This document shows, in pieces, positions 1 to 64,000 of a stretch of 64,000 nucleotides of DNA (position 1 is the stretch's first letter; each line of letters begins with the position of its first letter). Under the pieces are notes generated by a model. The model was not told where the DNA came from. It ran no database searches and was given only the letters and a program-made list of their open reading frames with translations. The position numbers and the translations under genes were made by a program. Source of the DNA: Poecilobothrus nobilitatus (taxonomy: Eukaryota; Arthropoda; Insecta; Diptera; Dolichopodidae); the NCBI GenBank assembly GCA_947095535.1, contig OX352772.1, positions 149,898,553-149,962,552 of the forward strand, written 5' to 3'.

Positions 1-2130
1 TACGAACCCATGGTTCAAATTCTTTCAAATGTCAGTTTCCAATTTTACAGAAAAGGAAACATAACAGAACACCTTTGTACTAAAAATAAAAGTTCTATCT
101 TTGTTGATTGTGGAGATATACTCGTTTGCTCTGGTGCTCGTCCGGAAGCTTCCAAGATTTGAACCAATGGACCAAATCCTCACAAATTTCAGAAACATAA
201 ATCAAACATGAAGGAACACCATTCTGCCTAATTTAAAGGTTATATCTTTGTTGCATTTGGAAATAATATCATTTGCTCTGAGGCTCGTTCGGAAGCTTTC
301 AAAATCCGAACCCAAGGACCAAATTTTCTCTAATTTCAGAGGCCTAAATCATACATGAAAGAACACCATTCTGCCAAAAGTAAAGGTTATATCTTTATTG
401 GTTTTGGAGATAATCTCATTTGCTCTGGGGCTCGTTCGGAAGCTTCCAAAACCAAACCCATGGATCAAATCCTCTTAAATTTCAGAGACATAAATCAAAC
501 ACGAAAGAATACCATTGTACCAAATTCAAAGGTTCTACCTTTGGTCGTATTGGATATAATCTCATTTGCTCTGCGGCTCGTTCGGAAGCTTCCAAAATTC
601 GAATTCACGGTTCAAATTCTTTCAAATTTAAACCCATGGCCAAATCCTCTCAAATTTCAGAGACCTAAATCAAACATGAAAAAACACCATTCGGCCAAAT
701 TTAAAGGTTATATATTTGTTGCTTTTGGAGATAATCTCACTTGCTCTGGGGCTCGTTCGGAAGCTTCCAAAATCCAAACCCATGGACCATATCCTCTTAA
801 ATTTTAGAGACATAAATCAAACTGGAAGAAAAATCATTATAAAAAATTTAAAGGTTCTATCTTTATTGGTTTTGGAGATAATCTCGTTTGCTCTGGGGCT
901 CGTTCGGAAGTTTCCAAAATCCGAACCCATGGACCAAATCCCCTCAAATTTCAGAGACTTAAATAAAACATGAAAGAACACCACTCTGCCAAATTTAAAG
1001 GTTATATCTTTGTTGGTTTTGGAGATAATCTCATTTGCTCTGGTGCTCGTTCGGAAGCTTCCAAATCCAAACCCATGGACCAAATCCTCTTAAATTTCAG
1101 AGGCCTAAATCATACATGAAAGAACACCATTCTGCCAAAAGTAAAGGTTATATCTTTATTGGTTTTGGAGATAATCTCATTTGGTCTGGGGCTCGTTCGG
1201 AAGCTTCTAAATCCGAACCCATGGACCAAATCCTCTTAAATTTCAGAGACATAAATCGAACGGGAAGAAACATCATTGTACAAAATTTGAAGACTCTATC
1301 TTTGTTGGTTTTGGAGATAATCTCATTTGCTCTGGTGCTCGTTCGGAAGCTTCCAAAACCCAAACCCATGGACCAAATCCTCTTAAATTTCAGAGACATA
1401 AATCGAACGGGAAGGAACATTATTGTACAAAATTTAAAGACTCTATCTTTGTTGGTTTTGGAGATAATCTCATTTGCTCTGGTGCTCGTTCGGAAGCTTC
1501 CAAAACCCAAACCCATGGACCAAATCCTCTTAAATTTCAGAGACATAAATCGAACGGGAAGGAACATTATTGTACAAAATTTAAAGACTCTATCTTTGTT
1601 GGTTTTGGAGATAATCTCATTTGCTCTGGTGCTCGTTCGGAAGCTTCCAAATCCAAACCCATGGACCAAATCCTCTTAAATTTCAGAGGCCTAAATCATA
1701 CATGAAAGAACACCATTCTGCCAAAAGTAAAGGTTATATCTTTATTGGTTTTGGAGATAATCTCATTTGGTCTGGGGCTCGTTCGGAAGCTTCTAAATCC
1801 GAACCCATGGACCAAATCCTCTTAAATTTCAGAGACATAAATCGAACGGGAAGGAACATTATTGTACAAAATTTAAAGACTCTATCTTTGTTGGTTTTGG
1901 AGATAATCTCATTTGCTCTGGTGCTCGTTCGGAAGCTTCCAAAACCCAAACCCATGGACCAAATCCTCTTAAATTTCAGAGACATAAATCGAACGGGAAG
2001 AAACATCATTGTACAAAATTTGAAGGTTCTATCTTTGTTGTTTTTGGAGATAATCTCGTTTGCTCCGGAATCATTCGGAAGCTTCCAAAATCCGAACCCA
2101 TGGACGGATTTTGTCCAGATTCGAACTTAG
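1..2130. repeat. Tandem array, ~147-bp monomer
   Basis: The landmark GAAGCTTC recurs at 1346, 1493 and 1640, exactly 147 bp apart, and with small indels through the rest of the array. Since 147 is 49 codons, several frames stay open for hundreds of bases on both strands with a 49-residue protein period. These are by-products of the repeat, not genes. A higher-order repeat of about 586 bp (four monomers) is visible: the stretch from about 1035 recurs from about 1621. Confidence 0.92.
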
Positions 2131-2206
2131 CCTTTCTTTCGTAATTAGTAACCTACTATATAAAGTTCATCAAGATAGCATCATTATTTTTTGAGTTATC
2201 GTGCGT

Positions 2207-2236
2207 ACGGACGGACGGACGGACGGACGGACGGAC
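2207..2236. repeat. (GGAC)n microsatellite
   Basis: About seven consecutive GGAC units follow the motif TTTTTGAGTTATCGTGCG. The same motif and microsatellite occur in every element of this group in the window, with the reverse complement (GTCC)n in inverted copies. Confidence 0.95.
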
Positions 2237-2280
2237 ATCGCTAAATCGACTCCGGCGGTGATCCTGATTCAGAATATACA

Positions 2281-2360
2281 TGTCTATACCTAACTCGCTT
2301 CCTTTTGGTGGTTACAAACATGTATATACCTAACTCGCTTCCTTTTGGTGGTTACAAACA
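2281..2360. repeat. 40-bp tandem duplication in the element tail
   Basis: A 40-bp block ending in GGTGGTTACAAACA occurs twice head to tail (2281-2320 and 2321-2360). The other copies in the window have it once, so this is a private duplication in element A. Confidence 0.9.
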
Positions 2361-2400
2361 CCATACCAAAGTTAATATACCCTATACTTTAGGTGTAGGG

Positions 2401-3000
2401 TATAATAATGGTATAGCTAAGAATTTCAAAATAAGAACTAACAATTAAAAGTATTTATTTTAACCATTAAATGTTAACTGCCCAAAGAAATATTTTGCAA
2501 AAATAAAAGGACTTAATAATTCATATGTATACATATAATAATACATGCATACAAATCCTCTATTAAAAATATTAACTCTAAATTCTAATCTAAATAATTT
2601 TTGATTTTTGTCTTTTTATTTTTCTGTATTCAAAACAATCAAAGTAAAACAAAAACAACCCAAATAAATAAAAAAAGTTTTATATTTGAATTTATTTTCT
2701 TTTTTGCAGCAACCTTTGAGGTAAAGAAATAAGTATGTTTTTATTTATATGGTATCCAATTTATTTGGTAGGCCTATTTTACTAAAAATATTCACATATT
2801 TACATAAACAACTAACATATGTAGAGGAAGTGCATTTACCTTGGACAAATTGGATCTTGGATCAATTACTTTATCTCTTTAAACAAAATATTTGAATAGG
2901 TTTTCCAAGAATGAATCCATAGAACAAGATATTTGAAACTTTTCACTTGTTCTAGAGTTTCATTGAAGATACTGACTTTTAAGTTAGGAGCAGGAAGGCT
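2401..3000. other. AT-rich stretch without a recognised gene
   Basis: Only short ORFs and homopolymer-rich sequence are present; no gene, RNA or repeat was recognised. Confidence 0.6.
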
Positions 3001-3009
3001 AATAATCAT

Positions 3010-4130
3010 GTAAAGTTTTTTTCGTATTTATTGGTAATTTGAGATTCGTTATCCACTCTATCAATTTCGCTAATTCTATATTCATTTTTCTTTGCAAATC
3101 ATCATAGTTGTTGTCATGGAATACTAAGCATAAGTCATCTGCAAAAAGGAAAATATCAGCACTAATTTCAAGCAATTTTATTCCTACAATGTAAATTGAG
3201 AATAGTAGTGGCTCTAGTATACTACCCTGCGGAACTCCATATATATTTTTTTCTTTATTGCTTATGGTTATTCAAATTTGTGTGAATTGCATAGTAAATA
3301 TGAATTAAGCCATTTAAAACCTGCAACTTATCAAACCTTGGAAGAATTTTTACCCCTTTCAAAAAATTGATTTGAAATAATTTTTTTTTTTGTTTCTTCG
3401 CATGCTGGTCATCTTTTTCTGAAATGCTTATATTGCCTTTCGAGGTGGGTATTAGAAGGATCTGTTGAGATCTATTTTGAGTACCATAAGTTTTTTGCTT
3501 TCAATTCTGTTTTCAGCTCATCATGAAACCACTGTTTAGTATTTTTAGATATGAGAGATAAATGTGTGGGTTGAGGCCTGATCCATTTTCGCCTTTAATT
3601 TCCATATGAATTCGGAGGACACATCATGTGAATTATTGGTATTGTCAAGTGCAATAGGTGGTTCCTTTAAAATTCTACCTAGTTAGCTTATTCATATTAG
3701 TTATTCGTAGCTTTGATTTTCTGTCATCATTGTCATTTGCATTTCCTAATATTTTTTTTTTTTAAATCAATTAAAATGATAGGGTCAAATAAATCGATAT
3801 TAACATTCAATAGTTTTAGTGAATCAATCAAATTATTGGTAAACATATGGATTATACAATTTCAACATTCTGGTTATCACGTTTTCATTACAATAAAAAA
3901 AACATGTTCCTTGTTGTAAAGGTTATATATTGCTCGATTTTGTTGTTATTATTTGAAATTAAGTTCAAGTTAAAATCTCCAATTATGTAAGTATCAAGAT
4001 TTTGTTGAACAAGAATTTATTTCTCAATGAGTATACTCTTTGACAGTTAAAACTTTTGTGTAGATACATAAAAGCCGCAGATAGATTTATAGTTGCTAAA
4101 ATTAAAATATTTAACTTGTTCATATTTATC
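3010..4130 (-). pseudogene. LINE ORF2 remnant (endonuclease + reverse transcriptase)
   Basis: On the minus strand, around 4000-3900, the sequence encodes an endonuclease core with IIGDFNLNL. A pre-RT linker follows around 3610-3380. RT motifs follow around 3240-3010: GVPQGSILEPLLFSIY, then LFADDLCLVF with the catalytic Asp pair. Several stops and frameshifts separate the pieces, so it cannot encode an enzyme. Motif order EN then RT marks a non-LTR retrotransposon; the clade (Jockey/CR1-type) is a guess. Confidence 0.75.
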
Positions 4131-4298
4131 TGAGTGTCGGTTATACAAATAATATCTATGAAATATTTAATTAATGTATTTTTAATACTTCTCGCGTTTA
4201 AATATATAATTCAGCTGTTTGAATTTTTCCGGATTAATACTTTTCCATCATCAACCCACGTAAAAGCAATTTTTGTCTCACTTTTTAAATTTCAGACC

Positions 4299-6422
4299 TT
4301 TTTATATCCGTACGATAGGATCGGGTATAATAAAATTACTCCTCCGTTTGTAACACCTCGAAATAAGCGAGCTAGATATACCTTCAAAGGTATGGATCGG
4401 ATCAGAAAAAAATTCTAAGACTTTTGAGCCATGTCCGTCCGTCCGTCCTTCCGTCCGTCAGCACGCTAACTCAAAACCTAAGAAAGCTAGAATCTTGAAA
4501 TTTACACAAAATATTCTTGGAGTAATTTGTAGGTTCCCTATTTTTTTTGGTTGAGTTTGGACCAAACCTTAAAGTAGCTCTCGAACACCTAACTTTTAGA
4601 TCCCGACATTTTTTTTGAAATAGAGCTATGAAATTTTAACTGCTGATAGATCTCATAAAAATATTAATTTTATTTTTAATAACTTTTTTTTGTAGCCCCA
4701 CCCGTTACGGAGCTACAGCTCCCCAAAGGTTCAAAAAAGCTCTATATTTAAATTGTTATAGCACAAGTTGTATTAGGTATATCTTCATTTTGAAAACGGC
4801 AAACGATTACCACTTTTATTAGCTTTAAAAGTGTATATACAATAAATATATAGTTGTGGCATAAGGTTTTTTAATTTACCGTTATGCGAAACTAAAATTT
4901 TGCAAAAGCCTTTAACCCTTCTATCTTCTAAACAGTTTAAGTTGGAAATTTGAAATTTTGACGGAAGTTAGATCTTTAAAAATAAGTATGAGTCATTTCA
5001 GAAATTTTTTTTGTATGACCCCCCGTTTAGGAGCTGTAAGGGGTCAAAAACTGAAAATTTCCTATTTTTAAACACCTGTAACTTGAACATCTGTTAAAAC
5101 TTTTTTGAAGTAATACACAAAAATTAAAGCTTCAACATTATACTCTTATTTCTGTTAACAACTTTTTTTAATAATATAGGGTTACTTTATAATTCACGAA
5201 AGTGTTACTTGATTTTTTCAAATTTTCTAACAAATTTCTTTAACGAATTTTTTCCATTTTGTTTTACATAAATATATCTTATAATTCATTCACTAGTGAC
5301 ATACACGATAATGTAAATAAATATGATATTATATAAGTATGTATATATATCAATATCAAATAAATTAAAATTCTTCAAGCAACCGTTATGTTGTTTATTT
5401 CTTTAAATTTTTTTGGACCACGCATTGTATCCTAAACAATTTCAAATTATCGAGTAAAACAATATGCAAAAAATTCGTTAAAGAAATTTGTTAGAAAATT
5501 TGAAAAAATCAAGTAACACTTTCGTCAAGTATAAAGTAACCCTATATTATTAAAAAAAGTTGTTAACAGAAATAAAAGTATAATGTTGAAGCTTTAATTT
5601 TTGTGTATTACTTCAAAAAAATTTTAACAGGTGTTCAAGTTACAGGTGTTTAAAAATAGGAAATTTTCAGTCTTTGATCCCTTACAGCTCCTAAACGGGG
5701 GGTGATACAAAAAAAAATTCTGAAATGACTCATACTTATTTTCAAAGATCTAACTTCTGTTAAAATTTCACGTTTCCAACTTAAACCTTTTAGAAGATAG
5801 AAGGGTTAAAGGATTTTGCAAAATTTGAGTTTCGCATAACGGTAAATTAAGACACCGTATGCCACAATTATATATTTATTGTATATATATTTTTAAAGCT
5901 AATTAAAGTAGTAATCTTTTGACGTATTCAAAATGAAGATATATCTTATACAACTTGTGCTATAACAATTTAAATATAGAGCTTTTTTGAACCTTTGGGG
6001 AGCTGTAGCTCCATAACGGGTCGGGGTACAAAAAAAAGTTATTAAAAATAAAATTAATATTTTTGTGACATCTATCAGCAGTTAAAATTTCATAGCTCTA
6101 TTTCAAAAAAATTGTGGGGATCTAAAAGTTAGGTGTTCGAGAGCTACCCTAAGTTTTAGTCCAAACTCAACCAAAAAAAATGGGGAACCTACAAATTATT
6201 CCCATAATATTTTGTGTAAATTACAAGATTCTAGCTTTCTTAGTTTTTGAGTTAGCGTGCTGATGGACGGACGGACGGACGGACGGACATGGCTCAATAG
6301 TCTTAGAATTTTTTTCTGATCCGATCCATACCTTTGAAGGTATATCTAGCTCGCTTATTTCGAGGTGTTACAAACGGAGGAGTAATTTTATTATACCCGA
6401 TCCTATCGTACGGGTATAAAAA
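4299..6422. mobile_element. Foldback: inverted dimer of a DINE-like element, ~950-bp arms
   Basis: The left arm (about 4299-5252) is the reverse complement of the right arm (about 5468-6422), with a ~215-bp spacer. Each outer end carries the stem-loop TATACCCG...CGGGTATA, the block ending in GTTACAAAC and a GTCC/GGAC run, so the terminal module of the DINE-like group sits at both outer ends. The arms differ by scattered substitutions and small indels, so the inversion is not brand new. A monomer consisting of the spacer plus the right arm is present at 58.67-59.79 kb. No protein is encoded. Confidence 0.85.
4434..4459. repeat. (GTCC)n microsatellite of the left arm
   Basis: GTCC units with one CTTC interruption. 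The right arm carries the matching (GGAC)n at about 6264-6288. Confidence 0.9.
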
Positions 6423-6823
6423 AAATTTCCTTCGTTTATAGTGCTAACATCAAAACGCTGTAAATCATATAATGGCGGCACTATGTAATTGTTACCCAAA
6501 TAAAGTAAGTATGACAGCTTGTCAGTTGATAAACAGGTGGGCAATAATCGCCAGCTCACGCGAGAAATTTGATATTAGGCTGTGTGCTAAACGAAGAAAC
6601 TTTTTACTTTTTGTAAAATTTTGACGTACAAAAATAAAATTTTGGCTTAAAGTGTGGTTCATATAGTTGTCAAAATTTTACCTAGCTCAATGGGCTAGGT
6701 AAAATTTTGTTAATTGTTAATTGTCATTGTTAAAGATAGGTTAAAGTAAGGTTATTATTTATTTTAAGGTATTAAATATTATTTTAAAATTCTATTAATT
6801 TTAAAACTTATTTAGAAAAAAAT

Positions 6824-6985
6824 AATAAATTTTCTCAAACTCGGAATTGATTTAAATACTTCTGTCAAAATTTCTAATATCAAAATTTTCTTTCCATTTG
6901 CCACAATAAATTTTCTCAAACTCGGAATTGATTTAAATACTTCTGTCAAAATTTCTAATATCAAAATTTTCTTTCCATTTGCCAC
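6824..6985. repeat. 81-bp tandem duplication
   Basis: The block beginning AATAAATTTTCTCAAACTCG at 6824 repeats from 6905 and appears identical by eye. It lies in otherwise featureless AT-rich sequence between the foldback and the gag remnant. Confidence 0.93.
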
Positions 6986-8040
6986 AGTAAAATTTGCATT
7001 TTTTTTCCACCGCAGTAAATTTTTTTTATCTTATTTTACATAATCTAAAAAGTTATTGATTGGCACACAGTTAAGTGTTTATTGTTATATTAACTATTTA
7101 TTATTGTTGTAGTGAAATTAACAAATAAACTAATTTTTCGTAGTTAAAGTAAGGCAAAGTTTATTTTTTTTATATTATTATTTTATATTATTTTAAATTC
7201 TGATGTGAAAAAATTCTAAATTTTATTTTAATATTGAAAAAATTTAGAAAAATTTACACGTATTCTTATGGAGCTTTGCATAGGAGGCTTTGAAAAATGC
7301 TTATAACTCATAAACAATAAATTTTTTTGAATCTCATTCAAAAGTGGACATAAAATTCAATCAGTCGCGGATCGGATTGATATATTAATATTTAAAAAAT
7401 ATTAATATTTTAATATAAAAACACCTTTTAAAAAAAATCATCCATTTTCTGTACCATTATAAAAGCTCCTTGACAAAACTTTTAAAGAGACTATTAATAT
7501 CGCACAGTAGAGGCAACAAAAAAGTCGACAAAACAAATTTAAATAACAATTTTAATTTTGAAAATAAGTTAGCAAATATAAAATAAGAGCAAGAATAAAA
7601 GAATAAAATGTTAGCAAGAATAAAAAAGAAACACGTACCTCAAATTTCCCAGATTTTTATTTAACCTTATTCCAGCAATTTACTTTTATATTATAACAGT
7701 CCAAAATGCTTGCACTAGCAATTCACTTTTATATTATACCAGTCAAAAAAGCTAAAGTTTTGCAATCAATTTTATTTTCTACTTTTTAGGGGGCGAATTT
7801 GGTTTCGATAAAAGCATATTTTAAAAAATATTTTTTTGAAATATTATTTTATTTTATACTTTTTAGTTTTAAATGAAACACATATGTATGTAATTTAAAT
7901 TTTAAAAAATATGGAATATTTTTTATTCACACATACATTAATTATTGTTTCTGATATAAAATACGTTTTATAATTTTATACCAAATGTTTAAGTAAATTA
8001 AGAGATGTTAAATCGATTCCATTACAGCAAGAGTAAAAAT
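6986..8040. other. AT-rich stretch without a recognised gene
   Basis: No ORF2 follows the gag remnant here, although a LINE would carry one on this side (downstream on the minus strand). I see no gene, RNA or structured repeat. Confidence 0.55.
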
Positions 8041-8043
8041 TTT

Positions 8044-10296
8044 TTATTCCAGTATGTAATTCATAAATAAAAAGTATCTCGAAGAGTAAAATATGTATGA
8101 AGTTAAATCTTTAGCAACCTCTTCATTAGAAATACTTATACTTTCATGATACTGTTTATATAATTTACTTAATTCTTGATAGTCAGTCGGTAGACCTTCC
8201 TGGTTGATAAGTACTTTGATGTTTGTTTGAGTTATCCCATTATAACAAATATCATTTTGGTCATAAAAATAAGACAAGTATAATCTCACGTTATTATATA
8301 TTCTGTGTTCACGAAAACGTGAAAGAGCGTATATACTATCTCCTTTCTCAATCCCATTTTTGGTCATTCTAACTATTGGAGGAATCATTGGATCAATGAA
8401 AATGCTTTTTTTGTTTTCTTGAGATGGAATTTTCTTTGTTTCTTCTATGTTTTTACTTAGTGGATTTAATGTTTCTCCTTGAATCCAGTTGCCTTGGTTA
8501 GTATCTCTCTTTATTTCAGCGTTTTTATTGCTAACTTTATTCTCAATAGTAATACTTTTTATATTTTTAGTAGATGAATTTTCATGTTTGCTATTAATTT
8601 TCGTACTACTATCGGTAATATTATTCGTATTGTTGTTATAACTTGAGCTAATATTTGCGCCATATTTAAAGTTATCACAAGAAGAACTTTTGCTTTTTTG
8701 TTTATTAATTTTTGACTTTGTTCTTGTCCAAAATTTAGGAATGTAACTAAATATTTTTATTGCTTTTTCTTTACTTTTGACTTTTATTGCTTTTTCTTTA
8801 CTTCTAATTTCACTGTTACGAGTAACATGATCTATTGAATTTTTTACAGGTTTATCCATAACAGATTCTTTTTCTTTTTTGTTATTTATATTAATAATGG
8901 AATTTTCATTTTGTACATATTTGGTACTAATGAATTTAACTACCTTAACAACTTTCTGTGGTTGCTAGTAACCAATCGTTTTTTTTCTTTGACATAATTT
9001 CTGTTGATAAGCTGGACAAAGCTTACTGAATGTTTTATGATTAACATCCACATTTAATCTCAATTTTTCATTGTATTTTACACAATTTGCATTTAATAAT
9101 CTCTTCATTTTTGCAGTCGCTGGTCTTATGGTGTTGGTGACATTTTAGGCATGTTTCCCTATTCGTGCAATCTGCTGATTTATGGTTAAATCCCTTACAT
9201 TTATAGCACCTCATAACATTTACAGCATCGAATACTTTGCATCTTTCCCATCCAATACACACTTTTTCATTTTGTAATATCTTAGGAAAGCTCTCCTTAT
9301 CGACTTGAATCACTGCGTTGTACATTTCCTTGTTAAATTTGTTCACAGTGTGTACCTTTATAACCTTAAGGTCCGACATTTCCATAAAAGGATTTTGTTT
9401 TTTCAATTTTTGAACGATTTCCTCGTCACTGAATTTATAATTCATATTAACAATCTCAAATTTTGGTTTTATATCCGTTGGTATTTTAATTACATAGTTA
9501 TCATTCATTTTTTTTTTCAACTCCAATTTTATTTTATCACGTTCTTCTACAGTATCAGTTTCAATTAAAATTGTTCCATTTGTTCTATTTTCAATATTTT
9601 TTATTTTAAGATCTTTTGGATCAACCTTTGTATTTAAATCGCTTTTCGTTTTTTCACTTTTTTGTTTGTTTTTTGGCTTAACAATCAACGGTAATTCTTT
9701 TTTCATTTTCATTCCAATATTTTTCGTATTTTTTACCATATCAGCAAATGATACAGTTTGATCCACATTTATATTATTATCGTTAATCACATTATTCATT
9801 TTTTTGCAGACCTCATCATTTTTTTTTATTACATTAATAAACGATTCATTCACCTTATCACTTTGTATTCTGAAGACTTCTGTAATTTTTTCCATCTTAC
9901 GTAGCTCCATTTGTTGTTCACTCTTAATTTCTTCCAATCTTTTCGTAAAACCCGATTCTATGGCTCTCAGTAAATTTATGACTTCACTTTCATTTCTTTT
10001 AATAGCAGCTTCAAATTCATTTTTATACTCCTTTAGATGTTCATTATTTTTTGTTACCGCGGCATCCATATTTTGTAGAACCAAATCCACATTTTGTATG
10101 TATAAGATGCAATCGTCACAGATGAATCTTACATTGTTGTTTGCATACACATTATTAATCGTCGATTGATCCAAAAAAAGTTTATCATGAAGCTTGGAAA
10201 TGTTCAAGCTTCATGATAAACTTTTTTACACACTCCCGAACATTGAATTCCTGTTTCACCTTTTATTTTAGCTTTGCATTTATTGCAAGACACCAT
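8044..10296 (-). pseudogene. LINE ORF1 (gag): PHD-type finger, coiled coil, zinc knuckles
   Basis: Reading from 10296 downward, the product begins with a PHD-like finger (C4, C7, C19, C23, H28) followed further on by FICDDC. A Lys/Glu-rich coiled-coil region follows. Then come CCHC-type knuckles near 9210-9100 (CYKCKGFNHKSADC, CLKCHQHHKTSDC) and a C-terminal domain at 8400-8044 with DPMIPPIVRM and NVRLYLSYFYD. That C-terminal domain matches the gag at 26076-25489, so both belong to one family. Breaks: a hairpin rearrangement at 10174-10227, a frameshift near 9100 and a stop near 8965. ORF2 is absent. Gag proteins of this kind bind element RNA. Confidence 0.82.
10174..10227. repeat. Perfect 23-bp hairpin inside the gag finger
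   Basis: Arms 10174-10196 and 10205-10227 are exact reverse complements around the 8-nt loop GAAATGTT. The hairpin falls where the finger should run on through its His/Cys ligands and breaks the frame, so it looks like a local template-switch mutation rather than a functional structure. Confidence 0.92.
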
Positions 10297-10553
10297 TCTA
10301 AAAAGTTTATTTTATTTTATTGTTTTTTTTTCTTCTTTTTGTTTTATATGTTTTGCAACATACAAAATATTTAGCACATAGAATATTTTTTTTTTTTTTT
10401 ATTTAATTGTTTTTATGTTGTATACATAATATGATACATTACAAAAGTTATTTTTATTATTTTTCTGATTTATTTTAAACTTGTGTTGTGTTGGTTTAAA
10501 GTAATTTTCACCGATAATTAAAAACACGTCTGTACTGATTAACAGTTTTAACC

Positions 10554-11792
10554 GAACTCCCTGAAGAAGTTTCCTATAACAATATTGCTTCTTTAGATAA
10601 TCCATCTGTCATAGAATTTGTTTCACTAGGGCACGGTGATACATATAGAGACTTGTCTTCGACATATCTAAAATTAAAAGTACAAATTTAAAAAAAAGAT
10701 GGAACTCAATTGAATAAAGATAAAAAAACTGATGGAACACCTATACAACAACCAAGTGTGGTTAATAATATGTTACATTCATTAATAAAACAATGCAATA
10801 TTCAACTAAATGGAAAGAATATATCTCCATCAGATGGCAATTATCATTACAGAGCTTATTTTGAATCATTGTTAAATTATGGTGCGGATGCCGCTACAAC
10901 GCATTTGGAGTGTGGTGGATGGATGTTAGATAAGCCAAATATAGCAAAAACAGATAATAGTGGTTCAAAAGAACGTCAAAAATTATAACAAAATAACAAT
11001 GTAGTGGACCTTATGGGGAAAGTACATTTAGATATGTTTAACCAACCTACACTTCTCATAAACAATGTCGATGTTCGAGTTATCCTAACATTAGAAAAAC
11101 CAGATTTTGACCTCTTTGCAGATGATACAGATGAATCTCAACTGAAAATTTTAGAAGCCACTTTATTTATGAGACATGTAACAATTAATCCTAGTGCGCT
11201 ATTAGCACATAATGCTGTATTGGAAAAAACTAATGCTAAATACAATTACAAACGGGTAGAGGTAAAAACTTTTACCATTCCACAGAATGGTTCATCAATA
11301 TCACTTGATAATGTTTTTATTGGACAGTTGCCAAACACAATCATTTTTTGCATGACAGAAAATACAGGTTACTCTGGAAAAAGGTCAAAAAACCCATACA
11401 ATTTTAAACATTTTGATATTTCACAATTTGTGTTAAACGTAAATGGTGTTCAAATACCTAATTCAGCAATTGAAACCAGTTTTTCAGATGAAAATAATTG
11501 CTGTACAAGAGCATACAGTACACTTTTTTCAGGAACTGGAATTTACCATAATGATAAAGGTCATCAAATAACAAAAACCATGTTTAGTAATGTGTTTTTC
11601 ATTCTAGCTTTTGATTTAACTCCAGATGCATCAGAAAATGAAGTGTGCCAAGGTTTACTAAATCAAGGTACAGTTAGAATTGAGGCAAGGCTATCAAAAC
11701 CACTTACATCTACACTGACTGCTATTGTTTATGGAGAATTTGATTCAAGTTTACAAATTGATAAAAACCGAAATATATTCTCAAACCTATAA
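10554..11792 (+). pseudogene. Polinton A major capsid protein (double jelly-roll type)
   Basis: One continuous frame runs from at least 10554 to the stop at 11792, interrupted only by in-frame TAA codons at 10689-10691 and 10986-10988. Landmarks are IEFVSLGHGD near the start, PSVVNNMLHSLIKQC, DLMGKVHLDMF, SALLAHNAVLEK, KNPYNFKHFDI and FSGTGIYHNDKG. The C-terminus carries the EIDKNRN-like motif QIDKNRNIF. These match the Polinton/Maverick capsid protein often annotated in insects as F54H12.2-like. The family forms virion hexon-like capsomers. The true start upstream of 10554 is not clear. A second, more damaged copy lies at 47325-48586 (-). It is a fossil as written, though unusually little damaged. 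Confidence 0.9.
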
Positions 11793-11841
11793 ATATCATA
11801 CATAAAAGTAAATTTGAATATTTGACAAATTAGAAATTTTA

Positions 11842-12090
11842 AGTTACTTAAAGAATCAATGTATAATTTTTAATAAGAAACAGTTACAAAGTAACTATTC
11901 AGATGTCTGTGGGCTATATTGCTGTGTTTATACGTGGTATAGATGTTGCGGTTATAGTATTAACGCTTTTTTAAAAAAATTTAATAAAGGAAATCAACTA
12001 GAAAACGATAAGTATATTTTAAGTACCTTTCAAAATGTATTTGGAAAATATAACTCATTACAAATTTGTGTTCCTAAAACGTATAAATAA
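11842..12090 (+). pseudogene. Polinton A cysteine protease, C-terminal fragment (adenain-like)
   Basis: A frame ending at TAA 12088-12090 contains SDVCGLYCCVY, the catalytic-Cys motif of adenovirus-type proteases encoded by Polintons, followed by NAFLKKFN and NDKYILSTFQNVFGKY. The N-terminal catalytic His/Asp half is absent: the capsid gene ends only 50 bp upstream. Such proteases mature capsid precursors, and a position just after the capsid gene is usual. This fragment cannot be active. Confidence 0.72.
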
Positions 12091-12128
12091 TAAAAACAAT
12101 GTAAACAGGTTTTAGTAAAATTAAAGGA

Positions 12129-12681
12129 ATGGAAGCACCAGGTCAGAACACAAATTTATTGCTAAGTTACACATATTTTCTCAATAAGAGTCATACATTA
12201 AAAATTGCTGTTGGATTTGACTGTGAGTCATTTGAAGCCTCAAGTATAATTCACCATATTGGTAAAAAGTCAATTGTCTTAAAATATCATGAATAAATTT
12301 TATTACGAATTTAACAAAAAACTCGATAAGCTGATAATAAAAGATATAAAACAGAACTTTCATCATGGGCTAAAATCAGCGAACAGGCAAAGTATCAGTA
12401 TTAACAAAGAAGAAGCAGAGCAATTTTACAATTTAAGCGATTTTCTTCACGCAGTGTTGACCTATTATAAATCTGCTGAGTTAAATGTAAAAGACTATGT
12501 TCGGGAATATCTAAATTTATGTGTCGAACAACAAGTATTTTGGTTAGAAAGGAAAATTTATGTACCAATACAACGTTTTAATTTACAATGTTCAAGGTTA
12601 TTGTTTGAAATTCCTGTAATTTTAAAGGAACAAATCTGTAATATACTACATAAAACAAACAAAATAAATCACAACAAATAA
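12129..12681 (+). pseudogene. Polinton A unknown gene, probably one gene split by a frameshift
   Basis: Two overlapping frames are present. 12129-12296 (55 codons plus stop) contains LKIAVGFDCESFEA. 12289-12681 (130 codons) begins MNKFYYEFNKKLDKL and is Lys/Leu-rich and helical-looking. They overlap at ATGAATAA. The first frame looks like the N-terminal part and the second like the C-terminal part of one conserved Polinton protein, so I read this as a single frameshifted gene; two overlapping genes is the alternative. Function unknown. It lies between the protease and the reverse-strand acidic gene. Confidence 0.5.
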
Positions 12682-12755
12682 TATAAAAATTTTTATTTTT
12701 TATTTATATGTTTTAGATAGACAAATATTTTTCTGTACACCTTTCATTAGATTAT

Positions 12756-13052
12756 TTAATTAAAATTATTTAGGATTATTAAATCATTGAAATAATCAAG
12801 ATCTCCCTGCTGATTATTTATGTCCCAAATTTCATTAAATGGAACTGCTTCCTCATCTTCCTCAATTTCTTCTTCCACTTCTTCTTATTCGTCTTCTAAT
12901 TCAACTATCTGGAACGGTGGTATAAATTCCTCAGTTTCTGCTAAATCTTCGTCGTCCATGGTGGATGTAATTTCTTTTTCTTGTATCTGACCTTGTGTAT
13001 TTACATCATCTACAGTTTCTTTAAATGGAAATGATGTGGAATCAGGCACCAT
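12756..13052 (-). pseudogene. Polinton A acidic protein, one in-frame stop
   Basis: The minus-strand frame starts at ATG 13052 and ends at TAA 12756-12758. It has one internal stop at 12885-12887 inside a Glu/Asp-rich tract (EEVEEEIEEDEE follows the stop). The product is about 98 residues, strongly acidic, with no recognised fold. An upstream in-frame stop supports a start near 13052. It is divergent from the integrase and separated from it by 190 bp that could hold both promoters. Function unknown. Confidence 0.55.
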
Positions 13053-13242
13053 TTCAGTGAGTTGTTGGGCAGTCAGAATGGAAATGAATTAAATTTGAAA
13101 ATAAAAGTTGAGTTATATACTCATGTAGAAAAGTATAAAAGCAAATTAAACTCAATTAGATGATTAGTTTAAACCATGCTTTGGTCTATCATTTTATGTA
13201 TAATAATTATTATAACATTACCTTTAACATTTTTAAAACAAA

Positions 13243-14163
13243 ATGTCAAGAGCTCAAATAGTGACTGAAATTTATAGACAGGCAAGACGTAAATTGAATA
13301 GAAGAAAATTCAAACAGAAAGGTCTAAATGACACGTGGCAAATCGATTTAGTCGAAATGATACCTTATGGAAAATTTAATAATGGTTATAAATATATGCT
13401 GACGGTCATTGATACTTTTTCCAAATATGCCTATGCTGAACCTGTGAAAACAAAAAATGCTGAAAATGTTTTAAATGCCTTAAAAACAATTATTATTAGA
13501 GCTAAAGTTATACCAAAAAATATTCACTCTGATCAAGGCAAGGAATTTTTTAATTTACAATTTCAAAATTATATGAAAGAAAAATCAATCAATCATTATC
13601 ACACATTTAGCGAATTAAAAGCATCAATTGTTGAACGATTTAACCGTACATTGAAAAATTCTATGTGGAAAAAATTTAGTTTAAACGGGAATTATAAATG
13701 GTTACCTATTATACAATTATTAATAAAAGAATATAATTCAACAAAACATAGCACAACAAAACTTCCTCCTGAAAAAATTACAAAGAAAAACGAAAAAAAT
13801 ATACTGTGGAATGTATATACTGAGCCTAAAATTTTTCAAAGAAGTAAATATAAAACATGAAATTTTGTAAGAATAAGTAAATATATAGGTCATTTCGAAA
13901 AAGGTTATCAACCGGATTGGTCAACTGAAGTATTTAAGATTGATAAAATCAATAATACTTATCCTGTTACATATCAATTATCGGACTATACTGATACGCC
14001 AATTTCTGGGGGTTTTTATCAAGCTGAGCTTACACCTGTAAAATACCCAGATACTTATCTTGTAGAAAAAATTCTGAAAAAGCAAGGAAATAGAGTTTTT
14101 GTTAAATGGCTAGGTTTTGATGACACACATAATACTTGGATAAATTCAACAAATATTGTTTAA
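13243..14163 (+). pseudogene. Polinton A integrase (rve) with C-terminal chromodomain, one stop
   Basis: Retroviral-type integrase. The catalytic acidic residues are visible: D35 (TWQIDLVE), D97 (NIHSDQGKEFF) and E131 (ASIVERFNRT), with 33 residues between the last two. A TGA at 13858-13860 interrupts the frame. The same frame continues with NFVRISKY and a chromodomain (VEKILKKQGNRVFVKWLGFD...NTW) to the stop at 14161-14163. The chromodomain would read methylated histone tails and bias target choice. The start is supported by the copy at 54.86 kb, which begins with the same MSR. It is followed after ~200 bp by the polymerase. Confidence 0.9.
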
Positions 14164-14370
14164 TATCTGTAAAAAAAAATTCTAATAAACACCTGAAAAT
14201 AAAACTTGAAAACATCTGAAAAATAAAATAAAATCTTAACGTCTGAAAAATCAAATAAAATCTTAACATCTGAAAAATGAAAATAAAATTAAAACAGTAG
14301 AAAATTTCTTTGAAATAATTTTTTTTTATAATTATAGATTTATAGATATAATATATAATTTAATCCATAA
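14164..14370. repeat. Spacer with short degenerate repeats
   Basis: Between integrase and polymerase, a motif of about 23-30 bp containing AACRTCTGAAAAAT recurs three to four times (14210-14290). It is A-rich and no ORF is seen. Confidence 0.6.
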
Positions 14371-16615
14371 TTTATAGATTCTATGAATTACTTTCCTATG
14401 GCCTTGGCAAAATTACCAAAAGCTTTTAATTTATCAATCAGTTTGAAAAAGGGTTATTTTCCGCATCTATTTAATAAATTGGAAAATGAAAATTACATTG
14501 GCCCACTTCCAGCAATTAAATACTATAACTCTAATACAATGAAAGCAGATGAGCGTAATGAATTTTTAATGTGGTATGAACAAAATAGAAACTCAGAATT
14601 TAATATGGAGAAAGATATTTTAGAATACTGTATAAATGATGTTGAAATCCTAACTAGAGCATGTCTGGTTTTCAGAAAATTTTTTATAGAAGAATGCACT
14701 GTGGAACCATTTGTAGAATCTTCAGCCTGTAATCTTGTATATAGAAGAAACTTTCTCAAATCGAATACTATAGGAATTATACCAAGAAAAGGATATAGGA
14801 TGGAAGACAATCAGTCAAAAATTGCCATGCAATGGCTTATTTGGGAAAAAGATTTGAGAAAAATTGATTTGAAATGTGCATTTAATGGAAAAGAAAAATA
14901 AATCGGAAATGTTAAAGTCGATGGATTTTGCGAAGAGACTAAATAAATATTTGAATTTTACGGTTGCTATTATCATGGACATCCAAAATGTTTAACAAAC
15001 GACAGAGATATACCATTACATGATAACTCTGGCGATACTTTGAATCTACGATATGAAAAAATATTAATGAGATCAGAGTTTATAAAATTATGTGGATATA
15101 AAGTTATTGAGATGTGGGAATGTGAATTCCGGGAGCTAATGAGATACAATGAAAATATGAGATATTTAGAAAATCATTCATTAATTAATTTAGTTCCTTT
15201 AAATCCTCGTGATGCATTTTATGGCGGAAGAACGGTAAATACTTACACATATTATAAATATAAACAAGGAGAAAAAAATAAATACATAGATGTATGTTCC
15301 TTATACCCATATGTTTGCAAACGAGGAAAATTTCCCATAAACCATCCTAAGACTTATGTTGGAGAAGATACTTGCTCTAAGTTAAACAGAATGACTATTG
15401 ACGGTATTATTAAATGTAAAATCTTACCACCAACAAATCTATTACACCCCGTGTTACCTGTCAAACAAAATAATAAATTGATGTTCTCACTATGTAACAC
15501 TTGTAGTGAACAAAAATATCAAGGAAAATACTGTGAACATACAGACGATGAAAGAGCATTAGTAGGAACTTGGGTAATTGATGAAATTAAAAAAGCAATT
15601 GAAAAAGGGTATAAACTTTTAAAAATTTATGAAGTTTGGGAATACGAAACAGTAAAATATGACAATTGCAATGGTATTGATGGTTTATTCACTAAAATGA
15701 TGAATAAATTTATAAAGATTAAGCAAGAAGCTTCTGGGTGGCCAATAAAATGTCAAACTCAAAAAGAAAAGGAAGAATATATTGATAGTTTTTTTGAAAA
15801 GGAAGAAATTAAATTAGAAGACGATAAAGTAGTTAATAATCCTGGTTTAGGATCTTTTGCTAAGATTATTTTAAACTCATTCTGGGGAAAATTTGGGCAA
15901 AAGGAAAATCAACAACAAACCACCATTATAAATCAATCTTTTAAACTTTACGAGTTTATAACAAACCCCTCTGTAGAAGTATGTCACATATTTCCAGTAA
16001 ATGAAGAAAACATAGTGGCTAGCTGGAAGTATAAAGAAGAAGCAGTAACTTCTTTATCTACTGTCAACGTAAGTATCGCTGCTTATACAACAACACATGC
16101 TCGTCTTCAACTTTACAGTTATCTAGAGAAGCTAGATAGTAGAGTATTATATTATGACACCGATTCGGTGTTGTATATTAGTCGAGAAGGAGAATATGAA
16201 CCACAAACAGGAGAATTTATAGGAGACATGACAGATGAGTTAGAGTGTAATGGTATAGGGAGTTATATTACAGAATTTGTAAGTGGTGGTCCCAAGAACT
16301 ACGCCTACAAAATTTGCTGTACAAAAGATAATACCGAAAAAATTGTTTGTAAAGTTAAAGGATTCTCTCTTAGTTATGAAGCTTCACTAAAAATTAATTT
16401 TAATAGCATAAAGGAAGCAGTTTTAAATTCAATGAAAAGCACAGACACATACGTCATTTCAGAAAATATTCGTCGAAATAAAAATCACGATGTACCTACT
16501 TACGATTCCTGAAATAAAAAAATATCAACCAAAATCGGAAAAACGAAAATTTAATGAAGATATTTTTATCTTATGTTTACAAAATAGGTACCAAAAGCAA
16601 TTAACTTCTTTTTGA
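14371..16615 (+). pseudogene. Polinton A protein-primed DNA polymerase B (pPolB), 5'-truncated
   Basis: One frame from 14371 (FIDSMNYF) to 16512 carries two in-frame TAA codons (14899-14901, 14944-14946). A frameshifted tail PEIKKYQPKSEKRKF follows. Visible parts: exonuclease motif III (EYCINDVEIL), the YGGRT segment, palm motif A (YIDVCSLYP, residues 82-90 of the part starting at 15040), motif B (KIILNSFWGKFG, about 15861-15900) and motif C (YYDTDSV, about 16147). All catalytic Asp residues of the palm are kept. The terminal domain and exonuclease motifs I-II are absent; they are seen in the second copy at 45.0-46.4 kb. Expected role: replication of the linear element from a protein primer. 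Confidence 0.92.
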
Positions 16616-17591
16616 TTTTTATTATTTTTTCATTTCTTACAGCATAGAATGGAACGTAATAATAACAAAACAAAGTAAAATCGAAGATTTCAGGTTATTT
16701 TCTCAATCTTCTTATAGAACAGAAAAAAGAAATCCTCCATAACAGATGCACCTATAATTATGTATTTTTTTCTTTCTTTTGTTTTTATTTTTACTTTTTT
16801 ACTGCATTCATAAATTTTAACATTGTTTAAAAGAGTCAAACTAGTTTTAACAATTTATTTTACACCAGGTAAACAGAAATCAGAAGAATGCAAAATATTT
16901 TTTAAGTTCATATGTACTTAGAACAAAATATAGAATACAGAGAAACAACTCATATTCTAAAATAGGTAACATATTTTTCTTATTTTTATTTTACACCTTA
17001 AAGCTATAATAACAACTTTTAACAATTATTAATCTTCTTTATAAGCCAAACTTCACTTTGTAGTTTTTGTTTACGTTTTGTTTTTATTTTTATTATTTAC
17101 ATCTTGGTATTCAAAAGTACCTATGAATATTTTTCTTATTAAATAATAAAAACAACTTTTTTTCGTTTCTTTTATATCTTCTTTTACGTATGTAGGTATA
17201 TTTTATTAAGCATGCGATTTTGCGCAATTTAAAAAAATAAACTTGAATTGACCTGAAAAAAATCATCTTTCCATTTGTATGATATCCTATTACAAAGTAT
17301 CGATGAATTTATTGAAAAACCTAAATATCCTAAACTTGTTCAGTTCATTAACCTCGCCTAACAACTTCTACAGTACCAACAACCTTCATTTCGTACTATA
17401 CAACCACTTGCAACTTATAAGTTAACAACCCATGCTTATAATCTAAACCAAAACAAACAAAACAAGTTTTTGACCTACTAACCAAGAATAACCTACATTA
17501 AACCCATCAATCAAAATATAGGTCAGTGGGCATGGTCTTCGGTGCGATATGGCATGATTTTTTCCCATCCCCAAGTGCAGGATTACCTACT
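16560..17591 (-). repeat. Polinton A right terminal inverted repeat
   Basis: About 1 kb of noncoding AT-rich sequence matches, in inverted orientation and with indels, 49569-50358. Shared blocks include ATTTTTATCTTATGTTT at the inner end and GTTAACAACCCATGC/GGTTGTTAACTTATAAG near the outer end. The outer end reads ...TTACCTACT at 17591, the complement of AGTAGGTAA at 49569. Polintons are known to begin 5'-AG and end CT-3', so this fits a terminus. Directly outside, the sequence switches to LINE endonuclease coding (VIVLSEVW). Confidence 0.75.
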
Positions 17592-19330
17592 GTGATTGTA
17601 CTGTCAGAAGTTTGGTTGATTCTATAATTTACCAGGTTATCTTCCGTATTTTAGTAACAGGAAAAGCAAATATTTGGGTGTTGCAATATATATTAAGAAT
17701 AAAATTAGTAGTAATTGTATATATAATGAAGAATTTTAGAATTCTAATATTCTAGGTGTTAAGTTAATCAAACATAATATAAATATATTTGCAATTTATA
17801 GGTCCCACAGGACGAATTTTGATATATTCGTAGAAAAAATAGAAGATTTACTAACACATAAGAGATCAATCTTTGTAGATGATATAAATTTTAATTTATT
17901 GAAAAAAGATACAAATACCAAAGACTCTTTAATTTCCGTCCTCATTGACTTGTAATACAATACCGATAAAAGAAAAAATTAACAGTCATAAAATTATTCT
18001 AGATTATGATTACACTGATAAAAATGAATTTTGGAACAATATTCATAACATAAATTCTTTTGATGATATGGTTTACAAACTTACTGAATTAATTGGAGCA
18101 AATACAAAAACAATTCCATTTTCGTTTTTTGTATTTCCGTACTTTTTCCAAAATTATTGAAATAATCATTAGAAATCGTTTAAACACTTTTATGGTAGTT
18201 AATTGTTTCCTAAGTGTAAATCAGTTTGGTTTTGAAAAAAACTCGAAGACAGCAGCAGCCTGTCTTAACCTAACCGATTTCATTAGTAAAAATATTGATT
18301 CCAAGAAATATGTAGGTTTTATCTTTCTTGATTTAAAAAATGCTTTCGACTATGTTGACTGTGAGATTCTTATTCACATATTTTCTCAACTAGGTTTCGC
18401 TGCAGAATACATTAACTTATTTAAATCGTACTTGTTAAATCGAAAACAGAAAGTTCGAATAAATAATTGTTTTAGCAATCTAAAATCGGTAATTAAAGGA
18501 GTACCAGAAGGTTCAATTTTAGGCCCCGATCTCTTTAAGCTTTATATAAATGATATTTGTAAACTAAGTTTTATAGGGTCTTTGCAATTGTATGCTGATG
18601 ACGCTGTATTAAAATATGGTTTAGGAAATGAAAATGAAATACAAAGAGCTATAAACTCTAACCTTCAAAAAATCAATATTTGGCTAAGAAAGCACAAACT
18701 TTCTTTAAATATAAGTAAAACTAAAATATTATTATTCCATAACAAAAAGTTTCAAAGCACCAATTTCACATTTAGTAATTCGACAATCAAAGTTGTCAAT
18801 AAGTTTAACTATCTAGGTCTAAGATTGGATAAAAGTCTAAAATGGGATGAGCATATTGACTGCATATCTAGAAAAATTTCACCTTACGTTTTTATCCTAA
18901 AAATTTTAGAAAATTTTCTATTAGATAAATCTTTATTTGTCATATACTCTTCTTATATTTTATCTAATTTAACATATCTTAATCCACTGTGGAGTGGTTC
19001 TTCTCAATATCTTTTAAGAAAGTTAGATATTTTGAATAAGAAGGCCATCAAAACAATACACGGATTGCCAACAAGTTTTCCTTCAGCATCTCTTTACAAT
19101 CACAGATATCTAAGTTTTGCTAATATATGTGAAAAAGAATTGTTTCTCACTGCTTTTAAAATAATTACTTCTTCTTAACTTCTATTTATCATTTTTTAAA
19201 ACTGAACAACAAAAGAAAAATTGTCATTATAATTGTTTAAAAGAGTTGCCTTTAGCAATTAAATCTATCACTGAAATATGTGTGTATAAAAAAGAAATAG
19301 TGCAATACATTATATCAAATAATCAGTTGT
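17592..19330 (+). pseudogene. LINE ORF2 remnant, interrupted upstream by Polinton A
   Basis: It begins mid-endonuclease with IVLSEVWLI, matching PLIIVLSEIWI in the LINE at 37.29 kb. A degraded endonuclease (17592-17940) is followed by an RT frame at 18093-19178 (361 codons). The RT has GFIFLDLKNAFDYVD (motif A), GVPEGSILGPDLFKLYIND (B) and LQLYADDAVL (C). A further C-terminal piece reaches about 19330. The RT core is open although the upstream regions are broken. Since the LINE starts exactly at the Polinton terminus, Polinton insertion into the LINE is the simplest reading. Confidence 0.82.
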
Positions 19331-19800
19331 AGTTTCTTTACTTTTTTACGTATTTAGTTAAGTTAATTTATAATTTTATTCTATTTTTATACTACATTTT
19401 CTACGTTTTTGTTCTCATCTATTCTCAACTTTTGGAAAAATCATTAATTGTAAATTATATAAAGAAATGATAGTCAAAAATTTTCTGATTATTAATTAAT
19501 TAATCGAAATGAAGATATTAGAATATTAGAAGATATTATAAATTAGAAATAATGTCAAACAATATTTATAACTAAATAATAAGACCAGACAGATATACAC
19601 TACAGTCGTAAACCATTATACATTATTTATATCCAAATGAGATATTTTGTTTTTTAAATTACTAACTTAGAATTAAAGTAAAACTAAAATTGTATTTGTA
19701 TCATTTTAAAATTGTTTTTTAAAATAAAGAAAAAAAAAGAACGCGGAAGCCCTTATTTTGAAGTAAATTTATTACTTTTGGTATCAGTTAAATATTTGTC
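19331..19800. other. AT-rich stretch, possible LINE 3' UTR
   Basis: No gene is visible. An A-rich tract at 19720-19740 (TAAAATAAAGAAAAAAAA) could be the 3' tail of the LINE upstream. Confidence 0.4.
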
Positions 19801-19801
19801 C

Positions 19802-21048
19802 TTATAAAGCCTTTGTGGTATCAGTTAAATATTGATCTGTTGCTCGACATACTGGAAATAAGTGGAGAATTTCTTTGAAATTTTCGAAAACTGATTTAAA
19901 AATAAAGACTACAATTGTTCTGGCAGCTTCAGTGGAATTATTATCAGCCATTCCAACAATATTGTTAACTTTAAATTGTAGACTTTGATCTACATAAATT
20001 TGATTAATTAAAATGGCTACAAATTTCTCGCGTTCCGTTAAGAACTGAAAAGCTGCTGTGAAATAATTATCATTATTATCCAAATTTTTATATTAGGAGT
20101 TATGGAGTTCTGTTGTTAAGAAGATAATCTTTGAAGATGTCAACTGCATGGAAGTGAAAGAAATTGGGAAATTATTGAATAAGTTGCTCTGGAATGAGCA
20201 AAAATTAAAATAGACATTACCATAGTATTACAACTATATTTACGTGGTTTCAAATTTATGAGCTATATTTGATCGACGATATTCAATGTTTCGCGTTTTG
20301 CAGAATCATCTTCTAAATCCAAATAATCTTTTAGAAGAAGCATAGCATTTTCTAAATGTAAAGCAGAATTTGAATTTGATGATTTTTTATGAAAAAGGAT
20401 ATCAATTTTTTTAGCTTTAACACAATACAAGTTTCATATAATCAGATAATATATTGTGGGATATTTATTTTTTATGAAAAAGGATATCAATTTTTTTAGC
20501 TTTAACAAAATACAAGTTTCATATAATCATATAATATATTGTGGGATATTTCGGCTGGTTGTTTTATAGATCCCGAGAAACTAGTTACTAATAAAGAAAT
20601 ATCAATTACAATTCGAAATTTTAACTCGCAACCGAAATATCGTTATTTTCTAAAAAATATAAAATTATTTTATCATTACTTTTAAATAAAGACCAGCCAT
20701 TCAAATTAAGTTTTTTTTTTTACTATGTTAAACTAAGTTATAAAAGTTTAATATTTTATTTTTATCGCGTGAATTTAAATTTTCTTTTCTAATATTTTTT
20801 TGTAAAAATTCCTTACAATTGGAGAAAATACTTGGAGCAGCATTCGGCAATAACAGTTGCCGTTTCTCATTACTAAAAAAAACACGATTCTTTAAAGTGC
20901 TTAGCGCATACGCAACTATAAAACGATGGTTGCTAATCCATAATTTTCTAATTGGTTCTTTTTTAGGAAATTTAAAACATGAAACGTAATCTTTTTTATG
21001 AAAATTTAAATTGGATTTAAATCCAGTAACCGAACATTTTCGAACCAT
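19802..21048 (-). pseudogene. THAP-domain / P-element-type transposase
   Basis: The minus strand from 21048 begins with a THAP-like zinc finger: CSVTGFKSN, a CFKFP segment, LWISNHR, then NAAPSIF resembling the family AVPTIF box. The second Cys of the C2CH set appears to be missing. Around 20400-20150 follows a region with LKPRKYSCNTMV and LSLPCS, typical of the linker before the RNase H-like core. At 20083-19802 comes part of the catalytic domain with EREKFVAILINQIYVDQSLQF, where the family has a (V)IDEM-type motif, so the first acidic residue looks lost. Several stops, frameshifts and an 85-bp duplication show it is dead. Confidence 0.7.
20389..20558. repeat. 85-bp tandem duplication inside the transposase remnant
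   Basis: The block ATGAAAAAGGATATCAATTT... starting at 20389 repeats from 20474 with a few differences (for example CACAATACAAG against CAAAATACAAG). Confidence 0.92.
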
Positions 21049-22355
21049 TATGTTTATAAAAATGCAAATTTCTATTATTTTAAAATAAAATTTAATAACG
21101 CGAATATTATAATTTAATAATTAAAAAGAGTAATATAAAATATTAAATAAAAATAAAAACTAAATACTAATAATACTAAATATTTTAAAATTTAATATTT
21201 AAAAGTAAACAGTATAAATATTTAATATTAAAACAGTTACGTGTTATTTTTTCGATGACTGTATCAAAAATAACAAAAATGACTTACTAATTTTATCGAC
21301 TTCTTTTTTTAGATTTTCCAAAACATAGCTGAAAAATATGAATTGAAATTTAATTTTTATAAAATTTTAGGTTATGTTAAAAAGCTTTTAAGCAAAACTT
21401 TCAATCCCACTCTTATTTTTTGAAAAAAAATTCTCTTACACATGTCAAAAAACATGGCGGAAAAAATAACTAAAAAGGCTTAAAAGTAATTTTATAAAAT
21501 ATTAAGCTAAAATTACGAGTTGAAAGCTGATTTTTTGATAAGTTGTAGGAAAAATTCCAATTCGGCATATTTCCGGGAATATTTCATAACAAAAACTTGT
21601 AATGAAAATTGTTAAAAATGAGCAGTTTTTCGAAAAAAAAAACAAAATAATAAGAAACAAAAAAAATTTTTTAAATGGAATTTTCCTCTCGTTTGTTTGA
21701 ATGTATGTCTAATACATTCAAATTTTTCCATGTCATGGCCTGAAAATATCGTTAGGTATGCAATAAACTTAAATTTTGAAAATATTGCTTCCACGTTCCA
21801 GCTTTATATTAATTTTACAGGCTTTATGACATATACATATTGAGACAAATGTTTTTAAAGAAACTTTGATTGGAACAATATAATTTAGAAAATTACAGAG
21901 AAATTCATAAATAAAAATTTATTTTCTTTTTTTTAGTTCAAAAAAGCTGTTTTTAAAAAACTTTTGTTTATTTATTTTTTATAAAAATAACTAAATAATT
22001 TTTTTATTTATTATTTTATGTTTTACAAAAAATAACATTATAAATAGATATTAAGCACTAACTTAGTCTTGGATTTATAATATGTATGAATGAGAGAGCT
22101 AAATAATTAAAACATCAGCCACGTGCATTCTTCTACATATATGTATTTATATGTATTATTTGTTGTTTCTGTTTTGTTATTTACAACTTTGTATTTAAGA
22201 AATGGGGGGAAGTAAATAAATAACTTATTAAAAATCAGATATTTTATACATACAACATATAAATAAATAAAGCAAGCAGAACAAATTTTCTCACTATATT
22301 TTCAGAAATCCATTGCCCAACGAAACAGTAAAAACATATACGTATATATACATAC
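21049..22355. other. AT-rich stretch without a recognised gene
   Basis: Repetitive TAAATA-rich sequence and short random ORFs only. Nothing with family features was seen on either strand. Confidence 0.55.
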
Positions 22356-22593
22356 TTAATTTATTTATTTATTTATTATTACGAGCTTAAATCAAGCAAG
22401 GTACAGTAAAAATGCTTAATCTATTTTAAAGCTAAAATTAAACAAAAAATCAAATAACAACAAATTAATAATAATTAAATGAGAAAAAAAAAAAAAAAGG
22501 AATTACAATTTATAATTAATTAAAATAAAAATCCAACTATTTATAAATTACAACAAAATAAATCAAATTAAGAATCCTCAGGTCAAGGGTTAT

Positions 22594-25592
22594 TCAATAA
22601 CTACATTTACACAAATATAGATTTCTTTTAAGTGATTGCTTTATTAGTAAGAGGTTAATATGAGGTTTATATATGTTACAAAGAGACATCATCCTATTAA
22701 TAGGTTCATGTTTCCCATAATTAGTTATATGAAAATGCAAATTAAACATATTTACAGATCTTAATCTAGAATATGAAAAAAAATTGAGTTTAGCAAATAA
22801 TTGAGAAGAAATAATATTACCTTTAATTAATTCTGTGAAAAACACTATATCTGCTACTTTACGACGTTTCTCAAGGGTATGAAGATGTAATAAATTCAAT
22901 CTATGTTCGTATGGCGGTAGTCTTAAAGGATCTTCCTATGGAAGAAAGCGTAAAGCAAATCTTAGAAATTTTTTTTGAACTGATTCTATTCTATTTATAT
23001 GAATATTATAAAATGGGCTCCATACCCGGGAAGCATATTCCAAGTTACGTCTAACCAAACAAGAAAAAAGAGATTTTAATACATAAGGATCATCAAATTC
23101 TCTTGCCCCACGTTTAATTAAACCTAGCATATAGTTGGCTGTATTTAGTATATCAGTATAATGAAGGTGAAAAGAAAGCTTACTATCAAAGAGTACTCCT
23201 AGATCTTTCATAGAGACAACTTTAGGAATAGTTTGGTTATTGAAAGAATAGGCATACAAGATTGGGCATGAACGACGTGTAAAAGTAATTAATGCACATT
23301 TATTAACTTTAAGTTGAAGATTATTATTGCAACACCAATCATAAAATCGATTAAGATCAGCTTGCAAAGCTAAAGTATCTTCTAAATTTTTTATTTTTAG
23401 GAAGATTTTCATATCGTCGGCGTAAATTTTAATATGGCAATTATATATTAACGAAGTAACATCATTAATGGAAATGATGAACAGTAGAGGTCCAATATGA
23501 CTACCTTGGGGAACACCTGTGGCAGCATCGAATTCAGAAGATGTCGTGGATCTAAAAGACATACTATACCTACGTTCGGATAGATAGGAGTGAACCCAAT
23601 TAATAAAAAAAATGAGGAATCCTAGTTTTTCCAACTTAAATATAATAATATTGTGCGGAAGAAGATTAAATGCTTTACTAAAATCGGTATATATCACATC
23701 TGTTTGAAAACCATCCTCCATGTTATTAATGAAAGTAGAGGTGGATTCAATAAGATTAGTAACAGTTGATTTATGCTTGACAAAGTCATGTTGATAAGGA
23801 GATAAAAAGCAAGTACAATGATCATAAATAGAATCAAATATGATCAATTCAAAAAGTTTGGGAATAGGTGATAGTTTCGCAATTGGGCGATAATTTGTTA
23901 CATCAGTTTTAAGATTTTTTTTGTGAAAAGGCTTAATAAGAGAAGTCTTTCAGATAGAAGGAAAAATACCAGAAGTCAAAGAAAAATTAAATAAGATAGA
24001 AAGGGGACCACATAATGAAATCGAACATTTTTTCATAAATATGTTCGGAATACCATCAGTACCAGGATCAGAATGATTGTCAAGCTTTTGTAAGTAGTTT
24101 AAGACTACATTAGAATCAATATGAATATTAGTAAACGTTGATTTAGGAAAGTTAACTAGGTGACTGAAATAATCTTTATTTAAAGAAAACGCAGGCAGAG
24201 CGAATTCAGAAATCACTTTAGAATCGCTACTGTTAGAGTTCTTATAATTCATACAAGTGGGATATTGATCAGATTTTCTTTTAGAATTGACAAATTTTCA
24301 AAAGAGTTTGGGATTAGTTTTAATATCCGAAGACATAATCCGTACATAGTTAAAGTAAAGATTATTAGACATTGACTTGAAATCATTAAATAAAACAATA
24401 AAATCATTAAAATCATGATTATTATTGCTTTTAATGAATTTTATCAGGCTTTATTTTTTTTATTTTTTTATTTCTTAAGATTTCTGGTAAACCAAGGCGG
24501 ACAAGTTTCGTTAATTTTATCAATAACTAAAGGCACATCTTGTGAAATAATGGAATGAAGGATTTTATAGAAATTATTAACTGTAACCTCTAAATTGGTA
24601 GAGGATAAAAATGAAAAGTCGTAATCGCATAAATAGTTATTAATTGCTTCAAAATTAGCTTTGGAAAAATTGTAACGATAAGAAAGTGCTGAATCAACAT
24701 TAGGACACATAAGAGAAGAAAAGGAAAAACATATTGGAGGGTGATATTCATCAATATCGACGAGTTCAAATGGACAGGTAATAGTAACTAAATTATTCCA
24801 GTTTGAAGTAAATAGTAAGTCTAACTGCCTCCCACGATTATTGTAAACCGAAGATACCTGTTGAAAATTAAAACAATTAAAAGAATCGATTACAAAACAC
24901 TCAATATTACTAACTAATTCATATGGTATAAAATAAGCTTCCTCTTCATGTGCAATCCATTTAATATTAGGTAGATTAAAATCACCACATAGTATAATAT
25001 CATCATTTGTGTTGAGATTACTAATTAGTAATTCAATTTCTGATATATAATTAGTATATACTTCAACATTGGATCCAGGAGGAATATAACAGTTAATGAT
25101 AATAACATTTATCAACTGCAATTCAATTTTAATGGCAATCATTTCTATAATTTCAGACGAATCGCACTGAGTAACTAACAATTGCGAGGATGAGAATGTA
25201 TTTTTTGCAGCTATTAATACACCACCACCTCTTGGAATGTTATGAGAAAAAAGACAATCATATCTGTCATTCCTATAGACAGTAAAAGACGAAGGGAAAA
25301 TTTCAAGATTATTAATTGATGAAGTAAGCCAAGTTTCTATTAAAACAAAAACATCAAAATCTAAAAGGGAAGAATTTAAAAAAATCTTTTTAGTTTTTGT
25401 ACATAAACCTCTTACATTTTGATAATAAATAGTTAATTTAAAAGGATCCTTTGTGTGTGATTCAGAAACAGGTGGCAAAAGACTGATGTTAACTAGATTT
25501 CTTTTGGCTAGAAAGGGGACGAAAGTACTTATCATTATTTTCTCTCGTCCTTTGAAGATAGTTAATCCTGTTTGATGAAATATGTGAAGCAT
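22594..25592 (-). pseudogene. LINE ORF2: apurinic-type endonuclease and reverse transcriptase
   Basis: Endonuclease (25592-24468): YYQNVRGLCTK, FVLIETWL, RGGGVLIA, CGDFNLPNIKW, RGRQLDLLF. Linker with NNLYFNYVRIM in a shifted frame (24460-24253). RT: motif A YTDFSKAFNLL, motif B GVPQGSHIGPLLF, motif C IKIYADDMKIF. A C-terminal domain runs to 22594. Breaks: a frameshift near 24460 and in-frame stops near 24299, at 23950-23952 and at 22936-22938. All catalytic motifs remain recognisable. Expected role: target-primed reverse transcription. Confidence 0.88.
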
Positions 25593-27564
25593 ATGATTGC
25601 AAATCAGTTAGAGCACTATCAGCGGATATCTTAAATGTTTCATGATATCTCAAAAAAATATTACGTAAATCGTTAATATCGGTGGGCAAATCTTCTTGTT
25701 GAATCGCTATTTTTAGCGATGTATTAGTTTTGCCACCAATGAAAACGTCGTTATATTTATCATGAAGATATGCAAGATATAGTCTAACATTTTCAAATAT
25801 TTTACTGTCCCTCAACCTAGCCAAAACGTATCTGCTGTTGTTATTATTATTATCATGAAGAGCCTTCTGGTTAAGTTTAACAACCGGTGGTAAAAGAGGA
25901 TCTACAATAGGTGGAGTAACGTTACGGTTTAGTAATAAAGAATCATTAAAATTATCAGCAGAGAAGTTAACATCTATTTCAGGTCGCACAGAAGAAGAGG
26001 TGCTAGAAGTAATTTTTGATAATGTTTTGTTAGAAGTTTCAATTGTGTTTAAGTTAGAGCCCTTACTATGAGGCATGATAGTTTCGCCTTGAACAAAGTT
26101 ATGATACTTATTAAGCTTGTTGGAAACCGACTTTTTAAATTTAGAAAGTTTGTTTTTTTAAATAAGAATCACTAACAAGTTTATTAGATGATTTAGAAAA
26201 GTTGTTAGAATTAGAAGAAGTGGTTTTAATAGAATGGCGACTAATAGAAGAATTTGTTACGTTGTTATTATTAGAAAGAGGAGTTTTTATAGAATTGGTA
26301 TGAGAATTACCGTTAGGGTTAGAGATAGTATTAGGTTTAGTAAGAGTTTTTATACTTTGTTTATTATTAGTAGTTGCATTAAAATTAGTATGATTTTTAA
26401 TACTTTGATTATTAATAGAAAATCTAGAAAAATTTATAGAATTAAAAGTTAAATTATTGTTAGAGTTAATGGGGTTAATATTATTATTTGGATTAGTATT
26501 AGAATTAGAAGATTTAGAAGAAGGCATAGGAAAAGACAAATCAAGTAAACTTTTTAGATTAAAATTAGTATTTATAGGAGGTTTATCAGTTATTTTAACA
26601 TTTTTTAATGAATAATCTACATCTGTATTGAATGAAGGTATTTATAAATCATGTTTTGGTTTACCTTTGACCTCTGATTTCCGTTTTTCAATTACAGCAC
26701 CAATTGTGTTTTAAATTTTAATATTACTTGGATGTTGAAGAATCCTCAAATTGTAAGCAGATCCAGAGATGAGAAAACAATGATATTTATTTCTATTCCT
26801 TTTTATCCTTTCCGGTGTTAAATTAGTACAGATTACCGAACTAATGTTGAATTCCCACTTCAGAAACTCAGATAATTTAATTTCACTAAAAGAACTCGGA
26901 ACTCCCTTTACAAAGATGGACGAGGTGTGATAGAATCAGTTTGAATAATTTTATCAAAAGTATCTAGTACAATTCCTGTTTTATTAGATGTTAGCACTTC
27001 ACCCAGTAATCGCGTATTATGCAATTCATAGCAAATATTTTGAATAATTTCTGCGTTGGTAATAGAAAACTCCTGATGATCTGAATCTAGATGTTTAATA
27101 ACAGTAGCTTCCATACGGTCAATTTTATCTGGAACAGTGAGCTGAGCAGAAATCTCAGTTAATAGATCATTTTTAAATTCGGTGAACATCTTAGTTAACA
27201 CATCATTATTTTAAGTTGATTTAGGAGCAATTTGATTACATATTGAATCAAATGATTTTGCCATGTCATTAAAAGAGTTTCGGTTTGAATCAATAACTAA
27301 TATTGCTTTGTTTAATAAACCCGTATTCTTATCATTCATATTGACAATAAAATTACTTAAATTATCATATACGCTTCAAAATAGTGATTCATGGTGTTGG
27401 CAATCATCACAAATGAACCTGTTATCCAAAGAAGGATGATACCAATCCCTGCTTGCTCCCATACAGACAACATGCAACTTTCTCTTACAGAAAGCTTTAC
27501 AAACAACAAATTTACACTTTTTATCAGTTATGGTGCAATTTTCCATGTTACATTTAAATTCCAT
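25489..27564 (-). pseudogene. LINE ORF1 (gag) with PHD-type finger
   Basis: It starts with a Cys/His finger (CNMENC, CKAFC, LHVVC, FICDDC; 27564-27376). A helical region follows (27201-26908: FTEFKNDLLTEISAQL and on), then a stretch with VPSSFSEIKLSEFLKWEFNISS in a shifted frame. Next is a strongly Asn/Ser-rich low-complexity segment (26539-26141). The conserved C-terminal domain at 26076-25489 contains DPLLPPVVKL, YVLARLRDSK and NVRLYLAYLHD. That domain is shared with the gag at 8044-8400. At least three frame breaks are present. Expected role: RNA binding/RNP assembly. Confidence 0.8.
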
Positions 27565-27599
27565 TGTAATTTTAATAATTTTAGAATTAAAAAATAATT

Positions 27600-27943
27600 A
27601 AGATCAAAACAAATTAAATAAAAATACTAAATTGACAGAGTCAGCAAACTTTTACTTTAATATATGTTTTTATTCTTTTTTTTTTTTTTTGGTTTTTTTA
27701 AATAAAAGTAAATGTACTTTGAAAAAAAAAAAATTACTCAATGCAATAATTCCTCACATTCATTATGGAAAAGTTAGTTATAAATTAATATAGAAAAATA
27801 AAAACATTAAATTGCCAGAGTCAGCAAACTTTTTCTTTAATATATGTTTTTATTCTTATTATTTTTTTTAAATAAAAGTAAATGCACTTTGATTAAAAAA
27901 AAAATTGGTATCACTTTGGAAAAGTTAGTTATAAATTAATATA
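27600..27943. repeat. ~181-bp direct repeat at the LINE 5' end
   Basis: A block with GACAGAGTCAGCAAAC (27635) recurs with GCCAGAGTCAGCAAAC at about 27816, followed in both by TTTAATATATGTTTTTATTC, a T-rich tract and GGAAAAGTTAGTTATAAATT. It lies just upstream of the gag start in element orientation, where some LINEs carry promoter monomers. Confidence 0.75.
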
Positions 27944-27944
27944 A

Positions 27945-30385
27945 AACAAGTAAATGTAACAGTAAGTCGATGCAACCGACTTATTAATACCCTACACCTG
28001 AATAATTCGAATTAAATTAAAAATCCATAAGTGTTTTTGGCAGCTGCTTGAACTTCTTCCCTTTTCTGTCTTATTCAACTCGAATTTCAAGAACGTAAGA
28101 GAGTATTCGCTTGGGATATGCTTGACACCCTTGTATAAAATTTTAAGTTTCTATCTTAATTATTTTCGAAGATTGCTAGTCCTTGGGAGGTTTGTGTCCG
28201 CTACCCGAATTGTCACTCCAATTCATCGAATCCATCTCAGAAACATAAAGAAAACTTGCCAGAACACCATTCTATTAAATTTAAAGGTTCTACTTTTGTT
28301 GGTTTTGGAGATATGCTCGTTGTTCTTGTGCTCGTCCGGAAGTTTCCAAAATACGAACCCATGGTTCAAATTCTTTCAAATGTCAGTTTCCAATTTTACA
28401 GAAAAGGAAACATAACAGAACACCTTTGTACTAAAAATAAAAGTTCTATCTTTGTTGGTTGTGGATATATACTCGTTTGCTCTGGTGCTCGTCCGGAAGC
28501 TTCCAAGATTTGAACCCATGGACCAAATCCTCACAAATTTCAGAAACATAAATCAAACATGAAGGAACACCATTCTGCCTAATTTAAAGGTTATATCTTT
28601 GTTGCATTTGGAGATAATATCATTTGCTCTGAGGCTCGTTCGGAAGCTTTCAAAATCCGAACCGAAGGACCAAATCCTCTTAAATTTCAGATACATAAAT
28701 CAAACACGAAAGAACACCATTGTACCAAATTCAAAGGTTCTACCTTTGTTGGTATTGGATATAATCTCATTTGCTCTGCGGCTCGTTCGGAAGCTTCCAA
28801 AATCCGAATTCACGGTTCAAATCCTTTCAAATTTAAACCCATGGCCAAATCCTCTCAAATTTCAGAGACCTAAATCAAACATGAAAAAACACCATTCGGT
28901 CAAATTTAAAGGTTATATCTTTGTTGTTTATGGAGATAATCTCATTTGCTCTGAGGCTCGTTCGGAAGCTTCCAAAATCCGAACCCATGGACCAAATCCT
29001 CTTAAATTTCAGAGACTTAAATAAAACATGAAAGAACACCACTCTGCCAAATTTAAAGGTTATATCTTTGTTGGTTTTGGAGATAATCTCATTTGCTCTG
29101 GTGCTCGTTCGGAAGCTCCAAATCCAAACCCAAGGACCAAATCCTCTTAAATTTCAGAGACATAAATCGAACGGGAAGGAACACCATTGTACAAAATTTA
29201 AAGGTTCTATCTTTGTTGGTTTTGGAGATAATCTCCTTTGCTCTGAGGCTCGTTCGGAAGCTTCCAAAATCCGAACCCATGGACCATATCCTCTCAAATT
29301 TCAGAGACTTAAATAAAACATGAATATATTTTTGTTGGTTTTGGAGATAATCTCATTTGCTCTGGTGCTCATTCGGAAGCTTCCAAATCCAAACCCATGG
29401 ACCAAATCCTCCTAAATTTCAGAGACATAAATCGAACGGGAACGAACATCATTGTACAAAATTTAAAGATTATATATTTGTAGGTTTTGGAGATAATCTC
29501 ATTTGCTCTGGTGCTCGTTCGGAAGCTTCCAAATTCAAATCCATGGACCAAATGCTCTTAAATTTCAGAGACATAAATCGAACGGGAAGGAACATCATTG
29601 TACAAAATTTAAAGGTTCTATCTTTGTTGGTTTTGGAGATAATCTCATTTGCTCTAGTGCTCGTTCGGAAGCTTCCAAAACCCAAACCCCTTGGACCAAA
29701 TCTTCGTAAATCTCAGAGACATAAATCGAACGTGAGGGAACATCATTGTACAAAATTTAAAGGTTCTATATTTGTTGGTTTTGGAGATAATCTCATTTGC
29801 TCTGGTGCTCGTTCGGAAGCTTCCAAATCCAAACCCATGGACCAAATCCTCTTGAATTTTAGAGACATAAATCGAACGGGAAGGAACATCATTGTACAAA
29901 ATTTAAAGGTTCTATCTTTGTTGGTTTTGGAGATAATCTCATTTGCTCTGGTGCTCGTTCGGAAGCTTCCAAAACCCAAACCCATGGACCAAATCCTCTT
30001 AAATTTCAGAGACATAAATCGAACGGGAAGGAACATCATTATACAAAAGTTAAAGGTTCTAGCTTTGTTGGTTTTGGAGATAATCTCGTTTGCTCCGGAA
30101 TCATTCGGAAGCTTCCAGAATCCGAACACATAGACGGATTTTGTCCACATTCGAATTTAGCCTTCCTTTCGTAATAAGTAACTTACTATTTAAATTTCAT
30201 CAAGATAGCTTCATTAGTTTTTGAGTTATCGTGCGCACGGACGGACGGACGGACATCGTTAAATTGACTCAGGAGGTGATCCTGATTCAGAATATATATA
30301 CATGTCCATATCTAACTCGCTTCGTTTTGGTGGTTACAAACACCATACCAAAGTTAATATACCCTATACTTTAGGTGTAGGGTAT
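27945..30385 (+). mobile_element. DINE/Helentron-like element B (147-bp repeat family), apparently complete
   Basis: The 5' end (about 27945) has AACAAGTAAATGTAACAG followed by the hairpin AAGTCG/CGACTT and TACCCTACACCTGAA. The 3' end has TTTAGGTGTAGGGTATAA at about 30370-30387, so TACCCTACACCT forms an inverted repeat with the tail. Between lie a unique leader, the tandem array, (GGAC)n at 30238-30253 and the GGTGGTTACAAAC block. This is the best full copy from which to read the family's structure. No protein is encoded. Confidence 0.7.
28250..30150. repeat. Tandem array, ~147-bp monomer (copy in element B)
   Basis: The same monomer as at 1-2130, with landmark TTCGGAAGCTTCC in about twelve units. 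Long open frames on both strands, including a 258-codon one, come from the repeat length being a multiple of three. Confidence 0.92.
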
Positions 30386-31555
30386 AAAAAAAATGATACA
30401 GTCACAGTCAGCAAAAATAAATTTCTTTCTAAACAAAATATTAATATTAATGAAAAATGAAAAAAAATTAGACCGGATATTAAAAATTAAAAAGTAAATA
30501 AACTTAATTGATTAACCGCCCATGCACCGTATTGCCTGAGTGATAGAAACTGACTTTTTTAATTTATAAATTTTAGGGTAGTGTCACATGGGTTGCATGT
30601 CTGGAGTTGGATTTAAGATTTTGATTGTTTGAAAATATATATCGTATTGATGACATCTCCCCAGCGCTCTTCCTTTCACATATTTCAGGAGCAAAAATTT
30701 TTGCATTGGCTGTAAGATCAAAACATGAAATAATATAATTCTTTTTAAAATTGCTTTTTCTTTGTGCTTTGTTTAAAAACGAAAAAAAACACAATATGTG
30801 TTATGTACTTATTTCTTAATTAGAAATTCAAAATAATCGCCTTGTAATAATTTCAAAACAATAAAAAAAAATTAAGATACATACGTTAATATTTCCGAAG
30901 AGTTCAGTACGCAAATCTAACCAAAATATGTTTTGCATCCAGAGGCATGAATTCTACGTGAACGTTTCCTAAATTTCACAAAACTAGAAAATATTCTTTT
31001 ATTATCCAACTATAATTTCGACAATTACGTCATTAACAAGGAGTTGACAAAGATTTATTAACCTAAAAATTAAAAAACTGAAAAAAACAAACAATGTTTA
31101 AGTATAATTACATATGTATGAAATTAAAATTTGCAGCAAATTTCATTTTCAAACCATTAATGTTAAAAATTTTTTGTATATTAAATTTTTTTTTTTTGAA
31201 ATATTCCCCTGCCACATAAATGCGACAAGAAAATTGCACAGCTTTCCATTTTCAAGTGTGGCTGTAAATTTCGTAAAGGAGAATTATTCTTACCCACTAG
31301 GCAACCGAGGCCCCTAAATTGAATTGTTAATATTAAAAACAATTTAACCTAAAAGAAGATTTAGTTCAAAATAGGTGTAACGATTAATTCCGTTTGATCA
31401 TTTAATAAATTAATATTTTTATTCAAACTTTTTTAATTTCAAAAGATTCTAATAAGTTTAATTTACGACATTTAGTACTAACATGTAATTGTATTTGTCA
31501 ATTAATATTGATTCAAGTAATTGTCAATTGTACAAAAATGATTAAGTTCTATTAG
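30386..31555. other. Stretch without a recognised gene
   Basis: AT-rich sequence with short random ORFs; nothing recognised on either strand. Confidence 0.5.
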
Positions 31556-31559
31556 GTAA

Positions 31560-32460
31560 ATGTTTTGATAGAGTCTGATGTAAATCTGTTTTATTATATT
31601 TAAATGAACGCACATGTTCTGAAAATCTAGTTCGCAAATTCGTCCTTTTTGACCGTAATATATTTTACAATCACAATCTTGACACTCAACTAAATATACA
31701 CCCGATTTATTAAATTTATCTGATTTATCTTTATTAATAATAATTTTTTTAAATTATGATTATTGTAAAACGCAATAGTACAATTTAAATTATCTCTAAT
31801 ATTTTTTGCTAATTTGTAACTAATTTTACCTATAAAAGCCAGTTTAACCCAATTTTTGTCATTATTAATTTTAAAATTTGGGCATACTATTTAAAACGAA
31901 CATCTAACTTTTTTTAATACAAACATCATTATTATAACCATTATTAGCAATATTTTTAATAATATTTGATTCTTTATCAAACGCTACACGATACATTGGA
32001 ATGTTTAAAGGTCAGTCTACCAAATCATGAAAAGCCCAAGCCTTAATATTAGACGGATATAGTGTCTAACATTATCGGAATCGGAAGAATAAGGTATAAC
32101 ATTATCGGAATAAGTATCTTTTCTAAAAATTTCAAAAACAAAATTATTATGATTATGAGTAATTTTAATATACAAAAAATTTATCGGCTTATGTATTTCT
32201 ATTTCCAGAAGGAAATGCAAATGATTATCTAATTTATTAATCCAATGTGTAAATTCTTTTAATTGTAAGTCAGTGCCATTCTAACAACACAAAATATCAT
32301 CAACATAATGATACTAAAAATCTGTGTACCGTTTATACGGATAATTTTGTTTTAATATTTTATTTTCAAATTCACTCATGAAAATCTCGGTTAAAAGTGG
32401 GGACAATGAATTTATATCATAATCTTTAATTGCTGTGTCTATGTGACTGTAAACTACTTC
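31560..32460 (-). pseudogene. Penelope-like element: RT C-terminus plus GIY-YIG endonuclease
   Basis: The minus strand around 32430-32040 encodes SLSPLLTEIFMSEFE, the RT catalytic motif YHYVDDILCC, INFLYIKITHNHNN and FEIFRKDTYSD. After a further segment (NIIKNIANN) comes KLAFIGKISYKLAKNI and then the GIY-YIG-type motif SGVYLVECQDC...KIYYGQKGR (about 31715-31630). RT followed by GIY-YIG is diagnostic of Penelope-like elements. In-frame stops flank the YVDD and a frameshift precedes the nuclease, so it is inactive. The N-terminal half of the RT was not found upstream. Confidence 0.82.
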
Positions 32461-33759
32461 TTTCAACTTAACCAAAAGAATAGCTCAAATAATATAAACA
32501 AGCTCACAACATCAAAAGAACATAAATTAGAAATAAGTACACTATTTTGAACTGAAGATACTGATCAAAAATTTTATGGTGGGAAACATCTGAAAATTTT
32601 ATAATTTAAGTTCATAATACATTTTTAGCACATTTCCAAAAAAAATTTGAAAAAATGTGCTTATTAGTTTCACTCTGCCCGTCCGTCCGTCCGTCTGTTT
32701 ACAAAACTTCTACACCGTTAAAGATAGAGAAAAAACCCATTTTAACCATGGGTAGGCCTCACAAAAAAAATAATTTTGTGGAACAACTTTTTCATGTAGC
32801 CCCATCCATTACGGAGCTACAGCCCCTCAAACTTTGAAAAAGCCCTATTTTTAAATGCATATATCTTATGTTCTGCTTAAGATTTTTTCAATCTGAAAAC
32901 GTCATTCGACAGGTATTTTACTTAACTTTGTAAATTAATATCAAAATTTAGTATTTAAATTTACCGTTAAAAAAACATTTTTTTTAAATTTAGTATTTAA
33001 ATTTACTGTTCTGTGAAAACCAAATTTTGCATGATTTTTCTACTTTCATAACTCCGGCACGCTTTTAGATAGAGGCTTGAAATTTTGAGGCAAGAAAGAA
33101 CTTTTAGAATTAGTATAAGTTTGCTCAGAAAATTTTTTGGACCACCCCCTGTTTATGAGCTATTAGAACTTAAAAATTGAAAATTTGCTATTTTTAAACA
33201 CCTGTAACTTAGAAACCTGTACACATTTTACTTCAAAAAGGTATAAAAATTAAAGCTACAGTAATATATTTTTACGTGTATTTAAGGTTTATTTTAGTTG
33301 TAAAGGGTTTCAAAGTTGCAGTTCTTCGAAATTGCGAAAAAGCCCCATTTTCAGATGCATATATCTCAGGCTCTGCGTAATAGTTTTGCAATCTAAAACC
33401 GCCAGAAGATCGAAAATTTTATTATCTATATAAAACAATATCAAAATTATGTAATATTTTGTAATTTACTATTTAAATTTACCGTTAAGTGAAAACCACA
33501 TTTTGCATGAAATTTCTTTTTTCATAACTCCGGCACGGCTTTAGATAGGAACCTGAAATTTTGAGATAAGAAAGAACTTTTGGAATTAGTATAAGTTTTC
33601 TCAGAAAATTTTTTGATAGCACCTTTTCTTTAAGAGTTATTACGCCTCAAAAATTGAAAATTTGCTATTTTTAGACACCAGTAACTTAGGCACTTGTAAA
33701 CATTTTTCTTTGACAAGACATGAAAATTAAAGGTTTAATTAATAGAAATTTCTAAAAGG

Positions 33760-33795
33760 TTTCATAGAAATTCATAGAAATTCATAGAAATTCAG
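33760..33795. repeat. Short (ATTCATAGAA)n repeat at the LINE 5' junction
   Basis: Three to four copies of a ~10-bp unit sit directly before the LINE coding sequence starts at about 33792. It may be filler generated at insertion. Confidence 0.75.
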
Positions 33796-35264
33796 CTCCA
33801 GGGGCTGATAAAATTACTGTAAAAGATCTACAAGAGCTGATACATATTATCAAGAATATTTTATGTAAAATGATAAATTCATGCCTTGCAGATGGAATTT
33901 ACCCAGAGTGCTTAAAACAAGCCGTCATTGTGCCAATTCACAAAGGTGGACAAAAAACAGATTGTGGAAATTATAGGCCCATATCGTTATTAAATTCAAT
34001 CAGTAAAATATATGAAAGAGTTATCGATACAAGAATAAGATCATTTATTAAGCAAACTATTGGCTTCGATTCGAATCAATATGGATTTATAGAAGGAAGT
34101 GGTACAGATTCTGCTGTGTCGGTTACAATAGACCAAATTCATGACGCATTAGATGAAGGGTACTATGTTGCGGCAATGTTTATTGATCTAAGTAAAGCAT
34201 TTGATGTTGTCAATCATGGCAAACTACTAGATTTTCTTGAAGACTTGGGAATTAGAGGTATAGCAAATAGGTTATTTAGGAGTTATTTGTCAAATAGAAC
34301 TCATTGTGTGCGAATTGAAAATACTGTAAGCTCTGAACTGGTGATTAATACTGGAGTCCCACAAGGATCGATATTGGGCCCACTTCTTTATTTATTATAT
34401 GTAACGAATCTCTCAAAGTGTAACTTTGAATCAAAGTATACAATTTATGCAGATGACACAAATTTTATATGTAAGGCTAAAACTTTAATCCAACTAGAAA
34501 ATAACCTAAATAAAGATATGGAAATATACGGTAATTCGCTGGACGGTAATGGTCTCTGTATGAATCCCAAAAAGACATATTATATTGTATTCAAAACACT
34601 TAGGAAAAAATATCATGAAATTACAATAAAAGCAAGAGGTGTCACGGTAGAACGAGTTCAACATATGAAATATCTCGGAATGACTATAGATGAAAATCTT
34701 AAATGGGATAAACATATTAAACAATTAAAGAAAAGCATAATACCGATCATAATGGCAATCAAAAGAGCAGGTGGTGTACCAATCAAAGCCGCCAAATTAA
34801 TTTACAACGGATGCATCTTGTCAAAAATTCGTTACAATATATGCAGTTGGAGTAACAGTACAAAATTCCATGTCAATCAAATGGGTATGATTATGAAAAA
34901 ATCGTTAAAAACATTATACAAATTGAACCCTAGATTGAGTACAAAGGAATTGTATATAACCACAAATGAACTTGACATAAACCAGTTAATATACTTCGAA
35001 AAATGTAAATATGTGTACAAAATAATAAACAAGAAAATGAAATCTTCATTAACAATTATAACAAGTGATAACGTGCACAACTACAACACTAGATATAGAG
35101 GACATCTTGTAGTACCTAAAGCAACTACAACTAAGAAGCTACAAGGATTAAACTGTAGTGCAATAAAGATGTTTAACGCTCTACCTATCCAACTAAAACG
35201 CAGCCAAAACTTACATGAATTTAAACATAGACTTAAGAAATATTTAAAAAACTTTAGAAATTAG
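33792..35264 (+). CDS. Reverse transcriptase domain, open, 5'-truncated LINE ORF2
   Basis: The open frame runs without a stop to 35264; the first Met is at 33870 (464 residues). Motifs: PIHKGGQKTDCGNYRPISLL, QYGFIEGSGT, MFIDLSKAFDVVNHG (catalytic Asp), GVPQGSILGPLLYLLY, YTIYADDTNF (catalytic Asp pair), MKYLGMTIDENLKWDKHI, and a C-terminal domain ending FKHRLKKYLKNF. The endonuclease is absent because of 5' truncation, so it could not retrotranspose autonomously. The C-terminal part resembles Jockey/CR1-type ORF2 proteins. Confidence 0.9.
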   Translation, partial: SAPGADKITVKDLQELIHIIKNILCKMINSCLADGIYPECLKQAVIVPIHKGGQKTDCGNYRPISLLNSISKIYERVIDTRIRSFIKQTIGFDSNQYGFIEGSGTDSAVSVTIDQIHDALDEGYYVAAMFIDLSKAFDVVNHGKLLDFLEDLGIRGIANRLFRSYLSNRTHCVRIENTVSSELVINTGVPQGSILGPLLYLLYVTNLSKCNFESKYTIYADDTNFICKAKTLIQLENNLNKDMEIYGNSLDGNGLCMNPKKTYYIVFKTLRKKYHEITIKARGVTVERVQHMKYLGMTIDENLKWDKHIKQLKKSIIPIIMAIKRAGGVPIKAAKLIYNGCILSKIRYNICSWSNSTKFHVNQMGMIMKKSLKTLYKLNPRLSTKELYITTNELDINQLIYFEKCKYVYKIINKKMKSSLTIITSDNVHNYNTRYRGHLVVPKATTTKKLQGLNCSAIKMFNALPIQLKRSQNLHEFKHRLKKYLKNFRN

Positions 35265-35446
35265 CTATTGTTCAAGTAAAAAAAAAAAAAATTGTAATGT
35301 GATTTATAAACTTTTAGTTTTTAGAATTAGTATTATTAGTTTAGATTTAGTTTAGAATTTAATTTCTTATACACAATTTTTTATATAAATTGTCTGAAAT
35401 TAATAAAAAAAAAAATAAAAAAAAAAAATAAAAAAAATAAAAAAAA
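33792..35446 (+). mobile_element. 5'-truncated LINE with intact RT and A-rich tail
   Basis: It starts inside ORF2 (SAPGADKIT) and ends with an A-rich tail of AAAAAAAT/AAAATA units at 35403-35446. It interrupts DINE-like element C, whose repeat unit resumes afterwards. 5' truncation with an A-rich 3' end is the usual outcome of target-primed reverse transcription. The undamaged frame shows it is one of the youngest insertions here. Confidence 0.85.
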
Positions 35447-35640
35447 ATAATATATTTTTATGTGTGTTAACGGTTTTTCTTAGTTATAAAGGATTCCGGA
35501 CTTACGGCCCCTCAAAATTTCAAAAATGTCCTATTTTCACGTTTTTTCTTATTACATGAAATTTTTAAATTTTTGTGCAAGTCACAATTTCTAAACAGTT
35601 TATATTGAGTTTTGGAATTGTGCGCTTTTAAAAACCGTAG

Positions 35641-36510
35641 GTTTACATTCTACCTTGTTTTATTAATTTTTAAATCAACTACATTCTTTTAGCAATGTAC
35701 GGTGACAGTTAATGTTATTTATTAACACAATAGCCTTAAAATATAAATTTAATAATAATATTTTAATTGATAAATAAGACAAAAGAAATATCTATAAATA
35801 CTTTTTTATTTATTAAAAATGAACAAAAATAAGAGTACATATTATATGAAATATTTTCTACAACCCTATTTAGTTAAAATATTTAGTAATAAAAGTTTGA
35901 ACTTTTCTTGACTGTATTCTTTAGAACTGCTATTTCACGAATATTTTTGAGTTGGGTTATTTGATTCATGTTTAGATTCTTTACGCCCCAGTCGATAATA
36001 ACATATAAACAAATTCCATCTGAAAACATAAATTATAAAATTTTTAGTTTAAAATTGGTAGAAATTGCAGGTTGGACGGCTTGAAGTAACTGAATTGTTT
36101 CTTTCTTCTACATCTTGATCTATTCATTGTCTTCGTAATGCACTTAAAAGTAGATCATCTACATCAATTATGGATTCTCTATATAAAACATTATTCATAT
36201 TCTTATTTTGTTTATTGTGGGGTAAACACTTAAGAAAGTTAAGCACATTTAATTAAATTTAAAATACAGTATAACAAATAAATGTTCAAAAAAAATTGAT
36301 CGTCAACAAGAAAATGTTGAATTCAAAGTTTGCAAATAGAATTTTCACGACAGGTGCGTTTCAGGTAGTTCTAAACCATATATATGTGAACAGTGTACCA
36401 AATAAGCTTCCTCTTCAAATACATCTATATCTAAACGTATTCCAAGCTTTTTCGAAAAATCACCAATTGTGCAATTTTAAAAGCTGCAATCTCCAAAATC
36501 TGTCGAAAAC
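35641..36510. other. Stretch without a convincing gene
   Basis: On the minus strand around 36195-36070 a short frame reads NNVLYRESIIDVDDLLLSAL before a stop, and looks coding-like. I do not recognise it and would not call a gene. The rest is AT-rich. Confidence 0.4.
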
Positions 36511-36516
36511 AGTGTT

Positions 36517-39230
36517 TTGGATAAAACTGTGCAATCATCACCAATAGCTGCCGAAAAACTAGATATGGAAAAAATTTATGAAATATTTGCGAAATCGAAA
36601 ATATTCATCAGATATACATTCTATTTGGAGACTGAAAATCAAACGCTAAAAAAGAAGGTTAATGAACTTGAAAATAAATTGCATAACATGGAACAGTTGG
36701 ATATGATAAAATCAATATACGTAGTTAACGTGCCGGATATAAAAAAAATTGTGGTTCTGTAGCTTCAGCAAGTTTATTACCCAACTGAAGTCTTAATTTG
36801 TCTATCGAACATGATGCAATAGAAAAATCGCAGTTCTATAAAGTCAAAACTACAAAGAAGAGCTTCGGGTATGTTAAATATATTACGAATTAGTTTTAAG
36901 AACAGTGATTTGAAAAATTTCGTCTTATTAAATTGTAAAGAGCTTAATTATAAATTTAAATATAATGATAGTAAAATGTTTATTCACCATAGGTTAACTA
37001 AAAAAATAGAATTACTTTTAAGCTAGCTAAAACTTTACAAAATGATAAAAAAATAAAATTCGTTTGGATAAGCAAAGGAAGAATTCTAATTAGGAAAAGT
37101 GAAGATGAAAATCACATAATTACAAAAAATTTTAATGATTTAGAAAAATTTAATTCTTAAAAAATAAAATGGATATAACTTCTTCCTCTTCAATAAATTC
37201 AAATTCTTCGATATCTAAAAGATTTATAATACATCAAAATATTCGTAGTTTCGACACGTTTTTGGTACACTAAGAGAATTTAAATGATATGCCATTAATA
37301 ATAGTTTTAAGTGAAATTTGGATCTATAGTGAAGCACAGTCTAACTTTAATATTTCAGGGTGCTCTTTACATTGTGATTTCAATTATTCTTATGCCTCTG
37401 ATGGTATAGAAATTTATACCAAAAACAATTTCCCTAGTGAGTGCACCTCAATTTCCATAAACACTGATGACATTACAAAAGTAAAATGTACTTTTGAATG
37501 TATAAATTTTACAATCAACTGCATTTATTGGTTGAATAACACTGTTTTTGATTACACAGAATTTCCGCAACAGCTTGATAATATTTTACTTAATAAAAAA
37601 ACAAAAAATGTAGTTGTAATCGGAGATATTAATATAGATATTCTAAAAGAATCACGTTTAAAACAAATTTATTTACATACTATATCAATGCATATGGTCT
37701 TTCAACTTTATTAGAGTCACCTACACGTGTCACTGATTATAGTAGTTCATGTATTGATCATATTTTTTCAAGATTCGAAAATCGAGAAAAAATGTTGAAC
37801 CAATTATAAAAAATTTTAATCTAGGAATAACAGATCACAATTTACTTTCCTTAAGTTTAAGTTTCTCAAAACGTAGTGGAAATGCTGCAAAATTTTATTC
37901 AGTCAAAAATAGAATAAATTTTTCAAAATTGTCAAGTTTATTGCTATATGAAAATTGGAACAATGTTCTAAATGAAACTGATCCAAGTTTAGCATATGAT
38001 AACTTCAAAAATATATTTATAAATCATAGACCCAACTGTACCATATTTTCTAATAAACTAAATTCTAAGAGAAAACTAAAACCATGGATGACGGACCAGA
38101 TTTTAAATGAAATAATAATAAAAAATAAATTAGGCTCATAATGTTAAAATAATCCAGATAACTCAGAAACACAAAAACATTTTAAACGTTATGCAAAAAT
38201 ATTAATATTAAGATAAAAAAAACCTTCGAGATAATTATTATACTTCCGAGCTAAATAAACATAGCTGTAACTCGAAAATGGAATGGAAAGTAGTCAATGA
38301 CATTCTCAATAAGCCAATAATTTTAAATGAAATAAAAATTGACAACAAGCAAGAAATGGCAAATAAATTGAATGAATTTTTTGTTGAATCAGCAATTTCA
38401 CAAATTGATTTCAATTTGAGTAATTAATGTTGTTCTCATAATAACAGTAATGTAATATCTGATATATGGCAACCAAAAACTTTCGGTTTTTTGAATATAT
38501 CACCTGCGGAAGCTTTTAATGCTATCCTAGCACTAAATAATAAAAATTCATGTACTATTGACAACATAAATAATTAAATTCTTAAAAAAACCGCAACGTT
38601 TATTAGTAACATACTAAGTTATATTTTTAATTTATCTGTTTTTGAACGTGAGTTCCCTTGGACGTGAGTTTGGAAGTAATCCCAGTTCATAAAAAAAAAT
38701 AATAAGGAGGGCATCTCTAATTATACCTTGTATTGGCAAGCCCTTTGGAAAACTTTTAAAAAGTAGGATGACTAGTTTCTTATTAAAAACAAATTTTTTC
38801 GATAAAAGCAATATGGCTTTCTTTCCGGAAAAGGTACAGAAGAAGCAATACTAAAACTATGTTCAGAATTAAACTCAAGTTTAAATGTTGGGAGCAACTC
38901 AGCTGTTCTGTTCATAGATATTAATAAAGCTTTTTATACTATTGATCATGATATTTTATCTACGAAACTAGAAAAAGCGGGCTTTAGAGAATTCACGCTA
39001 AATTTTTTACGTTCCAATTTCAAGGATAGAGTAGAAATAGTGCAATTGGGTAATAGTTTTAGTGAATCAAAAATTATTAACTTAGGTGTACCGCAAGGCT
39101 CTATATTAGACCCGTTATTGTTTCTAGTTTATATAAATTCATTATTTAAACAAGCTTTCATTGTTTAAACAAGGAACTATTATAACATTTGCGGATGACT
39201 GTGCTCTCTTACAGTGAGAAAAATATTGCT
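36517..39230 (+). pseudogene. LINE remnant: ORF1 (FP25K-like) and ORF2 (EN, RT)
   Basis: ORF1 remnants at 36517-37160 show a coiled coil (LKKKVNELENKL) and then FVWISKGRILIRKS, like the FP25K-type domain of insect LINE ORF1 proteins. ORF2 follows: endonuclease 37167-37800 (IIHQNIRSF, IIVLSEIWI, VVIGDINIDI), linker with KLKPWMTDQILNEII (38075-38130), and RT 38840-39210 (VLFIDINKAFYTID, GVPQGSILDPLLFLVYIN, ITFADDCALL). Many stops and frameshifts are present. The endonuclease matches the LINE interrupted by Polinton A, so they are the same family. Confidence 0.78.
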
Positions 39231-39261
39231 CTTACTAAATGCACCTTGCAATTTGATAAGA

Positions 39262-39861
39262 AAACAAAGTGTTAAAAAAGATATTAACAGCTACTGCCAA
39301 GGAAAAAATAAACAACCTGGAACTTAAAATTAATAGGGTTGAATATATTACTGATCAAACACGTCAGAGCAAATCGCCAATAACATAGTTTTACCAGGGC
39401 TACCTCCTGATATGCCAAATTCAATTGACTCCATTCTTACCATTGTAAAAAAAAATGGCGCAAATGTTCAAAAGCAGAATATATTAAATATTTCAAAAAT
39501 TCCACCAAGAGCAAATAAAAATGTAAACTCCTCAGAAAACACTTTGTATGTACTGGAGTTCTACAAAGTATTAGAAACGAACTTATGGAAAAACAAAATT
39601 GTACAAGCACTTATTTACAACAGAGGTCAACCTGGTATCGCATGGAACCAAAGAAATATTCTTTCGACATCATCTATCTCAACTTCAAACTAAATTATAT
39701 AGCGAAGCTAAAAAAACTAAAATAACATGCAGTTAACATGCAGTTCCTTTGGATAAAAAATGGACAATTTTTTCTTCGCCAAAAGCAGAATAGTAAGGTT
39801 TATAAAATTTTATCATACACTGATATTTTATATATTAAAAACACTTTTCAAATATGTGATT
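39262..39861 (+). pseudogene. Second LINE ORF1 fragment (coiled coil + FP25K-like domain)
   Basis: It starts with a helical KEKINNLELKINRVE segment, continues with VLPGLPPDMPNSIDSILTIV and NTLYVLEFY, and ends with FLWIKNGQFFLRQKQNSKVY and a terminal helix stopping at 39861. Three frames are needed, so it is broken. It starts immediately after the RT remnant and breaks off that element's C-terminus, which points to a fused or nested copy. Confidence 0.65.
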
Positions 39862-40274
39862 AAGGCAAATATTTTTATTGTTATATTAAGAGTGCAGTTT
39901 CGATAGACGAAAGCTCACGATTTAAAATTTATTCGATTGAACTTTTTTGAAGAGCTTTTGCTTAAAAAAAAAGCTGTTAAATATTTTAATTAACAATATT
40001 AAAATTTTTAAACAAAATTTAAAAACAAAAAAGAAAAAAGAAATTTTTAAATTTTCTATATTTTTTATATTGTTTTTTTTTTTTTGTATATTTTGTAAAT
40101 TTTTATATGTATTCAAACACATATAAAAAGAACTATAAGAAATTAAAGAATTGTGTTTATAATATTTTTAATTTTTTTATTATAGAAAATTGGTTATTAT
40201 TTATGATTGTTCGATGAATGTATGCGTCGTCAGACAGACTTCTTTATGTAAATTGTGTATCTTTTATAAATTTA
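39862..40274. other. AT-rich spacer
   Basis: Homopolymer-rich sequence with no recognised feature. Confidence 0.5.
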
Positions 40275-41598
40275 AACAAGTAAAAATAACAGTAAGTCGA
40301 TGCAACCGACGTATACCCTACACCTAAAAAATTCAAATTAAATTAAAAATCCATAAGTTATTTTAGTTAGGTATTTAATACAAGCTAAAAAAAATAAATG
40401 CTTTTACAACCTTTGTACAAAATTTCAGGTTTCTAACTTTATTAAATTCGAAAATATGACTGTTAGGTCTTGGGAAGTGTGTGAAGGCACGTGGACCACC
40501 ACCCCAATTCATCTCAAATTTTAGAGACATCAACAGGCTAGAACATTCTTATATCAAATTTCAAGTTTATATATTTATTAATTTCGAAGATATGCTTGTT
40601 TGGTCTTAGGAGTTGTGTGGCAGATACCCGAACAACCATTCTAATTCATCTTAAATTTTGGACAAATCAGGGATTCAGGAAACAGCACCCTTGTACTAAA
40701 TTTGAAGTTTCTGTTTTTATTAATTTCGAAGATATCCCTTTTCGGTTTTGGGAGTTGTATGGGAGGTACCCGAACAAAATTTTGGACAAATTAGGGATTC
40801 AGGAAACAACACCATAGTACCAAATTTGAAGTTTCTTTCTTTATTAATTTCGAAGATATGCTTTTTCGGTTTTGCGAGTTGTATGGGAGGTACCCGAACG
40901 AACACTCCAATTCATCTCAAATTTTAGGCAAATCAGGGATTTAGGAAACAGCACCCTCGTATCAAATTTGAAGTTCCTATTTTTATTAATTTCGAAGATA
41001 TGCATGTTCGGTTTTGGGAGTTGTATGGGAGGTACCCGAACAGCTCTTCCAATTCATCTCAAATTTTGGACAAATTAGGGATTCAGGAAACAACACCCTA
41101 GTACCAAATTTGAAGTTTCTGTCTTTATTAATTTCGAAGATATGCTTTTTCGGTTTTGGGAGTTGTATGGGAGGTACCCGAACAACCACTCCAATTGATC
41201 TCAAATGGGGGATTTTGGGGATATCAGCGATTCAGAAAAACACACCGTCGTACAAAATTTTAAGTTTCTATCTTTATTAATTTCGAAAATATGCGTATTA
41301 GGTTTTGGGAGTTGTATGGGAGGTACTCGAACGCATGGTCCGATTTCGCCCATTTACAATCCCCGCCTTACCTTAATCATTGTTAACCTACAGTATAAAT
41401 TTCATCAAGATAGCATCATTATTTTTTGAGTTATCGTGCGTACGGGCGGACGGACGGACATCGCTAAAAAGACTCAGGTGGTGATCCTGATTCAGAATAT
41501 ATATACATGTCTATACCTAACTCGCTTCCTTTTGGTGGTTACAAACACCATACCAAAGTTAATATACCCTATATTTAATGTGTAGGTTATAAAAAGGC
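40275..41598 (+). mobile_element. DINE/Helentron-like element D (142-bp repeat family)
   Basis: The 5' end AACAAGTAAAAATAACAGTA with the AAGTCG...CCGAC hairpin and TACCCTACACCTAAAA matches element B. The 3' end has (GGAC)n at 41448-41460, the GGTGGTTACAAAC block and a degraded terminal GTGTAGGTTATAAA. The core array differs from B. An inverted relative is at 55970-57160. Confidence 0.7.
40430..41345. repeat. Tandem array, ~142-bp monomer
   Basis: The landmark GGGAGGTAC recurs at 40761, 40885, 41027, 41169 and 41318 (steps 124, 142, 142, 149). Open frames with GRYPN or GGTRT motifs are repeat artefacts. Confidence 0.9.
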
Positions 41599-42865
41599 CT
41601 CTTGTCCAAAAATGTGTGGTCGTTACTTTAATTGACCAAACAAGATTTGTGCTCGTTATTTTAATTGTCCAAACATTTTTTAATGCTGAAGCATTAAAAA
41701 CCATATTCCAAAACTGATATTTCAGAAAATACTAAATATTCCATCTATCTGAAAAAATCGCAATATTCAAACATTATAATTGCGAAAATAAATTTTTAAA
41801 TAATTAAATTCACATAAAAAACGAAAAGACCAAAATAAACTACAGCTTAAAAAAAATTTTGATAAAACCTAAAAACATAAAAATTTATTCGATAAGCCGT
41901 AGTACAGCTAGAGTAGTAAAGTAGGTGGTAAGGTTCCATCTGGGCGTGGGAAACATAAAGTATGTAAATATAATATGCAAAGATTTATTATATTTTTTAA
42001 TAAAAAGCTTTTACGGTCAACCATGCAGATATTGACTTTGTTATCCGGCGTTGTTATTAAGTAATTTAAAGAAAAGGTCGTATGTATAAAATTGTGAGGA
42101 AAAAAGTTATATTTAGTAATTTATTGTTGTTTAATTAATAAATATGTAAATAAAAATTTATATGACACCTTTTCAATTGGCTATTACAAAGTTATTGCAA
42201 GAATAAATTGTATGTAGGTAATTGTTCAATTGGAGTGTTTATCCATCATGTTATATCAATTTTATAATTAATTTAATCTTAAAAAGATTGGATTGGATTG
42301 ATCAAAATATTATTTTTAAACTATTTTGTATAATGCAAAATAAAAATGTTAATTAACAAACAATCGATGTGAATAAAATTTCTTGTCTTAGAAATACATT
42401 TCCTGATTGATAACTGCTGATGTATTATGCAGATAGTCAACAAATAGAATACACTAATAAATAAAAGGTATTATCAAATATGTTTAATATAAAAATTTGT
42501 AAATAAAGATTTATATGACACCTTTTTAATTGGCTATTGCAAAGTTATTTCAAGAATAAATCTCGTGTACGCAATTGTTTGATACATATTGTCAACTACA
42601 TTGTGTTATGCAAAATTACCCATAAATTAAGCAGTAGTTGCTTAAGCAGTAACTTGCTGCAGAAGTATAGGTAATTAATAATGGGTATAAAAGGTAAGTT
42701 GTAAGGGTATACACTATCATTATATTATAAAAAACAAACAATAATAGAAGTACAATGGCAAGAAAGGCAATTTTAGCTAAACATCTCGAAAAAGAATCGC
42801 CAAAATTTGAAATTTTATAAGAAAACGAGGAAGAGTGCAGTAGAGTAGACTGCGTCAACTCTGGG
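41599..42865. repeat. Repeat-derived spacer
   Basis: No gene. 41880-42108 matches, inverted, parts of 57565-58170 (GGTTGACCRTRAAAGC and TTTTCCCACGCCCAG blocks). A ~90-bp segment containing TTTATATGACACCTTTT occurs at about 42139-42230 and again at 42492-42580. Confidence 0.65.
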
Positions 42866-44990
42866 ATACCCGTATGAACGTAATATATCCTGTTTCTATA
42901 AAACTTGATCATCTTTTAAAAACATTCAGATGTTTTAGTACCGAACTACAGAAATATATTTATGTAGATTGTGGAGTTGTATGACAGCTACCCGAATCTA
43001 TTGCTTCTAGCTTCATTAAGTTCCAACATATGCAAGAAGCCTGAATCGGCTGCTTTAGACCAATCAAATTTTACAAAAGTTTTTGGCATGCAACTCGACA
43101 TTTTTTCACTAAATTTCAGATAGCTAGCTTCAATATACACTGAGTTATTTTCATTTAAAAAGAGAAGTTGTATGGCAACTACCCGAACCTGTCATATCAT
43201 CACAACCAAATTTTACAGAAGTTATTGCCATAAAACTGGATCATCATTTGCAAAATTTCAGATACCTAGATTGAATAGACACTGGGTTATTTCCATTTAA
43301 TGAAAAAAGTTGTATGGCAGCTACTCGAATCCGGCAGCCGAAAATGCTGGAGTTAAATAGCAGATCTAACAATTTTGCAAAAGTGACCTATACGAAATGT
43401 CAGTTTTTTAGCTCCTTTATTTTTTGAGGTATCGTGCGGGCGGACACTGAGTTATTTTCATTTAAAAAGAAAGTTGTATGGCAGCTACCCAAACCCGTCG
43501 CATCACCACAACTAAATTTTGCAGAAGTTGTTTCCATAAAACTTGATCATCATTCGCGAAATTTCGGATACCTAGATTGAATAGACACTGGGTTATTTTC
43601 ATTTAAAGAAAGAAGTTGTATGGCAGCTATTCGAACCCGGCGCCCGAAAATGCTGGAGTTAAATAGCAAAACTAACAATTTTGCAAAAATGACGTATACA
43701 AAATGTCAGCCTTCTAGATTTTTTATTTTTTAAGTTATCGTGCGGACGGACACTGAGTTATTTTCATTTAATAAGAGAAGTTGTATGGCAGCTACCCGAA
43801 ACTGTTGCACCAGCACAACCAAATTTTGCAGAAGTTGTTGCCATAAAACTTGATCATCATTTGTATAATTTCAGACGCCTAGCTTCATTAAGTTCCAAGA
43901 GGGGCAAGAAGCCTGAACCGGCTGCTCTAGACCAACCAAACCAAATTTTACAAAAATTTTTGGCATGTAACTCGACACCTCTTTACTAAATTTCAGATTC
44001 CTAGCTTCAATAGACACTGAATTATTTTCATTTAAACGGATAAGTTGTATGGCAGCTACCCGAACTCGTCGCACCACCACAACCAAATTTTGCAAAAGTT
44101 GTTGCCATAAAACTTGATCATCATTTGCAAGATTTCAGCCGCTTAGATTCATTAACTTCCAAGAGGTGCAAGAAGCCTGAACCGGCTGCTCTAGACCAAC
44201 CAAACCAAATTTTACAAAAGTTTTTGGCATGTAACTCGACACTTCTTTACTAAATTTCAGATTCCTAGCTTCAATAGACACTGAATTATTCTCATTTAAA
44301 CGGATAAGTTGTATGGCAGCTACCCGAACCCGTCGCACCACCACAACCAAATTTTGCAAAAGTTGTTGCCATAAAACTTGATCATCATTTGCAAGATTTC
44401 AGCCGCTTAAATTCATTAACTTCCAAGAGGTGCAAGAAGCCTGAACCGGCTACTCTAGACCAATCAAATTTTACAAAAGTTTTTGGCATGTAACTCGACA
44501 CCTCTTTACTAAATTTCAGATTCCTAGCTTCAATAGACACTGAATTATTCTCATTTAAACGGATAAGTTGTATGGCAGCTACCCGAACCCGTCGCACCAA
44601 CACAACCAATATTTAGAAAAGTTGTTGCCATAAAACTTGATCATCATTTGCAAAATTTCAAAATCTTAGCTTGAATAGATACTGAGTTATTTCTATTTAA
44701 AGAAAGAAGTTGTATGGCAGCTACTCGAACCTTCCGACCGAAAATGTTGGATTTAAATAGCGAAACTAACAATTTCGCAAAAGTGACGTAAAAAAATTTT
44801 TAGCCTCCTAGCTCTTTTATTTTTTGAGTTATCGTGCAGACGGACAGACGTACGTGGCTTAATCGACTCAGAATTTAATTCTGAGTCGATCCATGCCTTT
44901 GACACTATATCTAGCTCGACTCCTTTAAGGTGTCACAAACGTAATGGTAAATTTATTATACCCTTGAACATAGTTCATACGGGTATAAAA
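42866..44990 (+). mobile_element. DINE-like element E (ATACCCGTATGAAC termini)
   Basis: The left end GGATACCCGTATGAACG (42863-42880) is the inverse of the right end GTTCATACGGGTATAA (44973-44988), so short terminal inverted repeats are visible. Inside is a tandem array, then TTTTTTGAGTTATCGTGC, a short GGAC run, the palindrome GACTCAGAATTTAATTCTGAGTC split around 44869, and a GGTGTCACAAACG block. The architecture parallels elements A-D although the sequence is distinct. Confidence 0.65.
42960..44780. repeat. Tandem array with mixed ~142-165 and ~262-bp periods
   Basis: GTTGTATGGCAGCTA-type landmarks occur at intervals of 141-166 bp at both ends of the array and about 260-264 bp in the middle (43782, 44044, 44308, 44568). 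A dimeric unit has been amplified in the centre. Confidence 0.85.
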
Positions 44991-44994
44991 ATCA

Positions 44995-47268
44995 AATAGC
45001 ACGAAAATTTAGAGATGATGAAGACAACATTCTTCCCTGGACAAAGGAAGGATTTAATCAAATTGTGGAATACTCCGTGAAAAATGTCGAACCGAATAAC
45101 TTAATTAGAATGACGTTTGTCGGAGAGAATTTCCAAACTCTAGGTTGGATAAACTTTAAGCTTGCAAGTTTGGTCAAATTTGAAGATGCCTGGGAGTTAA
45201 TAAGTAAAATTTTTCAAAGCAATTCGGAATGTTAAGATATGAATCTTTTCAATTAACAACAACAACTGTAAAGTTGCCTACGGGAAGTGAACTTGCAAGA
45301 AGGTATTTTACATTTGATAAAGAAAGTTTAAAACGTAAGGGGATCGTTACTATCAGAAACAAGAATAACATTTGTCTGCCTCGTGATATTGTTGTAGCAA
45401 AAGCCTTTGCTGATGAAGATATTAACTACAATTAAATTCGTAAGGACACAAGAAAAGGAGTTAATGCAAAAAAACAAATATAAATTTTGTAGAAGGTGCA
45501 GGTATGCCGCAACTAAAAAAAATACAAGAATTTTTGGGAAATGTGTATAGAATTGATGTTTACGATTGGGGAAATAATAAGAATATTATTTTTGATAGAA
45601 AAAATGAGTGGAAAAGAATCAATTTATTATATTTTGAAAATTATTTTAACTTCATTACTTTCCTAACATCCGTATCTTGCATCGACTATTACTACGAAAG
45701 GTGTAAAGTCGGTTTTATTAACCGAAAGTGGCACAGATTGAAAATACATTTATTCGCTGCCGACAATCTCCTGCAAGTAATTCCATACCCACCAAAATTT
45801 CTTGCAAAATTTGTAAACGGTCATTTCGAGGTGAAAAATGTTTTAGCAATCATAAAAATAATACATCTCAAAAGATCCATAATTGTACACCTTGCTTAAA
45901 TACATATTTTACAAAATTTGGTTCACATAAATGTAATACAGTTTTTTGCAAGAATTGCAACAAAATGGTAGAAAGAAACCACTTTTGCTATATTAATGTA
46001 GATAGACGTCAACCAAGAACCAATGATTTTCTATTTTTATTTTACAATTTAGAGACAATGCATGAGAAAACATTACATCAGAATCATAATGAGGACGTAA
46101 CATTGCACGAAACAAACTTATGTCTTATTTTTTTAAGATGTCATAGTTTTATTGCGGAGCCAAATTTATTTTTTTGTTCTATTTTTTTGTTTTGTTCTGT
46201 GGCTTTAGAACAGTTTATGATTTAGAAAAGTTTATGATTCAGATGTTATTTCGAATTAAATGAATTACATTTTTGAAGTGTCCAAAAAGTTTAAGCAAGT
46301 AGTAGTAATAACTCATAATGGTCAAAGTTTTGACCATCAATTTATTTAAATAAATTACTTCATAAAAGTAATAAAACACCAAAATTAATAATGAGAGGTA
46401 CAAAAATTATACAAATGCAGCTAAATAACATTAGATTTTTGGATTCTTTAAATTATCTTCTTATAGCACTATCACAGCTTCCAAAAGCTTTTGATTAACC
46501 AGGTGATCTTGAAAATGGATATTTTCCACATTTATTAAACAAAACAGAAAATCAAAATTACGTTGGTCTGTTACCATCTATGCATTACTACAGTCCAGAT
46601 ACAATGTCAGCAGAAAAGCGAAAAATATTTTTAAATGGGTATGAACAAAATAAAAATACAAAATTTAATATGAAACACGATTTTATAGAACATTGTACAA
46701 ACGACGTACTTATTTTAACGGAAGCATGCATAAAATTTAGAAATCTTCTACGGCAAGAAAATAATGTCTGCCCTTTTACTGAAGCTGCAACCATAGTAAA
46801 AGGGCAGCCTGCAATTTCGTTTTTCGAAGGAACTTTTTAAAACAGGAAACTATAGGGTTAATACCTAAAAAAAGTAATAAGTATTAGTTTTATTTTAATA
46901 TTTTAAAAATATTTTTGTATTTATATAATATATTTTTATCTAGGTTATAGATTAACAGACTTCCAATCAAAAATAGCACTGCAGTGGTTAATTTGGAGGA
47001 AGATCAAAGAAAAATTTACATTCGTCACGCAGGAAAAGAAAAAGAAGCAATCATAAATGGCATAAAGGTAGATGGGATTTGTGTAGAAACAAAGCAAATT
47101 TTCGAATTTTATGGCTGTAATTTCCATGGACATCCAAAATGCCATCCACATAAAAGAGCTGAAATTATACGTGACAATGGTGTTGACACTCTTGACATTA
47201 GATTTGAAAACACCGTAATGAGATCAGAAAGATTAAGATCATTTGGATTCGAGATAAATGAAATATGA
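44995..47268 (+). pseudogene. Polinton DNA polymerase B, N-terminal half (second copy)
   Basis: It starts with an N-terminal region: FQTLGWINFKLASL, IFQSNSEC, then NICLPRDIVVAKAF. A Cys-rich segment follows (CKICKRSF, CLNTYFTKFGSHKCNTVFCKNC; 45780-45970). Exonuclease domain: FYNLETMHE, where the usual Asp of motif I appears as Asn; ITHNGQSFDHQFI; and EHCTNDVLIL. The last piece (46984-47268) has IFEFYGCNFHGHPKCHPHKR and MRSERLRSFGF. The palm domain is absent: coding stops at 47268 and a capsid gene on the opposite strand begins. Multiple frameshifts and stops. It complements Polinton A, which has the palm but lacks this N-terminus. Confidence 0.85.
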
Positions 47269-47370
47269 GAAACACTAAAATTCCTTTTTACTTATTATGA
47301 AACACTAAACTTCCTTTTACATGTTCACATAGACGTTACGATTTTTATCAATTTCGATATTGGCATCGAA
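47121..47370. repeat. 250-bp direct repeat, copy 1 (other copy 49076-49325)
   Basis: It holds the end of the polymerase fragment and the C-terminal end of the inverted capsid gene, including the junction between them. The second copy lies 1955 bp downstream with only scattered substitutions and no net indel. Confidence 0.95.
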
Positions 47371-48586
47371 TTCTGCAAACACAATAGAAGTTAATGGAGA
47401 GCTGACTCTTGCTTTAATCTTTACTACTCCCTGGTTTAATAAACTCTGACATGTATCCGTAGCCGTCTGGTGATAAATCAAAAACTAGTATTGTATAACC
47501 TTTTGAAAAAAGTTCTTTTGAAATTTGATGTCCTTTATCAGAGTGATGTATACCAGTTTCACTGAATAATGCTAAATTTGCACGAGAATTACAAAGATTA
47601 TTCTATGTAAAACTTGTTTCAATTGCAGAGTTTGGTGTAGGCACTCCATTCACATATAATTGAAATTCTGTGAAATTTTGATAATAGAAATGGCATGGAT
47701 TTTTTGATCTTTTACCATTAAAATATTCATTATTAAACATACAAAATATAGCTTTTGGTATTTGTCCTATAAATATATTATCCAATGATATGTTGGAAGT
47801 GTTACCTGGAATTGTAAATGTCTTAATTTCACTTCTCGTATAAAAATATTTCGCGTTAGCCTTTTCCAGTACAGTATTGTGTGCTATCAATATGCTACGA
47901 TTAATTGTTAATTGTTAAATGTTTCATGTTTCATGTATAATGTAGCTTCGAGAATTTTTAAATAACTTTCATCGTTATCGTTATAGAAAATATAAAAATC
48001 TTGTTTCTTTAATGCTAATTTTTAAGTAATTTGGAAGTATTGAAGAAATCTACATGCAATTTTCCCATTAATTCTACTATTGCAGAATTGTTGTATGATT
48101 TTTGTCTTGATTTAGAACCAGAATTGTTGAAATCATTTACATTTGATTTATCCAATTTCCAACCAGATGATTCTAGATGTGTTTAACTGGAATCTGTGCC
48201 ATAATTTAGTAAAGTAGTTAAGTATGCTTTATAATGGTATAAGGGATCTGAAGCGATGATGTTTTTACAGTTTAGAATTACATTACATTGTTTAATTAAA
48301 GAGTGTAATAAATTATTTACAACACTCGGCTGGGGAGCTGCCTTTGCGTCAGTTCCGGTTTCTACTTTATCGTTTGCACTCCAAACTCATCCATCTTGTT
48401 TTAATATTTGACCTATAAATTTTATGTATGTTGAGAATAAATATCTCCATTCCCAAGCGAAACAAATTCTATAGTTGAAGGTGATGCCTCTAAAGAAGGT
48501 AAAGGATTGTATGCCACCTCTTCTGAACGCAAAATACTTGTTTGTACGGGTAATGACGCATCAAGTTCAGATTTCATACATTTCAT
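47325..48586 (-). pseudogene. Polinton B major capsid protein (second copy)
   Basis: The minus-strand start at 48586 (ATG 2 nt after the stop of the upstream small gene) gives a product with the same landmarks as the copy at 10554: TIEFVSLGNGD, PSVVNNLLHSLIKQC, ELMGKLHVDFF, KNPCHFYYQNF, GVPTPNSAIETSF and a final IEIDKNRNVYV. Several stops and frameshifts (for example near 48420, 48185 and 47990) break it. It lies immediately downstream of the small basic-tailed gene on the same strand. Confidence 0.85.
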
Positions 48587-48588
48587 TT

Positions 48589-49031
48589 TTAATTGAATAT
48601 ATCGGCGGTTTTACTTTCCTGTTTTCTTCGCTTTTTCGACTTCAAATGTGTCTTGTTAGAAACTGCTCGTCTTTTTATAGATCTTTGTCTTTTTATAGCT
48701 ACTTGTCTTCAACCATACATCGAATGCAGTTGATTAACCACTGACTTCCGTAACTTTTTTATGCGACCTTTGCTTTGATCAATACAGCTCCTTTTATGTT
48801 TCCACCAGATGCTATATCATTAAAAATATTTTTACTTGTCTTTACAGCCTCTTTTTTAATTAAGTCCCAACTTGATGTAAAAATTTGGTTTAAGTAACGA
48901 ATTAAACCTCCGAATATATTTCCAAAACTACGACCTCTTTGTATAGCTGGATAAAACTGTAATAAAGGTCCAATATCGTCGATTCCTCCTCCTACTTGAG
49001 AGGAATAATATCTCACCTAAGCTCTTTCCAT
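48589..49031 (-). pseudogene. Polinton B small protein: GxG-type core and basic C-terminal tail
   Basis: It starts at 49031 with MERA and a stop at codon 5, then YYSSQVGGGIDDIGPLL, QRGRSFGNIFGGLIRYL and a helical WDLIKKEAVKTSKNIFNDI. After a frameshift near 48760 a very basic tail (KRQRSIKRRAV, KSKKRRKQES) ends in TADIFN at 48591. Conserved Polinton protein; the basic tail suggests DNA or capsid contact. Function not established to my knowledge. A relative begins at 53854 (+). Confidence 0.72.
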
Positions 49032-49075
49032 GTTTGATAGGATACCATACTTGAGTAGTACTATTTATATTGTTT

Positions 49076-49325
49076 TTTCCATGGACATCCAAAATGCTAT
49101 CCACATAAAAGAGATGAAATTATACGTGACAATGGTGTTGACACTCTTGACATTAGATTTGAAAACACCGTAATGAGATCAGAAAGATTAAGATCATTTG
49201 GATTCGAGATAAATGAAATATGAGAAACACTAAACTTCCTTTTTCCTTATTATGAAACACTAAACTTCCTTTTATGTGTTCACGTAGACGTTACGATTTT
49301 TATCAATTTCGATATTGGCATCGAA
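49076..49325. repeat. 250-bp direct repeat, copy 2
   Basis: Matches 47121-47370 in the same orientation, carrying the same polymerase/capsid junction. It sits between the small gene (-) and the 229-aa-type fragment (-), where a minor capsid gene would be expected. Confidence 0.95.
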
Positions 49326-49346
49326 CACTTTAAAAATCATTGACTA

Positions 49347-49568
49347 TCAATCTTTGTAAACTTCTTCTAAAACATTAAATGTTGTACTAATTAAATGTTG
49401 TCCATTCCGGTGTTGCTGAGTTCTTAATTTTGGACTTCTTAGTAAAGGTTTTAGTTTTTGTTTTTTTGTTTCAGGAAACTGTGAAAGTATACTTGAGGAA
49501 ATTGAACTACCGGCCGATCTTAGTGTCTTCTTTTTTTCAGGAGATGGTACAGCAACGGAAATTACATC
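49347..49568 (-). pseudogene. C-terminal fragment of a 229-aa-type Polinton protein (Polinton B)
   Basis: The minus-strand frame ends at TGA 49347-49349. It reads DVISVAVPSPEKKKTLRS and then a Ser/Lys-rich tail ending FNVLEEVYKD. The start of this stretch resembles DIITVPLDSPSPPTKKEK in the gene at 52220-52909. The gene stops abruptly at 49568, where the TIR of Polinton C begins. The resemblance is short, so this is moderate evidence only. Confidence 0.5.
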
Positions 49569-50358
49569 AGTAGGTAACTGTGCACTTTGGGATTTGAACC
49601 ATAACGCACGACATGCTGACCTACATTTTGATTTATGGGTTTAATGTAGGTCATGCTTGGTTAGTAAGTCAAGAACTTGTTTTGATCGTTTTGGTTTAGG
49701 TTTTAAGTTAAGTTGTATGTGTGGGTTGTTAACTTATAAGATCCAAATGGTTTTATAGTAGGAAGTCAAGTGTTAAGCAATTTAAAGTAGGGTCGACCCT
49801 TAATAAACAAAATTTTATAACTAAAGTTTAAATACTAGACGCACATATAAAAGTAGTAAGAAAATTTCTTATATGAAAATAAAAAACAGATAATTTTTTT
49901 ATTTTTAAATCTACAGCGCTTCTTTAAAATTGAAAAGAAAAAGTGTAATCCTGTTTTTTTTTTTGTTAGCATAAAGAAAAAAAATTAAAGTAAGATATAG
50001 ATTTTTTTTTGTTTACATAAAAATGTGGTCTCTTCTGGATAGAAGAATTTATAGAAGAAAAGAGAAAACGAAAGTCATTAATTAGCTGACTGCATGTCGT
50101 GTAAGATATTTTTTTTATATTTCATTAAGAATGTTCAGAAAATATGAATAGAAAGAAAACAAACAGCAAATCAAAAATATGGAACTGATTAAACTAAAGA
50201 TATACTCTTTGATATGCATTTATGTTTCTTAAAATGCATTTATGTTTATGTTTATTTTTTTTTTTTTTGTTGTGTTTTTGTTTTTGTATAGAATAATTCA
50301 AAGATAGGTAAAATGATAGGTTAAATGGTATCTATTTTAAAAACATAAGATAAAAATA
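49569..50358 (+). repeat. Polinton C left terminal inverted repeat
   Basis: It begins AGTAGGTAACTGTGCACTTT at 49569 and matches the inverted sequence 16560-17591 with indels. Its inner end is at about 50358. A 5'-AG start fits Polinton termini. The candidate target-site hexamer just outside is TACATC (49563-49568); the matching right end is not in the window, so the duplication cannot be confirmed. Confidence 0.75.
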
Positions 50359-50402
50359 AAAGACATTTATTTTTATGTTTAAATTCTTTTATTATTATAT
50401 TT

Positions 50403-50639
50403 TTATTTAAATCTAAGTTTTAACATTTTTTTACGATGATCAGATGTTAAAATTGCAGAAATAGTGAGACCAACTTTCTCTATACGTCTTTGAATTCTAC
50501 CTGTATCACGTGCGTATTCTTCCCAATGACTTTTCCTTGCTGATCTGTAAGCATACTCCCATACATGCATAACGTGAATTTCTTGTTTAATATTGAAGTG
50601 AACTTTTTTAGTTTTGTTATTTAAATTCATGTCGTACAA
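50403..50639 (-). CDS. Polinton C small 78-aa protein, intact
   Basis: Complete 78-codon frame with HVWEYAYRSARKSHWEEYAR and RIQRRIEKVGLTISAILTSDHRK. Rich in basic and aromatic residues, helical-looking, no signal peptide or membrane segment. I believe a protein of this type recurs in insect Polintons but I cannot name a function. It lies 45 bp inside the TIR, on the strand opposite to the capsid genes. Confidence 0.6.
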   Translation of the reverse strand: MYDMNLNNKTKKVHFNIKQEIHVMHVWEYAYRSARKSHWEEYARDTGRIQRRIEKVGLTISAILTSDHRKKMLKLRFK

Positions 50640-50657
50640 GTACGAAAATTGAAAGTC

Positions 50658-51160
50658 TTAATCTAACATTTTTTCCTTTAAAAGATACATATATACATTA
50701 TAACAATTTTTAACAGCACATCTGAAATTGTTGTTTGATAAGTGTATAGAACAATTTGATTTAAAGTTATCAATCTTTTTCAATGGCGGCAAGTTTCTGC
50801 TGAGATCTTCTATTTTAACACTGTCAATGTACTTTTGAAGAAAAAGTTTTTTTTGTTCTCCTTTAACATAAATTTTTTCAGCTGACTCTAAATAGTGTTT
50901 TAATATACATTTTACATCTAAATATTCAACTAAACCGTTATTCCGTTTAAGTCCATTTATTTTACTTTCGCAATACTGGTTATTATATTTCATATCCGGA
51001 CTAAGTTCTTCTGCGGGGTACGGTGCTTTTACGGTGATACACAGTTGGAATTCTTCCAACTTCCTTTTTCAAGTATGGCTAACTCTTTTAGGAAATATTG
51101 CTTTTCCTTTCCTTGTAAAAATTGTAGGTCAACTATGAGAACTTGTTTAACCATGTCGAA
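50658..51160 (-). pseudogene. Polinton C putative nuclease-like protein, one frameshift
   Basis: It starts near 51153 with MVKQVLIVDLQFLQ and FLKELAILEKGSW, shifts frame near 51050, then continues at 51059-50658. The second part has ITVKAPYPAEELSPD, INGLKRNNGLVEYLDV, KIYVKGEQKKLFL and DLSRNLPPLKKI. The pattern (early DLQ, later INGL..G...Y and YVKG.QK) resembles a protein common in insect Polinton-like elements that may have an RNase H/exonuclease fold. That fold is my inference. The C-terminus has Cys/His residues (CSIHL, CAVKNC). Confidence 0.55.
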
Positions 51161-51273
51161 GATTTATGGAAGAATGTTCCAAAGAACAACTAAATTACAT
51201 TTATATTCACTTCGGGAAAAGAGCTTTTCGTATAAATATAGGTTAACAGAGTTAGTTTTTAGCTAATACAATT

Positions 51274-51932
51274 ATGCTGTTTCACCCGTTTACTCTGATG
51301 ATGGCTGGTCCATCATGCTGTGGTAAAACAACTTTTATTCACAATTTAATAAAATATATAAAAGAAAATATACAACCACATATTAATAGAATAATTTGGT
51401 GTAATCCAGACAAAAATGCCGTTCCAAAATATGTCAAAGATATGGAATATAGTAACACTATTCCAGATTTTAATGATAGTCAAAAACCTTTGTTAATTAT
51501 TATCGATGATATGATGTTAAATTCTTATGAATTATTTACTAGAGGATCACATCATAGAAATTTATTTGTAATATTTGTAACACAAAATGTTTTTCACCAA
51601 GGTAAATTTTCGAGAGATATTTCACTCAACTGTAAATATTTAGTACTTTTTAAAAATCCAAGAGATAAATCGCAGATATTACCTCTAGCTTGCCAAATAT
51701 ATCCCAATCAAATTAAAGCATTTGAAAAAGTATATAATGATGTCATGTCAGTCCCATATGGCTATATATTAATAGATTTATTCAAGAAGTTAATGATATA
51801 TTTCGATTAAGAAGTGATGTATTTGGAAAAGGTTTGTGTTATTGTACGAGAGATCAATTAGAACAATTTGGGGAGGAATATGAAACGTTTGAAGACCAAT
51901 CAACATATATTGCACCTATTAAAAACCTCTAA
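51274..51932 (+). pseudogene. Polinton C DNA-packaging ATPase (FtsK/HerA-A32 type), one frameshift
   Basis: The frame 51274-51810 has Walker A GPSCCGKT (residues 12-19), Walker B LLIIIDD (73-79), then GSHHRNLFVIFVTQNVFHQ and LVLFKNPRDKSQ. A frameshift near 51782 moves into a frame reading IQEVNDIFRLRSDVFG, which ends at TAA 51930-51932. Expected role: pumping element DNA into capsids. It opens the rightward capsid gene series. Both nucleotide-binding motifs are intact, unlike the copy at 53.97-54.5 kb. Confidence 0.9.
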
Positions 51933-51939
51933 ATAAAAA

Positions 51940-52222
51940 TTCCAGAAAGTAATTATAAAACACTGTGACCCTGAAGTAATAAAAACATTTTGCGAAATCT
52001 CTTTAAATATTTTAAAAGGTAATTGTAATCTGAGTAAAAAAGCAACAACCCAATTACGAAAGTATAAAAAAGAATTACGATCACTTATTTGCCGGAAAAA
52101 ATCTATTATTAAATGTTATTTGCCAGAAAAAGCAAAAGGGAAATTATTATTCAACGTGGTGGATTTTTACCTACATTTCTTGGTGCAATATTATCAGGGA
52201 TAATCGGAAATTTTATAAAATG
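51940..52222 (+). pseudogene. Polinton C small protein with basic middle and RGGFLP hydrophobic tail
   Basis: A frame with CDPEVIKTFCEISLNIL and LRKYKKELRSL shifts near 52130 into the frame reading IIIQRGGFLPTFLGAILSG and ending KTGA-overlapping at TGA 52220-52222. The stop overlaps the next start as ATGA. The Gly/Leu-rich hydrophobic tail after a basic region recalls small core or membrane-active virion proteins; conserved in Polintons, function uncertain. No start codon is clear. Confidence 0.6.
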
Positions 52223-52909
52223 AATAATACAACATTTAATAAAATGATAATTTTAAAACCTGAGATTTATGAGAAAATGAAGCAAAATGCGGACGTTGAA
52301 CTTAATGAGTTGGATAAAAATATGAAAAAAATATTGTTAAATAAACATCTCACGGACACTCAAAAATGGTATTTATACAGAAAACATCTATTTAAAATAA
52401 GAAACAAAAAACGACAACTTCCTAGAAATAAAGAGGAGAAAATAAAAATTACGGAAACAAAAGGTACTCAAACTCGTGCAAAACCAATGTATTTAGATGC
52501 GGAAACTCAATCGCATTTTACTGAATATAAGAATGTTGGAATACAAGTTATTCCTGAAGAAGAAGAAGTATATGAAAAAGAAGCTGATGACGAAGTATTT
52601 GATGATAAAATTCAGGAAAATGTTTTAACAAAAGCATTGTCAGCTGCTTCACTTGGAGAACGTCTTAGAAAAAGAAAATCAATTAGAAATCAAAATGTAC
52701 AAATTTTTAAAACTGATACAGGAGACATTATAACTGTTCCTTTAGATAGCCCAAGCCCGCCAACGAAAAAAGAAAAAACTATAAATAGCAAAGAGTTGAA
52801 TAATTCATCAAGACGTGTTTTAAGGTCAGCAGTAGGTAATACTCAAACAGAACTTAATTTTCCAATTCGTAAGAATAAATCCGCAAGCTCATGGACAACA
52901 TACAAGTAA
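52220..52909 (+). CDS. Polinton C 229-aa protein, intact
   Basis: Intact frame of 229 codons. N-terminal third is helical and basic (KNMKKILLNKHLTDTQKWYL). The middle has GTQT- and GIQV-type motifs and an acidic stretch (EEEEVYEKEADDE). The C-terminal third is Ser/Lys/Arg-rich with DIITVPLDSPSPP. It starts in a 4-bp ATGA overlap with the upstream gene and overlaps the next gene by 19 bp, showing tight viral-style packing. Unknown function; a C-terminal relative is at 49347-49568 (-). Confidence 0.7.
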   Translation: MNNTTFNKMIILKPEIYEKMKQNADVELNELDKNMKKILLNKHLTDTQKWYLYRKHLFKIRNKKRQLPRNKEEKIKITETKGTQTRAKPMYLDAETQSHFTEYKNVGIQVIPEEEEVYEKEADDEVFDDKIQENVLTKALSAASLGERLRKRKSIRNQNVQIFKTDTGDIITVPLDSPSPPTKKEKTINSKELNNSSRRVLRSAVGNTQTELNFPIRKNKSASSWTTYK

Positions 52910-53807
52910 ATGATGAATTTTATGTCACTTTACTCAGTGATTCATCTATGAACTATTATCCAAAAAATGCATTATCATCTTTTACAAATAAAATGAATAA
53001 ATACAAGTGCGATTCAAAGTGGAAAGTCGGTATTTCAGAAATGTATGTTAATGATTTCGTTCCAAATGTGTATGGTGAAGAATGGGAAAAAAGTACTCAA
53101 ATATTTATTAAAGGTATGCAGAAAGATGTGATAGGAGTTGGAACATCATGTATTCCATACATAGAAAACAAATGATATGCGACTGGAAAGTTTTTCTACT
53201 ACCAACACTAATTCAAAATATACGCCCACTTAATAGGTTTACAAGAAAAGAAGTTGAACGACAGTTGATTTGGGGAATTTTTGATTTTATAAACGATGAA
53301 GTTCATTATACACAACCAACAAAAGCTGAAGAGATGCCTAAAAATTTAAGTTACACCACAATATGTGTTACTAAGCCTAAAATAGATATAAAAATAAGAG
53401 CAAATTACGCTTATACCCTCGAAGGACTTTTGACAACATGTTTCAATCAAGTATCTTTTAATGTTACAAGTTTTAAAAAATATAAATCACGTGTAATAGA
53501 AGCTTTCAAAACTTGTATAGATAGTGTACAATTGATTCCCATTAGTAAACCAGATATGTTTTTTATATATACAGACATAATTGAACCGCAAAAAATAGGT
53601 GATAAAGATGTAAGGTGTTTAAGATCTGTTAACATACAAAATTCTTTTACTGATACTGTAAAAGAATTCAGTAATATTCAATATTGCAATGTGGAGAAAT
53701 CATTTAATAACATTTCATTACTTTTATGTGATAAATATGGATACAAAATAAACTTTTCCAATAGTTCAATTCCAACAAAAATTGTATTACATTTTAAAAA
53801 AGTATAA
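52891..53807 (+). pseudogene. Polinton C minor capsid (penton-type) protein, one frameshift
   Basis: The first frame (52891-53175) begins MDNIQVNDEFYVTLLSDSSM, with SSFTNKMNKYKCDSKWKVGI and EMYVNDFVPN, the N-terminal signature of the Polinton minor capsid protein. After a shift in the 53148-53175 overlap, the second frame continues to the stop at 53805-53807 with MFFIYTDIIEPQKIGDKDVR and a C-terminal strand-rich end (TKIVLHFKKV). Expected role: single jelly-roll pentamer at virion vertices. Apart from the one frameshift it appears complete, about 300 residues. Confidence 0.78.
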
Positions 53808-53853
53808 ATAAAAGCGATTTTACAAAACTATATATTATTTTATTTTATTCATT

Positions 53854-53975
53854 ATGGAGAGAGTATACTATAAGTATTATTTAATTCAATCTAGTAGAGG
53901 ACTTGATGATATCGGCCCTTTATTACATTCAACCGTACCTTTTCAAAGAGGTCGTGGATTGGGAAGCATTATGAG
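53854..53975 (+). pseudogene. Polinton C small GxG protein, cut off at a rearrangement junction
   Basis: It starts MERVYYKYYLIQSSRGLDDI and continues GPLLHSTVPFQRGRGLGSI, matching the start of the gene at 49031 (-). Homology stops at about 53975, where a minus-strand ATPase begins, so only about 40 residues remain. The open frame beyond that point is junk. Confidence 0.7.
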
Positions 53976-54493
53976 TTCGTCAAGGTCATTTAATTTATTA
54001 TTCATATATAACCCCAGGAAACCTTTTATATCTTCCGGATATAATTGCCTAGCAAGAGGAAAAATCTGTGATTTGTCTCGAGGGTTTTTGAAAAGCACTA
54101 AATATTTACAATTTAATGAAATATTTCGGGAGAATTTCCATTGATGAAAAACGTTTTGCGTTAATAATAAAATAGATAAATTGCGGTGGTGCGAACCTTT
54201 AAAAAAAAATTCACATTCTTGTTTATTTGCAGAATCTAACATTAAATAATTTAAAACAATTAAAGTAGGTTTATTTTCGCCAAGCTCTTCTGCAATTCTG
54301 TTATAAAAATCTATATCAGGAAAATTTATACTTGTTGGAATAGCAGACATTTCAGGGTTCCACCATTTTATTTTTTAATGTTTGGTTGTATCAATCTGTT
54401 AATATTTTTAATTAAGTTACATACAAATGTTGTTTTTCCACATCCACATGATCCCGCAACCATCATTGTAAATGGATGATTAAAATATATCAT
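53965..54493 (-). pseudogene. Second packaging ATPase copy, degenerate (probably Polinton B)
   Basis: The minus strand from 54493 reads MIYFNHPFTMMVAGSCGCGKT (Walker A kept), a stop near 54377, and then WWNPEMSAIPTSI. In the Walker B region TLIVLNYLML the Asp-Asp pair is replaced by Asn-Tyr. GSHHRNLSILLLTQNVFHQ and LVLFKNPRDKSQ follow. It ends near 53970 at the junction with the small gene of Polinton C. The lost Walker B acids mean no ATPase activity. Confidence 0.85.
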
Positions 54494-54599
54494 TATCGGT
54501 TCGCGTTTTAAAAGTCATTGAAAGCTAACTAGATTTGTTCTACAAATATATAAAAGCACAAACGTGGTGTATAACTTATTCTCATTTTAAAAGATGGAG

Positions 54600-54850
54600 G
54601 TAAAAGAAGTGAAAGAGTTTTTAAAATCATATTCCTTTGTCTTATTAAATTAGCATAAGTAGCGTATGTTTCACATGTGTAAATACATTAAAGAATTTTC
54701 AATAACAGAAAAATTTACATCAATATACGGAACTCATTTTGCTCTTTATCCTTGGGCTTACGATAACTCGTAATCTGAACCGGATACATGTAACTGTTGC
54801 TCTATAGAAAATTTTAAAATAGAATTGGAAAATCTGATTAAATGGTACAA
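54600..54850 (+). other. Short coding-like remnant upstream of the integrase
   Basis: A frame with YIKEFSITEKFTSIYGTHFA and ENFKIELENLIKWYKHNV is interrupted by stops. I do not recognise it; it may be a decayed Polinton gene. Confidence 0.35.
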
Positions 54851-54854
54851 GCAT

Positions 54855-55766
54855 AATGTCAAGGGAGTAAATAGTATCGGAAATACATAGACCAGCCAGA
54901 CGAAACTTTCGTGGAAGAAAATTTATTCAAAAAGGTTTAAACGATACATGGCAAATCGATTTAGTAGAAATAATTCCATATGCAAAGTTTAACAAAGGAA
55001 ATAAACATTTATGAACTGTAATAGACATCTTTTCGAAATGTGCTTATGCTGAGCCAATTAAAACTAAAAATGCTAATAATGTTTTACTGGGCATGCAAAA
55101 CATTTTCAAACGTGTTGGAACACTCCGAAAAAACATTCAATCTGAACAAGGTAAAGAGTTTTTTAACAAAGAATTTAGGAAACTTATGGAAATAAAAAAC
55201 ATTAATCATTATCTTACATATTCTGAAAGCATCCATAGTAGAACGTTTTAACCGTACTTTAAAAAATGTGGAAGCAGTTTAGTTTTCAGGGTAATTATAA
55301 ATGGATATCTATTTTACCCTCACTTATTGAGAACTACAACTCAGCATATCATCGTACAATTAAGCTTCAACCTACAAAAGTTACAAAAGCAAACGAGAAA
55401 TATATTTAGAAGAACATTTACATGCAACCAAAATTTTATCAGAAAGCAAAATACAAAGTTGGAGATTATGTACGTATAAGTAAATACAAAAAAAATTTTC
55501 CAAAACGTTATCAACCAAACTGGTCAACAGAAATATTTACAATTAAAGAAGTAAAACGCACAGATCCAATTACTTACAACTTACTTGATTATACAAAAAC
55601 ACCGATTTCAGGTTCTTTTTACGAGTCTGAACTTACTCGAATCAAAAATGCTGGCACTTTTCTTGTTGAAAAAATATTGAAAAGAAAAGGAAATCAGGTT
55701 TTCGTTAAATAGTTAGGTTTTGATAAAGATCGCAATTCATGGGTAAATAAAAACTATATTATATGA
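54855..55766 (+). pseudogene. Second Polinton integrase with chromodomain, broken
   Basis: It starts MSR as in Polinton A, then TWQIDLVEII (first Asp). The second catalytic motif reads NIQSEQGKEFF, with Glu in place of Asp. ASIVERFNRTLK (Glu) is in a shifted frame. The C-terminal frame 55422-55712 has YKVGDYVRISKYK and VEKILKRKGNQVFVK; a TAG at 55710-55712 is followed by the chromodomain end to 55766. Stops, frameshifts and a substituted catalytic Asp make it inactive. Confidence 0.87.
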
Positions 55767-55833
55767 AACTTTATTACCTTTTTTTTATTGTTACAACTCT
55801 TTATTACATTTTTTTTTGCACATTTATAGTTTT

Positions 55834-55969
55834 CAATACTCAAATTAGCATAATCCAAAGTAATTTAATAAGAACATAATAGATCTTGTCTATATTAAAA
55901 TTTATTTTCAAATTATTTTTCAATTAAACATAACAATTAATCACTAACTACAACTTTTTTTCTTTTTTT
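55834..55969. repeat. Direct repeat X, copy 1 (copy 2 at 57428-57562)
   Basis: A ~135-bp block beginning AATACTCAAATTAGC flanks the DINE-like element and repeat Y on both sides, nearly unchanged. Confidence 0.92.
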
Positions 55970-57160
55970 ATACCCTACACATTAAGTATAGGGTATATTA
56001 ACTTTGGTATGGTGTTTGTAACCACCAAAAGGAAGCGAGTTAGGTATAGACATGTATATATATTCTGAATCAGGATCACCGCCTGAGTCGATTTAGCGAT
56101 GTCCGTCCGTCCGTCCGTACGCACGACAACTCAAAAAATAATGATGCTATCTTGATGAAATTTATACTGTAGGTTAATAATGACTAAGGTAAGGCGGGGA
56201 TTGTAAATGGGCGAAATCGGACCATGCGTTCGAGTACCTCCCATACAACTGTCAAAACCGAATACCCATATCTTCGAAATTAATAAAGATAGAAACTTAA
56301 AATTTTGTACGAGGGTGTGTTTTTCTGAATCCCTGATATCCCTAAAATTTGAGATGAATTGGAGTGGTTGTTCGGGTACCTCCCATACAAATCCCAAAAC
56401 CGAACGAGCATATATTCGAAATTAACAAAGATAGAAACTTCAAATTTGGTACTAGGGTGTGGTTTCCTGAATCCCTGATTTGTCCAAAATTTGAGATGAA
56501 TTGGAGGAGCTGTTCGGGTACCTCCCATACAACTCCCAAAACCGAACAAGCATATCTTCGAAATTAATAAAGATAGGAACTTCAAATTTGATTCGAGGGT
56601 GCTGTTTCCTAAATCCCTGATTTGCCTAAAATTTGAGATGAATTAGAATGGTCGTTCGGGTACTTCCCATACAACTCACAAAACCGAACAAGCATATCTT
56701 CGAAATTAATAAAGATAGAAACTTCAAGTTTGGTGCTAGAGTGTTGTTTCCTGAATCCCTGATTTGTCCAAAATTTAAGATGAAATAGAATGGTTTTTCG
56801 GGTCTGCCACACAACTCCTAAGACCAAACAAGCATATCTTCGAAATTAATAGATGTATCAACTTGAAATTTGATATAAGAATGTTTTACGCTGTTGATGT
56901 CTCTAAAATTTGAAATGAATTGAGGTGGTGGTCCGCGTGCCTCCACACACTTCCCAAGATCTAACAAGCATATTTTCGAATTTAATAAAGATAGGAATCT
57001 AAAATTTTATACAAAGGTTGTAAAAGCATTTATTTTTTTAGCTTAGTTATATTAAATACCTAACTAAAATAACTTATGGATTTTTAATTTAATTTGAATT
57101 TTTTAGGTGTAGGGTATAAATGAGTGGGTTGCATCGACTTACTGTTAGTTTTATTTGTTG
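55970..57160 (-). mobile_element. DINE/Helentron-like element F (inverted relative of D)
   Basis: Inverted copy of the 40275-41598 family. The left end TATACCCTACACATTAAG is followed by (GTCC)n at 56101-56116. The right end is GGTGTAGGGTATAAATG, the GGTTGCATCGACTT hairpin and TTATTTGTT. It lies between a T-run and GTATAAAC, consistent with Helitron-type insertion without a long target duplication. Confidence 0.72.
56170..56960. repeat. Tandem array, ~142-bp monomer (inverted)
   Basis: GTACCTCCCATACAA recurs about every 142-150 bp; same monomer as 40430-41345. Confidence 0.88.
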
Positions 57161-57427
57161 TATAAACTTTCTGCCACATATAATATCACAGTTATAACGT
57201 TTATTGTTTTGTATTATGTATTTTTCTATGCATTCACATATTTTCTAACTTTAACCGTGAAAAATAAAACAAACAAATCAAAAAGAATTAATATTCAAAA
57301 AAATGAAACAAAGTACTTATCTGATGTTCATTAAACATCTAATGTTCATTGGCCAATTATAGGTGAACAAACATTAGGATGAACTTGAAGTTGATCTATC
57401 TACGAACTATCTAAGAAGAACAGAAGT
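57160..57427. repeat. Direct repeat Y, copy 1 (copy 2 at 60206-60474)
   Basis: A ~268-bp block from GTATAAACTTTCTGCCACAT to AAGAAGAACAGAAGTC, nearly identical in both places (one difference is ACATTAGG against ACATTTGG). Confidence 0.93.
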
Positions 57428-57562
57428 CAATACTCAAATTAGCATAATCCAAAGTAATTTAATAAGAACATAATAGATCTTGTCTATATTAAAATTTATT
57501 TTCAAATTATTTTTTAATTAAACATAACAATTAATCACTAACTACAACTTTTTTTCTTTTTT
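57428..57562. repeat. Direct repeat X, copy 2
   Basis: Matches 55834-55969; joined directly to the end of repeat Y. Confidence 0.92.
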
Positions 57563-58330
57563 CCCTCACGATTTTATACATACAACCTTTACTTTAAATT
57601 ACTTTAAAACTAAGATACAATAACAAGATCAATATCTGAATTTTTATTTATCTCATAAATAATAACTGTATTTCGCGTTAATATTATGTTACAATAACTG
57701 GTTGACCATGAAAGCTTTTTATTAAAAAAATAAAATAAAATTTTAATTATTTGCATAATCTATGTTACTATACTTTAACAACACCTATTTAGATCATTGC
57801 ACTTGAAATGCATTATTCTACACAAACACACCGTAAAAGCTTATTATAAAAAATTAAATAAATTTTTGCATATTATATTTACATGCTCTCTGTTATTATA
57901 CACGCGAAGAAAATACCAACACCTGTTTCATTATTGCACTAACCTATTCTACATTTTCTAGTTGACCTTCTATATTTATTCAAAAAAGCTTTTTCTGGAA
58001 ACTAATTATACAAGTGCCAAGTCATTGCATTTGGATGACGCCTCATTTACATAAAAATTTTCCCACGCACTGAATCCGGAAATTCCGGAAGCCTTTCCGG
58101 AAACTAATTATACAAGCTCCAAGTAATTGGCCTAATTTGCATAATTATTTTCCCACGCCCAGGTACCTACTTTACTAATAGCGAGCATGAAAAGAACTTT
58201 GAGAAAATGATTTTATCGGGAATGGGTATAATAATGTACATTTTTTTTTTGTATAAAATTTATTGTACCACACTCGATACTCGAAATAGTTTACATACTA
58301 AAATGTACATAAAACGAGGAAGAATACAGT
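57563..58330. repeat. Repeat-derived AT-rich region
   Basis: It contains internally repeated blocks: AAAGCTT.TTATTAAA at 57710 and 57836, GGAAACTAATTATACAAG at 57998 and 58102, TTTTCCCACGC at 58058 and 58150. Part of it matches 41880-42108 inverted. At 58340-58365 a CAACTC...GATACCCGTA motif resembles the left end of element E. Confidence 0.6.
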
Positions 58331-58669
58331 TGCCTTTGTCAACTCTTAGATACCCGTAGGAACCGTTAGTATGTTCACAGCCTGTCACTCTGCTTACAAT
58401 ATTATTTTTTTAATATTTTAGTATTTTAAAATAATTTGGGTGAATTTTATAATTTCTAGAACTATGGGTTGTACATATATTTTTTACATATATTTTACCA
58501 TTTAATACTCAGCGGTAAATGTATATTAAATTTACTTAGTACAAAATAGTAAATATAATTTTAAATATTATATTATATTATATTTAAATATTCCATTAAC
58601 AGAATAATTTCTTATAAGTACAATAAAATACATATATGTATGTAAGTACGGCGCTATATAATATATATC

Positions 58670-59790
58670 TATACTTTTATCATTCATTCTCTAGTGACAT
58701 ATACGATATGTAAATAAACATGATATTATATAAGTATGTATGTATAACAATATCATATAAATAAAAATTCTTCAAGCAACCGTTATGTTGTTTATTTATT
58801 TACATTCTTGTGTACTACGCATTATATCCTCAACAATTTCAAATTATCGAGTAAAACAATATGCAAAAAAATCGTTAAAGAAATTTGTTAGAAAAATTGA
58901 AAAAATCAAGTAACACTTTCGTCAATTATAAAGTAACCCTATATTATTAAAACAAGTTGTTAACAGAAATAAAAGTATAATGTTGAAGCTTTAATTTTTG
59001 TGTATTACTTCAAAAAAATTTTAACAGGTGTTCAAGTTACAGGTGTTTAAAAATAGGAAATTTTCAGTTTTTGACCCCTTACAGCTCCTGAACGGGGAGT
59101 GATACAAAAAAAATTTCTGAAATGACTCATACTTATTTTCAAAGATCCAACTTTTGTCAAAATTTCAAGTTTCCAACTTAAACCGTTTAGAAGATAGAAG
59201 GGTTGAAGGATTTTGCAAAATTTGAGTTTCGCATAACGGTAAATTAAGACACCGTATTCCACAAATATATATTTATTGTATATACATTTTTAAAGCTAAT
59301 AAAAGTAGCAATCGTTTGGCGTTTTCAAAATGAAGATATACCTTATACAACTTGTGCTATAACAATTTAAATATAGAGCTTTTTTGAACCTTTGGGGAGC
59401 TGTAGCTCCGTAACGGGTGGGGCTACAAAAAAAGTTATTAAAAATAAAATTAATATTTTTGTGAGATCTATCAGTAGTTAAAATTTCATAGCTCTATTGC
59501 AAAAAAAATGTGGGGATCTAAAAGTTAGGTGTTCGAGAGCTACCCTCAACCAAAAAAAATAGGGAACCTGCAAATAACTCCCAGAATATTTTTTGTAAAT
59601 TTCAAGATTCTAGCTTTCTTAGTTTTTGAGTTAGCGTGCTGACGGACGGACGGACATGGCTCAAAAGTCTTAGAATTTTTTTCTGATCCGATCCATACCT
59701 TTGGAGGTATATCTAGCTCGCTTATTTCGAGGTGTTACAAACGCAGGAGTAATTTTATTATACCCGATCCTATCGTACGGGTATAAAAAA
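58670..59790 (+). mobile_element. Monomer of the DINE-like family that forms the 4.3-6.4 kb foldback
   Basis: The sequence corresponds to the spacer plus right arm of 4299-6422. It begins near CATTCTCTAGTGACATA, runs through GTAGCTCCGTAACGGGTGG, (GGAC)n at 59643-59655 and the GTTACAAACGC block, and ends with the stem-loop TATACCCG...CGGGTATA at 59758-59784. This shows that the unit form is about 1.1 kb. Confidence 0.8.
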
Positions 59791-59926
59791 ACCAATTATA
59801 GAATTTTAACTTTTATTTTATAAAAACAAATGCATTCCAATAGTCTTATTATTTAACCTTAGTAATAATAAGACCTTCTCTGAACCACATCTCATCATAA
59901 AAATATAAGCTTACCAGCGTGAGTAT

Positions 59927-60172
59927 TTGAATGTTAATTTTAAGTTTGAATTGGAAAGAAAATTTTTATTACATAAATACATTCTATGCACTTTAAGACA
60001 TTTGAACATTTTTGACATTTATGAGGACGCAAGTCACTGCGATATTTTTGGTCGTGTATCTAATGAGACCGTTATAGAAAACTGTAAAACAATTATCCAA
60101 ATAATTTTTAAAGAAGAAGAAACATTAACGTTTTTTAACATTCAAAACATTCAGAAGACTTCTCCATATTAA
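59927..60172 (+). CDS. Hypothetical 81-aa ORF
   Basis: Open frame with a fairly protein-like composition (RKFLLHKYILCTLRHLNI, HCDIFGRVSNETVIENCK) and no recognised domain. It lies between the DINE-like monomer and repeat Y. It may be chance or a transposon fragment. Confidence 0.25.
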   Translation: MNVNFKFELERKFLLHKYILCTLRHLNIFDIYEDASHCDIFGRVSNETVIENCKTIIQIIFKEEETLTFFNIQNIQKTSPY

Positions 60173-60205
60173 GTTATTTTAAATTGTTAGTTAACTTAAT
60201 TTTTT

Positions 60206-60474
60206 GTATAAACTTTCTGCCACATATAATATCACAGTTATAACGTTTATTGTTTTGTATTATGTATTTTTCTATGCATCCACACATTTTCTAACTTTAA
60301 CCGTGAAAAATAATACAAACAAATCAAAAAGAATTAATATTCAAAAAAATGAAACAAAGTACTTATCTGATGTTCATTAAACATCTAATGTTCATTGGCC
60401 AATTATAGGTGAACAAACATTTGGATGAACTTGAAGTTGATCTATCTACGAACTATCTAAGAAGAACAGAAGTC
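60206..60474. repeat. Direct repeat Y, copy 2
   Basis: Matches 57160-57427 in the same orientation. Confidence 0.93.
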
Positions 60475-60908
60475 TATCTGAGAACTAAAATGATATGAAA
60501 TGTAAATATTTAAAAAAAATGTTTAGGGCACCAATTCCTTATTTACTTTCAATTTTGAATCTTCAAATTTTATATTTTTCAAATTTTACATTAATTTTAC
60601 ATTGTGAAGGTATTGGCATTTTTACCAGAATTGTATTATGATACCAGAAATTGTTGATTCAAGAGTAAAAAGGACTTAAGCATAATTTTAATTTTCAACT
60701 GGCTTTGCAATTGTGCTATTGCAAGTGGTTCATTCACTCTACCATAATCCATTGCAGTAGTGAATATTTTGCTATATCATATATTTTTTAGGCGATTTGG
60801 AAATGCTGATGGATTACGCACACGACAAATTTTACCAAATGATGAAGTATTTAACCGAATTCTTCTAATATTATGCCATTGGTATTTTGTATATTAATTA
60901 CAAATACG

Positions 60909-61223
60909 CTGGATGATTATGAACCTAATGCAAATATACCTGACATGAATCAGGACGAATTACAAGAACCTATTTCAGCATTGCTTTCAAAACTTAAAAT
61001 GCAATGCGATGACAGAATTAATATACAAATACCCAATTGTGGGTATCGCATTAATATACAATGCGATGACAGAATTAATATACAAATACCCAATTGTGGT
61101 ATTTTGTATATTAATTCTGTCATCGCATTGCATTTTAAGTTTTGAAAGCAATGCTGAAATAGGTTCTTGTAATTCGTCCTGATTCATGTCAGGTATATTT
61201 GCATTAGGTTCATAATCATCCAG
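60909..61223. repeat. Large palindrome, ~125-bp arms
   Basis: The arms 60909-61033 and 61098-61223 are reverse complements with a one-base difference in length. The 64-bp centre includes a direct copy of the inner ~40 bp of the left arm. Reading either arm gives DDYEPNANIPDMNQDELQ, so each arm carries the same coding-like segment, in opposite orientations. Confidence 0.92.
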
Positions 61224-62585
61224 CGGAATGGACCAGCGAAAAGTTTACGTTTTTTTCGATTTTTCTGTTTTTCGTTTCTAATGGCATTTCTTTTTAAGCG
61301 CCGTACTTCTAGATCTTTTATATGCGTGGATGGACTACAATGAAGTACTGTTTTTGCAGTATATAATGTGCTCTTTGTGTGTTATGTAGCAGAATTGCAA
61401 ATTTGCATCTAGTAGCATAAGATTGCGAAAGAGAAAAGTTTGCTCTTTTTCCCCCTTAAAATTTTTTTATTTAATTAAATTTCGTAAGAAAAGGAATTAG
61501 AAAAGAAACAATTTTGTATATATTATATACTATATGTAATAACTATGTAATGATTGAATAATATGTAATTTGTTTATGCAATTTAAAATTTTCTTCCATA
61601 AATTATTAACAATTAGGTTATTAATTCCTGAATTCTTAACAATAATTATAAACAATACATACCTACAGTTTTAGCAACTAGATAATGATAATGTTCAACT
61701 TTATTTGAATCTAAATCATATATCAAGCTTCTAGCATTGATACATAATCTCCCAATATGTAGCTTGATTTTATCGAAAACTTCATCACCAGCAATTAATG
61801 GTACCAGATTTATTTCATCATCTTTTGGGTCTTTGCAAAAATATTTTTCGCATTTCGTGTGATTCCCAAAAATATAGTACTGTAAATTGTGAAGATCTTT
61901 TTGAAGTAATTAAAAAATAAGGTAAGTAAATGGTGTATTATCATATGGTTTGGCAACTAAAATTTTTTTAAATACCGAGCTATCACCGTCAGCTATCATT
62001 TTATTATATCTAATACCATAAAAATTTTCACTTTGTTGAAAGCCTTGAAGTACATTATCTGACTCCATACCTGTCGATGAACCGCTGTAATTTATGTTAC
62101 ATTTTTGATCAGGAATGGGTGCTGTAGAGTTTTGGGTCCATATTACACAGTATTTATTGCATACATCATTCCAAATTAGTTTACCTGTATCGTGTGCTAC
62201 AATATAACCTGCTACTGATAAAGCATTATAATTACTACCAATGCCATATGTTCTTTTTGAGAAGCAAGCATCTACGGAAACTGTTATTAATGAAGTTCCA
62301 TTTGTATCAACATCTTCTTTAGATATAGCAATAGTTTTTGCTTCTATTGCAGCCTCAAACATCTGTTTGCAACAAGCAGTAGCAATATCTTTCTGAACAT
62401 CTTCTTCTACACGCACAAAAGTAGATATAGCCATGGTCAAGAACATTGAGAGCTTCTTGCAGTCCTTCATATTCAATACCAACATCTACTACAGCAAAAA
62501 CCGCTAAATAGTTTTTGGGTAATTTTGAATCTTCTTTCGGTCAAGTTTCTATTGATGCAGTGAAATTACACATGTTAGATTTAAA
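61224..62585 (-). pseudogene. Mutator-like transposase gene with one visible intron
   Basis: The minus strand starts near 62585 (NYLAVFAVVDVGIEYEGL), shifts frame near 62470 and continues at 62485-61910. Landmarks are ITVSVDACFSKRTYG, YNALSVAGYIV, CNINYSGSSTGMESD and MIADGDSSVFKKIL. This is the insect Mutator-like transposase domain. After a gap come FGNHTKCEKYFC and YHYLVAKTV. A canonical GT-AG intron of 208 bp (61662-61455) joins in frame to GGKRANFSLSQSYATRC. A Lys/Arg-rich tail follows (RRLKRNAIRNEKQKNRKKRK) in a shifted frame. The tail ends at the palindrome. Stops and frameshifts make it a pseudogene. Confidence 0.68.
61455..61662 (-). other. Predicted intron in the Mutator-like transposase
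   Basis: The donor reads GTATGT and the acceptor TTTTAAG on the minus strand. Splicing completes a Gly codon and joins two conserved segments without a gap. Confidence 0.6.
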
Positions 62586-62990
62586 AAAAATTTTAGAATT
62601 TAAACCAAATGTCTTTTCTTTTACTAATATTTTTAATTATTGAAATTACAACCAAAAATATTATTTGAGTGATTTTTCTAAGATCATTTATAAAAAAATT
62701 TAGATTAACAATCCTATTTTGTTTAATATTGTTGGCATTTTTGACTGGAAAATACCATATTTGATACTTCATTTTCTATTGATATTATTTTTATATTTTC
62801 ATGTTCATTTGTTATTCGATTTTTATTAGCATTACATATCTTGTGTAAAAAAAATTATGACATTTTAGTACATCTCTGAAAAGTCATTATTAATTTTTAT
62901 TGCATTGGGAATCTATATCGAACTAAAACTAATATTATTTAATATTGGCATTAGTCAATATTTTTATTAACATATAAGTTCGAAAACGCA
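62586..62990. other. AT-rich stretch without a recognised gene
   Basis: Nothing recognised on either strand. Confidence 0.5.
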
Positions 62991-62997
62991 GTAAATG

Positions 62998-63135
62998 GAC
63001 TCAGAATTCCATTCTGAGCAAGAATATGTATGTATGTATATATTTTCCCATATCTATCTCGCCTCGTTTACAGCGTTACAAACATAATGGCAAATGTAGT
63101 ATACACTTAGAACTATGTTTGTTCGGGTATAACTA
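62998..63135 (+). mobile_element. DINE-like 3' tail fragment related to element E
   Basis: GGACTCAGAATTCCATTCTGAG forms a hairpin, followed by TCTCGCCTCGTTTACAGCG, TTACAAACATAATGGCAAA and a terminal GAACTATGTTTGTTCGGGTATAA. These correspond to the last ~130 bp of element E. The core array is absent. Confidence 0.65.
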
Positions 63136-64000
63136 AAAATTTATAAAGCATTAAATAAGTTTTAGAATTTAATTTCTAATGCAGTGTACATGCCATTTTG
63201 AAAACAAATAATTTATACAAAATTTTATATCATAAAAAACATATTAAAAATAAATTAAAAAATGTAGGTAGAAAACATTTATCGAAAAAAAAATGTTTTA
63301 TAACTACAAGAAATACTGAATCTTAGTTTGTACTTACTTGGACCTACGTTTTCTGCAATAATTACATACACTATGTTTGGAAGACATAAATTTTCATCGT
63401 AAACTCATTTCCTAATCTCCAGTTTTATATAAAATCAAAAAATACTAGTATAAAATTACTTTCACAATACAAATGCAGTTACTAAAATTTATTTATTCGC
63501 TTACAATTCACCTTTATCAAAATTAAAATATTATTTTTTCAAATTGTTCACATACAATTATGATAACTTGTACTTTACATTTTCATATGTAATCAATATA
63601 AACATTAAATATTTTTATAATAAATATTTTTATAATCAATAGAAATATTAAATTCAAATTCAATATTCGAATTTAAATAATTTATTTTTTTTAAACAGAA
63701 AAAATCGGATATACTTATGTACCCAAACATTAATATAATCAAAGAACATAATATAATTATAAGAAGTTTCATCTCATATAAATTTTGAAAATCTTTTTTT
63801 TCATATGGTTTTGTTTCTGGTTTTGTTTTTTTTCTCTCTCTCATTACATCAAATTCGCTCTTAAAATTTATATTATTTATATTGGTTTTATAATTTAATT
63901 TACATTGAAAACCAATAATAAAAAAAAGAAAACGTAAAATACAAAATTTTAAAGAGAATGTTTTTTTATTTTATTTTTTCCCCGGACCGTGCGTACATTA
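63136..64000. other. AT-rich stretch without a recognised gene
   Basis: The only ORF of note (63605-63844, minus, 79 codons) has a hydrophobic segment LLIIILCSLIILMFGYIS. It is highly AT-driven and has no supporting context. Confidence 0.5.

What the first reader, a model, noticed from the sequence alone, without database searches (positions are those of the whole stretch)
47325..54493. Probable Polinton-in-Polinton nesting
On the minus strand there is an ATPase (54.5-53.97), a C-terminal piece of the 229-aa-type gene (49.57-49.35), a small GxG gene and the capsid gene. This is the canonical order for one reverse-oriented Polinton (B). Between its ATPase and the 229-type fragment sits a second Polinton (C) that begins at its own terminus, 49569, inside the 229-type gene. 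Nested insertion, then deletion of C's right half and part of B, explains the layout.
Basis: inference. Interest (0 to 1): 0.75.

Follow-up and report, generated by a model that had tools for sequence, protein, structure and literature searches.

The report
One Polinton inserted inside another Polinton
In what looks like an animal chromosome, an old, decayed virus-like transposon (a Polinton) carries the surviving left half of a second, apparently younger Polinton of another lineage; the nesting is ordinary transposon biology, but the inner one also carries a tiny gene resembling proteins that cells and some viruses use to release the stress brake on protein synthesis.

Summary
The nested-Polinton reading holds, with corrections. 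Inner element C starts exactly at 49569 with a terminus matching a third Polinton's end (17591, inverted, E 2e-38), abuts a remnant of B's 229-type gene, and stops inside its own GxG gene at about 53970 against B's truncated ATPase. The two ATPases fall in separate supported groups, so this is no inverted duplication. B shows more lesions than C, as expected if C came later. B also lacks its penton-type gene; a 97% copy of its PolB/capsid junction (250 bp) stands there. Deletion of C's right half is the likeliest history but is inferred; the own-genome search did not complete. The more surprising detail is in C: an intact 78-aa PPP1R15/GADD34-like ORF, with a relative probably beside a related ATPase elsewhere.

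The parts
41906..41911 (.). B left target-site duplication AGCTAG (degraded)
   Evidence: 5 of 6 identical to 58180-58185 AGCGAG; 1.4% of 156025 flank 6-mer pairs match 5 of 6 or better, and 9 registers were looked at
41912..42240 (+). B left terminal inverted repeat, tip AGTAGTAAAGTAGG (inner border approximate)
   Evidence: (E 3e-27 and 5e-19 segments to the inverted right end)
42860..44965 (.). insertion in B: element with 142/264/306-bp repeats (borders by eye)
46435..47268 (+). B PolB, front part only, with stops and frameshifts; stretch after 47038 assigned by eye
   Evidence: 46448-47038 to A PolB, 41.9%, E 1e-42; A's second PolB piece of 490 aa finds only itself; 59% over 170 codons, 3 frameshifts, 1 stop; PF03175 17.6 bits, below cut-off, in 46580-46837
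47121..47370 (.). PolB/capsid junction, source or sister of the copy at 49076-49325
   Evidence: 97.2% over 250 bp, direct orientation
47320..48472 (-). B major capsid gene, decayed
   Evidence: capsid label by homologue L055
48759..49031 (-). B GxG gene (next to the capsid gene)
49076..49325 (.). copy of the PolB/capsid junction, sitting where the penton-type gene should be
49347..49568 (-). B 229-type gene, C-terminal remnant, one frameshift
   Evidence: for; (single frame) and the DNA comparison not significant
49563..49568 (.). TACATC, presumed left copy of C's 6-bp target duplication (right copy not present)
   Evidence: length 6 by analogy with PMC8097293
49569..49770 (+). C left terminal inverted repeat, tip AGTAGGTAACTGTGCACTT
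   Evidence: 74.5% to 17591-17384 inverted, E 1.7e-38
50403..50639 (-). C: 78-aa PPP1R15/GADD34-like ORF
   Evidence: PF10488 34.3 bits, cut-off 26.1; PPP1R15B E 3e-6, PPP1R15A 9e-6, DP71L 1.3e-3; P0122 73%
50658..51059 (-). C: 133-aa ORF of unknown kind
   Evidence: no Pfam match
51274..51923 (+). C packaging ATPase, one frameshift near 51780
   Evidence: 86% to P0001 over 217 codons
52220..52909 (+). C 229-aa gene, open
   Evidence: 80% to P0121, the only relative found
52891..53807 (+). C penton-type gene (two frames); name by position and homology only
   Evidence: homologues before the capsid gene in L055 (30.7%, 1e-9) and L058 (3.8e-7 and 1.5e-6)
53854..53970 (+). C GxG gene, cut off at about 53970
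53971..54493 (-). B ATPase, C-terminal part missing (last matched residue 156 or 162 of 228); about 35 bp next to C of uncertain origin
54849..55724 (+). B integrase, decayed
   Evidence: (64% to A integrase piece over 200 codons, 2 frameshifts, 3 stops)
55969..57426 (-). insertion in B's right end: 142-bp-repeat element flanked by a 136-bp direct repeat (55833-55968 = 57427-57562, 99%)
57427..58179 (-). B right terminal inverted repeat, tip (reverse strand) ATTAGTAAAGTAGG (inner border approximate)
58180..58185 (.). B right target-site duplication AGCGAG (degraded)

Best explanation
A Polinton (B, 41912-58179 on today's coordinates) inserted first and made a 6-bp target duplication. It decayed: its PolB lost the back part, and a 250-bp copy of the resulting PolB/capsid junction now stands where its penton-type gene should be. 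A second Polinton (C) from another lineage, whose terminus is of the family that also caps element A, then integrated into B's 229-type gene at GATGTA/TACATC. A later deletion removed C from within its GxG gene to its right end (about 7 kb or more if A is a fair guide), together with the right target copy, the part of B's 229-type gene for its first ~166 residues, and the end of B's ATPase. That joined C at ~53970 to B's ATPase. Two repeat-bearing elements also landed in B. Shown: two inverted ends for B with a near-match target duplication, C's left terminus, a 229-type remnant directly beside it, separate ATPase lineages, the missing pieces, more lesions in B. Inferred: integrase-mediated insertion of C as a whole element, one deletion rather than several events, and the order of all steps other than C after B.
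For: B ends: inverted pair with (AGT)2-type tips; the tip motif and 6-bp duplication are those reported for Mavericks in PMC8097293. C end: 49569 tip repeated without mismatch at 17591 inverted, 74.5% over 220 columns, E 1.7e-38. Target gene: frameshift-tolerant match of 49345-49568 to the C-terminal parts of two 229-type proteins, 0 of 150 shuffles as high for each. Two lineages: 67% DNA identity of the ATPases, separate starred groups in a tree of 122 rows. Age: 15 frameshifts or stops in 834 aligned codons of B, 1 in 511 of C, Fisher p 0.008; terminal branch 0.24 for B, 0.067 for C. Order: penton-type then GxG in C and L058, and penton-type before capsid in L055 and L058, which makes B's gap between GxG and 229 visible.
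Against: The right copy of TACATC and C's right end are absent, so C's insertion has one border only. The 229 match rests on about 56 codons (38% identical) with one frameshift; it fails in a single frame and by DNA (best E 0.036). B's target duplication is 5 of 6, the best of 9 registers looked at. About 35 bp at 53971-54006 have no clear origin, and an assembly joint there cannot be excluded. The lesion count uses nearer references for C than for B and leaves out C's penton-type gene, which has a frame change.
Confidence: 0.83

Rival explanations
1. The right-hand junction at ~53970 is not a deletion inside a nested pair but an ectopic recombination or an assembly joint that brought a C-type left end against B's ATPase.
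For: About 35 bp at 53971-54006 match neither parent clearly; C's right end and right target copy are missing.
Against: B's ATPase and 229-type remnant flank C on both sides in the order and orientation expected of one interrupted B, and B's two ends enclose all of it.
Confidence: 0.12
2. The two ATPases and two GxG genes are a simple inverted duplication of one element.
For: The ATPases lie inverted 2.3 kb apart.
Against: 67% DNA identity, separate starred groups with different nearest relatives, and a transposon end exactly at 49569.
Confidence: 0.02
3. Element A (10.5-17.6 kb) is the missing right half of C, moved by an inversion or translocation.
For: A's surviving part begins at its capsid gene and C ends in the gene that precedes the capsid; both share one terminus family.
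Against: The ends are only 74.5% alike although C is little decayed, and the 6 bases outside them differ (TACATC at C; GTGATT at A).
Confidence: 0.03
4. PolB(+) and integrase(+) belong to C or to a further element, and B is only the minus-strand block.
For: Their strand is C's strand; A has integrase and PolB on the strand of its capsid.
Against: They lie between B's two ends, one on each side of the minus-strand block, and their lesions (4 and 5) are like B's capsid (4), not like C; their identity to A (59% and 64%) is like that of B's capsid to A (62%).
Confidence: 0.1

Closest known systems
Polinton/Maverick elements (vertebrate Mavericks, PMC8097293: section 7 and passages seen)
   Same: Packaging ATPase, rve integrase, PF03175 PolB, capsid-type protein, AGT-repeat tips, 6-bp target duplication (degraded in B)
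   Different: Gene order: that paper reports two modules facing each other in most; here B reads PolB+, capsid block-, integrase+, and A reads capsid, integrase, PolB on one strand. B's 16.3 kb includes C and two other insertions, so it cannot be set against their mean of 16.9 kb
Retrotransposons nested in Polinton-like viruses (PMC12220804, PMC12747079; only the passages with 'nested' seen)
   Same: A mobile element interrupts a gene of a Polinton-like element
   Different: There the guest is a retrotransposon; here it is another Polinton
PPP1R15A/B (GADD34/CReP) and the viral DP71L protein, for C's 78-aa ORF
   Same: Pfam PF10488 above cut-off; PDB sequence matches to PPP1R15B, PPP1R15A and DP71L
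   Different: Lies in a Polinton near the ATPase gene; only the short PP1-binding region, 75-78 aa

Membership tests
Polinton/Maverick (B) | terminal inverted repeats with AGT-repeat tips | tested here: met
   motif from PMC8097293; right tip has one change
Polinton/Maverick (B) | 6-bp target-site duplication | tested here: inconclusive
   AGCTAG/AGCGAG, 5 of 6, best of 9 registers
Polinton/Maverick (B) | integrase, PolB, ATPase and capsid genes | tested here: met
   all broken; integrase, PolB and capsid identified through A's genes
Polinton/Maverick (C) | terminal inverted repeats at both ends | tested here: inconclusive
   left end present and matched to A's right end; right end missing
Polinton/Maverick (C) | A32-type packaging ATPase | tested here: met
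   488 relatives; by my count 80 of the 120 listed carry PF04665. P0001 reaches PF04665 with 24.6 bits against 22.8, but C's own frame up to 51807 only 16.7, below cut-off
Polinton/Maverick (C) | integrase, PolB, capsid | tested here: inconclusive
   absent from the surviving 4.4-kb piece, which lacks the half where they would lie; C is filed as a fragment
Polinton/Maverick (A, yardstick) | rve integrase and PF03175 PolB | tested here: met
   rve 62.7 bits, DNA_pol_B_2 46.3 and 90.1 bits
Polinton/Maverick | adenain-type cysteine protease | not tested
   a piece at about 11890-12090 in A was noticed by eye only; L055's candidate reached 19.6 bits, cut-off 21.3
Polinton/Maverick | double-jelly-roll capsid | tested here: inconclusive
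   homologue L055 folded at mean pLDDT 41.6; best PDB hits Sputnik and PBCV-1 capsids, E 1e-4 and 5e-4, TM 0.25; Pfam none; sequence search of the PDB with A's capsid piece nothing below E 0.5
PPP1R15 (GADD34) PP1-binding region | PF10488 match above curated cut-off | tested here: met
   34.3 bits against 26.1; relative P0122 25.6, just below
PPP1R15 (GADD34) PP1-binding region | binds PP1 and directs it to eIF2-alpha | not testable with these tools
   KVHF in both C and P0122 fits an RVxF-type PP1 motif (motif recalled)

The most novel reading that the evidence does not exclude
C and its relatives are Polintons that carry, near the packaging ATPase gene, a short PPP1R15-like protein which would recruit PP1 to eIF2-alpha and keep translation going, as is reported for the viral DP71L protein. 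That would be a counter to host translation shut-off in an element class often studied as a transposon, and evidence for a virus-like phase.
Probability: 0.45. Interest if true: 0.68.

Novelty: new member of a known kind. Interest (0 to 1): 0.42.

Why it matters
The nesting gives a relative date (C after B) and shows two Polinton lineages in one genome with different termini and, judged by A, different gene orders. If the PPP1R15-like gene proves conserved in the C lineage, it gives a direct handle on the question whether animal Polintons ever behave as viruses that must counter the host's translation shut-off.

Tried and rejected
Inverted duplication: rejected by the ATPase tree. A as C's missing half: rejected by end divergence and different outside hexamers. 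Single-frame test of the 229 remnant: no better than chance, followed by a frameshift-tolerant test. The inverted 142-bp-repeat arrays at 40275-41595 and 55965-57159 looked at first like B's terminal repeats; rejected because one lies outside B and the other is flanked by a 136-bp direct repeat inside B's right end. Collection searches: C ATPase in viral contigs, no relative; terminus pattern in viral contigs, 54 stretches, none of the 54 encoding any of five Polinton proteins by tblastn at E 0.01, so taken as chance; ATPase alignment in viral contigs, no relative; PolB of A in viral contigs, no relative; ATPase alignment in genome contigs, 4 loci, used for gene order. Structure of the penton-type homologue: mean pLDDT 30.7, not usable. 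PDB sequence search with A's capsid piece and C's penton-type piece: nothing below E 0.5. Rows for the second integrase piece of A (A_INT2) used a wrong frame and are not used here. Further paper searches, listings only: adintovirus with phosphatase and polinton, 1 paper on estuary viruses; insect Polinton gene order, 1 paper; PPP1R15/DP71L/ICP34.5, 61 papers, 10 listed; pp1c/baculovirus/gadd34/insect virus, 4 papers.
Full report
What was checked. The window is AT-rich (20-39% G+C in 1-kb blocks), without tRNA genes by the bacterial-code scan, and holds many repeat arrays and reading frames that look by eye like LINEs. Three Polinton pieces are present, called A, B and C here.

Element B, the outer one. 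An inverted pair of ends encloses a larger unit: 41912 (AGTAGTAAAGTAGG) and, on the other strand, 58179 (ATTAGTAAAGTAGG). The inner parts of the two ends align in several pieces, the best at 75.8% over 161 columns with E 3e-27 and 87.9% over 66 with E 5e-19; the tips themselves share only short pieces (13 identical bases, E 0.03; 86.7% over 30, E 7e-4). Outside the tips lie AGCTAG and AGCGAG, 5 of 6 alike. Of 9 registers looked at, the one given by the tips is the best, and 1.4% of 156025 pairs of flank hexamers do as well. AGT-repeat tips and 6-bp duplications are what PMC8097293 reports for vertebrate Mavericks (section 7 and passages seen). B is 16.3 kb on today's coordinates, C and two other insertions included.

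B's genes. From left to right: PolB, front part only (+); capsid (-); GxG (-); remnant of the 229-type gene (-); C; ATPase (-); integrase (+). The back part of PolB is missing: A's second PolB piece (490 aa) finds only itself in the window. Of four comparator loci, L055 (contig in a tubeworm-symbiont MAG) and L058 (contig in a mussel-symbiont MAG) show the penton-type gene ahead of the capsid gene; the GxG gene between them is seen in L058 alone, weakly (E 0.008). Integrase is on the strand of the ATPase in L055, L056 and L058, and on the other strand in L057. In B the penton-type gene is missing: the two pieces of C's penton-type protein find only themselves in the window. Where it should be stands 49076-49325, a 97.2% direct copy of 47121-47370, which is B's own PolB/capsid junction. 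A tandem duplication followed by deletion, or template switching, would explain it; neither was shown.

Element C, the inner one. Its left end is exact. The tip AGTAGGTAANNNTGCACTT occurs without mismatch at 49569 (+) and 17591 (-); a third match, at 42213, has three mismatches, and chance gives 0.72 matches at that laxity. The adjoining 200 bp align at 74.5%, E 1.7e-38. At 17591 the same tip caps element A beside sequence that looks by eye like a LINE; the only computed match there to an endonuclease-like frame of the window is weak (9 residues, E 0.05). C then carries a 78-aa ORF and a 133-aa ORF (-), the ATPase, the 229-aa gene, a penton-type gene and the first 39 codons of the GxG gene, and stops at about 53970. 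There B's ATPase begins, from its C-terminal side; its last residue matched to P0012 is 156 by tblastn and 162 by the frameshift-tolerant alignment, of 228. About 35 bp at the joint have no clear origin.

The 229-type remnant. Of 1000 shuffles, 140 and 64 reach these scores, and the stretch is not among the 8 best shown of 328 window segments of 50 residues or more scored against C's protein. By DNA the best pieces have E 0.036. With frameshifts allowed, and the C-terminal parts of the two proteins as references, the same DNA scores 44 and 53, and 0 of 150 shuffles reach either (maxima 38 and 37). The match starts at the base next to C's tip, uses one frameshift, ends in WTTF/WTTY, and the 11 bases ATGGACAACAT, where C's next gene starts, are found in both. 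I take the homology as real, but it rests on 56 codons at 38% identity.

Two lineages, two ages. The ATPases are 67% alike in DNA. In a tree of 122 rows (the 120 listed of 488 relatives, plus a piece of each window ATPase), C groups with P0001 and P0002 (100/100) and B with P0012 and P0019 (100/99); both lie in one larger starred set of 13 rows. The tree warns of few columns and has 24 open forks. Lesions: C has 1 in 511 aligned codons (ATPase, 229, PPP1R15-like) and B 15 in 834 (ATPase 1, capsid 4, integrase 5, PolB piece 4, 229 remnant 1), Fisher p 0.008. C's penton-type gene, which has a frame change, was left out for want of a close reference, as were both GxG genes. References for B are mostly more distant, which favours the result somewhat. 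Terminal branches, 0.24 for B and 0.067 for C, point the same way.

Most likely history. B inserted; B decayed, lost the back of PolB, and gained the 250-bp copy where its penton-type gene had been; C inserted in B's 229-type gene; one deletion took C's right half, the right target copy and the neighbouring parts of B's 229-type and ATPase genes. A runs about 7 kb from its capsid gene to its terminus, which gives a rough least size of C's loss, if A is a fair guide. C after B is supported; the order of the other steps is inference.

An unlooked-for gene. C's minus-strand ORF 50403-50639 matches Pfam PF10488, the PP1-binding region of PPP1R15, at 34.3 bits (cut-off 26.1, E 2.5e-8), and in the PDB PPP1R15B (3e-6), PPP1R15A (9e-6) and DP71L (1.3e-3). 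DP71L is described as recruiting PP1 to dephosphorylate eIF2-alpha (PMC5346070, start of abstract in the listing). The one relative that the word-based protein search found, P0122 (73%), is 75 aa and lies on a contig of 2407 bases; the ATPase closest to C's, P0001, also comes from a contig of 2407 bases with the same source tag, which suggests one contig but does not prove it. P0122's best PDB match is DP71L (3e-6), though it falls just short of the Pfam cut-off (25.6 against 26.1). The rest of the window and the four comparator loci, which are themselves partial, show no such gene by tblastn at E 0.01. Searches for papers holding polinton with gadd34, polinton with ppp1r15, or maverick, gadd34 and transposon gave none; polinton with eif2 gave three, on giant viruses or an anemone (listing only). 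Only open-licence papers are held there, so this is not proof of novelty.

What is known of nesting. PMC12220804 and PMC12747079 (passages with 'nested') describe retrotransposons nested in Polinton-like viruses. The search polinton with nested gave 63 papers, 25 of them listed; maverick, polinton, nested insertion gave 7. In the passages I saw of four of these papers (PMC3671162, PMC8097293, PMC12220804, PMC12747079) no Polinton within a Polinton is described; the others were not opened. Such nests should be common where Polintons are many (my inference), so I rate the nesting itself as a new member of a known kind.

Limits. The own genome could not be searched, so no intact copy, empty site or right end of C was seen. 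The capsid label rests on homology to L055 (36%, E 1.5e-53), whose weak model (mean pLDDT 41.6) ranks Sputnik and PBCV-1 capsids first in the PDB (TM 0.25), and an uncharacterised bracovirus-record protein first among viral models, several major capsid proteins following. The penton label rests on position and homology only.

Noticed in passing
   Followed up: partly
10500-17591 (+): Third Polinton piece A: capsid, protease-like piece (by eye), 130-aa ORF, integrase, PolB and right terminal repeat; left half not found in the window; right flank looks like a LINE.
   Followed up: partly
55833-55968 and 57427-57562: 136-bp direct repeat, 99% identical, flanking a 142-bp-repeat element with an A-rich end; an unusually long target duplication if that is what it is.
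   Followed up: partly
1-2408, 28234-30390, 40275-41595, 55965-57159: Several copies of an element made of 142-146-bp tandem repeats with a related tail.
   Followed up: no
4299-6424 and 58662-59791: Inverted repeat of about 970 bp, 94%, with a further copy at 58662-59791 (92%).
   Followed up: no
57144-57431 and 60190-60477: Direct repeat of 288 bp, 97% identical, one copy inside the repeat element in B's right end.
   Followed up: no
50658-51059 (-): 133-aa ORF of unknown kind between the PPP1R15-like gene and the ATPase of C.
   Followed up: partly
L055-L058: Contigs filed as bacterial MAGs that carry Polinton-type genes; L055, L056 and L058 are symbiont MAGs of a tubeworm and a mussel, so probably host DNA.
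   Followed up: partly
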